This document shows, piece by piece, positions 1 to 64,000 of a DNA stretch of 64,000 nt. A program made the translations under genes and the position numbers. The stretch comes from Arenicola marina (taxonomy: Eukaryota > Annelida > Polychaeta > Arenicolidae), in contig OZ025264.1 in the NCBI GenBank assembly GCA_964019135.1, positions 2,294,001 to 2,358,000 of the forward strand, in the 5' to 3' direction. How positions within the stretch are numbered: position 1 is the stretch's first letter; each line of letters begins with the position of its first letter. The notes below the pieces were generated by a model. It was not told where the DNA came from and did no database searches. It was given only the letters and a program-made list of their open reading frames with translations.

Positions 1-1109
1 GTCAGTCTGGACACACCTAGTGACACCTACCATGATGACTGTGAGTGAGAGGGTCAGTCTGGACACCCCTAGTTACACGTACCATGATGACTGTGAGTGA
101 GAGGGTCAGTCTGGAGACGCCTAGTGACACTTACCATGATGACTGTGAGTGAGAGGGTCAGTCTGGACACCCCTAGTGACACTTACCATGATGAATGTGA
201 GTGAGAGGGTCAGTCTGGACACACCTAGTGACACCTACCATGATGACTGTGAGTGAGAGGGTCAGTCTGGACACACCTAGTGACACTTACCATGATGACT
301 GTGAGTGAGAGGGTCAGTCTGGACACACCTAGTGACACTTACCATGATGACTGTGAGTGAGAGGGTCAGTCTGGACGCACCTAGTTACACGTACCATGAT
401 GACTGTGAGTGAGAGGGTCAGTCTGGACGCACCTAGTGACACCTACCATGATGACTGTGAGTGAGAGGGTCAGTCTGGACACACCTAGTGACACTTACCA
501 TGATGACTGTGAGTGAGAGGGTCAGTCTGGACACACCTAGTGACACCTACCATGATGACTGTGAGTGAGAGGGTCAGTCTGGAGACGCCTAGTGACACTT
601 ACCATGATGACTGTGAGTGAGAGGGCCAGTCTGGACGCACCTAGTTACACGTACCATGATGACTGTGAGTGAGAGGGTCAGTCTGGACGCACCTAGTGAC
701 ACCTACCATGATGACTGTGAGTGAGAGGGTCAGTCTGGACACCCCTAGTGACACCTACCATGATGACTGTGAGTGAGAGGGTCAGTCTGGACACCCCTAG
801 TGACACTTACCATGATGACTGTGAGTAAGAGGGTCAGTCTGGACGCACCTAGTGACACCTACCATGATGACTGTGAGTGAGAGGGTCAGTCTGGACACCC
901 CTAGTGACACCTACCATGATGACTGTGAGTGAGAGGGTCAGTCTGGAGACGCCTAGTGACACTTACCATGATGACTGTGAGTGAGAGGGCCTGTCTGGAC
1001 ACCCCTAGTGACACCTACCATGATGACTGTGAGTGAGAGGGTCAGTCTGGACACCCCTAGTGACACTTACCATGATGACTGTGAGTGAGAGGGTCAGTCT
1101 GGACACCCC
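1..1109 (-). repeat. 52-bp minisatellite carrying a 5' splice site
   Basis: About 21 tandem copies of a 52-bp unit run from the window edge into the exon at 1071-1245. Read on the minus strand, each unit holds the last ~30 bases of that exon (coding TLSLTVIM), the donor GTAAGT or GTAGGT, and about 15 bases of intron. The array is cut by the window edge, so its full length is unknown. Each unit also contains CACTCACAG, an acceptor-like string 8 bases before the donor. Because 52 is not a multiple of 3, use of an outer donor would shift the frame. Confidence 0.95.
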
Positions 1110-1245
1110 TCCGAAGAAGGATGCCGCCCCGATGAGAGCCAGAGCGCCCGGATCGATCCACTTCCAGAAGAGTTTGACCGGGACTCCTCCGTGGATGTCG
1201 ACCAGAGCCCGACCGACGACGCGGCCGTACAGACCGCCGATAAAC
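1071..1245 (-). CDS. CLC chloride/proton exchanger, exon covering helices N-O-P (last exon in window)
   Basis: This 175-bp exon is read on the minus strand. The acceptor CTCCAG precedes 1245 and the donor GTAAGTG follows 1071. It completes the Leu codon begun in the exon at 6453-6624 (CT plus G) and adds 58 codons, ending in phase 0. The peptide starts FIGGLYGRVVGRALVDIHGG and ends with GALALIGAASFFGG and then VSRLTLSLTVIM. This matches the CLC block around helices N to P, which in ClC-7 reads like ALMGAAAQLGG...RMTLSLTVIM. Both splice sites lie inside tandem arrays built from copies of themselves. The following exon, with helices Q/R and the CBS domains, lies beyond position 1. Confidence 0.92.
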
Positions 1246-1619
1246 CTGGAGACACATAAACACAGATAAACCTGGAGACACATAAACACAGATAAACCTG
1301 GAGTCACATAAACACAGATAAACCTGGAGACACAGATAAACCTGGAGACACACATAAACACAGATAAACCTGGAGACACATAAACACAGATAAACCTGGA
1401 GACACAGATAAACCTGGAGACACACATAAACACAGATAAACCTGGAGACACATAAACACAGATAAACCTGGAGACACACATAAACACAGATAAATCTGGA
1501 GACAGATAAACCTGGAGACACACATAAACACAGATAAACCTGGAGACACACATAAACACAGATAAACCTGGAGACACACATAAACACAGATAAACCTGGA
1601 GACACACATAAACACACAT
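1239..1619 (-). repeat. 26-28-bp minisatellite carrying a 3' splice site
   Basis: About 14 units of 26 or 28 bases, with some 17-base short forms, start at the acceptor of the exon at 1071-1245. On the minus strand every unit contains TCTCCAG followed by GTTTATC, which is the acceptor plus the first seven exon bases, and then a TGTGTTTATGTGTG filler. The acceptor is therefore copied many times upstream of the exon. The nearest extra acceptor would add 26 bases and shift the frame. Confidence 0.93.
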
Positions 1620-3684
1620 AACTGATCTTGTTATTGACAACATACTGGGCGTGTAAACCGGCACTGACATACGACGATCTATATATTATGGAGAGGCACT
1701 TTATACTTCGCTTAAGCTGAATGGACTAATGGTTCACCGTATGGCGACACTAATTATAGTCACTTGACAAATGTACGACCATTTTAAATATATTTCTACA
1801 GCGTCTTGTGGTTGTGGTTTAACGACCATACAGGGAGATTGGTTTTATCATGTCATAGCAAGGGACAAGATCAATAGCTACACTCGGGAGCGTTCGTTCT
1901 GCCTGAGTCTCTGGACTATTCGGTGATTAGCCTACGGGGACTTACTGAGCAACAAGGAAATACCGGAATAAGAACAAGATAACGTGTCATATACACATTG
2001 TCGACGATATCTCAGTATAAATCATTACAAACTTATTGCACACATTTTTGTCCTAATATGTGTTTGACGTAACATAATATGTTAATACTATGTTAATACT
2101 ATGTTAATACTATGTTAATACTATGCACGACGCGATCTGAATTAAATATCTCTTTCTGCTTCCTGATGCATGCGTACAAATAATGAATACTTAATTAACT
2201 ACACTTTTGACAGGGATGACGTCACATTTTTTAACTGGAGAGTTTATACCAATTGAACAATATTTTCTTATGCGTGTAGAATGATTGCACTGTTTCATGG
2301 CCCGTTCGTTTAAGGTATTAACTTATTAACTCTTAAAGAATTGAAACTTGGTCGCAACGTCGCAATATACGTGTGCTGCTTTATAGCCCTGCTGTGTCGC
2401 CACGTGCCAGGTGGGCATAATATGGGTTATTTACCCATTCTCGGACTTGAGTCGCCCGCCCACGTCTAACTCCGAATGTAATTGGCAGGTAATAAAGGTT
2501 GCCTGACAGAGCCGAGCGGTCTACTCGGCAATCTATGCAAGTCACAAACGTTAAGAGAATATATCATGCAACGCGCCGCCTAGCGGACCCCACTCGCACC
2601 ATTTGTCGAGATCCTGGCGTACCTCCACACCCACTGACCTTTCTCCGGACGCGATGGGGGGAGGGGGCAGGTGCCGATGAGGTGGGGGAGGGGGGGGGGG
2701 GGGGCTGGGGAGGGGCGTACACGTTCAATCTCAGGCACCAGGGGAGGGGGGGGGGGTTAGTTGGGGTCCGTGTGGGTGATGGTGGGTTCGAGCGCGGGGG
2801 TTGGGGGTGGGACTAAGAGGGGGAATCTCGCGGAATCTCGCGGTAAACAGGACCAGCGAACACGTGACCAGACTGAGAGAGTACAGCGCCATCTGGCGAC
2901 TGTGTCTGGAACCGTGATGACTCCTGACCTTGTGAGGGTCACGTCGTTATTAGCGTTCGCGGGTCACGGGACCGTGATCGACATACGGAAGTTAACACGT
3001 GACCGGAATCAGACAAAGCTGGATTCCGGCGACGCTGCCCCCCCCCCACACTTCCCCCTCCCCCTCCCCTCTTGGGTGATATATGGGTCGGCACGCTGAA
3101 GCGATGAGCACGTTTTAGGGTATCACTAAAAGGGATGCTGAGGTGGAAATAACAGGAATTCACAGAATCGCTACACCATTTTGGAAGCTGGTGGCTTTTT
3201 CCGATCATGTGCTCTATAACATTAATTACCTTGTTCACCTGAACAGCATGAAGACATAAGAACCACAGGTATTATGTGTGTACATTACAAGCAGTTTCCT
3301 TGTTGTATAGGGCAGGGTGTGACATCTTCCTGTAAAGGTTAGGATCGGGCGGTTTTGGAGGATTGCCTCATAATATGAGGTACGCAGACAGTATCTAACC
3401 TGGAGTAAGACCTCCGTCCCGTGCTATGGCCAAAATGTTACAAACGAGTTGTGACGCCGCCCTAGCAGTGGGGAAGCTATAGTCTAGCCTCAGGCTGATA
3501 ACTGATACGCGCTGGTATCAGATGAGCGAAAGACGCCTAAGAAACTTACAGACAGCCATGTAACCTTATCGAGAATACGTTAACTGGATAATATTGACAA
3601 AAACATGATACATTCTACCCCTCTCGTATAATTATTGAAAGTTATTATTTCAACGAAGTCAAATGTAATCAAGCGAACGCTAGA
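1620..3684. other. Intronic sequence, no gene seen
   Basis: This is intron between the CLC exons at 1071-1245 and 6453-6624. It is AT-rich unique sequence to about 2450, then contains G-rich runs (2680-2810) and C-rich runs (3040-3075). Four copies of TATGTTAATAC lie at 2078-2125. The short reading frames here overlap homopolymer runs and look non-coding. Confidence 0.6.
2078..2125 (+). repeat. 11-bp tandem repeat, 4 copies
   Basis: TATGTTAATAC is repeated four times almost perfectly within AT-rich intron DNA. Confidence 0.85.
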
Positions 3685-5045
3685 CCTAGTAGACTCCGAG
3701 GCGCGTAGGCCCCTAGACTCAGAGGCGCGTAGGCGCGTAGACTCAGAGGCGCGTAGGCGCGTAGACTCAGAGGCGCGTAGGCGCGTAGACTCAGAGGCGC
3801 GTAGGCCCCTAGACTCAGAGGCGCGTAGGCGCGTAGACTCAGAGGCGCGTAGGCGCGTAGACTCAGAGGCGCGTAGGCGCGTAGACTCAGAGGCGCGTAG
3901 ACTCAGAGGCGCGTAGGCGCGTAGACTCAGAGGCGCGTAGGCGCGTAGACTCAGAGGCGCGTAGGCGCGTAGACTCAGAGGCGCGTAGGCGCGTAGACTC
4001 AGAGGCGCGTAGACTCAGAGGCGCGTAGGCGCGTAGACTCAGAGGCGCGTAGGCGCGTAGACTCAGAGGCGCGTAGGCGCGTAGACTCAGAGGCGCGTAG
4101 GCGCGTAGACTCAGAGGCGCGTAGGCCCCTAGACTCAGAGGCGCGTAGGCGCGTAGACTCAGAGGCGCGTAGGCGCGTAGACTCAGAGGCGCGTAGGCGC
4201 GTAGACTCAGAGGCGCGTAGGCGCGTAGACTCAGAGGCGCGTAGACTCAGAGGCGCGTAGGCGCGTAGACTCAGAGGCGCGTAGACTCAGAGGCGCGTAG
4301 GCGCGTGGACTCAGAGGCGCGTAGGCGCGTAGACTCAGAGGCGCGTAGGCGCGTAGACTCAGAGGCGCGTAGGCGCGTAGACTCAGAGGCGCGTAGACTC
4401 AGAGGCGCGTAGGCGCGTAGACTCAGAGGCGCGTAGGCGCGTAGACTGAGAGGCGCGTAGACTCAGAGGCGCGTAGGCGCGTAGACTCAGAGGCGCGTAG
4501 GCCCCTAGACTCAGAGGCGCGTAGGCGCGTAGACTCAGAGGCGCGTAGGCGCGTAGACTCAGAGGCGCGTAGGCCCCTAGACTCAGAGGCGCGTAGGCGC
4601 GTAGACTCAGAGGCGCGTAGGCGCGTAGACTCAGAGGCGCGTAGGCGCGTAGACTCAGAGGCGCGTAGACTCAGAGGCGCGTAGGCGCGTAGACTCAGAG
4701 GCGCGTAGGCGCGTAGACTCAGAGGCGCGTAGGCGCGTAGACTCAGAGGCGCGTAGGCGCGTAGACTCAGAGGCGCGTAGACTCAGAGGCGCGTAGGCGC
4801 GTAGACTCAGAGGCGCGTAGGCGCGTAGACTCAGAGGCGCGTAGGCCCCTAGACTCAGAGGCGCGTAGGCGCGTAGACTCAGAGGCGCGTAGGCGCGTAG
4901 ACTCAGAGGCGCGTAGGCGCGTAGACTCAGAGGCGCGTAGACTCAGAGGCGCGTAGGCGCGTAGACTCAGAGGCGCGTAGGCGCGTAGACTCAGAGGCGC
5001 GTAGGCGCGTAGACTCAGAGGCGCGTAGGCGCGTAGACGCAGAGG
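3685..5045 (+). repeat. 24/15-bp GC-rich minisatellite
   Basis: About 60 copies of a unit starting GACTCAGAGGCGCGTA, with or without the extra GGCGCGTA block, extend over 1.36 kb. Long (24 bp) and short (15-16 bp) units alternate irregularly, and a GGCCCCTA variant recurs at several points. The unit keeps a plus-strand frame open at the left end (reads DSEARRRV repeatedly), but this is a by-product of the repeat. Confidence 0.95.
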
Positions 5046-5489
5046 CGCTTTGTGCGCATAGTTTTTCTCCAGCTAGTAGAGGCTAGTAGGAGTGGGTGAA
5101 GCAGCCCAAGCGGATGTTCCTTATCTGAGTCTATTAGGAAGCGCATTGTTTGCTATTCCGAAGAGGAAGTAAAAAATGATCTGGACATAGATCTAGTAGC
5201 TAGTAGAAGGTTGGACTTTATTTTTGACCCCGCACTGTCTCTTGCACAGTCGGCAGTCATACCAGGTAAATTATGTTTTTTTTATTTTTAAGAATTGGAA
5301 ATTTATTTTGCCATATAGTCTGTTATGTCCCAAAATTAAATAACATTACTAAATATATGGTCGGAAAAAAAGTGTATGAAATATTTTACAATGACGCCAG
5401 GCGGTCGAATTCTTACGACCTTACTCTGGGCTCACCAAGTCACAACTGTCATCATTTATGTCGGGGCCTCTTCAGAGATACGGCGAAGT
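5046..5489. other. Intronic sequence, no gene seen
   Basis: Unique, moderately AT-rich intron DNA sits between the GC-rich array and the donor-derived array. I see no coding signal. Confidence 0.5.
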
Positions 5490-6470
5490 ACGACTTGGAC
5501 AGTGACGTGACATTTCGTATTCACAGCATAGGGACGAGTCGGGTGAGGTGGGAGGTGGGCAGTGAGTAGCCCCATGTGACGCTGTTGGTTTGAAGTTTAG
5601 GTATCATAGCACACAATAACGATGGTTTGATGGAACGTACCATTAAGAGCACTTAGTCGCCCACGCAAACAAATCTTCCCCCCACATTTCCTGCCTGCGG
5701 ATATGAGACTGTTGTGCGGAGCAACAACTGTCTCATATGGGACTAGGCAGTGAGGGGACAGTTTGTACCCACAGCCTGGGGACAAGTTGGGCAGTGAGGT
5801 GACAGTTCGTACTCACAGCATGGGGACGACATGGGCAGTGAGGTGACAGTTCGTACTCACAGCATGGGGACGACATGTGCGAGGTACGAGTTGGGCAGTG
5901 AGGTGACAGTTCGTACTCACATCATGGGGACGACATGGGCAGTGAGGTGACAGTTCGTACTCACAGCATGGGGACGACATGGGCAGTGAGGTGACAGTTC
6001 GTACTCACAGCATGGGGACGACATGGGTAGTGAGGTGACAGTTCGTACTCACAGCATGGGGACGACATGTGCGAGGTACGAGTTGGGCAGTGAGGTGACA
6101 GTTCGTGCTCACAGCGTAGGGACGACATGGGCATTGAGGTGACAGTTCGTACTCACAGCATGGGGACGACATGTGCGAGGTACGAGTTGGGCAGTGAGGT
6201 GACAGTTCGTACTCACAGCATGGGGACGACATGGGCAGTGAGGTGACAGTTCGTACTCACAGCATGGGGACGACATGGGCAGTGAGGTGACAGTTCGTAC
6301 TCACAGCATAGGGACGACATGGGCAGTGAGGTGACAGTTCGTACTCACAGCATGGGGACGACATGGGCAGTGAGGTGACAGTTCGTACTCACAGCATGGG
6401 GACGACATGGGCGAGGTACGAGTTGGGCAGTGAGGTGACAGTTCGTACTCACAGCATGGGGACGACGATG
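5490..6470 (-). repeat. 44-bp minisatellite carrying a 5' splice site
   Basis: About 15 regular copies lie at 5740-6470, and a diverged copy sits at 5490-5570. On the minus strand the unit contains GTCGTCCCCATGCT, the last 14 bases of the exon at 6453-6624, followed by GTGAGTACGAACTGTCACC, the donor and start of the intron. Some units carry a 16-bp insertion (GTGCGAGGTACGAGTT on plus). Unit lengths of 44 and 60 mean that a neighbouring donor (+44) would shift the frame. Confidence 0.94.
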
Positions 6471-6624
6471 CCGCTGGCCACGGCCGTGCCCGCCGACCAG
6501 CAGGACATGAGGAAGTAGACCGGCAGGATGGAGAGCAGCGAGCTGTAGCCGAACTGTAAGTGGGTCCGGCGAGAGAAGAGGAACCTGAGGGCCTGCTGTC
6601 CGTTCACGTTCAGCAGGCTCGACA
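6453..6624 (-). CDS. CLC chloride/proton exchanger, exon covering helices L-M-N
   Basis: This exon is 172 bp. The acceptor is TCTTCCCCAG before 6624 and the donor is GTGAGTACG after 6453. It supplies TG to finish the Val codon from the exon at 8433-8710, 56 full codons, and CT to start a Leu codon. The peptide runs SSLLNVNGQQALRFLFSRRT, then THLQFGYSSLLSILPVYFLM, then SCWSAGTAVASGIVVPM. This fits the CLC segment that reads ...[23 protein letters not shown] in ClC-7. The anion-site motif GxFxP appears here as GIVVP, with Val in place of the usual Phe. The donor lies at the edge of the 44-bp array at 5490-6470. Confidence 0.93.
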
Positions 6625-6663
6625 CTGGGGAAGAGACGAGCGGGGTGAACATGGTGACGGGCA

Positions 6664-7460
6664 GCGGGGGGGGGGGGGGTGGGAGAGGTGGGAGAGGCAG
6701 GAGGTGAGAGAGGCAGGAGGTGGTGCAGCGGGGGTGGGAGGGGTGGGAGGGGTGGGAGGTGGGGGAGGTAGAAGGTGGGAGAGGTGGGAGAGGTGGGAGA
6801 GGTGGGAGGTGGGGGAGGCAGGAGGTGGGGGAGGTGGGAGAGGTGGGAGGGGTGGGAGAGGTGGGAGAGGTGGGAGGTGGGGGAGGCAGGAGGTGGGGGA
6901 GGCAGGAGGTGGGGGAGGTGGGAGAGGCAGGAGGTGGGAGATGCAGGAGGTAGGAAAGGCAGGAGGTGGGAGATGCAGGAGGTGGAAGAGGTAGGAGAGG
7001 TGGGAGAGGCAGGAGGTGGGAGAGGCAGGAGGTGGGATATGCAGGAGATGGGAGAGGCAGGAGGTGGGAGAGGTGGGAGAGGCAGGAGGTGGGAGAGGTG
7101 GGAGAGGCAGGAGGTGAGAGATGCAGGAGATGGGTGCGGCAGGAGGTGGGAGAGGCAGGAGGTGGAAGAGGCAGGAGGTGGGAGAGGCAGGAGGTGGGAG
7201 AAGCAGGAAGTGGGAGATGCAGGAGGTGGGAGAGGCAGGAGGTGGGAGATGCAGGAGGTGGGAAATGCAGGAGGTGGGAGAGGCAGGAGGTGGGAGAGGC
7301 AGGAGGTTGGGGAGGCAGGAGGTGGGAGAGGTGGGAGAGGCAGGAGGTGGGAAGGCAGGAGGTGGGAGAGGCAGGAGGTGGGCAAGACAGGAGGTGGGAG
7401 AGGCAGGAGGTGGAAGAGGCAGGAGGTGGGAGGTTGGAGAAGCAGGCGGTTGGAGAGGCA
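6664..7460 (+). repeat. 15-bp purine-rich array upstream of an exon acceptor
   Basis: About 50 units of GGTGGGAGAGGCAGGA and close variants. On the minus, gene-sense strand it is an 800-base pyrimidine-rich stretch ending about 40 bases upstream of the acceptor at 6624. All frames stay open over long distances because the unit is short and stop-free, so the 140-430-codon frames here are not genes. Confidence 0.93.
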
Positions 7461-8432
7461 GGAGGCGAGAGAGGCAGGGGGTAGGGGACAAACCGAGACA
7501 GGGGATAGAGGGATGGGGGAGGCAGGGGTAGGGAAGGCAGGGGTGAGCAGAGACCGAGAGAGTTTGTGAGGGAGGAGGGGGAGACAGAAGGAGTAAGTAC
7601 AGGGGTCAGAGAGAGCGACACCGAGAGTGGAGAAGGTAGTAAACGGGGGAGACGGAAAGGGTGATTAGGGGGTGTGGGGACGAGGGGGGGGGGATGGGCT
7701 ATGGGTTTAGATAGGGGGTGAGTAATAAAGGAAGAGGCAAGAGGCAAGGCACGGCGATTGGCAGAATAAAAATGTACAAGGGCAGGAAAGAGCCAGGAGA
7801 GGGGAAAGGGGAACGCGCAGAGAGAAGGGCGATCGGATAAAACAGAGGAGTCAATGACAGAGATATCATACAGTTAAAGTTACATGTGGAGCTGACCGTT
7901 GCGACGGCTGTACCAAAATAAACATAAACAGGAAATGTTTCCTTTGACCACAAGCAGTGTCAACGGCCACCGCCAAAGAAAAAGTGGCGCTCCGGACGCT
8001 TCTATTGTCTCATATAATTTAGCGCTTGGGGGTCCCTGTCGGTGGCACCGGTAAACGACTTGTGTACACACGTTTATGACGTTTCAAATCAGCACAAGTT
8101 TTCATTTTTGTGGCGGACAATTCATGAATTTGAAATGTTTTGCTCATTGGCAGATAATTGGTGAGCGATATGGTAGGTGTTTATTGTCTATTATGAACCT
8201 TAAGGCCTTAGGTTTGTGTTCTTATACGCAAATTTGGCATTCAAAAACAGCGAAACAACTCCACATGCAACTTTAACTCACTTTACTATAATAATGTACC
8301 GTTAAATAATATAAACCGTCATTTAATATGATTATTCATTGCTAACATGCATGCCTTACGTAAGAACAGCCCGTTTAGAAATACATACATATATATATCA
8401 TTAGTACATAGAAGGCCCTGTGCAGTCCGTAC
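7461..8432. other. Intronic sequence, no gene seen
   Basis: Purine-rich flank of the array to about 7750, then unique DNA. No exon-like block is visible before 8433. Confidence 0.5.
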
Positions 8433-8710
8433 CTTCGTTGTACTCTCCCTGTACGAGCGTTCCGTTGACCCAGCGCGGGGGCACACACCAGTAGGTCTGC
8501 AGCGTGCTGTCCACGGCGTAGCTATAGCGAGGGTCGGTGGGACAGTGCCGCAAGCTCTCGTTGGTGAACCCAATGAGTTCATCGGAGTGGTACCCGGCGT
8601 TGCCTTGGGTACTGCGCCGGTGGCGCGTGTCGTGGTCTGCATAGATATCGTAGCTGGCGTCGTGTGCGGTTGAGCCTTTGTCAGAATTGCCGTGGCTGTG
8701 GTCGCTATCA
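8433..8710 (-). CDS. CLC chloride/proton exchanger, exon for the luminal K-M loop
   Basis: This exon is 278 bp. The acceptor is TATGTCCCCAG before 8710 and the donor is GTACGG after 8433. It gives T to finish a Ser codon, 92 codons, and G to start a Val codon. The peptide begins DSDHSHGNSDKGSTAHDASY and ends TYWCVPPRWVNGTLVQGEYNE. The final EYNE matches the conserved EYN just before helix L/M in ClC-7 and CLC-d (GEYNSMA, EYNDLAT). The rest is a long, hydrophilic, His/Asp/Ser-rich loop with two N-glycosylation sequons (NES in FTNESL and NGT in VNGTL). It is longer than the equivalent loop in ClC-7. Glycosylation of this loop is known for ClC-6, so lumenal exposure is a reasonable inference. 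Confidence 0.9.
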
Positions 8711-9036
8711 CTGGGGACATAGACAGAACACGTCTTAGGCTTCATTAGGGCTTATAATATACATGTCACAAATTAGAGACAACTCAACATAGAGGGAAAT
8801 CTATATGTGTGGGCGATAGAGCCTAGTCACATGTCGTTACAGTTTAGTTTTCGAATGTCTAAAACATATACGTTAAAAATATACGCATGGTAACATCACG
8901 GAAGAATCGTCATATTACGTTGATCGAATTGCTGTAGGCGTACGGTAACAACGAATTATCAATTATGGTCTGGCATTCGACTGCGTAGCCTACCAATGCT
9001 ATATTGCTCACAGATGTGCTGTGCACTGTTTTGGTG
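8711..9036. other. Intronic sequence, nothing seen
   Basis: AT-rich unique intron DNA without repeats or exon-like blocks. Confidence 0.5.
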
Positions 9037-9230
9037 GAACATTTTCATGATGACGTCATTTACATGATGCTGATGCTCACGATGACGTCACAAACACGGT
9101 ACTGACGTAACATTATCGTCATGACGTAACATACTCGTGATTACGTAATATATTCGGGATGACGTAACATATATGTCATGACGTCACGGATTTAATGCTG
9201 ACGTCACTGACCTGATGCTGACGTGGCTAA
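9037..9230. repeat. Degenerate ~20-bp TGACGT-containing array at a donor site
   Basis: Nine copies of a TGACGT or TTACGT core occur at spacing close to 20 bases, several as full palindromes TGACGTCA. ATGCTGACGT occurs at 9194-9203 in the intron and again at 9214-9223 inside the exon that starts at 9212, so the array crosses the exon boundary. TGACGTCA is also the cAMP-response-element consensus, but the regular spacing makes a decayed tandem repeat the simpler reading. Confidence 0.6.
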
Positions 9231-9336
9231 CTTGAGCGGAGGCAGTGGCGGAGGCCGTGGAGTCCGTCACCGGACATTCCATGGGCTTGCAGGGGAAGGC
9301 GGCCGGAAGGTAGATGGTGATGGTGCCCCAAATAAT
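9212..9336 (-). CDS. CLC chloride/proton exchanger, exon for the end of helix K
   Basis: This exon is 125 bp. The acceptor is CTGTGTTACAG before 9336 and the donor is GTCAGT after 9212, a weaker but acceptable site. It holds 41 codons plus AG. The peptide starts IIWGTITIYLPAAFPCKPME and continues CPVTDSTASATASAQVSHVSI. It joins in phase 0 to the exon at 10286-10480 and in phase 2 to the exon at 8433-8710. The position corresponds to ClC-7 helix K and the start of the luminal loop (...TATVAFVLIYSSRDCQPL). The start and end were chosen because only these sites keep phase on both sides. Confidence 0.87.
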
Positions 9337-9699
9337 CTGTAACACAGCCACGTGCAGAAGAAAGATACGGTAAGATGCCATGGTCTAATAGTCCCTTACA
9401 GCGAAGGTCAATGTAATGTCTCGAGTTACGATGACATGGCTAGGTTGATATGGTCCAACACATTCTCACTATTTCATTAGAATATTGATTATGGAGTTTT
9501 AGTATCAAGTATTATTCTGATAATCTTACAAACGAATCTACAAATAGTTATCCGAGCCCATAACCTTCTATCTGGATTCGTGACGTGCTGCCCGGATCTA
9601 CATCGCGTTCCTACTCATCACTCGTCAGCGGGTCCGTAATACTGTGTCCAGATCAGTGACCGGATATGATCTGGTCGGAGCATTAGCCTTCCAACCAGA
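9337..9699. other. Intronic sequence, no gene seen
   Basis: Unique intron DNA. From about 9590 it begins to resemble degraded copies of the following 20-bp array (GGATC...TGACC). Confidence 0.5.
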
Positions 9700-10201
9700 C
9701 CAATGATCTTCTGGTCACTGGACTTGTTAGATCAATAACCTTAGGGTCGGATCAATGACCTTCCGGACGGATCAATGACCTTCCGGTCGGATCCATGACT
9801 TTCCTGTCGGATCCATGACCTTCCGTCGGATCAATGACCTTCCGGTCGGATCCATGACCTTCCGGTCGGATCAATGATTTTTCGGTCGAATCAATGACCT
9901 TCCAATCGGATTACTGACCTTCCGGTCGGATCAATGACCTTCCCGTCGGACCAATGACTTTCCGGTCGGATCAATGACCTTCCGATAGGATCAATGACCT
10001 TCCGGTCGGATCAATAATTTTCCAGTCGGGTCAATGACCTCCCGGTCGGATCAATGACCTTCCGGTCGGATTAATGACCTTCCGGTCGGATCAATAACCT
10101 TCCGGTCGGATTAATGAACTTCCGGTAGGATCAATAATTTCCGGTAGGATCAGTGGCCTTCGGGTCGGATCCATGACCTTGCGATCGGATCTATGACCTA
10201 C
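9700..10201 (-). repeat. 20-bp minisatellite, possibly donor-derived
   Basis: About 25 units of GGATCAATGACCTTCCGGTC with many point variants. The minus-strand core GGAAGGTCATGGATCC differs at only two of 16 positions from GGTAGGTCATGGAACC, the donor region of the exon at 10286-10480. The array runs directly into the 28-bp donor repeat at 10202. Confidence 0.9.
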
Positions 10202-10313
10202 CGTGATGAAGATGGGTTCCATGACCTACCATGATGAGTATGGGTTCCATGACCTACCATGATGAGGATGGGTTCCATGACCTACCATGATGAGGATGGG
10301 TTCCATGAAGCGC
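10202..10313 (-). repeat. 28-bp tandem repeat carrying a 5' splice site
   Basis: Four copies start at 10202, 10230, 10258 and 10286; the last lies in the exon. On the minus strand each unit reads GGTTCCATGACC on plus, that is exon end CCCATCCTCATCATG followed by the donor GTAGGTCATGGAA. The unit is not a multiple of 3, so only the innermost donor at 10286 keeps frame with the next exon. Confidence 0.94.
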
Positions 10314-10480
10314 ATGATTCGCTGGACGGTGGGCCGCCTGATCCGTGAGATAAGGCGGCGCCGCGCCCGGTTAATCTTGAGGTTAACGATGGTGAAGAGA
10401 GCGCCCATGATGCCTCCGATAAAGCCAAGCAGCATGGCCGGGATGAACATGATGACGTTGACAGGGATGGCGTTTCCAAT
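10286..10480 (-). CDS. CLC chloride/proton exchanger, exon covering helix J and start of K
   Basis: This exon is 195 bp, 65 codons, phase 0 on both sides. The acceptor is CTATTTACAG before 10480 and the donor is GTAGGTC after 10286. The peptide begins IGNAIPVNVIMFIPAMLLGF, continues IGGIMGALFTIVNLKINRAR, and ends RFMEPILIM. It aligns with the CLC helix J signature seen in ClC-7 ([26 protein letters not shown]), followed by a basic cytosolic linker rich in Arg (RARRRLISRIRRP). Both ends lie in tandem repeats of their own junctions. Use of the acceptor one repeat upstream (10540) would extend it by 20 in-frame codons. Confidence 0.94.
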
Positions 10481-10860
10481 CTGTAAATAGATCATGTAAT
10501 GGATGAACATGATGACGTTGACAGTGATGGCGTTTCTAATCTGTAATTAGATCACGCAATGGGTGAACATGATGACGTTGACATGGATGGCGTTCCCAAT
10601 CTGTAATTAGATCACGCAATGGATGAACATCATGACGGTGACAGTGATGGCGTTTCTAATCTGTAATTAGATCACATAATGGATGAACATGATGACGTTG
10701 ACAGGGATGGCGTTTCCAATCTGTAAATAGATCATGTAATGGATGAACATGATGACATTGACAGGGATGACGTTCCCAATCTGTAATCAGATTACGCAAT
10801 GGATGAACATGATGATATTGGCACAGATGGCGTTTCTAATCTGTAATTAGATTACGTAAT
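10441..10860 (-). repeat. 60-bp tandem repeat carrying a 3' splice site and exon start
   Basis: Seven copies of exactly 60 bp; the first (10441-10500) is the real junction. On the minus strand each unit has about 20 intron bases ending TTTACAG or ATTACAG, followed by 40 bases coding IGNAIPVNVIMFI or a variant. Copies differ by a few substitutions. Units with GTAAATAG on plus keep the exon frame open, while those with GTAATTAG put a TAA stop in frame. Confidence 0.95.
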
Positions 10861-11869
10861 ATGATGTAAGGTGAACTGACAATAATTGTGTGTGACTAAG
10901 ACTCCAGACCACGATTTTTGCATTCTCTGAGTGAATATGAGTGCCTTAATTGACGATATCTTTTGGTCATGCATTACTCAACTAGCTCCTAGTTGTTCAC
11001 GGCACTTGAAGCAGACAAACACATACTACTGGGCGTATTTTAATGGCTTGTTTACACCAGTCAAGTCGACATAGTTATCAAGTCCAGAGAATACGGACAT
11101 TGCGTGATCTTGGTCAAGTGGTCATGATGGATGTAGAAGCCTCCCCATGTTGACGTGTTCGTGAAGCAGGTGCGGCTCTTGCATAATAATTGTGAGAGGA
11201 AGAAAATGCTTCGTGTTTACCGAGGACTGAATTAGTCCCAGGACTGTGTGCTGAATCAACTCGCGCAGTGACGGCCACGGCTTCTAACAGGGATATGATT
11301 CCCAGACCTCTTCTCCAAAAAAGGAATATTCACGATGGGGAAAAATATACATCATTCTATAAATAAAGCCCCATTTCCTGCTGAGCTCCATCACAGTCCC
11401 TTTTCTTGTTTATTTTCTTGAGTGTGGTGTGTATTGATACTTGACCGTGGTTGGCCGCAGCTCTGTCTGCTGGCGACCGTCCGGGTTCTTACAACAATAC
11501 CACCTCTCCCGGGTCTCTATGGCTGGGTATCGACTGGCCCACCGCGGCTGTGTCTCGCGGGCTACAGCAGGGACACCATGCCAGGGCCGAGTGACAATGA
11601 TGCGGCAATAACCGCTCCATCTTGATCTGAGGGCATTGTGCCCAGCCCGACCCCCTCCCGTCTCCGTCCCCGTCCCCGCCCCCGCCCCCGCCCCCGCCCC
11701 AGCCCCCGTCCCGTCCCGTCCCCACCGTGTCTTGACGAGATAATGCCTCTTTAGGGCTGTTAAGAGTCACGCGCCCACACCCGTGACCTCATACAAGGGG
11801 TGGGAGGGGGGGGGGGGGTATCTCGGGTTGCCAAGGCCCGCTCGCCTACACAAGTGATCTCAAATTCGG
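10861..11869. other. Intronic sequence, no gene seen
   Basis: Unique DNA to about 11640, then a C-rich run of CCCGCC units (11640-11730), followed by G-runs (11805-11880) that introduce the next array. The short frames here have no recognisable product. Confidence 0.5.
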
Positions 11870-13520
11870 GGGGGGGGGGGCGTATACAGGGTTTCCAAGG
11901 GCCACCTGCCCGTGGTCTCAAGAGGGATGGGGGTGGGGACTACCCAGGGTTGCTAAGGTCCACCTGCCCGTGGTCTCAAGAGGGATGGGGGTGGGGACTA
12001 TCCAGGGTTTCCAAGGGCCACCTGCCCGTGGTCTCAAGAGGGATGGGGGTGGGGACTCTCCAGGGTTTTCAAGGGCCACCTGCCCGTGGTCTCAAGAGGG
12101 ATGGGGGTGGGAACTATCCAGGGTTTCTAATGGCCACCTGCCCGTGGTCTCATGAGGGATGGGGGTGGGGACTATCCAGGGTTTCTAAGGGCCACCTGCA
12201 CGTGGTCTCAAGGGGGGTGTGGGTGGGGACTATCCAGGGTTTCTAAGGGCCACCTGCCCGTGGTCTCAAGAGGGATGGGGGTGGGAACTATCCAGGGTTT
12301 CTAAGGGCCACCTGCCCGTGGTCTCAAGGGGGGTGTGGGTGGGGACTATCCAGGGTTTCTAAGGGCCACCTGCCCGTGGTCTCAAGGGGGGTGTGGGTGG
12401 GGACTATCCAGGGTTTCTAAGGGCCACCTGCCCGTGGTCTCAAGGGGGGTGTGGGTGGGGACTATCCAGGGTTTCTAAGGGCCACCTGCCCGTGGTCTCA
12501 AGAGGGATGGGGGTGGGGACTATCCAGGGTTTCTAAGGGCCACCTGCCCGTGGTCTCAAGGGGGGTGTGGGTGGGGACTATCCAGGGTTTCTAAGGGTCA
12601 CCTGCCCGTGGTCTCAAGAGGGATGGGGGTGGGGACTATCCAGGGTTTCTAAGGGCCACCTGCCCGTGGTCTCAAGAGGGATGGGGGTGGGAACTATCCA
12701 GGGTTTCTAAGGGCCACCTGCCCGTGGTCTCAAGAGGGATGGGGGTGGGGACTATCCAGGGTTTCTAAGGTCCACCTGCCCGTGGTCTCAAGAGGGATGG
12801 GGGTGGGAACTATCCAGGGTTTCTAAGGGCCACCTGCCCGTGGTCTCAAGAGGGATGGGGGTGGGGACTACCCAGGGTTTCTAAGGGCCACCTGCCCGTG
12901 GTCTCAAGAGGGATGGGGGTGGGAACTATCCAGGGTTTCTAAGGGCCACCTGCCCGTGGTCTCAAGAGGGATGGGGGTGGGGACTATCCAGGGTTTCTAA
13001 GGGCCACCTGCCCGTGGTCTCAAGAGGGATGGGGATGGGGACTATCCAGGGTTTCTAAGGGTCACCTGCCCGTGGTCTCATGAGGGATGGGGGTGGGAAC
13101 TATCCAGGGTTTCTAAGGGCCACCTGCCCGTGGTCTCAAGAGGGATGGGGATGGGGACTATCCAGGGTTTCTAAGGGCCACCTGCCCGTGGTCTCAAGAG
13201 GGATGGGGATGGGGACTATCCAGGGTTTCTAAGGGTCACCTGCCCGGGGTCTCAAGGGGGATGGGGGTGGGGACTATCCAGGGTTTCTAAGGGTCACCTG
13301 CCCATGGTTTCAAGGGGGATGGGGGTGGGGACTATCCAGGGTTTCTAAGGACCACCTGCCCGTGGTCTCAAGGGGGGTGGGGGTGGGGACTATCCAGGGT
13401 TTCTAAGGATCACCTGCCCGTAGTCGCAAGGGGATGGGAGTTGGGACTATCCAGGGTTTCTAAGGGTCACCTGCCCATGGTTTCAAGAGGGATGGGGGTG
13501 GGGACTATCCAGGGATTCTA
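11870..13520 (+). repeat. 58-bp minisatellite
   Basis: About 28 copies of a 58-bp unit containing GGGACTATCCAGGGTTTCTA and CACCTGCCCGTGGTCTCAAG. Two sub-variants (AGAGGGATGGGGGTG and GGGGGGTGTGGGTG) are interspersed. A reading frame of 148 codons at the left end is a repeat artefact. Confidence 0.95.
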
Positions 13521-13819
13521 AACCTGTTTGAAGTGACCTCAAGGTGAATAGGGGGGGGGGGGAGGGGGGGGCGCAGGGGGGCAGGGGTTCTCTAAGACTG
13601 CCAACGGTCACCCACCCACACCCGTGATCTTAAGCGAAATATGTGAGGAACGGAAGGGCGAGGGGGTGTGGTATAAGAGGGGTTGTGGTAAGAAACAAGG
13701 AATAAGCTTGTTATGGATGAGGAAGGGGTCCGAAAGGAGGACATATTTTTAGAGGCTGCCGGACAACACATGGCACAGGTATTTGCATTTGTGAAGGGGA
13801 AGAAGGGACGGAGAGTATG

Positions 13820-14745
13820 AAGTAAACCAGAGTAAACCAGTGACACTGAAAGTAAACCAGTGACACAAAGTAAACCAGTGACGCTGAGAGTAAACCAGTG
13901 ACACTGAAAGTAAACCAGTGACACAAAGTAAACCAGTGACGCTGAGAGTAAACCAGTGACACTGAAAGTAAACCAGTGACACAAAGTAAACCAGTGACGC
14001 TGAGAGCAAACCAGTGACACTGAAATTAAACCAGTGACACAAAGTAAACCAGTGACGCTGAGAGTAAACCAGTGACACTGAAAGTAAACCAGTGACACAA
14101 AGTAAATCAGTGATGCTGAGAGTAAACCATTGACACTGAAAGTAGACCAGTGATCCTGAAAATAAATCAGTGACGCTGAGAGTAAACCAGTGACGCTGAG
14201 AGTAAACCAGTGACACAAAGTAAATCAGTGATGCTGAGAGTAAACCAGTGACACAAAGTAAATCAGTGATGCTGAGAGTAAACCAGTGACACAAAGTAAA
14301 TCAGTGATATTGAGAGTAAACCAGTGACACAAAGTAAATCAGTGATGCCGAGAGTAAACCAGTGACACTGAAAGTAAACCAGTGGCACAAAGTAAATCAG
14401 TGATGCTGAGAGTAAACCGGTGACACAAAGTAAATCAGTGATGTTGAGAGTAAACCAGTAACACAAAGTAAATCAGTGATGTTGAGAGTAAACCAGTGAC
14501 ACAAAGTAAATTAGTGATACTCAGAGTAAACCAGTGACACAAAGTAAATCAGTGATGCTGAGAGTAAACTAGTGACGCAAAGTAAATCAATGATGTTGAG
14601 AGTAAACCAGTGACACTGAAAGTAAATCAGTGATGCTGAGAGTAAATCAGTGACACTGAAAGTAAACCAGTGACACTGAAAGTAAACCAGTGAAACTGAG
14701 AGTAAACCAGTGACACTGAAAGTAAATTAGTGATTCTGACACTAA
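13820..14745 (+). repeat. ~19-bp minisatellite
   Basis: About 48 units of AGTAAACCAGTGACACTGA with alternating GACGCTGAG, GACACAA and GATGCTGAG endings. Pairs and triplets of variants repeat, indicating a larger period of about 56 bases at the left end. The long minus frames are repeat artefacts. Confidence 0.93.
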
Positions 14746-14895
14746 AACCATTGAGCCTAGGGCGACATGTATCACTCGACGGGCCAAGAGATACAGACCA
14801 TCATGTCATATTGGGTCATCTCGACGTTGCCATGGCGACGAGGGAGAGGAAGGTGGGGGGGGGGGGGGCGTAACCGTTGCCTCGGGAGGCCTTAC

Positions 14896-15139
14896 CTTGA
14901 AGATGATGTACTTGTCGGTGTTGAAGAGGCCGAAGGTGCCACTGAAGCGGAAGGCCGTGAAGGCCGAGTTGAAGAAGTCCGCCGTGAAACAGGCTACCAT
15001 GGACGCGAAGAAAGTCATCCAGCCGAGCTTGAGGCTCCAGAAGCTCGATACCTCCTCCATGGCGAACAGCAGACCCCCCACCGGGGCCGAGAAGGCTGCC
15101 GACACCCCCGCGGCCGCCCCGGCCAGGGTAAAGTTCCTC
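14896..15139 (-). CDS. CLC chloride/proton exchanger, exon covering helices G-H-I (proton glutamate)
   Basis: This exon is 244 bp. The acceptor is CTTTTCCAG before 15139 and the donor is GTAAGG after 14896. It adds G to finish an Arg codon and 81 codons, ending in phase 0. The peptide starts [20 protein letters not shown], continues [20 protein letters not shown], and ends with [27 protein letters not shown] and EEVSSFW are nearly identical to ClC-7. The EE pair includes the residue equivalent to Glu203 of the E. coli CLC, needed for proton transport, so this protein should be an exchanger rather than a channel. No splice-site array flanks this exon. Confidence 0.95.
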
Positions 15140-16165
15140 CTGGAAAAGAGAAAGTATATGATATAAACAGAAGATTTATTTTTGGAGGAGCAAAAATATA
15201 AGACATAAATATGTCTTTCTTCTCAGATAGGCATGATACTTCTTACATAAAGAGAAGAGATACGAGGGTCCGGGGTTTAGACACACGTGACATAACAACG
15301 ATGCGTTAAAATTTCAGCGGAAGAGAGACATGACGTATGCTGGACTAATCACTCCGTTAATCAGTAGACGGGCGTATGTGTCTCTGGTCGATTGGGCTCT
15401 GACAGGTGCGCTCAACGGCACTAGGGTACCATGAAAGACACGATTTATATCTATGGTTCCGAGTCGAGCAGAAGACAGAATATAACTATTTGATCATGAT
15501 GCTGTTGGGGCGAAATTGTCCCTGGATAAAGACAAAACATCTACCACTGACGTCAAGGGAGTGACGTTCGCTTGCAGCAGTTCAAAGAATATGACGTCAT
15601 TCTACGACAACGTCAAACAATGGGAGGAGTTACGCACGACCTTCTGACGGCAAAACACGCAAGTGACGACGACGAAAATAATCACCTCTGTAAATAATTT
15701 GAGGCTATGATTGGCCCTGAACGACTAAAAACACAACGGTAATGTCAGATACATAATTATATTAGGAGGCGACATTACGCGATGGGGATGGTTGTTTAGT
15801 ATCTAAGCAAGCGGACTGACGACAGTCTACGGTAATCCAGAGACATCGCCTCGTAATTTGATATGACGTCATCACATCAATAACACGTGATTTTTTTAAT
15901 TACAATAAATATAATAAGAGGTTTTTTTGTTGCTTGTCTGGCCTTTCCAAATATTTCTTCAACCGACTTCTAACATCGATTTCAAAGTTACAAAACCAGA
16001 ACAAGGCGCGCTCCAGAAAAGACTTCTTTCATCGATTGACTCTCAAACTGTCACTCACCCTGAGGTCGCCATGGAGACCACGCGGACTGCGGTGGGCCGA
16101 TGACAGGAAAGAGTGTGTGTGTGTGTGTGCCGGGGGAGGGGGAGCGAGGGGGTGGGGTCACTTAC
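15140..16165. other. Intronic sequence, nothing seen
   Basis: Unique intron DNA with several scattered TGACGTCA-like strings (15590-15880) and a GT-microsatellite at 16111-16128. Confidence 0.5.
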
Positions 16166-16258
16166 CGGTCCTCGGAGTTCCTGAATCTTTCAAAGAATGG
16201 AAGCGAAAACTTCAGGGTTCTTGAGCGGAACTGACTGATACCCGTGCCGACAATACTT
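16166..16258 (-). CDS. CLC chloride/proton exchanger, short exon for helix F end and F-G linker
   Basis: This exon is 93 bp. The acceptor is TTGTTTACAG before 16258 and the donor is GTAAGTGA after 16166. It contributes A to a Gly codon, 30 codons, and CG to an Arg codon. The peptide is SIVGTGISQFRSRTLKFSLP then FFERFRNSED. The ClC-7 equivalent is [34 protein letters not shown], so G.GISQ.RS..L and F..FR are conserved. It is too short to stand out alone; the phase match with both neighbours is the main support. Confidence 0.9.
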
Positions 16259-16652
16259 CTGTAAACAAGAGGGATGGGGCCGTGAAATCGTGTGTAACCC
16301 TACCAACACATACTATCGCCATAAGAAGCTAATTATTACCCAATTATCCTGGTCAAAATATACACCTATAACAAATCCAGACCCATTGTAAACTACCAGT
16401 AACTCTGATTTTTTCGTTCGCCAATAGTAAACAAGCCGCTTCATCCTTAATTGCAGACTTCATATGTAAATTAGACGATGTTCATGTTATTCTTATTCTT
16501 AATTTTCGACAACATGTTTGTCAACCAATGATACATGTTCGTGTGACTATAGCTCTTAATTTTTGCTCTACAACATTTTTGTCAATTTTTGTTTTTATGG
16601 GGGGGGGGGATTTTTTTCCGCAGTATATATGTGACAGGCGGTGATGCAGTAC
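16259..16652. other. Intronic sequence, nothing seen
   Basis: AT-rich intron DNA, with a short G-run at 16600. Confidence 0.5.
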
Positions 16653-16828
16653 CCGATGTGGATCATGGGTCCCTCTGGCCCCACGGGCAGCCCGGCACCC
16701 ACGGCGCAGCAGCACGAGAAGAACTTGACGGCGAAAGTGCGCATGTTGAGCACGTGTCGCATCACTGTGCCATTGAGGAAGCCAATCACTTCCGGTATGC
16801 CGGACCCCGCGGCCGGCATGCTGAAGAA
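16653..16828 (-). CDS. CLC chloride/proton exchanger, exon with selectivity and gating motifs (helices D-E-F)
   Basis: This exon is 176 bp. The acceptor is CCTCTTGCAG before 16828, and the donor GTACTG after 16653 is a poor match to GTRAGT. It holds 58 codons plus GG. The peptide begins FFSMPAAGSGIPEVIGFLNG and ends CAVGAGLPVGPEGPMIHI. GSGIP is the CLC anion-selectivity motif, with Ser (chloride type) and not the Pro of nitrate exchangers. GPEGP is the G(K/R)EGP motif with the gating glutamate kept but Pro in place of the basic residue. The G.PVG.EGPMIH context is typical of intracellular CLCs. Confidence 0.94.
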
Positions 16829-17529
16829 CTGCAAGAGGTCAAAGGTCAATATGTAATATTTGACATAAAGCATTAATTTTTGAAGTGTATATAAATTGAC
16901 GATGTTATGGGGGTCTGGAATGGGTAAATGGCGACACGCGACACAGGCATATTTGAAAAATCGACATTTAACATTGGCCCCCAAATTCACACTGAGGTTC
17001 TGCAAAAGCGACATCGACACAGATGTTTGAAAAAATGACACTGAACTTCATGAGATTGCGACATTCGACACTGAGAATTTTGAAAAACCGGCACTGGACA
17101 CTGGACCCCCCCCCCTCGAGACCCTTTGTTATATAAATAGTCTCGTTATATTCATTCCGACTTTGAGGATATTAAGCTGAATTTCTCATCACGGAAAGCG
17201 AACAGACAGACGTCCAATGATACACGTGAGTGTGTGAGGCGGGGGTGGAGGGTGTGGAGTTTTGTGGCGGGAGGGGCACTTTGGGCTGGATATGGATGCC
17301 CGGATTCAGCGTTCAGGCCCGTCGACCCGTATCCCAGGGGTCCTATTCCGTGTTCCGTGTAGAGACGGAGGGGAGCCGAGCCGTCATAATGCACACCAAG
17401 CCGCTTGACGCAAAATGCGTCTTTGGGTGTCAATAGCGATTAATGGTCGTATCATGGATGGTGCGTGCTGCGAATTGTCTATTATGGAATGTAGGCCTAC
17501 AGATGATGAATGTCAGATAGTAGACACAC
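16829..17529. other. Intronic sequence, no gene seen
   Basis: Unique DNA. At 16930-17110 there are loosely repeated blocks around ATCGACA or GCGACA and 'ACACTGA', a possible decayed array. No coding support. Confidence 0.45.
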
Positions 17530-17965
17530 TGCATAAATGGGACACGATCAGAGTATTAAACCAGTGACCACACTGAATATATGGGACACGATCAGAGTAT
17601 TAAACCAGTAGCCACACTGAATATATGGGACACGATCAGAGTATTAAACCAGTGACCACACTGAATATATGGGACACAATCAGAGTATTAAACCCGTGAG
17701 AACACTGAATATATGAGACACGATCAGAGTATTAAACCAGTGACCACACTGAATATATGGGACACGATCAGAGTATTAAACCCGTGACCACACTGAATAT
17801 ATCGGACACGATCCGAATATTAAACCAGTGACCACACTGAATATATGGGACACGATCAGAGTATTAAACCAGTGACCACACTGAATATATGGGACACGAT
17901 CAGAATATTAAACCAGTGACCACACTGAATATATGGGACACGATCAGAGTATTAAACCAAAGACC
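17530..17965 (+). repeat. 44-bp minisatellite
   Basis: Ten copies of a 44-bp unit containing GACCACACTGAATATATGGG and GATCAGAGTATTAAACCAGT. A diverged further copy at about 18840-18890 lies beyond the candidate MITE, showing the array once extended there and was interrupted. Confidence 0.93.
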
Positions 17966-17990
17966 ACACGGATTCTACAACAGCAGTCTG

Positions 17991-18774
17991 TAGGGCTGTA
18001 CAGTTCTCGCAGGTTCTATTTCCAGTTTCGGTCTTTTGGGGACCAACAAAAAAACACGTGCTCTTAGAACGAGTGGGCATCACGCTGGTACCTTGCTGCA
18101 ACTGCGTGACTCGCACTCATTGTAGTCAACGTTTTAGTGTTTGGAACCGGCCGGCTGCGCGGTTTGTGCGTGAAGAATCGAGTGGGTGTGAAACTATTTT
18201 TTGTTTGCGTTGGTCCAGGCATGGCTAACTATAAAATCATAATATAATTATAGATAAGACATTGATCTCTCCATAATGCATGTGGTCCGTTCGATGAGAT
18301 TGTTGGAAGCGTTGTATTTTGAGCCAAATCATCGATGTTTACAGTTTTACGACAAACGGAGCACCATTGTCCTCACCTGCTCAGTCCATTATAAGGAGCG
18401 TTGTTACGTAACCATAGATATCGCGCGCAGACACGCGCGTCATGATGATTATTACGTCATACGACATGGAAAACCCCGCGCAGCACGTTAGATCGCCTGA
18501 CAGTGACAGTCACTCATGAGACAACCGCATTCTGGTTTATCAACTGTCTAACCGCTCATACATTACATAAATCTACTCGGATGGTTATAATTCGGATATG
18601 CACATATAAATTTTTTGTGCTTCCAAGGACAGCTTTAGCCGATCTTGTGTGTAAGGCGAGTGAAGGCAAACTACCGGTAGGTAGGCAGCCGTTGATGCTA
18701 GGCATTGATGCAGAGCATAGGTATCCCTGTCTCGTGGGGTCTCGATAAGATCCCGAAGTGACTGTACAGCCCTG
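17991..18774. mobile_element. Candidate MITE or non-autonomous DNA transposon
   Basis: A 13-bp perfect inverted repeat, AGGGCTGTACAGT at 17992-18004 and its complement at 18761-18773, bounds about 780 bases that separate two parts of the 44-bp array. The ends (CAGGGCTGTACA type) look like those of hAT-type elements, but I find no matching 8-bp flanking duplication, and no transposase is encoded. The interruption of the array supports insertion; the class remains uncertain. Confidence 0.4.
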
Positions 18775-18904
18775 TTAGTAAGCGAAGTCACACCATAAAA
18801 GCAGTGATCTGAAGCTAATGCAACATGGTCAATTTATGACACCAGTCGCCACACTAAAACTAATACAGGCGGGTTCAGAATATTAAACCAGTCGACGTAC
18901 AATT

Positions 18905-19973
18905 TTTTTTTTTTTTTATTTTTTTTTTTTTTATAATTATTTATTTCCAAAAATAGCAGTTTCGTGTCACATTACATAAAATACAAGGATATAATGTCAT
19001 TTTCATACATCTGATCATCAAACACAAGAAGAATACAATACAAGAAAGATACCCTACAAAAAGATCTAATACTAGAAAAGTACAATACAAAAAGCAAGAG
19101 CTGGTAGTTTTGAAAGCATTCAAAATGCCAATGGTATATAAACAGAGGTAGTTCAAAAAGCTGAAATTATACAATTCCATTTGTTTACAAATAAGGTTTT
19201 ACTAAAATGTTCGTTATGGTCTACTATAGGTTTTTCGATTTGATAGTAATATTTTATTAATCTTGGGATATCCCGCATACAAGGAGAAACCTCTCTACAC
19301 TTGCACGAAAAAATATATTTCTTAGCCAGTAGTATAAGATGGTTTAATAAACGGTCTTTTTCTGAGTTCTTTATGCCGAACAAAACAACCGAGAGTGAGA
19401 AACTTGAGCTGATCTCTATATTTGAGTTACCTTCGACCAAATTAACAAAAGAATTCCAAAATTGACTAACAATGGGACAATGGTGAAACAGATGCTCGAT
19501 TGACTCAGACGCGGCTTTACAAAAGGTACAGGTGTCCTCACTCTTTATTTTACATCGTTTTAAAAACACGTTGGTTGTTATAAATTGGCAAATAACTTTA
19601 TATTGAAAACTTCTTAACCGTTCGTCGACTGTTGTCGTTTTTGCAAGCAAATAAATCTGTTTCCATTCGTTTTCCGAGAAATTGATATTTAGTGAGACTG
19701 ACCATTTAAGTTCATGCTTTCCCGATGATAGTTTCTTAACTAAAAACTTATATACTGCGTTACATACGTTGTCATTGCTCGACAAAACACATAGCCCTGG
19801 TGCTACCACACTTACAAGTTTGGTACCAAGTCGCTCACTTTCACATTTCCATGCTCTCGGAATTGAGTGAATAAGAGTAAAAAAGTCTAGAAAGTTAATA
19901 CTTATTTCATAAATATTACAAAAGTCTTGCCAACCCAGTGGCGTCCCATTGGTATCAATAACATCATTATTAT
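18905..19973 (-). mobile_element. 5'-truncated non-LTR retrotransposon (LINE)
   Basis: The element is oriented on the minus strand. Identical 13-bp direct repeats TCGACGTACAATT flank it at 18892-18904 and 19974-19986, the expected target-site duplication. The 3' end is a 31-base A-rich tail (T-rich at 18905-18935 on plus). It is intact from some way inside ORF2 to the tail, so it was 5'-truncated on insertion. It landed just after the diverged 44-bp repeat copy. The two flanking repeats are perfect, suggesting a fairly recent insertion. Confidence 0.9.
19153..19973 (-). pseudogene. LINE ORF2 C-terminal fragment with zf-RVT motif
   Basis: About 273 codons lie within the LINE. An open frame starts upstream at 20040, but its first 22 residues are flanking host DNA on the far side of the target-site duplication. 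The fragment has the C-terminal zinc-binding motif of reverse transcriptases of this type: CTFCKAASESIEHLFHHC (CxxC, then H and C), followed by PIVSQFW. It lacks endonuclease and polymerase domains, so it cannot be active. The lack of internal stops fits recent insertion. Confidence 0.85.
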
Positions 19974-19986
19974 TCGACGTACAATT

Positions 19987-20490
19987 AGTAACCCGATGAC
20001 GGCACCAAGCACAGCTTTGTATAACCCAAGCTAATTGCATGAGGCGGACGTGTGCATATAATGAAGCTTGGGATTACCTCGTCAGTCCCCCTTGACGCTG
20101 ATGTAAGTGCATAAAACTGCCTTTGGTGTAGAAAACCACGCGCCAGGGACGGCCTAAACACAGAAAAAACTGCCCGTGACTACTTCCTGTAAATGGGTTT
20201 GTAAACTGAGATGGATACAGGGTAATAATGCTTGGCTGGATTGCCCTTTAATTTATGACACCGCGGGAATGTTTTCTTCACTCGTGAAATAAAACAAAAC
20301 AGGAGGCAGCCGTCCCGTTATGATCTGACCGGGCGCTGACGTGTTTTTAGCCCGCGTCATCCGGCCAAATCCATTATCGCGTGGAAAGTGGATTTCGGTT
20401 TTTAGAGGGAGTCGACTGCACGGCGATATAGCGCTGACAGGTTATCGTACCAGGCAGAATGCTTTGCTATAGCGGGTACCTCGGCTAGTG
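19987..20490. other. Intronic sequence, nothing seen
   Basis: Unique intron DNA between the LINE and G-rich low-complexity sequence. Confidence 0.5.
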
Positions 20491-21080
20491 CCTCTACTGA
20501 TGCAGCTCGTGGGGGGCAGTGGGGTGGTGGGGCTGCTGCTGGTGGGGGTGGTGGTGATGGTGGGGCTGCTCCTGGTGGGGGGGGGGGGGTAATGGAAGGG
20601 AGGGGGGGTGCTGGGGGGAGGTGGAGGTAGAGGGTTTCTATCCCGTTTCGGTGGGGCTGGTGATGGGGTTGGTGGTGTGGGGAGGTGGAGGTAGAGGATT
20701 TCTCCCCCTTTTCGGGGAGAGTACTTTTCAAGATTCTGCCGAATTCCCTGCCTCTCCCCACTGTTTATGAGCGAGGGGTGACGGAGCGGCGTAAACTATG
20801 AACGTCCCAACAACCAGACAGGACTTATCCCAGGCGGGGATGGGGTTCCGAGTCGGAGGGGGGGGGGGCGAGGGACAGACTGCTGCTGCTGGTGGGGGTT
20901 GTGGTGATGGTGGGGCTGCTGCTGGTGGGGGTGGTGGTGGGGATGGGGCTGGTGATAGGGGGTAGTGCTGGGGGGAGCTGGAGGGTCCAGGGTGGGAGTG
21001 GGGTGGTGTCCAGGATGGGAGTGAGGCGGGTGGGGTGCCTTATGTGGAGTGTGGCACAGAACGGGTGGGCTTAGTGCTGG
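20491..21080 (+). repeat. G-rich low-complexity sequence with an internal duplication
   Basis: GGTGGGGCTGCTGCTGGTGG-type blocks occur at 20520-20590 and again at 20880-20960, separated by unique sequence. Poly-G runs at 20577-20588 and 20860-20868. No coding support. Confidence 0.7.
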
Positions 21081-21084
21081 ATGT

Positions 21085-24060
21085 GATTTAGGGAGTATTG
21101 TGGCTTAGAGCGAGTATCGCTAAGGGAAGGGTGTGGCTTAGGGAGGGTGTGGCTTAGGGAGGGTGTGGCTTAGGGAAGGGTGTGGCTTAGGGAAGGGTGT
21201 GGCTTAGGGAGGGTGTGGCTTAGGGAAGGGTGTGGCTTAGGGAGGGTGTGGCTTAGGGAAGGGTGTGGCTTAGGGAGGGTGTGGCTTAGGGAGGGTGTGG
21301 CTTAGGGAAGGGTGTGGCTTAGGGAGGGTGTGGCTTAGGGAAGGGTGTGGCTTAGGGAAGGGTGTGGCTTAGGGAGGGTGTGGCTTAGGGAGGGTGTGGC
21401 TTAGGGAAGAGTGTGGCTTAGGGAGGGTGTGGCTTAGGGAGGGTGTGGCTTATGGAGGGTGTGGCTTAGGGAGGGTGTGGCTTAGGGAGGGTGTGGCTTA
21501 GGGAAGAGTGTGGCTTAGGGAGGGTGTGGTTTAGGGAGGGTGTGGCTTAGGGAGGGTGTGGCTTAGGGAGGGTGTGGCTTAGGGAAAGGTGTGGCTTAGG
21601 GAGGGTGTGGCTTAGAGAGAGTATCGCTAAGGGAAGGGTGTGGCTTAGAGAGGGTGTGGCTTAGGGAAGGGTGTGGCTTAGGGAGGGTGTGGCATAGGGA
21701 AGAGTGTGGCTTAGGGAAGGGTGTGGCTTATGGAAGGGTGTGGCTTAGGGAAGGGTGTGGCTTAGGGAAGGGTGTGGCTTAGGGAGGGTGTGGCTTAGGG
21801 ACGGGTGTGGCTTATGGAAGGGTGTGGCTTAGGGAAGGGTGTGGCTTAGGGAAGGGTGTGGCTTAGAACGGGTGTGGCTTAGGGAAGGGTGTGGCTTAGG
21901 AAAGGGTGTGGCTTAGGGAAGAGTGTGGCTTAGGGAAGGGTGTGGCTTATGGAAGGGTGTCGCTTAGGGAAGGGTGTGGCTTAGGGAAGGGTGTGGCTTA
22001 GAGAGGGTGTGGCTTAGGGAAGGGTGTGGCTTAGGGAGGGTGTGGCTTAGGGAAGAGTGTGGCTTAGGGAAGGGTGTGGCTTATGGAAGGGTGTGGCTTA
22101 GGGAAGGGTGTGGCTTAGGGAAGGGTGTGGCTTAGGGAGGGTGTGGCTTAGGGAAGGGTGTGGCTTATGGAAGGGTGTGGCTTAGGGAAGGGTGTGGCTT
22201 AGGGAAGGGTGTGGCTTAGAACGGGTGTGGCTTAGGGAAGGGTGTGGCTTAGGAAAGGGTGTGGCTTAGGGAAGAGTGTGGCTTAGGGAAGGGTGTGGCT
22301 TATGGAAGGGTGTGGCTTAGGGAAGGGTGTGGCTTAGGGAAGGGTGTGGCTTAGAAAGGGTGTGGCTTAGAACGGGTGTGGCTTAGGGAAGGGTGTGGCT
22401 TAGGAAAGGGTGTGGCTTAGGGAAGGGTGTGGCTTAGGGAAGGGTGTGGCTTCGGGAAGGGTGTGGCTTAGGGAAGGGTGTGGCTTAGGGAAGGGTGTGG
22501 CTTACGAAAGGGTGTGGCTTAGCGAGGGTGTGGCTTAGGACGGGTGTGGCTTAGGGAAGGATGCGGTTACGGGTGTTGCTTAGGAGGGTATGGCTTAGGC
22601 ATGGTGTGGCTTAGGGAAGGGTGTGGCTTAGGGAAGGATGTGGCTTAGGGAAGGGTGTGGCTTAGGGAAGGGTGTGGCTTAGGGAAGGGTGTGGCTTAGG
22701 GAAGGGTGTGGCTTAGGGAAGGGTGTGGCTTAGGGAGGGTGTGGCTTAGGGAAGAGTGTGGCTTAGGGAAGGGTGTGGCTTATGGAAGGGTGTGGCTTAG
22801 GGAAGGGTGTGGCTTAGGGAAGGGTGTGGCTTAGAAAGGGTGTGGCTTAGAACGGGTGTGGCTTAGGGAAGGGTGTGGCTTAGGAAAGGGTGTGGCTTAG
22901 GGAAGGGTGTGGCTTAGGGAAGGGTGTGGCTTCGGGAAGGGTGTGGCTTAGGGAAGGGTGTGGCTTAGGGAAGGGTGTGGCTTACGAAAGGGTGTGGCTT
23001 AGCGAGGGTGTGGCTTAGGACGGGTGTGGCTTAGGGAAGGATGCGGTTACGGGTGTTGCTTAGGAGGGTATGGCTTAGGCATGGTGTGGCTTAGGGAAGG
23101 GTGTGGCTTAGGGAAGGATGTGGCTTAGGGAAGGGTGTGGCTTAGGGAAGGGTGTGGCTTAGGGAAGGGTGTGGCTTAGAAAGGGTATGGCTTAGAAAGG
23201 ATGTGGCTTAGCGAGGGTGTGGCTTAGGACGGGTGTGGCTTAGGGAAGGATGCGGTTACGGGTGTTGCTTAGGAGGGTATGGCTTAGGCATGGTGTGGCT
23301 TAGAAAGGGTGCGGCTTAGGGAGGATGTGGCTTAGAAAGGGTGTGGCTTAGGGACGGTGTGGCTTAGGCATGGTGTGGCTTAGGAAGGGTGTGGCTTAGG
23401 GAGGGTGTGGCTTAGGGAGGGTGTGGCGTAGGGAGGGTGTGGCTTAGAAAGGGTGTGGCTTAGGAAGGGTGTGGCTTAGAAAGGGTGTGGCTTCGAAAGG
23501 GTGTGGTTTAGCGAGGGTGTGGCTTAGGAAGGGTGTGGCTTAGGGAAGGATGCGGTTACGGGTGTTGCTTAGGAGGGTATGGCTTAGGCATGGTGTGGCT
23601 TAGAAAGGGTGCGGCTTAGGGAGGATGTGGCTTAGAAAGGGTGTGGCTTAGGGAGGATGTGGCTTAGGGAGGGTATCGCTTAGGGAGGGGTGTGGCGTAG
23701 GGAGAGTGTGGCTTAGAGAAGGGTGTGGCTTAGAAAGGGTGTGGCTTGGGGAAGAATGTGGCTTAGGGAGGGTATCGCTTTGGGAGGGGTGTGGCGTAGG
23801 GAGGATGTGGCTTAGGGAGGGTATCGCTTAGGGAGGGGTGTGGCGTAGGGAGAGTGTGGCTTAGAGAAGGGCGTGGCTTAGGAAGGATGTGGTTTAGGGA
23901 AGAATGTGGCTTAGGGAGGGTATCGCTTAGGGAGGATGTGGCTTAGAGGGTCTTAGGGAAGGTATCGGTTTGGGATGGGTGTTGCTTAGGAAGGGTATGA
24001 TTTGGGAAGGGTGTGATTTGGGAAGGGTATGGTTTTGGGAGGATGTGGTTTAGAGAGGGT
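21085..24060 (+). repeat. 16-18-bp minisatellite with higher-order duplication
   Basis: About 170 units of GTGTGGCTTAGGGAAGGG or its 16-base form run for 3 kb, with increasing divergence after 23300. A block with rare variants (CTTCGGGAAGG, CTTACGAAAGG, GATGCGGTTACGGG) occurs at 22449-22600 and again, unchanged, at 22929-23080, a period of 480 bases. Parts of it recur near 23240 and 23550. Confidence 0.95.
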
Positions 24061-25139
24061 GTAGTTTAGGAAGGAGTGTGGCTTATGGGCGGGGGGGGGG
24101 GTGGCTTAGGGATGGGTGGAACTTAGACTGTGGTGTGGCTGATGGATGGGTATGAAAGGGTGGGGCTTGCACTAGGGAATGGCATGGTTCAGTGTACACG
24201 AGGATCAGGGGGTGCTGGCAGGAGTGATATGGTTCAGATTTCACACGGTGGTGTGGCTGCCAGTGGAGGGGGGGGGGGTCCTGCTTCGGGTGGGTGGCAT
24301 GGTTATGGTTGTGTCTGGCTCAGGGACCGAGAGGGGCTCGGAGTCGGTGTAGATATTACGGTTTTAGCGACCGCCGCTCCCCCCCCCCCACCCCACAACT
24401 CCCACCCCTTTTGGTATAAACTTTTGGTATAAAGTGAGACCACCCCCACCCCGTCCCCTCTGCCACCCACCAGACTATCCCATGGGCTCACAGGTTCGTA
24501 CATCACCCCTTCCCCCACCCCCATCCCGCCTGTATACTCCGAACCATACCCACCCACCACACTATTACCCAGCATGCTATGCACAGGAAGCACGTAAGTC
24601 GCTCAGTGCTGACCACGCCTGAACGCCGCTGACAAATAACCGATGGGGCAGCTATGGCAGGATTTCCCACCGCTGGGAGGCGCCACCAGAGCTCCTCATC
24701 CCATACGTATAAAGGGTGAAGGTCCCTGGGATGAGTTATGCTTCCCGGGCGGCCATTTTGAAAAGCTTCCACAAGGTCTTTGAGCTGTAATGCCCCCCCC
24801 CCCCCCGACTCCGACCCCCCCACCCTTCTCTCCCACACCCACACCCCTTTCCCGCCCCTCCTCAAGATATCGGCCTCACGTAAAAGCGCCCCACGACCCG
24901 AGCGCCCCAGCTGTGTCTCGGATGTCCCTGGTCCAGCCACATTGGACGGAAGGAAGCGACACTCGCATGGATCAGATCCCACAGTGGCCGTCTTCCACTA
25001 CCATCATGTATTTATTAACATAGTTTCGGGGTTCCCCACAGTAAAGTATATTCCAAGCTGATATATGTGAACCGGGACTGTGAAGGTTAAGCGTCCAGTG
25101 TCAGTGCTCTCATTTCGATGTTGATTGATTGAGTCAATA
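24061..25139. other. Intronic sequence with G- and C-runs, no gene seen
   Basis: This stretch holds decayed repeat to about 24300, C-rich patches (24380, 24795-24870) and unique DNA. The open frames cross homopolymer runs and are not convincing. Confidence 0.5.
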
Positions 25140-25370
25140 GAGTCTTGTTACCGCGTATTCATATTACGACGTATTCATTATATTATGACGTAATAATTAG
25201 ATTACCACGTAATCATTATATTACCGCGTAATCATTGTATTACCGCGTAATAGTTATATTACCGCGTAATAGTTATATTACCGCGTAATAGTTATATTAC
25301 CATGTAATCATTATATTACCGCGTAAATAATTATATTACCACGTAATCATTATATTACCACTTTACACTA
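25140..25370 (+). repeat. ~20-bp AT-rich tandem repeat
   Basis: Ten copies of ATTATATTACCGCGTAATCA, with PuCGTAAT variants. Each unit contains the near-palindrome ATTACCGCGTAAT. Confidence 0.85.
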
Positions 25371-25799
25371 CTATTATGTGGTGTATGTGGCGATGTCGCG
25401 CACCTGTTTCGGCTGTTATTGTGGTTGTGTACAAGTCTGTACGTAGAATGGAAGGCTGGTTTGGTGGTTGAGACCACGTTTATGTACACGTGTGATAGGC
25501 AGGTGGAACATTGGGACGTGGACATACAAGTATGAAACGGTCCCAACCACTGGTGGGATTAAACCCGTAATCGGTGTCCGCGTCTAGACATTCTAAAGTA
25601 TGCAACAAATCGTGATCTATCTCCAAGATGACAATCTAAATTCAGAGCCGGGATTCGTAAGTTTAATCTGCTCAACGCTAAGAGGAAAACTTTTAATTGA
25701 TTTTCGGGGCTAAGAACATAAACATACCTCTCATCAAAAGCATTTTCAGAATAGGGGCAAGTGTCAAACTCTAAGATGACAATTTATTGTGATTCGAAA
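25371..25799. other. Intronic sequence, nothing seen
   Basis: Unique intron DNA. Confidence 0.45.
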
Positions 25800-26245
25800 A
25801 ACCACAGCGGCGTGCGAGGGATTTGTTGGTGTGCAACTGAAGCGGCGTGCGAGGGGATTTGTTGGTGTGTAACTGAAGCGGCGTGCAAGAGGGATTTGTT
25901 GGTGTGTAACTGAAGCGCCGTACGAGGGGATTTGTTGGTGTGTAACTGAAGCGGCGTGCGAGGGGATTTGTTGGTGTGTAACTGAAGCGGCGTGCGAGGG
26001 GATTTGTTGGTGTGTAACTGAAGCGGCGTGCGAGGGGATTTGTTGGTGTGTAACTGAAGCGGCGTGCGAGGGGATTTGTTAGTGTGTAACTGAAGCGGCG
26101 TGCGAGGGGATTTGTTGGTGTGTAACTGAAGCGGCGTGCGAGGGGATTTGTTGGTGTGTAACTGAAGCGGCGTGCGAGGGGATTTGTTGGTGTGTAACTG
26201 AAGCGGCGTGCGAGGAGATTTGTTGGTGTGTAACTGAAGGGGGCG
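25800..26245 (+). repeat. 36-bp minisatellite
   Basis: Twelve copies of a 36-bp unit containing GCGGCGTGCGAGGGGATTTG and TTGGTGTGTAACTGAA. It ends 45 bases from the exon at 26291, so it does not include the splice donor. The unit length is a multiple of 3, which explains the 171- and 212-codon minus frames. Confidence 0.95.
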
Positions 26246-26290
26246 AAGGAAGAAGGCCCCCGGCCAGGACCACCCTGTGACGTCACTCAC

Positions 26291-26368
26291 CGCGACGGAA
26301 GCGGAACTGGCCATGACGAAGAGCACGCTGTAGCCTAAGACCCAGCCCCAGGCTTTCAGCAGCTTCAC
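26291..26368 (-). CDS. CLC chloride/proton exchanger, exon for helix C
   Basis: This exon is 78 bp, 26 codons, phase 0 on both sides. The acceptor is TTTATTGCAG before 26368 and the donor is GTGAGTGACG after 26291. The peptide is VKLLKAWGWVLGYSVLFVMA then SSASVA. It follows the exon at 30482-30611 and runs directly into FFSMPAAGSGIP. The ClC-7 counterpart is [32 protein letters not shown], so this is the hydrophobic helix C. Sequence identity is low in this region in all CLCs; splice phase and hydropathy are the support. Confidence 0.88.
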
Positions 26369-26754
26369 CTGCAATAAAACAAAAATGGTTGACAAAGAAA
26401 CCAAGAAAAGCCGAACAAACATGCCTTAGTTCCAAAAACTACAGTTAAAGTGCAAAAAGGCAAATGTGTCCAATACGTGTGCCTGTCTCATCCCGCTGAC
26501 CATACCTCGCTCTCTATTTATATACCGGTATTAATTTAATAAGTTTATACAACAATGTTAATTAAGAGGGTTGCACATTATCTTACCAGACTTACTAATC
26601 CTTGTTTATCTTCTCGCCCGAATAGACTTTCCATATAACACATTATTAAATCGTAAGAAGAATTTATTAAAGGAAAAACTAGATCCTCGTGATATATAAC
26701 AAAAAAAACGCCATGAACCGAAGCGAAAATTAAGAGGTGTTTTAGGCCACTTTT
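26369..26754. other. Intronic sequence, nothing seen
   Basis: Unique AT-rich intron DNA. Confidence 0.45.
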
Positions 26755-27324
26755 GTGCGCGCGAAGGCTAAACTGTGCCAAGAACTCTCCGGGGACAACA
26801 GAATATGTAGTGCTGGAAGACACATGCCCCGGGTACAGGTGGCAGCCAACCGACTAAGCTGGAGAAGTTCCCATAAGAACCGAAGCATGTATGACTTTAT
26901 TAACTTCAACCGCTGCCCTAAGTGCAATTTAAAGTCCGGAGGCAACGCTCACTTCCTCCTCCAATGTTCAGCTTACCGATCGTCCCGAGAACTTCTCAAG
27001 ACGGACATTTCCTTCCTTACAGACCATGGTATAAACATTGACCCATCCTCAGGCCCCGATCGGAAATCCCTCTGCGAAGTATTACTATTCGGCTGCTCCA
27101 ATATCACCTTGGACTTAAATAACATACTGTTCAGAGCTGTCCATAAATATATCGAACGCACTGTGAAGTTTGTTGTGACCGAAATATTTGTACTCAAGTA
27201 CTTTCGTTATGAATTTGTTACGTCCTGTCGCGCTCCTATATCGTTACGTTGTAAAGATAACACCGACACATTATACACAATTATTCAGTTATTACCACGA
27301 CTAATGTATGAACGTTTGAGGTGA
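26755..27324 (+). pseudogene. Remnant of a LINE ORF2 C-terminus
   Basis: A 189-codon plus-strand frame contains the zinc-binding segment RCPKCNLKSGGNAHFLLQC (CxxC...H...C) followed by AYRSSREL, typical of the last part of non-LTR retrotransposon polyproteins. Further on, LLFGCSNITLDLNNILFRAV and HKYIERT resemble LLHGCDGLALAQNQQLFKSV and HRYIRDSKRF in the LINE fragment at 54470-54795. The two are therefore probably from one family. The frame may run past the true element end. No tail or target-site duplication was found. Confidence 0.65.
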
Positions 27325-27669
27325 GCATTTACATGCAAATTCGTTGTTACTAACCTCAGAAAATTTATTATGTTTAAACCGGCCTAAGCAGGATAAGTGA
27401 GTGGCCAAAGTGTCGGCGCATTGACCCATGTGACTCGCGCCGATCATTCTCATGTCGTAGTGCAACATAGACCATAACACGTGACATCGAAGGAATGTTT
27501 GGCTTTTTAAAGGTGGTTCCATCGGGAGAGGGGGGACATCGAAACATTGATCAGAATATGGCGGTATAACCTCTGTAAGTCTGGCCATAACATGAAGGCC
27601 TTTCACCCCATAGATTTGTTAGGCTGTGGTCTGTCAAATATTTCTTTGACACATTGACTTTAATTAATG

Positions 27670-28580
27670 AATGGCGTTGCAATCACCCAGGATCCGACCT
27701 TAACATTGCAATCACATTCTGGATCCGCCATTAGCATTGCAATCGCATTCTGGATCCGCCATTAGCATTGCAGTCGCATTCTGGATCCGCCATGAGCATT
27801 GCAATCGCATCATGGATCCGTCCCCAACATTGCAATCGCATCATGGATCCGCCCTTAACATTGCAATCGCATCCTGGATCCACCCATAACATTGCAATCG
27901 CATCCTGGATCCGCCCATAACATTGCAATCGCATCCTGGATCCGCCCATAACATTGCAATCGCATCCTGGATCCGCCCATAACATTGCAACCGCATCCTG
28001 GATCCGCCCATAACATTGCAATCGCATCATGGATCCGCCCTTAACATTGCCATCGCATTCTGAATCCGTCCTTAACATTGCAATCGCATCCTGGAACCGC
28101 CCATAACATTGCAATCGCATCCTGGATCCGCCCATAACATTGCAACCGCATCCTGGATCCGCCCATAACATTGCAACCGCATCCTGGATCCGTCCCTAAC
28201 ATTGCAATCGCATCATGGATCCGCCCATAACATTGCCATCGCATCCTGGATCCGCCCTTAACATTGCAATCGCATCCTGGATCCGTCCCTAACATTGCCA
28301 TCGCATTCTGAATCCGTCCCTAACATTGCAATCGCATCATGGATCGGCCCATAACATTGCAATCGCATCATGGATCCGCCCATAACATTGCAATCGCATC
28401 CTGGATCCGCCCATAACATTGCCATCGCATTCTGAATCCGTCCCTAACATTGCAATCGGATCATGGATCCGCCCATAACATTGCAATCGCATCCTGGATC
28501 CGCCCATAACATTGCAATCGCATCCTGGATCCGCCCATAACATTGCAATCGCATCCTGGATCCGCCCATAACATTGCAAT
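27670..28580 (+). repeat. 31-bp minisatellite
   Basis: About 29 copies of a 31-bp unit, CATAACATTGCAATCGCATC plus CTGGATCCGCC. Each unit has a BamHI-type GGATCC. The minus-strand frames reading CNVMGGSRMRLQ are artefacts. Confidence 0.95.
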
Positions 28581-28656
28581 GATACTTGGCAAAATGTAAA
28601 CGCACATCATGCATATGCACAGCTTGAATAGTGACGTTCTTCAGACGGACATTGGG

Positions 28657-28908
28657 GGGCCGCCCCGATAGCTCAGTGGGTTTGAGCGTTCGCATTGAGA
28701 GCTCTGGCCACCTGGGAGCCTAACGGCACGTGGATCGATGGTTCGGGCCCTGCTGTAGCCATGTCTGTGTGGTCGCAGGATAAAGATCCCACGTCCTTCT
28801 TCGTAAAGAGTAGGGGGTTACCCCGGAGACATGGCTCCACTCTCCGTTCCTTCTCCCATTGACGCGTTATGACCAAAGTGGATAAAGCGTCATGAATAAC
28901 CAACCAAC
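28657..28908 (+). mobile_element. tRNA-derived SINE, copy 1
   Basis: A 252-bp element flanked by the 15-bp duplication CAGACGGACATTGGG (28642-28656 and 28909-28923). The head has a Pol III A-box-like TAGCTCAGTGG (28669-28679) and a B-box-like GGTTCGGGCCC (28740-28750). The body (TGTGTGGTCGCAGGATAAAG and the following segment) is shared with copies at 51623 and 54381. The tail is AACCAACCAAC. It lies in an intron or 5' region in sense with plus. Confidence 0.93.
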
Positions 28909-28929
28909 CAGACGGACATTGGGTCATAC

Positions 28930-29085
28930 CTCTATGTGACCTCTATGTGCCTCTATGCGGCCACAATACGACCTCTATGTGACCTCTATGCTGCCACAAT
29001 ACGACCTCTGTGTGACCTCCATGCGGCCACAATACGACCTCTATGTGACCTCTATGCGGCCATAATACGACCTCTGCGACCACTA
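28930..29085 (+). repeat. ~33-bp tandem repeat, about 4 copies
   Basis: Units of CCTCTATGTGACCTCTATG followed by CGGCCACAATACGA, starting just after the SINE copy 1 target-site duplication. Confidence 0.85.
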
Positions 29086-30481
29086 CCTGTTAAAATTGTC
29101 AAATGCAGTATTAGGTGTTTTTAATTGTGCTCCGTCAGCGATGACTTAATTTTAGATGGATACCATAAAAGATAGATAGTAATTATTCTGTTTTCAAATG
29201 TTGGCATTAAACATTATCACAAATTTTGGCGTGTCACAACGACAAGAACGATGTTAACAGAATATAACATGTGCAATATACACAATATTCATAATATACA
29301 CAATATACATAATATTCATAATATGATATGTAAACATGTGTAAATATACAATATTCCCCATTTGTCCAATGAATTAATTGAAGACCGGTTGGATCTTTAA
29401 TATTGAAGCGAACACTTAATTAATTAGCTAATCATACGTTACGCTGATTAGTGTGTTTAACTCTACCCCCCCCCCGCCACCCCTACATACACGGCCGCAC
29501 TTTGATGTTCACGTCACTGAAGCAATCAGTGCGCACTCGTCATTGCAAAGTGTAATTAGTCAATCAAGTCTAACCAATAATTAAGAAGTGATGTGATTAC
29601 CTCGTTTAGGTTTTTATCATGTGACGTGATTATTGGTAAATCATTTTACAATTATGGCATTCGATTATCAAGCAATAATGAATGTGTTCCTTTGCACAAT
29701 ACCAAAGCAATGTTTGATAGCCAATACTGTGCGGATATGGGCTTGAGGTGTGGTGTGAAAGTGTCGCTACACGGAAAAAAAATGCAATCACATTCCGTCA
29801 GCATGCAAGATTTAATTATTAAAACTACGTCGCAGTTTTATAAACGAGCACACCACAAAGAGAGCCATTGGTACACTACCTCTATTATCGCATCCTAAGG
29901 AGAGATACAAACGATAACCATGCGTAAGTACAATCGGGAATGGTGCATCCTGGGAGTACCTCCATCTTAATCTTAACACACAAGCAGCAGCGGTTTATCA
30001 ACCTGACTGGTTCATAAACAGTGCTTGCCGAAATATCACGAACAAAAATTGAATTTGGTGTAAGATTGGTGTTAGAAGTACCAAATATCGTTAATTAGCG
30101 TTCCAAGAAAGCATCGAGAAGCGAGTCACTTAAATAGGGAGGCAAATCGCCTCTATTATCGCCCACTACTACTCACTTTAATTATGTAATTGTTTATCGC
30201 TAACATCTCGGTAGCAGGTTATTTTCGCGACCATATGAAATAATTGATTTAGATTCATCCACATCTGGTGCCGATAGCATCAGAAGCGGACGCCTAAATC
30301 CGAATAGGAAAGCCACACATATAGATAAATAAATGATAATTTCGATGTCGCGAAATTATCATGTCGCCAAATGGAAGAGCTATGAGACTAAAACAACATC
30401 ATTCAATAGACATGGCCTGAGGCTGGTTCGGGTGTGTGTGTGTGACTGGCGGGGGTGAGTGGGGGGGGGGGGGGTACCAAC
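29086..30481. other. Intronic sequence, no gene seen
   Basis: AT-rich unique DNA (29086-30420), then a GT microsatellite and a G-run (30430-30474) immediately downstream of the exon donor at 30482. A 101-codon plus frame at 29593-29898 has no recognisable feature. Confidence 0.45.
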
Positions 30482-30611
30482 CTGCATGAAGTGCTCGGCT
30501 CGTTCCCATTTGATCTCACTGATGAGATGGATGATTTGGTGCAGCATAAAGCCTATCAGACCGACAGTAACACCGATCAAACCCATCATAATCCATCTGT
30601 CCCAGTCCAAT
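30482..30611 (-). CDS. CLC chloride/proton exchanger, exon for helix B (first exon found)
   Basis: This exon is 130 bp. The acceptor is GTTGTGTTGCAG before 30611 and the donor is GTTGGTACC after 30482. It starts with one base that finishes a codon from an unseen upstream exon, then 43 codons, ending in phase 0. The peptide begins LDWDRWIMMGLIGVTVGLIG, continues FMLHQIIHLISEIKWERAEH and ends FMQ. ClC-7 has [31 protein letters not shown] at this place. Human CLCs have a cytosolic N-terminus of over 100 residues before it, so one or more exons lie upstream (higher coordinates), but I could not identify them. Confidence 0.9.
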
Positions 30612-30719
30612 CTGCAACACAACAATCACATCATGTTCACGTGGTCAGTAACGTGTAACATAGTATAGAGCGGTAAATAACATAGCCCCACTGGGCCTGT
30701 TTAACCTCACTCATAAGGA

Positions 30720-31235
30720 AGGCGACAACGTCGGTGTCAGTCATGACAACAAAGTCAATATTTGTGAGTCATGACAACAAAGTCAGTATCTGTGAGTACT
30801 GGTGACAAAGTCAGTATCTGTGAGTCTAGACATTGACTCCTGGAGATGTCCTTAGTTTTGTGACAAACATTGACTCTTTGAGATGTTGTTTTGTGACAAA
30901 CATTGACTCTGTAAGATGTTGTTATGTGACAAAAATTGACTTTTTGAGATGTTGTTTTGGGACAAACATTGACTCTGTAAGATGTTGTTTTGTGTCAAAA
31001 ATTGACTTTTTGAGATGTTGTTTTGTGACAAACATTGACTCTTTGAGATGTTGTTTTGTGACATTCATTGACTCTTTGGGATGTTGCTTTGTGACAAACA
31101 TTGACTCTTTGAGATGTTGTTTTGTGACAAACATTGACTCTTTGAAATGCTGTTTTGTGACAAACATTGACTCTTTGAGATGCTGTTTTGTGACAAACAT
31201 TGACTCTTTCAGATGTTGTTCTGTGACAAGCATTG
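30720..31235 (+). repeat. 33-bp minisatellite with a preceding 28-bp set
   Basis: Three related units of GTGAGTCATGACAACAAAGT type lie at 30750-30830, then 12 copies of a 33-bp unit, GACAAACATTGACTCTTTGA plus GATGTTGTTTTGT. The unit is a multiple of 3 and keeps frames open on both strands. Confidence 0.92.
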
Positions 31236-31969
31236 CGTCATAGTTCCATTGGCACTGAAGAGCAGAACGCAGATGAACTGGACGTCTCGTCAAGTCACGA
31301 GACCCAAACGGGGCTTCACTGTAGAAGAACAGTCCGCGACCGGGATCGAGAGTCAAGTAATATGATTCCAAATAAGTCAATAAATTAATCACCGAGATTA
31401 ACGTAACAGCAACTGCGACGCATCGTGGGGGAGGGGTGGGGGCATGGGGGTTGAACCGAGGGGGTGGGGGATATGAGGGGTGGCCCGGAGAAGCGGGGGG
31501 GGGGATGGGGGGTATGGCAGCTTACCCCCGGGGGGCTTGGGGGTACAAGGGCTGACCCCGGGGGAGAGGTTAATAACATAACCTTGTCAAGAATGAGGGT
31601 CCAACACGGGTTGGAGCAACATTTAATATTGATGTGGCACCCCGTAGTAATCCAGTTTTGACTCCCCCTCCCACACCCTCGCCCCGGTGGCAGCTGTGAT
31701 TGAAACTCGGGTGGAGGCGCTGGGGTCTGGGGTCGGAAGAGGGCCGAGGGTCTGGCGGAGGAGGGGGCCCAGGGGCTGGGGTCGGAGGGGCTTGGGACCG
31801 CGGGGGTGTGGTCAAGGAGTCAGGTAGCCTGATTCTGATACAGGGGACGGCGTGCCAAGCGATATGAGGGAGAGGCTCGGGTGTGGGGTGAAGGGCTGCG
31901 GGGACAAAGGGTGTGGGGAGAAGGGCTGAAGGAGTGTCGGGTGAAGAGATGAAGGGGTGGGCGGGGATG
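31236..31969. other. Unassigned sequence, no gene seen
   Basis: Unique DNA to 31420, then G-rich low-complexity DNA (31420-31570 and 31660-31960) leading into the 62-bp satellite. Confidence 0.45.
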
Positions 31970-34900
31970 GGGTGAAGGGATGTGGGGAGAACGGGTGTTT
32001 GGGACGAAGATGTGTTGGGAGAAGAGGTGTGATGCAACGGGTTGTGGGGAGAACGGGTGTTTGGGACGAAGATGTGTTGGGAGGAGGGGTGTGATGCGAC
32101 GGGATGTGGGGAGAACGGGTGTTTGGGACGAAGATGTGTTGGGAGGAGGGGTGTGATGCGACGGGATGTGGGGAGAACGGGTGTTTGGGACGAAGATGTG
32201 TTGGGAGGAGGGGTGTGATGCGACGGGTTGTAGGGAGAACGGGTGTCTGGGACGAAGATGTGTTGGGAGAAGGGGTGTGATGCGACGGGATGTGGGGAGA
32301 ACGGGTGTTTGGGACGAAGATGTGTTGGGAGAAGGGGTGTGATGCGACGGGTTGTGGGGAGAACGGGTGTTTGGGACGAAGATGTGTTGGGAGAAGGGGT
32401 GTGATGCGACGGGTTGTGGGGAGAACGGGTGTTTGGGACGAAGATGTGTTGGGAGAAGGGGCGTGATGCGACGGGTTGTGGGGAGAACGGGTGTTTGGGA
32501 CGAAGATGTGTTGGGAGGAGGGGCGTAATGCGACGGGTTGTGGGGAGAACGGATGTTTGGAACGAAGATGTGTTGGGAGGAGGGGTGTGATGCGACGGGA
32601 TGTGGGGAGAACGGGTGTTTGGGACGAAGATGTGTTGGGAGGAGGGGTGTGATGCGACGGGTTGTGGGGTGAACGGGTGTTTGGGACGAAGATGTGTTGG
32701 GAGGAGGGGTGTGATGCGACGGGTTGTGGGGTGAACGGGTGTTTAGGACGAAGATGTGTTGGGAGGAGGGGTGTGATGCGACGGGTTGTGGGGAGAACGG
32801 GTGTTTGGAACGAAGATGTGTTGGGAGGAGGGGTGTGATGCGACGGGTTGTGGGGAGAACGGGTGTTTGGGACGAAGATGTGTTGGGAGGAGGGGTGTGA
32901 TGCGACGGGTTGTGGGGAGAACGGGTGTTTGGGACGAAGATGTGTTGGGAGGAGGGGTGTGATGCGACGGGTTGTGGGGAGAACGGGTGTTTGGGACGAA
33001 GATGTGTTGGGAGGAGGGGTGTGATGCGACGGGTTGTGGGGAGAACGGGTGTTTGGGACGAAGATGTGTTGGGAGGAGGGGTGTGATGCGACGGGTTGTG
33101 GGGAGAACGGGTGTTTGGGACGAAGATGTGTTGGGAGGAGGGGTGTGATGCGACGGGTTGTGGGGAGAACGGGTGTTTGGGACGAAGATGTGTTGGGAGG
33201 AGGGGTGTGATGCGACGGGTTGTGGGGAGAACGGGTGTTTGGGACGAAGATGTGTTGGGAGGAGGGGTGTGATGCGACGGGTTGTGGGGAGAACGGGTGT
33301 TTGGGACGAAGATGTGTTGGGAGGAGGGGTGTGATGCGACGGGTTGTGGGGAGAACGGGTGTTTGGGACGAGGATGTGTTGGGAGAAGGGGTGTGATGCG
33401 ACGGGTTGTGGGGAGAACGGGTGTTTGGGACGAAGATGTGTTGGGAGAAGGGGTGTGATGCGACGGGTTGTGGGGAGAACGGGTGTTTGGGACGAAGATG
33501 TGTTGGGAGGAGGGGTGTGATGCGACGGGTTGTGGGGAGAACGGGTGTTTGGGACGAAGATGTGTTGGGAGAAGGGGTGTGATGCGAAGGGTTGTGGGGA
33601 GAACGGGTGTTTGGGACGAAGATGTGTTGGGAGGAGGGGTGTGATGCGACGGGTTGTGGGGAGAACGGGTGTTTGGGACGAAGATGTGTTGGGAAGAGGG
33701 GTGTGATGCGACGGGTTGTGGGGAGAACGGGTGTTTGGGACGAAGATGTGTTGGGAGGAGGGGTGTGATGCGACGGGTTGTGGGGTGAACGGGTGTTTGG
33801 GACGAAGATGTGTTGGGAGGAGGGGTGTGATGCGACGGGTTGTGGGGAGAACGGGTGTTTGGAACGAAGATGTGTTGGGAGGAGGGGTGTGATGCGACGG
33901 GTTGTGGGGAGAACGGGTGTTTGGGACGAAGATGTGTTGGGAGGAGGGGTGTGATGCGACGGGTTGTGGGGAGAACGGGTGTTTGGGACGAAGATGTGTT
34001 GGGAGGAGGGGTGTGATGCGACGGGTTGTGGGGAGAACGGGTGTTTGGGACGAAGATGTGTTGGGAGGAGGGGTGTGATGCGACGGGTTGTGGGGAGAAC
34101 GGGTGTTTGGGACGAAGATGTGTTGGGAGGAGGGGTGTGATGCGACGGGTTGTGGGGAGAACGGGTGTTTGGGACGAAGATGTGTTGGGAGGAGGGGTGT
34201 GATGCGACGGGTTGTGGGGAGAACGGGTGTTTGGGACGAAGATGTGTTGGGAGGAGGGGTGTGATGCGACGGGTTGTGGGGAGAACGGGTGTTTGGGACG
34301 AAGATGTGTTGGGAGAAGGGGTGTGATGCGACGGGTTGTGGGGAGAACGGGTGTTTGGGACGAAGATGTGTGGGGAGAAGGGGTGTGATGCGACGGGTTG
34401 TGGGGAGAACGGGTGTTTGGGACGAAGATGTGTTGGGAGAAGGGGTGTGATGCGACGGGTTGTGGGGAGAACGGGTGTTTGGGACGAAGATGTGTTGGGA
34501 GAAGGGGTGTGATGCGACGGGTTGTGGGGAGAACGGGTGTTTGGGACGAAGATGTGTTGGGAGAAGGGGTGTGATGCGACGGGTTGTAGGGAGAACGGGT
34601 GTTTGGGACGAAGATGTGTTGGGAGAAGGGGTGTGATGCGACGGGTTGTGGGGAGAACGGGTGTTTGGGACGAAGATGTGTTGGGAGAAGGGGTGTGATG
34701 CGACGGGTTGTGGGGAGAACGGGTGTTTGGGACGAAGATGTGTTGGGAGAAGGGGTGTGATGCGACGGGTTGTGGGGAGAACGGGTGTTTGGGACGAAGA
34801 TGTGTTGGGAGAAGGAGTGTGATGCGACGGGTTGTGGGGAGAACGGGTGTTTGGGACGAAGATGTGTTGGGAGAAGGGGTGTGATGCGACGGGTTGTGGG

Positions 34901-37900
34901 GAGAACGGGTGTTTGGGACGAAGATGTGTTGGGAGAAGGGGTGTGATGCGACGGGTTGTGGGGAGAACGGGTGTTTGGGACGAAGATGTGTTGGGAGAAG
35001 GGGTGTGATGCGACGGGTTGTGGGGAGAACGGGTGTTTGGGACGAAGATGTGTTGGGAGGAGGGGTGTGATGCGACGGGTTGTGGGGAGAACGGGTGTTT
35101 GGGACGAAGATGTGTTGGGAGGAGGGGTGTGATGCGACGGGTTGTGGGGAGAACGGGTGTTTGGGACGAAGATGTGTTGGGAGGAGGGGTGTGATGCGAC
35201 GGGTTGTGGGGAGAACGGGTGTTTGGGACGAAGATGTGTTGGGAGGAGGGGTGTGATGCGACGGGTTGTGGGGAGAACGGGTGTTTGGGACGAAGATGTG
35301 TTGGGAGGAGGGGTGTGATGCGACGGGTTGTGGGGAGAACGGGTGTTTGGGACGAAGATGTGTTGGGAGGAGGGGTGTGATGCGACGGGTTGTGGGGAGA
35401 ACGGGTGTTTGGGACGAAGATGTGTTGGGAGGAGGGGTGTGATGCGACGGGTTGTGGGGAGAACGGGTGTTTGGGACGAAGATGTGTTGGGAGGAGGGGT
35501 GTGATGCGACGGGTTGTGGGGAGAACGGGTGTTTGGGACGAAGATGTGTTGGGAGGAGGGGTGTGATGCGACGGGTTGTGGGGAGAACGGGTGTTTGGGA
35601 CGAAGATGTGTTGGGAGGAGGGGTGTGATGCGACGGGTTGTGGGGAGAACGGGTGTTTGGGACGAAGATGTGTTGGGAGGAGGGGTGTGATGCGACGGGT
35701 TGTGGGGAGAACGGGTGTTTGGGACGAAGATGTGTTGGGAGGAGGGGTGTGATGCGACGGGTTGTGGGGAGAACGGGTGTTTGGGACGAAGATGTGTTGG
35801 GAGGAGGGGTGTGATGCGACGGGTTGTGGGGAGAACGGGTGTTTGGGACGAAGATGTGTTGGGAGGAGGGGTGTGATGCGACGGGTTGTGGGGAGAACGG
35901 GTGTTTGGGACGAAGATGTGTTGGGAGGAGGGGTGTGATGCGACGGGTTGTGGGGAGAACGGGTGTTTGGGACGAAGATGTGTTGGGAGGAGGGGTGTGA
36001 TGCGACGGGTTGTGGGGAGAACGGGTGTTTGGGACGAAGATGTGTTGGGAGGAGGGGTGTGATGCGACGGGTTGTGGGGAGAACGGGTGTTTGGGACGAA
36101 GATGTGTTGGGAGGAGGGGTGTGATGCGACGGGTTGTGGGGAGAACGGGTGTTTGGGACGAAGATGTGTTGGGAGGAGGGGTGTGATGCGACGGGTTGTG
36201 GGGAGAACGGGTGTTTGGGACGAAGATGTGTTGGGAGGAGGGGTGTGATGCGACGGGTTGTGGGGAGAACGGGTGTTTGGGACGAAGATGTGTTGGGAGG
36301 AGGGGTGTGATGCGACGGGTTGTGGGGAGAACGGGTGTTTGGGACGAAGATGTGTTGGGAGGAGGGGTGTGATGCGACGGGTTGTGGGGAGAACGGGTGT
36401 TTGGGACGAAGATGTGTTGGGAGGAGGGGTGTGATGCGACGGGTTGTGGGGAGAACGGGTGTTTGGGACGAAGATGTGTTGGGAGGAGGGGTGTGATGCG
36501 ACGGGTTGTGGGGAGAACGGGTGTTTGGGACGAAGATGTGTTGGGAGGAGGGGTGTGATGCGACGGGTTGTGGGGAGAACGGGTGTTTGGGACGAAGATG
36601 TGTTGGGAGGAGGGGTGTGATGCGACGGGTTGTGGGGAGAACGGGTGTTTGGGACGAAGATGTGTTGGGAGGAGGGGTGTGATGCGACGGGTTGTGGGGA
36701 GAACGGGTGTTTGGGACGAAGATGTGTTGGGAGGAGGGGTGTGATGCGACGGGTTGTGGGAGAACGGGTGTTTGGACGAAGATGTGTTGGGAGGAGGGGT
36801 GTGATGCGACGGGTTGTGGGGAGAACGGGTGTTTGGGACGAAGATGTGTTGGGAGGAGGGGTGTGATGCGACGGGTTGTGGGGAGAACGGGTGTTTGGGA
36901 CGAAGATGTGTTGGGAGGAGGGGTGTGATGCGACGGGTTGTGGGGAGAACGGGTGTTTGGGACGAAGATGTGTTGGGAGGAGGGGTGTGATGCGACGGGT
37001 TGTGGGGAGAACGGGTGTTTGGGACGAAGATGTGTTGGGAGGAGGGGTGTGATGCGACGGGTTGTGGGGAGAACGGGTGTTTGGGACGAAGATGTGTTGG
37101 GAGGAGGGGTGTGATGCGACGGGTTGTGGGGAGAACGGGTGTTTGGGACGAAGATGTGTTGGGAGGAGGGGTGTGATGCGACGGGTTGTGGGGAGAACGG
37201 GTGTTTGGGACGAAGATGTGTTGGGAGGAGGGGTGTGATGCGACGGGTTGTGGGGAGAACGGGTGTTTGGGACGAAGATGTGTTGGGAGGAGGGGTGTGA
37301 TGCGACGGGTTGTGGGGAGAACGGGTGTTTGGGACGAAGATGTGTTGGGAGGAGGGGTGTGATGCGACGGGTTGTGGGGAGAACGGGTGTTTGGGACGAA
37401 GATGTGTTGGGAGGAGGGGTGTGATGCGACGGGTTGTGGGGAGAACGGGTGTTTGGGACGAAGATGTGTTGGGAGGAGGGGTGTGATGCGACGGGTTGTG
37501 GGGAGAACGGGTGTTTGGACGAAGATGTGTTGGGAGGAGGGGTGTGATGCGACGGGTTGTGGGGAGAACGGGTGTTTGGACGAAGATGTGTTGGGAGGAG
37601 GGGTGTGATGCGACGGGTTGTGGGGAGAACGGGTGTTTGGGACGAAGATGTGTTGGGAGGAGGGGTGTGATGCGACGGGTTGTGGGGAGAACGGGTGTTT
37701 GGGACGAAGATGTGTTGGGAGAGGGGTGTGATGCGACGGGTTGTGGGGAGAACGGGTGTTTGGGACGAAGATGTGTTGGGAGGAGGGGTGTGATGCGACG
37801 GGTTGTGGGGAGAACGGGTGTTTGGGACGAAGATGTGTTGGGAGAAGGGGTGTGATGCGACGGGTTGTGGGGAGAACGGGTGTTTGGGACGAAGATGTGT

Positions 37901-38293
37901 TGGGAGGAGGGGTGTGATGCGACGGGTTGTGGGGAGAACGGGTGTTTGGGACGAAGATGTGTTGGGAGGAGGGGTGTGATGCGACGGGTTGTGGGGAGAA
38001 CGGGTGTTTGGGACGAAGATGTGTTGGGAGGAGGGGTGTGATGCGACGGGTTGTGGGGAGAACGGGTGTTTGGGACGAAGATGTGTTGGGAGAAGGGGTG
38101 TGATGCGACGGGTTGTGGGGAGAACGGGTGTTTGGGACGAAGGATGTGTTGGGAGAAGGGGTGTGATGCGACGGGTTGTGGGGAGAACGGGTGTTTGGGA
38201 CGAAGATGTGTTGGGAGAAGGGGTGTGATGCGACGGGTTTGGTGGGGAGAACGGGTGTTTGGGACGAAGATGTGTTGGGAGGAGGGGTGTGAT
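31970..38293 (+). repeat. 62-bp satellite, about 100 copies
   Basis: A highly uniform 62-bp unit containing GGGACGAAGATGTGTTGGGA, GGAGGGGTGTGATGCGACGG and GTTGTGGGGAGAACGG extends over 6.3 kb and runs into the assembly gap. Blocks of GAGAAGG units (32250-32460, 34300-35040) alternate with long GAGGAGG blocks. A TGTTTGGAACG variant recurs exactly 17 units apart (32801 and 33855). Confidence 0.98.
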
Positions 38294-38493
38294 NNNNNNN
38301 NNNNNNNNNNNNNNNNNNNNNNNNNNNNNNNNNNNNNNNNNNNNNNNNNNNNNNNNNNNNNNNNNNNNNNNNNNNNNNNNNNNNNNNNNNNNNNNNNNNN
38401 NNNNNNNNNNNNNNNNNNNNNNNNNNNNNNNNNNNNNNNNNNNNNNNNNNNNNNNNNNNNNNNNNNNNNNNNNNNNNNNNNNNNNNNNNNNNN
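38294..38493. other. Assembly gap of 200 N
   Basis: Exactly 200 N bases interrupt the sequence at the end of the 62-bp satellite, the usual convention for a gap of unknown size. The real array is probably longer. Confidence 0.99.
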
Positions 38494-40024
38494 TCTTCGC
38501 TCGGTTCAGGTTATGAGTGCAGGAAGCTGGGATTCCCTTTCGACCTCAACAAAGAAAAATGTACTGAGGTCAAATGCTCAACGAGCAAGCTATCAAAAAC
38601 GCAATGGCTGCAGGAAGCGGAGAGGGAGCGGGCGGGGGGGGGGGTACAAGATTTGGAAGGAGTGACGGGGGGCGGGGGGCGGGGGACTGCGGGAGGCGGG
38701 TCGTCACTAACAGATACCTGGCAACTGTTGTATAAGTCCGGTAATCTGAGCCTTGGGTTTAAGGACGTGGTGGTGAGGACTGCCGCCCCCACCCCCCCCC
38801 CTTAACCAGGAGGGATTACCGGACTTAGCACGGCGATCCTGAAGCCCAATGTAAGGAGGTACTGACCTGAAGGGGGTGGGGTGGGGGACCGGGGGCTGGG
38901 TATGGGGGCCCGTCCAGTGAGAGATAATAGGTATAGGTAGGGCCGGGGGTGGGGGCGGGAGGGAAGCGAGTATTGTTTGGAGGCAAGGTATGGCAGCGCG
39001 GGGGATGCATGGGATCGGGGCGAGGGTGGTAGGGGGTCGAGGGGGGGGAGGGGGCGGGGGCGGGGTACGGGCGGGCTTCCCCAGAGGAAATGACCCTTTG
39101 ATAAATGACGTCATAATCCTACAACAATCCATTTATCGACGTGTCGCTAGGCAGGGCGCCCCCTGGTGAGCATAAGGCCCCGGGGCGGACCGGTGCCGAG
39201 CACGCGATGGGGGAGTGGGAGGGGATGGGATGGGAGGAGGGTGGAGGGGGGGGGGAGGGGGGGGGCGGCGAGAGTCCCAGCTACCTGTGGCCCAAACGCA
39301 CCCACTCTCACAGCGAGCGGCCCGGCAACAGTGGCACGGCTTGTTTTCCTCGGGCGAGATTGTGTTTGTCCCACGCCTGACGTCATAGTGACGTCATAGA
39401 TTGTGTGACGACACTCCATACGTCACTACAAGATCTCCGCTGCTAGCTACTGTCGATGGTAGTGGGTTCCTGTGTTGAGATCAGCCACCCTTGATTTTAA
39501 TTGATTTACATTACTTATCTAAACATTTGTGGCCGGTTATAGGTAATTATATAAATTAAGTAGATGTGACTGATTGATATAATTTCAGCTAATTCTACAA
39601 TTCATAAACATGCCTCTTTCGTGGAAATACGTGTTTCCTGAATGCCTGTAGTCACCATAAGGTAAGCTGGTCGTAGCTCATGGCATACAAGGTCCTTTTC
39701 GCCAGATGAGGAGGTGATGAGGGCACGCCCCCCCCCCCCTCTCACCCCCTCGTGACCTCGTGGTCACGCACTAAGGAGAGGTCCAAGGAGCCGGGTATTC
39801 AAGGGCAGCCCTTGATTCATTGCTTTGATTTTGCCAATTTCCCGGTCATTTTCGTTGCTCCGCCAGTCCCCCTGTTTACCGAAATGGACGGTGGCGAGCA
39901 CGCGTTTCAAGGTTAATTAGGTCATTGAGCTTACCTCGCTTTAAGTGACCTTCGTGTGAGAAGTCGATGAGAGGACAACACCTATACAAGTCCCTCGCTG
40001 CCCCCCCCACCCCGCTGGCCTAGC
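38494..40024. other. Unassigned sequence, no gene seen
   Basis: Unique DNA with several G-runs (38632-38690, 39030-39070, 39240-39265) and C-runs (38790, 39727, 40000). The short frames have unusual composition and no recognisable product. Confidence 0.45.
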
Positions 40025-40875
40025 GGTCAGTCTATCTGGAGCGGTACGCCAGTCCCTCCCTGGCCCAGGGGTAAGTGCTTAGTATATCTCGAGCGGTACG
40101 CCAGTCCCGGGCTTGTCCAGGGGTAAGTGCTCAGTATATCTCGAGCGGTACGCCAGTCCCTCGCTAGCCCAGGGGTCAGTATATATGGAGCGGTACGCCA
40201 GTCCCTCACTGGCCCAGTTGTAAGTGCTCAATATATCTCGAGCGATACGCCAGTTCCTCGCTGGCCCAGGGGTCAGTGCTCAGTATATCTCGAGCGGTAC
40301 CCCAGTTCCTCGCTGGCCCAGGAGTCAGTGCTCAGTATATCTCGAGCGATACGCCAGTTCCTCGCTGGCCCAGGGGTCAGTGCTCAGTATAGCTCGAGCG
40401 ATACGCCAGTTCCTCGCTGGCCCAGGGGTCAGTGCTCAGTATATCTCGAGCGATACGCCAGTTCCTCGCTGGCCCAGGAGTCAGTGCTCAGTATATCTCG
40501 AGCGGTACCCCAGTTCCTCGCTGGCCCAGGAGTCAGTGCTCAGTATATCTCGAGCGATACGCCAGTTCCTCGCTGGCCCAGGGGTCAGTGCTCAGTATAT
40601 CTCGAGCGGTACGCCAGTTCCTCGCTGGCCCAGGAGTCAGTGCTCAGTATATCTCGAGCGGTACGCCAGTCCCTCACTGGCCCAGTTGTAAGTGCTCAAT
40701 ATATCTCGAGCGGCATGCCAGTCCCTCGCTGGCCCAGGGGTCAGTGCTCAGTATATCTCGAGCGGTACGCCAGTCCCTCGCTGGCCCAGGGGTCAGTATA
40801 TCTGGAGCGGTACGCCAGTCCCTCGCTGGTCCAGGGGTCAGTCAGTGCTCAGTATATCTTGAGCGGCACGCCAGA
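40025..40875 (+). repeat. 52-bp minisatellite
   Basis: About 16 copies of a 52-bp unit containing GCTGGCCCAGGGGTCAGTGC and TCAGTATATCTCGAGCG. A few units, mainly near the ends, read GTAAGTGCT in place of GTCAGTGCT. The 155-265-codon plus frames are repeat artefacts. Confidence 0.94.
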
Positions 40876-41149
40876 ACATGTCGCTCATATAGCACGAACT
40901 ATTATCAAACTGGTTCAGATTTAATGTGCCAATTCAGATCGCGGATATGCGAAAAGGTCAAGGTCAAGGTCAAGGGCGTAAGTGGAGCCAGCCATGCCCT
41001 GAGGAAAACTCTTTTTCTCTGCAAAAGAAACAGATGCTCCTTGGGAGTAAGCGATTCTGAGCGGTCACACCCGATAGGCGCAGGCTGGTTTATGGGCGGC
41101 GGACGAAGGCGCTACCACCAGCATAGTCCAGTAACAGTATCACTATAGT

Positions 41150-41450
41150 ACTTTATGATAAAACGCCCGCTCTATGAAACTTTAAGACAAGAATATTTCC
41201 CATTTATTCGTAACCCGTCACGACAGAATTTACCCTGTTTAAATGAAAAAAAACCTAGTGTGATAAATAACTTGGCCTAGTACATGTATCATGAATTTCG
41301 TCGACGCGACTGTTATGCAAAGTGTTAAATTGTTGTTATTTGGAATAACACATGCAAATCAGTGCAATCATTTCATGTACTATGGGCGGTGTGCCTAAAG
41401 TTCAATAAACGATTTCCATTTTCATTCTTCATTTCCATTTCCATTTCTAT
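41150..41450 (+). mobile_element. Probable 3' end of a LINE-like element
   Basis: A plus frame at about 41160-41280 reads RPLYETLRQEYFPFIRN, the style of the last residues of non-LTR retrotransposon ORF2. It is followed by a 3' region ending CAATAAACGATTTCC and a short (ATTTCC)n-like tail at 41420-41450. No target-site duplication was found, and the reading is tentative. Confidence 0.4.
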
Positions 41451-41472
41451 TAGGACAACATCAAGACAGCAC

Positions 41473-42188
41473 CAGGTATCAGGATGGCACCCGGACAGTG
41501 TCAGGAGAGCATCAGGACAGTATCAGGACAGTATCAGGACAGTATCAGGACAGTATCAGGGCAGTATCAGGACAGTTTCAGGACAGTATCAGGACAGTAT
41601 CTGAAGAGTATCAGGACAGTTTCAGGACAGTATCAGGCCAGTATCAGGACAGTATCAGGACAGTATCAGGACAGTATCAGGGCCAGTAAAACAAGTAATT
41701 TGGCCTAGATCAAGTCGCCATTTTGTTTTGTGAATAACTCGCATGTCTCGGAAAGTATCGCAGTATTTGGATAGTATCAGGAGAGTATCAGGACAGTATC
41801 TGAAGAGTATTAGGACAGCATCACGAGAGTATAAGCATTTATTGTCATTGTACTAAAGGGGCAGCGGGCCCATTGTACACATAAATACACAAAGTACACA
41901 TATATCAGGTAAAATTACTTCTTAATTTAAATATATTATAGATATAACAACCCAAAATTCTGTACCGTATCAGTATCAGGTATCAGGATGGCATCCGGAC
42001 AGTATCAGGACAGTATCAGGACAGTATCAGGACAGTATCAGGACAGTATCAGGACAGTATCAGGACAGTATCAGGACAGTATCAGGACAGTATCCGGACA
42101 GTATCAGGACAGTATCAGGATCAGTGAAACAAGTAATTTGGCCTAGATCAAGTCGCCATTTTGTTTTGTGATTAACTCGCATGTCTCG
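41473..42188 (+). repeat. Duplicated block with 11-bp repeats (AGGACAGTATC)
   Basis: Two copies of a module at 41473-41750 and 41979-42188. Each starts AGGTATCAGGATGGCA, holds a run of AGGACAGTATC units, and ends with a ~65-base segment including AAGTAATTTGGCCTAGATCA and ACTCGCATGTCTCG. Between them are decayed repeat units (41760-41830) and an unrelated AT-rich segment starting TTTATTGTCATTGTAC. Confidence 0.88.
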
Positions 42189-42893
42189 CTGGCTGAAGCG
42201 ATGAGGCTCACGCACTGATTGGAGGACCGCGATTTTTCGCAGCTTGATGTAGTTAGTAGAGTTGTTATTGGTGAGGCGGAGTACCCAGTGAATGGTGCCC
42301 CCCCCCCCCCCCCACAGACTCCCACCCTTCCCTCTATCACGTGCAAAACCGTAAATGGATGACATCATGGTGCCACCAAACCCTGGGCGCACTGCCGTGC
42401 GTGAAATATTAACCCCGCAGGAGCTATTGGAGTGTTGATTTATCACATGGCCCCTTTGTTATACCATATCCAATGGTTCACTCCCATTTTATCCCGTAAA
42501 AATCCACAACGGTTGGTCGCACTGAAATCAATGGCGACTTCATTGGAGATCCGGGCACTGCAAATCTCACCCGGTCTCAGATTCCGTAGACCGTTGGCGA
42601 ATTGCGGCGATTAGTTTTGCAGCTTCGGTCAATCTGTTATGGTTGTCATGGCGACCTGACGGTGCGTACGTGGACTACAGGGCCAAGGAGTCCGTCTCTT
42701 TTAATTTGATAACAAAATAAACAAACTGAGAAACTGGTACCGCAGTCGAAAGATACGTTTTCATACCAATAAGCGTCGGTTCTGTTTTGGGTCATTTGGC
42801 CGGCATTCCTCCGCGTCCGGCACTAAGGCCTACGGGCTAAGCTAGGCTAGGCGGTAATCTATAGGGAACATGGAAGGAAACCAAATGGCGGTT
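42189..42893. other. Unassigned sequence, no gene seen
   Basis: Unique DNA with a 17-base C-run at 42297-42313. No coding support. Confidence 0.45.
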
Positions 42894-42980
42894 TGAATAC
42901 ACGTGGCGGTTTGAATACACGTGGCGGTTTGAATACACGTGGCGGTTTGAATACACGTGGCGGTTTGAATACACGTGGTG
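42894..42980 (+). repeat. 18-bp tandem repeat, 5 copies
   Basis: TTTGAATACACGTGGCGG is repeated nearly perfectly five times. Confidence 0.93.
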
Positions 42981-43087
42981 GGGGTTGTTGGCGACGGGTG
43001 AGTACCTTCATGGTGTTGTTGACTAAATATGAGTACTACTAACTGGACCGATTTATGCTCCGCTCTCCTAAATTGTTCTCTTAAATT

Positions 43088-46000
43088 GGTGGCACTGATG
43101 GTGAGAAGAACAGTGGTGAGAAGAACAGCGAATGGCACTGATGGATAGTAAGAAGAGAATGGCACTGATGGAGAGTAAGAAGAGAATGACACTGATGGAG
43201 AGTAAGAAGAGAATGGCACTGATGGAGAGTAAGAAGAGAATGGCACTGATGGAGAGTAAGAAGAGAATGGCACTGATGGAGAGTAAGAAGAGAATGGCAC
43301 TGATGGAGAGTAAGAAGAGAATGGCACTGATGGAGAATGGCACTGATGGAGAGTAAGAAGAGAATGGCACTGATGGAGAGTAAGAAGAGAATGGCACTGA
43401 TGGAGAGTAAGAAGAGAATGGCACTGATGAAGAGTAAGAAGAGAATGGCACTGATGGAGAGTAAGAAGAGAATGGCACTGATGGAGAGTAAGAAGAGAAT
43501 GGCACTGATGGAGAGTAAGAAGAAAATGGCACTGATGGAGAGTAAGAAGAGAATGGCACTGATGGAGAATGGCACTGATGGAGAGTAAGAAGAGAATGGC
43601 ACTGATGGAGAGTAAGAAGAGAATGGCACTGATGGAGAGTAAGAAGAGAATGGCACTGTTGGAGAATGGCACTGATGGAGAGTAAGAAGAGAATGGCACT
43701 GATGGAGAGTAACAAGAGAATGGCACTGATGGAGAATGGCACTGATGGAGAGTAAGAAGAGAATGGCACTGATGGAGAGTAAGAAGAGAATGGCACTGAT
43801 GGAGAGTAAGAAGAGAATGGCACTGATGGAGAGTAAGAAGAGAATGGCACTGATGGAGAGTAAGAAGAGAATGGCACTGATGGAGAGTAAGAAGAGAATG
43901 GCACTGATGGAGAGTAAGAAGAGAATGGCACTGATGGAGAGCAAGAAGAGAATGGCACTGATGGAGAGTAAGAAGAGAATGGCACTGATAGAGAATGGCA
44001 CTGATGGAGAGTAAGAAGAAAATGGCACTGATGGAGAGTAAGAAGAGAATGGCACTGATGGAGAGTAAGAAGAGAATGGCACTGATGGAGAGTAAGAAGA
44101 AAATGGCACTGATGGAGAGTAAGAAGAGAATGGCACTGATGGAGAGTAAGAAGAGAATGGCACTGATGGAGAGTAAGAAGAAAATGGCACTGATGGAGAG
44201 TAAGAAGAGAATGGCACTGATGGAGAATGGCACTGATGGAGAGTAAGAAGAGAATGGCACTGATGGAGAGTAAGAAGAGAATGGCACTGTTGGAGAATGG
44301 CACTGATGGAGAGTAAGAAGAGAATGGCACTGATGGAGAGTAACAAGAGAATGGCACTGATGGAGAGTAAGAAGAGAATGGCACTGATGGAGAGTAAGAA
44401 GAGAATGGCACTGATGGAGAGTAAGAAGAGAATGGCACTGATGGAGAGTAATAAGAGAATGGCACTGATGGAGAGTAAGAAGAAAATGGCACTGATGGAG
44501 AGTAAGAAGAGAATGGCACTGATGGAGAGTAAGAAGAAAATGGCACTGATGGAGAGTAAGAAGAGAATGGCACTGATGGAGAATGGCACTGATGGAGAGT
44601 AAGAAGAGAATGGCACTGATGGAGAGTAAGAAGAGAATGGCACTGTTGGAGAATGGCACTGATGGAGAGTAAGAAGAGAATGGCACTGATGGAGAGTAAC
44701 AAGAGAATGGCACTGATGGAGAATGGCACTGATGGAGAGTAAGAAGAGAATGGCACTGATGGAGAGTAAGAAGAGAATGGCACTGATGGGGAGTAAGAAG
44801 AAAATGGCACTGATGGAGAGTAAGAAGAGAATGGCACTGATGGAGAATGGCACTGATGGAGAGTAAGAAGAGAATGGCACTGATGGACAAAACGAAAATG
44901 GCACTGATGGAGAGTAAGAAGAGAATGGCACTGATGGAGAATGGCACTGATGGAGAGTAAGAAGAGAATGGCACTGATGGAGAGTAAGAAGAGAATGGCA
45001 CTGATGGAGAGTAAGAAGAGAATGGCACTGATGGAGAGTAAGAAGAGGATGGCACTGATGGAGAATGGCACTGATGGAGAGTAAGAAGAGAATGGCACTG
45101 ATGGAGAGTAAGAAGAGAATGGCACTGTTGGAGAATGGCACTGATGGAGAGTAAGAAGAGAATGGCACTGATGGAGAGTAACAAGAGAATGGCACTGATG
45201 GAGAGTAAGAAGAAAATGGCACTGATGGAGAGTAAGAAGAGAATGGCACTGATGGAGAGTAACAAGAGAATGGCACTGATGGACAAAACGAAAATGGCAC
45301 TGATGGAGAGTAAGAAGAGAATGGCACTGATGGAGAGTAAGAAGAGAATGGCACTGATGGAGAATGGCACTGATGGAGAGTAAGAAGAGAATGGCACTGA
45401 CGGAGAGTAAGAAGAGAATGGCACTGATGGAGAGTAAGAAGAAAATGGCACTGATGGAGAGTAAGAAGAGAATGGCACTGATGGAGAATGGCACTGATGT
45501 AGAGAGTAAGAATAGAATGGCACTGATGGAGAGTAAGAAGAGAATGGCACTGTTGGAGAATGGCACTGATGGAGAGTAAGAAGAGAATGGCACTGATGGA
45601 GAGTAACAAGAGAATGGCACTGATGGACAAAACGAAAATGGCACTGATGGAGAGTAAGAAGAGAATGGCACTAATGGAGAGTAAGAAGAGAATGGCACTG
45701 ATGGAGAGTAAGAAGAAAATGGCACTGATGGAGAGTAAGAAGAGAATGGCACTGATGGAGAATGGCACTGATGGAGAGTAAGAAGAGAATGGCACTGATG
45801 GAGAGTAAGAAGAGAATGGCACTGATGGAGAGTAAGAAGAGAATGGCACTGATGGAGAGTAAGAAGAGAATGGCACTGATGGAGAGTAAGAAGAAAATGG
45901 CACTGATGGAGAGTAAGAAGAGAATGGCACTGATGGAGAGTAAGAAGAGAATGGCACTGATGGAGAGTAAGAAGAAAATGGCACTGATGGAGAGTAAGAA

Positions 46001-47345
46001 GAGAATGGCACTGATGGAGAATGGCACTGATGGTGAGTAAGAAGAGAATGGCACTGATGGAGAGTAAGAAGAGAATGGCACTGTTGGAGAATAGCACTGA
46101 TGGAGAGTAAGAAGAGAATGGCACTGATGGAGAGTAACAAGAGAATGGCACTGATGGACAAAACGAAAATGGCACTGATGGAGAGTAAGAAGAGAATGGC
46201 ACTGATGGAGAGTAAGAAGAGAATGGCACTGATGGAGAGTAAGAAGAAAATGGCACTGATGGAGAGTAAGAAGAGAATGGCACTGATGGAGAGTAAGAAG
46301 AGAATGGCACTGATGGAGAATGGCACTGATGGAGAGTAAGAAGAGAATGGCACTGATGGAGAATGGCACTGATGGAGAGTAAGAAGAGAATGGCACTGAT
46401 GGAGAGTAAGAAGAAAATGGCACTGATGGAGAGTAAGAAGAGAATGGCACTGATGGAGAATGGCACTGATGGAGAGTAAGAAGAGAATGGCACTGATGGA
46501 GAGTAAGAAGAGAATGGCACTGATGGAGAGTAAGAAGAGAATGGCACTGATGGAGAGTAAGAAGAAAATGGCACTGATGGAGAGTAAGAAGAGAATGGCA
46601 CTGATGGAGAATGGCACTGATGGAGAGTAAGAAGAGAATGGCACTGATGGAGAGTAAGAAGAGAATAGCACTGTTGGAGAATAGCACTGATGGAGAGTAA
46701 GAAGAGAATGGCACTGATGGAGAGTAACAAGAGAATGGCACTGATGGACAAAACGAAAATGGCACTGATGGAGAGTAAGAAGAGAATGGCACTGATGGAG
46801 AGTAAGAAGAGAATGGCACTGATGGAGAGTAAGAAGAAAATGGCACTGATGGAGAGTAAGAAGAGAATGGCACTGATGGAGAGTAAGAAGAGAATGGCAC
46901 TGATGGAGAATAGCACTGATGGAGAGTAAGAAGAGAATGGCACTGATGGAGAATGGCACTGATGGAGAGTAAGAAGAGAATGGCACTGATGGAGAGTAAG
47001 AAGAAAATGGCACTGATGGAGAGTAAGAAGAGAATGGCACTGATGGAGAATGGCACTGATGGAGAGTAAGAAGAGAATGGCACTGATGGAGAGTAAGAAG
47101 AGAATGGCACTGATGGAGAGTAAGAAGAGAATGGCACTGATGGAGAGTAAGAAGAGAATGGCACTGATGGAGAGTAAGAAGAGAATGACACTGATGGAGA
47201 GTAAGAAGAAAATGATACTGATGGAGAGTAAGAAGAGAATGACACTGATGGAGAGTAAGACATAATGGCACAGATGGACAGAACAAAGATAATGTCACTG
47301 ATGGAGAATAAAGAGAATGACACTGATGGAGAGTAAGAAGAGATT
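43088..47345 (+). repeat. 27/16-bp minisatellite, 4.2 kb
   Basis: About 150 units of a 27-base repeat, AGTAAGAAGAGAATGGCACT plus GATGGAG, mixed with a 16-base short form (GAATGGCACTGATGGA). Blocks with a GGACAAAACGAAAATG variant recur at 44885, 45281, 45626, 46156 and 46746, showing a higher-order structure. On the minus strand the unit is stop-free in all three frames, which produces overlapping frames of 902, 1291 and 1405 codons that are not genes. Confidence 0.97.
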
Positions 47346-48879
47346 CACACTGACGGAGGGGAGGGGGAGAATGGGACAGATGGCCTCGAAGATGTCTTGG
47401 GCGTCAAGTGGAGGCGGGAGCATACTCCAACCATGGATTCACATACTGCCGGCATGGATACAAGAGGCTATGGCGGTGCCTCATTTCAATAACAAATAGC
47501 CAACCGTGCATAAATTTTGCACAAAAAATGTGGATCGTCATCATGGCGACAAAGATGAAGCGAGAGGTTTTCCAATCGTCTCTATGATGTCAGCCAGAGA
47601 GACCGTAAGCGGGTACGTTTGTTCTACCCACGGGAGCCTGTTCACGACAATCATGTGGTTTTTTTCACCATAATTCTCCAGTGCAAACCAGTCGGCTAGC
47701 CTAAGAAGAGGACATTATCAAAGGTACTCTTTTCGGCATATATTGGATGCTCGACCGGTTTAATATTGATTTCGCTTAGTCTGCACCGTGAACCGCGAAC
47801 GCCAACGACTCTTGTATCATGACAAGGAACCTAACATAAAGCATATTCTGCCGGTGATGTGGATGAGTCTTCGTGGAATAATAAGATGGTAAGACGTGAT
47901 ATTTAAACATGTACATAATTTACATAATCACGTTCCTTACAGGGTCTGCAGACTACTTTGATCACGTGGTCGTATGACAGGATATGGTTAATACTGGGCT
48001 GTAGAATGGATTTTAGTATAATATTGGACCATGGGTAGAAGAAGTATGGAGACAGGTAGGGGGGGAGACAGATGAGGGGTAGGTAGGTAAGGGGTAAGTA
48101 GAAGCAAAAAACGCAGGCTAGTAGAACATGGACAGATATATAGCGTCATGTCACATACTACAGGCATACTAGAGATAGCCATCCTCAGCCTGTACTAGGC
48201 AAAAAAAGAGACTTTATCAGAACCTAAAATGTACGAAATATGAAATAACTTCCAAAACGCCTGCGCGGAAATGAAAAATACTCGTATGCGAGTCCAAGTC
48301 TTGCCGCTATGGAGCTGGGCATTGCGCTATGACTGCCGCCAACCCGACCACGCAGGATGTCTGAATTCAGAGATTTTTTTTCCAAATATCGGCAAAGGGC
48401 GTTTTTTGGTGATGTCTGCCTGGCTCTGCCTCGGTTTCCTTCGGCAGACTGCAGTCCTATCGGGCTGTGTGGCGACCTCAACGTGATGGATGGAGTGAAG
48501 CGGAAATCAGCTTCGGCCAAGCTGACACCGGCCTGCCAGACTGTGGGCCGGCCCGCATACAGCGCCACCAAGCGGGCGAGGCGGAGACTGAGTGAGGCGG
48601 AGAGTGGGTGAGGCCGGCGACGGGGTTCGATTTTAAAAGTGGGTTGAATAGATGACGGTGGAAGGAAGGCTCGCTATGTTCTACTTGCAGTTGCCGTTAC
48701 CATGGTTTCCACTCGGGACTGGGCTTTCATGCGGTGAGATCGGTCGTGGGTGGGGTGGAGGTTGGGTCGAGTGGGGGGGGGGGAGGTGGAGGAGAAGGGG
48801 GGAAGGTTCATATTAGTTCTCTGCGGGCAATACTAATGACAGAAACACGCGTTAATGTTATATAACAGCATGTCATCAC
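47346..48879. other. Unassigned sequence, no gene seen
   Basis: Unique DNA. Overlapping frames at 48224-48611 on both strands have no recognisable domain. A G-run lies at 48773-48783. Confidence 0.45.
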
Positions 48880-48883
48880 GCTA

Positions 48884-49033
48884 GGGGTCACTAGGGGTCA
48901 CTAGGGGTCACTAGGGGTCACTAGGGGTCACTAGGGGTCACTAGGGTCACTAGGGGTCACTAGGGGTCACTAGGGGTCACTAGGGGTCACTAGGGGTCAC
49001 TAGGGGTCACTAGGGGTCACTAGGGGTCACTAG
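48884..49033 (+). repeat. 11-bp tandem repeat
   Basis: About 14 copies of GTCACTAGGG(G). The same string GTCACTAGGG occurs on the minus strand just after the donor in the array at 1-1109, probably by chance. Confidence 0.95.
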
Positions 49034-49620
49034 GCCAACCACGAGCTGAGTGCTTTCGGATTGGCCAGCAACCGAACGGACGGACTACCTGGCGAAAGGC
49101 GTGCATGGGTTACGTGTGTGGGTATGTATGCACCAACACCATGTTAGAATAACGAAGGAACAGCCAAAACTGCGCATCCGAATGTCTTCGACTGTGAATA
49201 ATGATCACGAAGACTGCATTTGGGGTATGGGTGATGGCGAGAGGAAGGGGGGGGGGTTGATGTATGGTGTTATCGTAGAGGTTAGGCTCACACCTAGGGT
49301 GAAGGATGGTCTCTATGATAGCCTACATGATGGCCTGTCTCTCACACAGATACCATGTCACACAATGTAATACCTTGTTTAACGTCCCCCCTTTACCCAT
49401 TGGTCTCCTCCCCAAGCGAGGCATTCTGTCGCATACAACTACCCCCACCTCCAGTAATGTATATTGGCAATATTTAGGTATAACGCCTGCTAAAGTAACC
49501 GGCCTGTTGTACATGGCGACAAAAAAGCTATCCGAAAAAAAGGTCCAACATCTTCATCCATCACATAGCGTCCCACTTCCCCCAATCTGACCTTCTCTGC
49601 CTCACTCCCTCCGCTTATAT
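49034..49620. other. Unassigned sequence, nothing seen
   Basis: Unique DNA with a G-run at 49249. Confidence 0.4.
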
Positions 49621-50260
49621 ATATTGCTCTCTTCCCCCACACAGCCCCCCCACTCTGCCCCCCCCATTCAGCCCTCCACTGTGCCCCCTACTCTACCCCC
49701 ACTCAGCCCTCAGTCTTTCCCCCACTCTGCCCCCCCCCCACTCAGCCCCCCACTCTGTCCACCACTCTACCCCCCCCTCTGCCCCCACTCACCCCCCACA
49801 CTATGCCTACCCTCTCTTTTCCCCACTCCTCCCACACTTAGCTGCCCCCCCCACTCCGCCCCTTATTCTGCCCCTCCACTCAGCCTCCCACTCTGCCCCA
49901 ACTCTACCCCCCACTCTGCCCCCACTTTGCCCCCCCCACTCTACCCCCCACTCTGCCCCCACTCTGCCCTCCCCACGCAGCTCCCCCACTCTGTCCCCCA
50001 ACCCCGCCCCTTCCACTCACCCCCCCCTCACTCTGCCCTCCCCACTCTGCCCCCCCCACTCAGCCCCCCACTTTGCTCCCCACACTCTGCCCCCCACTCT
50101 GCCCTCCTACTCTGCCCCTCCCACACTGCCCCCAACTCTGCCCCACCCAGCCCCCCACTCTGCCTCCCCACACTGACCCCCCACACTATGCCTCCCCCCA
50201 TTGAGCCCCCCCCACAATCTGCCCCCCTCCACTCTGCCCCCCTGCTCAAAGCCCTCCGCC
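49621..50260 (+). repeat. Pyrimidine-rich low-complexity array
   Basis: About 640 bases of irregular CCCCCCACTCTGCCC-type units. It is stop-poor, which explains the 270-codon plus frame that crosses it. Confidence 0.9.
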
Positions 50261-51622
50261 CCTCACGCGGTGGTCTGAACTGTGGCGGAATGGCCGACTC
50301 ACCGGCAGCCATCACGCCAGACCGGAAGCTAGATGACGTGATCGAATTGACTGGGATATCTCAGTCCGCAGACAGCCAGCCGCGGTCTCGATGCTGTCGG
50401 CATGCGATGTCGCCCGCCCTGCGGCCAGCCACGTGAGTGTAATACCCCACAGCCCCGGTGAGATGGGTGGGCCACACTACAGCGGAGGGAACAGGAGAGA
50501 TACTGGGGGGGAACAGGCGAAACAAGATGGCGGACGGGGCCACCATATATAGAAAGCGGAAAGACAATACATAGTACATCAAGGTGTGGTAACAAATATT
50601 GGAAGAAATGTCATTTTGAATCATTTTAATCGTTTCCGCGAGGACTGGTCGTGTCTGGTGAAGGATGTAGACGGAAAGAACCGGGGAAGCGGGGAGTGAT
50701 TCCCAAGAGAGATGTAATACTGTGGGAGGCGGTGCTGCCCAGGAGGTAATCTGTCAGTCTGGCTCAAGATCTATGGGAGAAAGGTGAAGTAATTACCTTC
50801 AGTGAGACGCATAATAGTGAGTGTATACCGGGGCGAGACCGTGCTGAGCGATGGAGTTCCAATTTGACAATCACAAATACTGAAGCAGACCGCTTCACTG
50901 CTTCACTGGACTGTTTCAGTGGTAGATCTGTGTTGTCTGTCGCCCCAAAAGTAACTTCACTGAGACACATCACAGACAGACTCTTGGGGCTTAAATAAGT
51001 TCAAACTTGGCCAAAAGCATTTTTGGTCTCAGACTGGAACATTACTCCCTTTCGCTCGAAAGGAATAAAGTGCACGTTCTGTGTGCTGATGGTCTGTGGA
51101 ATAGCAATGTCTCCATTAGAAATATGTCATGGAGTACGGTTTGAAGAACTCCACAATGAGGTATATTTCAGAAAATCCTACCAAAAAATACCCCCCCCCC
51201 GCTCTTTAGCACCGATTGGAAGTTATCAACCTTTAATTGACCAAGGTAAGAATTAATTGACTATCGATCTATAATATGTTGTTCCATGTATTATAAGAAC
51301 TGTACTGGTGTTATGTCTCTTAGTGGTCATTATTACGTAATATTTAAATTCAAACAAGGGCGTCCTTGACGGGGTTCTGTGACAATGTAGAATGCAAATT
51401 TCATGTCTTGCCATTTCCCACCCAGGTTGCAACATTTGCCACCAACGTCCCCTTGCGTTAATGCTTTCATAACATGTCATTAGTTATTAAAACGCTACAT
51501 GACCAGAATTAAACGGCGGAGACGCTACTTGTTTCCCCACGCTAGGGAAATCCACAATTTCATCATAGCTCACGTATTGTCCATTTGGGTGACGCACAGG
51601 ACAAAAATGTTCGTGAACAGGA
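50261..51622. other. Unassigned sequence; weak exon-like block at its start
   Basis: At 50261-50432 a plus frame (reading MADSPAAITPDRKLDDVIEL) ends at the donor-like GTGAGTG. On the minus strand ATGGCTGCCG at 50303-50312 is followed by GTGAGTCG. Neither can be tied to a product. The rest is unique DNA. Confidence 0.3.
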
Positions 51623-51877
51623 GGGGCCGGCGCGATAGCTCAGTGGGCTAGAGCGCTCGCATTGAGTGCTCTGGTTACCTGAGAGCCTAACGGCGCGTGG
51701 ATCGATGGTTCGAGTCCTGCTTCGGCCATGTCTGTGTGGTCGCAGGATAAAGATCCCATGTCTTTCTTCGTAAAGAGTAGGGGTTTACCCCCGGAGACAT
51801 GACTTCACTCTCCCTTCCTTCCCCCATTGAAGCGATATGACCAAAAGTGGTTAAAGCGTCCTGAATAACCAACCAAA
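51623..51877 (+). mobile_element. tRNA-derived SINE, copy 2 (full length)
   Basis: A 255-bp element flanked by the perfect 12-bp duplication TCGTGAACAGGA (51611-51622 and 51878-51889). It has A-box TAGCTCAGTGG at 51636-51646 and B-box GGTTCGAGTCC at 51707-51717, a family body with GTCGCAGGATAAAGATCCCA, and a tail of AACCAACCAAA. It is the best copy for defining the family consensus. Confidence 0.95.
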
Positions 51878-51889
51878 TCGTGAACAGGA

Positions 51890-54369
51890 TATTACGCAGC
51901 TTTCAGGATTTGGTTGCTGTACATCCGGGACATGACACTCGGTTATCCGACGACGGCCGCCATGGCTGAAGGCGCTGCATTCACCAGGCTCTGCACCCAG
52001 ACGGCTGAGCAACGGATTAACGGCAACCTCAACAATGGACAAAAGCTGGTGAGGCTGCTGGGGAGATTTGGGCTTGAAGGCACTTTATCATAGGATCGAT
52101 TGATGGGATTACCCAAAAGCTTGCCTCATGCGCTTTGTGCAATAGGTCGTGTCTATCTGGGATTTACAATGGAGCCCTACCCATCATCACGTCGATATCT
52201 CACAATACAGTATTACCCTCTACACATACAGAGCGGTGAATCAGCAGTTGAATACTAGTCGCGAGTTCAGCATTATGAATACTGGTTGGGATTCCATTGG
52301 CAAACGATTGAACTGTGGGAACCAATTAGCTGTATATGTGGCCAAGTAAATACACAAGCGACAAAGCGGTAGAGAGACATAACAGATCATGTTAAATATA
52401 TATAAACACAATAACTGGTTCTAATATATATATACAATATTTTGTTATTCTCGTAAAGCAACCAAAGAGACTAGACTAAATTAGTCCTATTGTAGTACAA
52501 AATATTGCACCCGATAAGAGTATGGTAGAAACAGTATTATTTAGCATTGTTGCTAATGATCACAAACGTACTATAACATAAACTTTAAACTATATCACAA
52601 AATCGCCCCATACGAGTGTCTCGACACCGACATTTTGTCAATGTAATACGATTATGATGTACTTGCATCGTTTCTTTATATAATATTCGTCAAGTTGACA
52701 GTCTGTAGGCAAATTAGCGATTATGTAAAGTTTGATGTACTTGCATCGTTTCTTAATATAATATTCGTCAAGTTGACAGTCTGTAGGCAAATTAGCGATT
52801 ATGTAAAGTTTCATCCATTGTCTAATAATGCCACATTTTCAGTTTGGGAGTTTGGCAGTTTGGCGGCAGGAGAACAAGAGAACACCGCGCGGCTGGGTAT
52901 ACGTTGGGTGGCAATGGAAAGCTTAGGGTCAGGTTGCCATGGTTACACAGCGAGGACGGCGTCAGTGGAACACTGGGGCTTGCCACATAACGCGGCCGTC
53001 AGACAGCAAGTCACCAACGTGATACCAACATAAGAGCCGAGATAACACAGACAAACAACACAAAGGCACATACTGCGCAGAGTTGGACATCTTCTAATTA
53101 AACCGGAAGTGGCTCTCGCCACCCTTGGCTTATGACGTCACATCCGCAATGAAGTCTGCATTTAGCCAAATATGTCCACCTGTTGACCAACGGCGGAACA
53201 TAAACATAGCAAGTAAGGAAGTTGATTTCGTTCGTGTTTTCATATTATTTTTCACATCTTTATTCCTTTTAAACACAATTTTGATTGACTTGTGTCTCTC
53301 ATTTTAAGATATCCATATGTCCGAATAGCTCATTTGTCGCTCAGTCCACCCATTATTGAGTGATTATAGAGTAGGCACACCCAGGTCCAAGACAATGACG
53401 CACTGGGCGTGTTTTAACAATGGGTGACTGTCGTTCACGGACAGGAAACGGGGTCGAGAGGTCTTCCGTGACAACGACAATCATCTCGATCAGGAGGAAT
53501 ATAGTAAATTAGTTTCGTTGAGGAATACCCCGGCGGGGTGTGCGGTACTGTACTAAATTAGTTTAGTTAACTATAGCAGACATACGTGGGGTTTGCGGCA
53601 CTTAAACAAAAGATCCAGGATGGCTGGCAGAAGCTGCGCGAGAACAAAGAGACGATCACGTCCAGCACGAGACCTGATTAGCCAGGACCGGGGACCAATC
53701 CTGCTAATGCATCTCCTTACAGCTCGCCGCGACCTGTGGGGCAGATGCTACAGCTAGCGATGCTGTCCCCATTCTACATATGGATTTGGAAACTTGGAAA
53801 TCAAGATCAAAATACAAATATAAAAAAACCCTGAACCCAATCCAGACAGTCACGCTCTCCAGAACGGAGGGAGGATTTGTTTGTTTCCTGAACAATGCCG
53901 AACCGGAAGCACGGGTGTGTGTGGTGAGGACGAGGCGGCCAAGGGGTGGCGTAAAAAGGCGACATTGCCCACGAGGTAGGCTTCAATCTGCCCGCGCTGT
54001 CGATGTTTCCCTCCGCGGTTTGCCGATCTGACCGTCCGCATTTGTAACTTGTGGAGTGCATAGATTTCCTGGCATCCGATTGGCTGAGCCTGTGGCGGAT
54101 TTCACGAACGCAGTTTAGCCGACTACGGAACCTAGTCGACTGAAGTTACCATGCAAATGATGGGCGATTTTAGCCGACTAGGTCCCGTAGCCAGCTAAAC
54201 TATGTACAAGAAATCCGTCACTGGTGATTTACCGGAAGTGACTTAATGGCGTCATCATTGCAAGGCAACCAGCTATATATAAAGTTCCCCCGCCCGCTGT
54301 CCGCTGCAGAGGTTCACGAGAAGAGCCTTTACCACTATACCACCCAGGGCATTGATATCATGAACAGCA
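51890..54369. other. Unassigned sequence, no gene seen
   Basis: Mostly unique AT-rich DNA. It includes a tandem duplication at 52656-52811. Frames at 53704-54061 on both strands have no recognisable product. Confidence 0.45.
52656..52811 (+). repeat. 78-bp direct duplication
   Basis: Two nearly identical 78-base copies starting GATGTACTTGCATCGTTTCT (52656 and 52734), with one difference seen (CTTTATA versus CTTAATA). Confidence 0.95.
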
Positions 54370-54380
54370 ACTGAGACTGG

Positions 54381-54903
54381 GGCACGTAGGTCGGTGGTTC
54401 CAGCCCCGCTGTGGCCATGTCTGCGTCGTCGCAGGATAAATATCACATAGCCTTCTTCGTAATGAGTAGTTTTTTTTTTTTTTTTATAAGCTTTATTTAT
54501 TTCAAGAGGTTTACAACAACGTATAGTACATGTAAATGTTCACCTCTGGGAGAGTGGTGGCAGGTGACCATATATCGATAAATTCAGACGACGTCAAAAC
54601 GCTTAGAGTCACGGATATAACGGTGAACACTCTTAAACAATTGTTGGTTCTGTGCGAGGGCGAGTCCATCGCAACCGTGTAATAGTATGTTATTCAATTT
54701 CAGTATTTCGCGTTTTGACATCGGGGTAGCACTACTGATAGGGGGGGTTGACATCAAGAGCAGGGGACCGATCTCACCCATTAACCTGGCACGGAGAGTA
54801 GGAGGTTACCCCCGGGGACATGGCTCCACTCTCCCTTCCTTCTCCCATTGACGCGATATGACCAAAATTGGTTAAAGCGTCCTGGTTATACAACCAACCA
54901 ACC
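54381..54903 (+). mobile_element. tRNA-derived SINE, copy 3, 5'-truncated and interrupted by a LINE
   Basis: The left part (54381-54469) starts in the B-box region (GGTTCCAGCCCCGC) and follows the family body to AATGAGTAG. The right part (54796-54903) resumes GAGTAGGAGGTTACCC and continues to the AACCAACCAAC tail. The A-box end is missing. ACTGAGACTGG at 54370-54380 and 54921-54931 may be its target-site duplication, but 17 bases between the tail and the right repeat are unexplained. Confidence 0.88.
54470..54795 (-). mobile_element. 5'-truncated LINE inserted into SINE copy 3
   Basis: A 326-bp element on the minus strand, with an A-rich tail (T-run 54470-54485 on plus) preceded by AATAAATAAAGC. 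It is flanked by GAGTAG at 54464-54469 and 54796-54801, a short target-site duplication. A minus frame reads LLHGCDGLALAQNQQLFKSV then HRYIRDSKRFDVV and stop, the extreme C-terminus of an ORF2 similar to the remnant at 26755-27324. Confidence 0.88.
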
Positions 54904-54931
54904 ATAAAAGTGGCCCCCAGACTGAGACTGG

Positions 54932-57900
54932 TCTTGCACAACCGAATGCGGCACTTTTTAAGGTGTGTCAATATCCCGTGTAGGACCCGGCGGGGTCGTA
55001 AGACTTACCACGTGTGATGCCCATTCACCAAGCTAAGTGGCCTGCTGGCAACTCGGCCATCGCGGGCGACAGTTTGTTTCCACAAGCCCCGATGAGCCAG
55101 ACAGGAACAGATGTTAGCGTGTGTGTAGGTGTGCGGGGGTTGTGGGTAATGGGTTGGGGTAAGTGGGGGTGGGAGGTTGGCTGTTAGGGGTTAGGGGGTT
55201 GTTGATGGGGGGGGGGGGGTCGAAGATTGGTTGTAGGGGTTGAGGGGTTGGGGTTGGGGGTTGGGGGTTGAGGCGGAATGTTGGCTGTTAGGGGTTGTGT
55301 GCGTTGGGAGGGGGGGGGAGGGTGATTCGTGGGGTGGGTCTGGGTGTCGTGTCTTCTTAGCTTCATTAGATCTCCGCCACAAGATTCCGGACATTCCGAC
55401 ATGGTCACGTGGCCACATGTTTCCAAGCACCCGGAACCGGATACTAGAATTACATTTGTAAAGGCTCCTGCAGGGTTTGTGTGTCGCCCGGGAATAGAGG
55501 GTGGGGGGGGGGAGGGCGGACGGCGGCCGGCGGCCGGGAGAGGGGGGGGGGGGGGCGGGGGGGGGGAGACGTTTTTTTTACGTTGGGGTAGCGGGGTAGC
55601 AGGGGTTAGTGGGGCAGTGATGGCCATGGTGTCGATGGTCGAAGTAGAATTCCATTAATATGGGGCTCGTGCCGCATGGAGGGAGGACGAGGGTGGTGCT
55701 TGCGTTTAAAGGCGCGAGGGAGTATGGCACGGCCGCTGGGAGTTGGAACAGGGTCCTTAAACCAACATTGATCCTTCCACACCCAGAGGGGGAATGAAAT
55801 TTCACCGGCCCCATGGGAAGGGCCCAAAGTACACATACATATCGGTGGGCACGTCAAGCTGGCTAACGGGATTAAGGCGCCATCTCCCGTAGAAGATGGC
55901 CGCTATACAGCACGGAGGCCGCACCCCTTGACGCAGGTGGGAGAGGAGAACGACTGGCATGAAGTGGCACAATGAGTACGCTCAGCGAACATGAGCAGCC
56001 TCCAGCAGACAATTACTGGTGTACACCTTTCCAGATGGGTCCCCATACAAGTGTAGTGAAATTCCTGGGGAGATGGAGGTCTTCACAATCCTATATGCAG
56101 CCTACGTGAACCCAGGTTAACCAGAAGAGCTGTTAATGCCAGTCCCCGCCCACGACAAAACACGCTCTTCGCTCAAAGTGTCAGTTGGGCCATCAGCCTT
56201 GATTTCCCAGAATGCCTCACTAATATCACGCTCGCCTCTCTCCTTGGTCCTCGATCGATCCTTGGACTACATCCGGACCTGCGGCCCTCAGCCGTCCAAA
56301 ATGGCGGCGGCGCCACGAATGGCTGCAAACAGGAAGTGACGGAGCGGCACGGGATGGCAGGGTCATTAGGCGGCCGGGGGAGGGGTGGAGGGCTGGGGGG
56401 GAGGAGCGGAGGGGGGGGAGGAGTGGAGGGGGGGGGAGGAAACTGTGTGGCGGTCGGCGGCAGGGGAAGGGGAGGAAATAGGGGGGGGGAGTAAGGAGGA
56501 GATGTGGGTGGTGGTGGGCGCGGGGGGGAGGGGGTGGGATCGAGGTTGTGAGAGGGTAGGGACGCATTGGCGGCAGGAGAAAAACTAAATCTATTTTTGT
56601 TGAGGAAAGCGGCGCTGACACTACATGCTGGAGCGCGACTCCATGCTCAGAGGTCACGGGCATGACATTGAGGGTGGTAACCCTAAGGGTAATGGTCAAG
56701 ACATGGATGGTAACCCAAGGGCCACCATTAAGCAGGTTATGCCAATCGAGGGTAACTGAAATAGCGGTGTTGACGGCGGCTTTTAATAAACCTTCATTGA
56801 GTGGGAAATAAGCGTCGTCGGTTGTCCTGGTTCACGCAGGGATGAGTAGAGAACAACCCACATGACGGCCCCGAACTATGGCAGTTAACATGGCTGCTAT
56901 ATATGCCATTCTATATATGCCATTCTATATATGCCATTCTATATATTTTTTATTTTTTTGCCATTCTATATATTCTATATATATAACATATTTTATTTTG
57001 CAATTAGGAAACAGGCAATGCTTATACAAATCCCTCTTGCTTACATGTGATGCACAAGCAATAAGCAGAACATTAGTTAATCTTAAACACTTCTTTGATT
57101 ACGCACAGCAGTGCTGCCCCCTCGTGTCAAAGCTGTGAGGCACTGTGAAGGAGCTCGTTCCTCACATCACATCTGCCCTTTGACCTCGAACTCGAAAATA
57201 TATTCGAAATTAAGACAAACTCGAAGGAATTGGCCTTGTGCGGTACCAGTAATGCTAAACAGTGGTGTATTTGATGCGAAACTGCGAATTTATCTTCGGT
57301 TAGATTCATTTCAATGTTTGCGTATGAATGATAATTCTGATGGTTAAATTGAATGTGGGACAGAGGGTCTATGGCTTGAGCGTAACGCCTCTACCGGGAG
57401 ATCGGCTGTGAGGCTTAATCCTGCTGGACGAAGTGAGACAGCACCGTAGCGAGGCATTCCCAGCCTGGAGTTGGGGTTGAACCAAACCACACAGAGCAGT
57501 GCTTCCCGCTGTGTTAGGGGCATCCTGGGCCATCAGAGACGGGCACTTCTCCACCTCCCGTGGCACATGTTCCGCGCACCACGAGGCAGAGACCAGCCGC
57601 CCTCCAACATTATCCCCATAGAGGGCGTTGCAGTCACACTCCAGGGTGGGCAGGGCGGCGCCTGTGTAAGAGGTTTAACGCCTTATACTTTGAGAGTTTT
57701 CGGCATTTAGCAAAAGGAGCTCCCGATCCACCTTTTTCTGCGCATGCTGTCGGCTCTTGCAATGTGATGGCGAGATGCGAAAATAGCCATTTGTTATTCA
57801 CTTGTTTCTGATATAAACGTGGTGGATGGGATGGCCGGAAGACTGGAGACCTGGGACACAAAAGTTTGCTAATCCCTGGCCTCCCACAGGACGCTAATCA

Positions 57901-58095
57901 TATCCTGGGGGCTTTATCCTCCTTCATCGTTCCTAATTATCGCCCATACGGTGTGGACGCAAACGCCTGGCGGCAAGGCGCACAGTAACGGTGGCACGCA
58001 GAACCCCCTGCCTTATTATTGGACAGAATCACGTCTTTGCTGGCGGATCGAATATCCTTCTTACTATTGAACAGAATTTCGGGCTTACCATTGGA
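54932..58095. other. Unassigned sequence, no gene seen
   Basis: Contains G-rich low-complexity DNA (55130-55330, 55500-55570, 56370-56560), AT-rich repeats ATATATGCCATTCT at 56898-56990, and unique DNA. Several 60-150-codon frames cross G- or C-runs. None shows a known domain. Confidence 0.45.
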
Positions 58096-58402
58096 TAGAA
58101 CGCCGGCCCATACCATTGGACTGAAAGAACCCCGGCCTTACTATAGAACAGAATCCCGGCCTTACTATAGAACAGAATCCCGGCCTTACTATAGAACAGA
58201 ATCCCGGCCTTACTATAGAACAGAATCCCGGCCTTACGATGGAACACAATCCCGGCCTTACTATGGAACAGAATCCCGGCCTTACTATGGAACAGAATCC
58301 CGGCTTTACTATGGAACAGAATTCCGGCCTTACTATGGAACAGAATCCCGGCCTTACTATGGAACAGAATCCCGGCCTTACTATGGAACAGAATCCCTGG
58401 AT
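58096..58402 (+). repeat. 24-bp minisatellite
   Basis: About 11 copies of CCCGGCCTTACTATGGAACA plus GAAT. Left units have CTATAGAACA and right units CTATGGAACA. The unit is a multiple of 3, which keeps frames open. Confidence 0.94.
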
Positions 58403-59759
58403 TAAAGCAGCCTACTTACATGCGCCATCGTAGATGTTTTACATTTTAGAATAAACACTAAAAGTATCTCAAAACTATGATGCATAGGTTTCATATCTCT
58501 TTGAGTCTGTAAAACAACAATTTCAACATAAAACTATGCGGTTTATTTATATCGCGCGCGGACTGGCTGGAAAGATCTATGAATAACTTTAAGTCCATCA
58601 ATACATGAAAGATGGTTGCCGGTCACGCCATTTAGGTCCCGCCCCCACCACTTACAGGATTTACTTTTGCCCAGCGCTGTAGACTATATCGGTGACGTCA
58701 CTAAGCCACAGAAAGGCGGGAAATTGGGGCTCCCAGAGATTGGGTTTGACGTCTTTTATGGGGACACTTAGGGCAAGTCCTAGGTGATTACGCGTCCGGG
58801 ACCAGCGAACGATGAAGTGGCGATCTCGGCCAGTATTCCGCTAATAATTTGTCTGGGTTTGTAAGGCATTGGCCGGCCACTCTCCTGTGATTCAGTTTGT
58901 CGCGGAGGTCAGCCAAGTGAGCTAATCGAATTCCCTTCTCCCCCATGTCTATAACACGCACCACGAAGCTTCTACCTTCGGCCCCATAAGGACGCAATAA
59001 AGAGACAAAGCCTAGGTCAGCTCTGGAGTTGGATGGGGAGGGGAGGAGGGGGGGGGTGCTGTGATGTGTATGTTTTGGGGGTGGAGTTGTGGTCAGAGAT
59101 AGAAAGAGAAAGGAACAGAGAAGGGATAAAGAGATAGAAGGGTTATAAAAGGAAGGGGAGGGGGAAATACTGGGGCGCTTGTTTGTGTGGCCTGCGCATG
59201 TCGGTCGAAGCTTCTTTGACGAAGCAGATCAAAGATCCAAATGATCACCTGGTTTTTACGTAGCGGGGGGGCGGTCCAAGTCGATATTTACACCGCATAC
59301 AATTGTTACAAAGGCAAGGTCGGCGGCCGGGAACAGCCTGTAGCTAGCTGTCGCTCCAGGTATCCCGTCAAGGTCGTCAAGGAATTCTATGCCCAGAGGC
59401 TGTGACGGATCCCTCCGACTAACCCCGCGCCAAGGGGCGTCATTATAAAGCGGCTTTCTTTCTTGGAAGCCCGCTTACTCCATTGGGAGGTGCACCAATT
59501 AATGTCCTTCGTCGATCGCTCGGAGTTGAATCACTTTGTGCCGCGCTTGCGTTGGGTGGATAGGCTCCGTCGGGGCAGGTACCGCCAGGGACTAATTTAA
59601 AGACAACCGGGTCATCGTAGAGGTCTTACAGTCCAATGTCACATGACTCTTTTGGGATCTATTGTGGATTGGCATCCTTGAGTTTAGATGTTGGCGACAA
59701 GTGATAATGGTTACATTGTCACGATATCTCAAGCCATATCTTCTGGCAATGAGGTGACT
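58403..59759. other. Unassigned sequence, no gene supported
   Basis: Unique DNA. A minus frame at 58788-58997 (containing GAEGRSFVVRVIDMGEKGIR) is compositionally protein-like but I cannot assign it to a family. Confidence 0.4.
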
Positions 59760-60060
59760 AAGACCATGGACACCCCGTATGGGGTGTGGTCTCCATGGAC
59801 ACTCCGTATGGGGTGTGGTCTCCATGGACACTCCGTATGGGGTGTGGTCTCCATGGACACTCCGTATGGGATGTGGTCTCCATGGACACTCCGTATGGGG
59901 TGTGTTCTCCATGGACACTCCGTATGGGGTGTGGTCTCCATGGACACTCCGTATGGGATGTGGTCTCCATGGACACTCCGTATGGGATGTGGTCTCCATG
60001 GACACTCCGTATGGGGTGTGGTCTCCATGGACACTCCGTATGGGGTGTGGTCTCCATGGT
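59760..60060 (+). repeat. 29-bp minisatellite
   Basis: About 10 copies of a 29-bp unit, GGACACTCCGTATGGGGTGT plus GGTCTCCAT, with GGGATGT variants. Confidence 0.95.
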
Positions 60061-60669
60061 GTTGTGTGAGGGGCTCACATTGTACTTTACTTTCCTGATT
60101 GACTATGGCCGACAGCAGCAGCGCAGGTATTATGTCCAGTAATATAACATTCGTTTAGGCCTATTGTCGTTATAATTGAATTTGGCACAGAAGAAAGTTC
60201 CATCAAAAAGAGGAAGAAGGTGGCAGAAGGCCATTCAAGCTTCCTTTTATTCGTGGTAATCGCGTAAATAGTTCACCAAGTAGGCGTCCTTCTCATTGAC
60301 AAGAATTAATTTCTTGGAGTTTATGGAGGGGGGGTGGGGGGGGGGGAAGGTGACGATATTGTTTGCACTTATTCGGTGCCGCACCGCGGATAGGTATACA
60401 ACACACGGCATATGGTGCAGTGGTAAGACCACACAATATCAGTCAGATTCCGCAAGATAGTGTAGCAGCCAACAAATTTCGTCAATAATAATGGCGATGG
60501 ATTTGATGTAAATCGTATGCGTACATTGCGGTATACTATTGATTGAGAATACATTTAGAGACCATCCCTCCGTGGGAAGGCAGTCAAGCCGTGACAAGGC
60601 ATAAAGTGCCCGAGGCTTCACCCGTTATGGACCTTGGTGACAGTGTACGCATAGAGCGCAGTGAACGGT
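60061..60669. other. Unassigned sequence, nothing seen
   Basis: Unique DNA with a G-run at 60328-60346. Confidence 0.4.
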
Positions 60670-61478
60670 AGGGTTACCCTCAGTACCCCTGTTGGGGTAC
60701 CATCAGTACCCCTATTGGAGTACCATCAGTACTCCTGTTGGGGTACCTTCAGTACTCTTGTTGGGGTACCATCAGTACTCCTGTTGGGGTACCTTCAGTA
60801 CCCCTGTTGGGGTACCATCAGTACCCCTATTGGAGTACCATCAGTACTCCTGTTGGGGTACCTTCAGTACCCCTATTGGGGTACCATCAGTACTCCTGTT
60901 GGGGTACCTTCAGTACTCTTGTTGGGGTACCATCAGTACTCCTGTTGGGGTACCTTCAGTACCCCTATTGGAGTACCATCAGTACTCCTGTTGGGGTACC
61001 TTCAGTACTCTTGTTGGGGTACCATCAGTACTGGTGTTGGGGTACCATCAGTACTCCTTTTGGGGTACCATCAGTACCCCTATTGGAGTACCATCAGTAC
61101 TCCTGTTGGGGTACCATCAGTACTGGTGTTGGGGTACCATCAGTACTCCTGTTGGAGTACCATCAGTACTCCTGTTAGGGTACCATCAGTACTCCTGTTG
61201 GAGTACCATCAGTACTCCTGTTGGGGTACCTTCAGTACTCTTGTTGGGGTACCATCAGTACTCCTGTTGGGGTACCATCAGTACTCCTTTTGGGGTACCA
61301 TCAGTACCCCTATTGGAGTACCATCAGTACTCCTGTTGGAATACCATCAGTACACCTGTTGGTGTACCATCAGTACTCCTGTTGGGGTACCATCAGTACT
61401 CCTGTTGGGGTACCATCAGTACTCCTGTTGGGGTACCATCAGTACTCCTGTTGGGGTACCATCCGTACTCCTGTTATC
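60670..61478 (+). repeat. 24-bp minisatellite
   Basis: About 34 copies of GGGGTACCATCAGTACTCCT plus GTTG. Variants (ACCCCTATTGGAG, CTTCAGTACTCTTG) occur in repeated order, suggesting block duplications. The three plus frames of 146-304 codons are artefacts. Confidence 0.96.
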
Positions 61479-62249
61479 TTAAAGCTGCACTAGGCGCAGG
61501 ATGTCTTATGCTTATCGCTCTCCTCATTCACATAACCACCATCAGTTCTTCCCATCAAACCTCATCAACTTGTAACGTTGGTTCCGAGCACAAGACAATA
61601 TCTTAGAGTTAGCCCAGAACAAGGACAAGTCTCAAGGTCACCGCCGCAAGTCACGGTGGCCACAAGACTGACGCAAAGAAACGCGCGAAAACCATCGATC
61701 CACCAACAATGTGGCTGAAAGAAGAAATAGTGAGAACCAAGATATAAAAGACAAAGAAAGGGAAATAACACGCCTGAAAGAAGGAGGCGAAGGGAGGCCG
61801 AGGAACGAGGAAATGAGGGTCACCTTGCGAACAAGGACGCTGACACACAGGTCAAGGTCAGAAGGGTTTGGATTGTTCACAGCGCCTGCAGCGCGGTGTC
61901 CAACTGTTCATTTCGATCTGCCCCAGGTGTTGGGAGAGAGCTGTGTACATACGGGGGTCACCTTTCCCTTCACAACTTGAAAGCCGGTCAACACGACAGT
62001 GTGCTTGTGACGAGGACAGGAGCTAATGTTACGTTACGGTACAACAACTCGATACTCTCTTGCCATGGAACAGGTTTATGGCGAACATTCTAATTCCGCT
62101 TCCACTTCTTGTCATCGTTGCCGACTTCCGGATACCGTATGGCACAGGAGTGGTCGAGCCAGTCAAAAACATTCATTAATCGAAGGAAGAAGTTGGCACT
62201 TGTTGAGCATCGGTGATTCGTTCACCAGACGGCACCACTGCAGTCATTT

Positions 62250-62345
62250 AAGTTATATACATTCAATTCAATTCAATACCATTTATTTGAGCAAGATCGA
62301 ATGCATACAAACGTAAAATACAAAACATTAAGAATGAATAATATG
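62250..62345 (-). mobile_element. Possible LINE 3' end
   Basis: On the minus strand the segment reads CAAATAAATGGTATTGAATT with a short (TTGAA)n tail, the form seen at the 3' ends of several non-LTR families. No coding part or duplication is visible. Confidence 0.3.
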
Positions 62346-63189
62346 ATTTTGGGAACGTTGAACTATTCACACATACGAAGGCGACTAGATCCAAGACGGA
62401 AAAACAGTTTATAAATATAAGCTACTTATGGCCAAAATATTTTGGCGGGATGACATATATATCATAGAGTGCACAACCTGTTTTATGGCGGAATACACAG
62501 GCAGCGTAGTAACTACCAGCTTAGGGAACAATAACTGTACGCTGCAATATCATTCGTGACAGTTCAGATAACTCTGGCTATTGGGCGAAATCATCGCATT
62601 TCAAGTTCAAGCATATCAAAAAAAGGCTTATGTATGTTTTAACTTATATTTATGACACTATAGAAATACGTTAAGTAAACTCCTATTATTTATTTGTCAT
62701 GCTGACCCGCAACATTGTCTGGCGAGATCTAAAAACGCGACTAATGCACTTAGATGTAGAGACCGTTACGCCCCCCCCCCCTTTTCCTTCTCGTCCTTAC
62801 CGTCTTTGCCACCCATAACACCATGGCACAGGGGACTGGCGGCTCAGACAGCACTTCCGCTGATAAAGCCGCCCGGAAGTGGACGCCCTGAGATGTAGCA
62901 TAGATCCATCAAAGTCAAGTACTGTGGTAAGTAACAGAGGCCGGATTATATAGCCCATCACAGAGGTGTCACCCAGCAGGATAAAGACCCGTATGAGGAC
63001 ATGGTAAGGACATCCCCCAGGGCTCTGTGGAGTGCACCGGGACCCCCCCCCCCTCCTCCCTCTCTTCATCAGTGGTAAGGTGTCTCTGCTCGACCGTGTC
63101 AGTCAGTGGCAGACCATGTGAGGGATATGGTTGTCAGCGAGTTCAAGTCACCATGACAACGCCATTGTCTTTGTCATGGCAGCAGCAGC

Positions 63190-63425
63190 CCAAACAATAA
63201 ACTAATGATTACGATTAATGATAATGATTATTAAAATGATAATAATAAAGATTATTATATTGATAATAATAAAGATTATTATAACGATAATAATAAAGAT
63301 TATTATAATGATCATAATAAAGATTGTTATAATGATAATGAGAAAGATAATAATGATTGTGAGTGTTATAATGATTAATGACGTTGATATATTATGATGA
63401 GTAATAGTTAAAATTATTACAATGA
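63190..63425 (+). repeat. AT-rich microsatellite-like sequence
   Basis: Repeated AATAATAAAGATTATTATAA units with near-palindromic character. Confidence 0.85.
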
Positions 63426-64000
63426 TGAAAGCACCGGGAGGGAATTTTCGCCCAGGGATTGGCTTTGGTCGAGCCGTCTCATCTCCATCGCCATCGGCAC
63501 CCTCACCGTCACTACTACATCACCACTAGCCCCTCCCCCCACCTCCCCCCCCCCAACTCTACCCCTACCCGTCGACGCCCCCCCCCCCCACACCGCTCAC
63601 GTGCCAGAATCCTTCAAGTCGACATCTCTATCTGAGTCGTGACAACCCATGAATGTAACTGGTTGCCACCCTGACAAGGAATTGGTTTTATGCCTGAAGG
63701 AACTTTCATTGGCGCTTCGGGCTTCGATCTGTCCAGGTTATCCTGCCTCCGTCCATCCACCCCCCCCCCACCCCGCTCCTCGCCTGTCTCTGTCGCCCCC
63801 ACCCCTCCTCCCCCACCGCTGTTTTCGTCCTTCTATTGACACACTGAAGCTCGCCGCAACTTCTACAGATGTTGAGGAAAACATGTTTTCGTAGCTGAGG
63901 GTAGAACTGCTGTGTTGATATTGCTCGAAAACGATTTCTCCACAAGAGTTTTCACTGGGAAATTTATGGAAAACAATCCAGCCTTTTGCCGACAGGAAAA

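Follow-up and report, generated by a model that had tools for sequence, protein, structure and literature searches.

Splice junctions contained in tandem arrays in a CLC gene of the annelid Arenicola marina, and an excess of such arrays at donors in a wider sample of exons

Results

The window (the whole 64,000-nt stretch of Arenicola marina DNA that was analyzed) carries on its minus strand a CLC-6/7-like gene, ten of whose exons, a through j, lie within it, from 30611 down to 1071 (Table 1). The protein matches Pfam Voltage_CLC (E=1.6e-61), and the top solved structure is CLC-7 (E=2e-46). AG and GT are present at all 20 borders of exons a–j, at the positions named in an earlier note on this DNA. 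When the exons are joined at their exon-proximal splice sites, the reading frame has 0 stops, and the protein predicted from these borders aligns with CLC-7. Judging from the open frame and the homology, the exon-proximal copy is probably the site that is spliced.

Table 1. Exons of the CLC gene within the window and tandem arrays at their borders (arrays located by TRF and copy search).
Feature	Positions	Strand	Remarks
Exon a	30482..30611	-	array at neither border
Exon b	26291..26368	-	36-bp array (25806-26239) begins ~50 nt beyond donor
Exon c	16653..16828	-	array at neither border
Exon d	16166..16258	-	array at neither border
Exon e	14896..15139	-	array at neither border
Exon f	10286..10480	-	arrays flank both sides; open frame, AG/GT
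Exon g	9212..9336	-	donor touched by weak 20-bp array; open frame
Exon h	8433..8710	-	array at neither border
Exon i	6453..6624	-	donor inside 44-bp array; open frame
Exon j	1071..1245	-	arrays flank both sides; open frame, AG/GT borders
52-bp array with donor 1071	1..1110	-	unit = 40 nt exon + 12 nt intron
26-28-bp array with acceptor 1245	1239..1621	-	7 nt exon per unit
44-bp array with donor 6453	5746..6466	-	higher-order units
20-bp x 2.3 array touching donor 9212	9179..9224	-	weak
28-bp array with donor 10286	10193..10308	-	
60-bp array with acceptor 10480	10441..10860	-	unit length multiple of three

At five of the 20 junctions (donors 1071, 6453, and 10286; acceptors 1245 and 10480), the junction is itself one unit of a tandem array that runs into the intron. 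The earlier note had described these five, with their unit lengths and the two exons bounded by arrays on both sides, and TRF and copy search bear the description out. The array at donor 1071 continues leftward past the window, to a total of 1849 bp and 35.6 copies, and at donor 6453 TRF gives a row at 5746-6412 plus a longer one at 5823-6466, with units of 44 bp, its multiples, or mixtures. Within search windows centered on the junctions, there are 34 decoy copies at 1071, 14 at 1245, 14 at 6453, 3 at 10286, and 6 at 10480, and in every one of them the GT or AG is intact, which supports, at the level of sequence, the ladder of decoy splice sites that had been proposed. The sixth junction suspected in the note, donor 9212, is indeed touched by an array, but a weak one whose sole second copy lacks GT. 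Just left of the window, however, a sixth junction does appear: the acceptor of exon k lies in a 3-copy array with CAG intact in 3/3. With exon k counted, the arrays of the gene are split evenly between 3 acceptors and 3 donors.

Arrays cover 6% of exons a–l and 46% of the introns. In the introns of this gene, TRF arrays enter 6.2% of pseudo-junctions, as against 5/20 real junctions (P=0.006). Under this TRF rule, exons f and j each count at both borders, and exon g supplies the fifth hit; donor 6453 is missed by the rule and was revealed by copy search. Since the gene was chosen for its junction arrays, an independent sample weighs more than this P value. Introner elements, dispersed introns with one shared sequence, were considered and rejected, as each window junction has a consensus unit of its own, distinct in length and, as judged by eye, in sequence.

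The wider sample comprised 95 further exons from myosin, kinesin, ABC, and CLC genes, giving 176 confident junctions (85 donors and 91 acceptors) after 14 of 190 were dropped for want of a confident splice site. Loci left out before counting were those on contaminant contigs (L042, L043, L045, L046, L051) or the mitochondrion (L009), those of the window gene itself (L002, L003), and L010 and L011. A first pass over 61 exons, with HMM edges taken as exon borders, placed 13 array edges in their last 60 nt; once the borders had been refined and eight ABC exons added, 9/128 junctions of this first set qualified. A fresh set contributed 4/48, and the acceptor of L007, where a decoy had initially been taken for the junction, was counted by hand among the acceptor hits after a re-check. 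An array thus enters the exon at 14/176 junctions, in unlinked genes on several chromosomes, and more often at donors (12/85) than at acceptors (2/91; Fisher P=0.004). In one sampled exon (L085), as in exons f and j of the CLC gene, arrays lie on both sides.

Taken over all junctions, the count exceeds the ~8.8 expected from the intronic background (pseudo-junction rate 5.0%) at P=0.06, at most a mild enrichment. Donors, at 14%, stand 3.6-fold above the donor-side background of 3.9% (P=1e-4), or above 5.0% at P=0.001, and acceptors show no excess over their background of 6.1%. Among the 12 donors, L099 overlaps its exon by 8 nt only and has no decoy in a wider copy search, and L101 has a weak predicted donor (score -0.5). 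The fresh set is small, and its 3/23 donors and 1/25 acceptors (P=0.34) do not by themselves prove a donor bias. Array edges lie between -70 and +30 nt of the border at 30/176 junctions, against 13.2 expected (P=2e-5). The first set guided the choice of this measure, and the fresh one gives 9/48 (3 donors and 6 acceptors), which is only mild given the higher local background there (17% on the acceptor side, 7% on the donor side).

The flanks of the sampled exons are rich in arrays, and yet, among the 61 of the 95 exons checked, 0 arrays lie wholly inside or across HMM-matched coding sequence, in keeping with the earlier suggestion that growth proceeds in the intron direction only. Arrays that straddle donors are long: their median is 1547 nt, although most are truncated where the locus ends, whereas 146 others have a median of 197 nt (P=3e-5). 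The difference is weaker when they are compared with 13 intronic arrays whose period is at least 35 (P=0.006), and arrays over 1 kb make up 7/9 of the former and 4/13 of the latter (P=0.08).

In 24 arrays searched, GT is retained in 240/244 donor decoys, and in the copy search AG/GT is retained in 223/230 copies, two of the seven misses being due to a misplaced coordinate for exon k. GT columns are variable in 4/40 cases versus 76/388 control columns, which is not significant (one-sided P=0.097). Over 11 arrays, variable columns number 80/443 in the exon part of the decoys and 83/266 in the intron part; manual exclusion of four arrays with abundant C/G runs (L026, L039, L052, L058) removes the difference (54/275 and 28/135), and in short windows they stand at 60/340 and 46/160 (P=0.007). 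By eye, identity among the decoy copies showed no trend with distance from the exon. Only 5/19 unit lengths are divisible by three, so splicing at decoys would mostly shift the frame.

Donor motifs within intronic arrays (20 sense and 6 antisense among 124 arrays) were considered as a sign of U1 function and dropped as independent evidence. Inspection by eye, which covered the 20 sense arrays, assigned nine in the locus flanks to the donors of neighboring exons and six to repeats of known arrays; four extended beyond the locus edge, and L001 looked non-exonic.

Discussion

Arrays of this kind are already known. In lancelets, 'mirage' minisatellites occur at exon-intron borders of Adh3, the globins BflGb6/9, TnC, and PGBD5, according to the available portions of two papers (PMC3087553, PMC3902484). 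As in those cases, the unit here spans the border (at five window junctions, at the acceptor of exon k, and at 14 junctions of the sample), the border may be 5' or 3' (both types occur in the CLC gene), and many copies retain AG or GT. The host here, however, is an annelid, in agreement with its mitochondrial gene order, and the arrays reach 35 copies and 1.8 kb, compared with 3-6 repeats given for BflGb6 (PMC3087553, PMC3902484). The lancelet accounts, so far as those portions go, concern single genes, while here several gene families are affected, with an excess at donors. Data on Adh3 and RT-PCR of globins suggest that regular splicing in lancelets is undisturbed (PMC3087553); here the open frame and the homology point the same way. 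By this comparison, mirages do not seem peculiar to lancelets, and in this genome border-containing arrays look frequent and concentrated at the starts of introns.

A human interferon-induced transcript is reported to contain a minisatellite that supplies multiple splice donor sites (Nucleic Acids Res 1995, pmid 7596809). There too the donor is multiplied, but in a single gene, known as 6-16, and by short units. Internal tandem repeats, including minisatellites, some of them at exon-intron borders, alter the structure of human genes and are linked to new introns or elongated exons in recent paralogs (PMC2812944, in the part available), whereas here unrelated arrays bound the introns and the frame ignores them. 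Closer in phylogeny, intron 1 of an earthworm metallothionein gene holds large minisatellite arrays, though inside the intron and with no splice site stated in the accessible text (PMC12783039). Outside lancelets and human genes, the open-licence literature searched, as far as its accessible text goes, describes no arrays that bear splice sites.

The arrays are probably best explained, in our moderately confident view, as tolerated minisatellites of the mirage type, which arise widely and survive astride a border because the exon-proximal site is used, with donors further favored. Segments of tens of bases in the non-coding DNA of this annelid would often be turned into tandem arrays, and selection would purge those wholly within coding sequence. 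If the founding segment lay across the border of an exon, selection would maintain the exon-adjacent copy as the working splice site, while the remaining copies would be tolerated as intronic decoys and growth and turnover would be confined to the intron side. Exon definition, by which the closest splice sites flanking a short exon are paired, may ensure that the proximal copy is used. Arrays might straddle donors more often than acceptors because surplus donors downstream are easily ignored, while surplus acceptors upstream, each with its own pyrimidine tract, would compete. Against this explanation, tolerance alone cannot raise donors above the intronic background, as they evidently are. The CLC gene, with its equal numbers of acceptor and donor arrays, also speaks against it.

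The donor excess leaves room for a donor-linked process. Perhaps 5' splice sites serve as anchors for a distinct class of minisatellite. Roughly one donor in seven would then begin an array, which often extends 1 kb or more through the intron, exceeds other arrays in length, and bears up to dozens of intact donor sites. On this view donors would be hot spots at which arrays are born or enlarged, in a process tied to transcription or to the binding of U1. We entertain this tentatively, and if it were true, minisatellite expansion would be a main force in intron size. The related proposal of the earlier note, that exon borders nucleate tandem duplication, lacks support in its general form because the overall count barely exceeds expectation, and acceptors do not exceed theirs. 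In practice it would have to be 5' splice sites that start the duplication, for example through co-transcriptional R-loops or pausing at the step from exon to intron. The donor excess, the array edges gathered near borders, and the nine further donor arrays in the flanks are what one would expect of nucleation, but the acceptors and the mild edge result in the fresh set are not, and we consider it unlikely.

Somewhat less likely again is pure chance, whereby some arrays in a genome packed with them inevitably straddle borders, with zero excess. The count over all junctions is close to what this predicts, but the excess at donors and the greater length of their arrays are not. Selection might instead favor repeated 5' splice sites as something useful, such as landing pads for U1 snRNP in long, repeat-filled introns. 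The length of the donor arrays and the near-invariance of GT in their decoys are consistent with such a use, but the GT-column test falls short of significance, acceptor arrays also exist, and 15 of the 20 sense-motif arrays were judged by eye to belong to neighboring donors or to repeat known ones; the idea is improbable. Hardly credible is the link drawn in the earlier note to the Rogers model, in which introns are born when AG|GT segments are duplicated in tandem: the units do bear intact splice signals, but instead of one segment at both ends, intron i-j has 44-bp units at one end and 26-bp units at the other, unrelated by eye and separated by a good deal of other sequence.

In this worm, whose genome abounds in tandem repeats, one exon can precede dozens of intact decoy splice sites. 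Several percent of the sampled splice borders lead into a ladder of near-identical intact sites, a natural experiment both on how the spliceosome chooses among equals and on the possible part of transcription or splicing in setting the places at which tandem arrays begin. Annotation of array-rich genomes can be misled by such ladders, as at L007, where splice-site scoring chose a decoy acceptor.

Arrays at splice borders of the CLC gene

The window corresponds to G000:C19:2294001-2358000, within a sampled genome of 867 Mb in 762 contigs. The product of the CLC gene matches Voltage_CLC in Pfam (E=1.6e-61), and its best match among solved structures is CLC-7 (E=2e-46). AG/GT is present at every border of exons a-j, and exons k, l, and m were found to the left of the window. 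The earlier note had claimed that junctions of this gene are themselves units of tandem arrays, and at five of the 20 borders in the window the unit does contain the border (see table), with GT or AG intact in all decoys (extra copies of the border lying in the intron). At the possible sixth, the donor at 9212, there is indeed a single extra copy, but it lacks GT. The acceptor of exon k has two extra copies, both with CAG. At exon l (locus L010, 7936-8007), the intron opens directly with a 23-bp array, which includes the start of the donor but no exon bases.

Features of the window, with their positions, and further donor arrays in the sampled loci. The last column gives decoys scoring, by a simple matrix, at least as high as the authentic (exon-proximal) site.
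Feature	Position or locus	Strand	Unit (bp)	Exon per unit (nt)	Decoys	Decoys at or above authentic
Exons a-j (ten), spliced frame open	30611 to 1071	minus
Array at donor	1071		52	40	34	13/34
Array at donor	6453		44	~14-16	14	12/14
Array at donor	10286		28		3	2/3
Array at acceptor	1245		26	7	14	13/14
Array at acceptor	10480		60	40	6	1/6
Intronic open stretch matching zf-RVT (PF13966, E=1.3e-9)	~19250-19900	minus
Array of ~102 copies (TRF 98% matches, score 12222)	31977-38293		62
Run of 200 N	38294-38493
Nine donor arrays of apparent neighbouring exons (read by eye)	L008, L018, L032, L049, L052, L060, L066, L067, L075

The zf-RVT stretch within an intron of the gene is probably the remnant of a non-LTR retrotransposon. 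The 62-bp array runs directly into the N run, so its true length may differ from that in the assembly.

Arrays at splice borders across the genome

Exons were drawn from the same genome by Pfam family (CLC, myosin, kinesin, and ABC), with splice sites picked by a simple score close to the HMM edge. A junction was counted when an array reached 4-70 nt into the exon, considering confident junctions only. The first set (76 exon loci drawn, 69 used) gave 128 confident junctions, of which 62 were donors and 66 were acceptors; entering arrays were found at nine of them, all donors. The donor hypothesis was formed after this set; a fresh set of 26 exons (20 kinesin and 6 myosin), then taken in listing order, gave entering arrays at 3 of 23 donors versus 1 of 25 acceptors. 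The acceptor at L007, where the scorer had chosen a decoy as the junction, was added on re-check, so that the pooled counts are 12 of 85 for donors and 2 of 91 for acceptors. Clear cases include the myosin exon at L019, whose translation ends in GGHINNYLLEK (24 decoys), and the ABC exon at L075, whose translation ends in YYLIQ (29 decoys). The case is weak at L099, where the array overlaps the exon by 8 nt, and at L101, where the donor scores poorly. In the kinesin exon at L085 (C14:21551347-21552405), the donor is crossed by a 61-bp array and the acceptor by another, with rows of 38 and 71 bp, a two-sided layout as in CLC exons f and j.

For the background, pseudo-junctions were set in the flanks of the first-set exons, at depths of 80-1300 nt, and judged as true junctions were; 5.0% carried arrays, the rate being 6.1% for the acceptor side and 3.9% for the donor side. 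In the nearer flanks of the fresh set (80-360 nt), the values were 11.3% and 5.2%, respectively. The proposal that duplication nucleates at exon borders in general is not supported, with 14 of 176 junctions observed against ~8.8 expected at 5.0% (P=0.06). The companion proposal, tolerance in the intron direction, is supported. Donors are in excess (P=1e-4 against 3.9%, P=0.001 against 5.0%); acceptors show no excess and are slightly low against 6.1% (P=0.08). With the CLC gene pooled in, the bias is 15 of 97 donors versus 5 of 103 acceptors (P=0.02). This donor-linked excess is the new, testable part of the finding. The CLC gene itself is richer in array-bearing junctions than the sample (6 of 23, or of 24 if both borders of k and l are counted; P=0.016 with 23), as expected, because the gene was noticed for them.

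Donor-entering arrays of the first set are long, with a median of 1547 nt even though the locus end truncates most of them; the median of the 146 other arrays is 197 nt (P=3e-5). Unit size may account for part of the difference: against the 13 intronic arrays of period at least 35 (median 351 nt), P=0.006. Of 124 arrays not at the focal junction, 20 carry strong donor motifs in sense and 6 in antisense orientation. Nine of the sense arrays begin at the 3' end of apparent neighbouring exons; six others repeat known arrays, four leave the locus edge, and one (L001) looked non-exonic. Since they were found by motif, these arrays were left out of the rates.

A search of 24 arrays, those of the CLC gene among them, found GT kept in 240 of 244 donor decoys; L099 contributed none. 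The decoys are intact, probably because the arrays are young. In the 20 arrays with at least three decoys each, GT columns were not significantly less variable (4/40) than non-CpG control columns (76/388; one-sided P=0.097), which gives no significant sign of selection on the decoys. Unit lengths are divisible by three in 5 of 19 cases, near chance.

Relation to known border minisatellites

Tandem duplication of intron-exon borders is described in lancelet globin genes, under the name 'mirages' given after Adh3; according to that account, either border can take part, splicing is apparently undisturbed, haplotypes differ in repeat number, and intron gain is proposed to follow (PMC3087553). PGBD5 and TnC are reported as further mirage genes (PMC3902484), and a human minisatellite is described as providing several donor sites (pmid 7596809). 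The border arrays in Arenicola are a member of this known kind, in a distant lineage and on a larger scale. Arrays of period at least 7 cover 22.5% of the loci gathered in the earlier part of the sampling, which are gene-rich and measured differently from the earthworm genome, where minisatellites are put at 2.65% (PMC12130307).

Mitochondrial and other contigs

The only COX1 match lies on contig C762 and reads with TGA as Trp; the residues at its AGR codons appear to fit Ser at conserved places of COX1. The gene order there is nad3-trnS-nad2-cox1-trnN-cox2-trnD-atp8-trnY-trnG (nad3, nad2, cox2, and atp8 named by eye), which is the order of Lumbricus and many annelids, and the animal was therefore taken as an annelid. 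On contigs C390, C504, and C536 (L042, L043, L045, L046, and L051), kinesin frames are interrupted only by TAA/TAG among the matches listed, a pattern in the sequence suggesting a contaminant, such as a ciliate, that would read these codons as amino acids. At ~26.86-27.70 Mb of G000:C19 lie eight near-alike ABC_membrane matches on both strands, seven of them equal in score; one TGA occurs in each, and the group may reflect recent local amplification.
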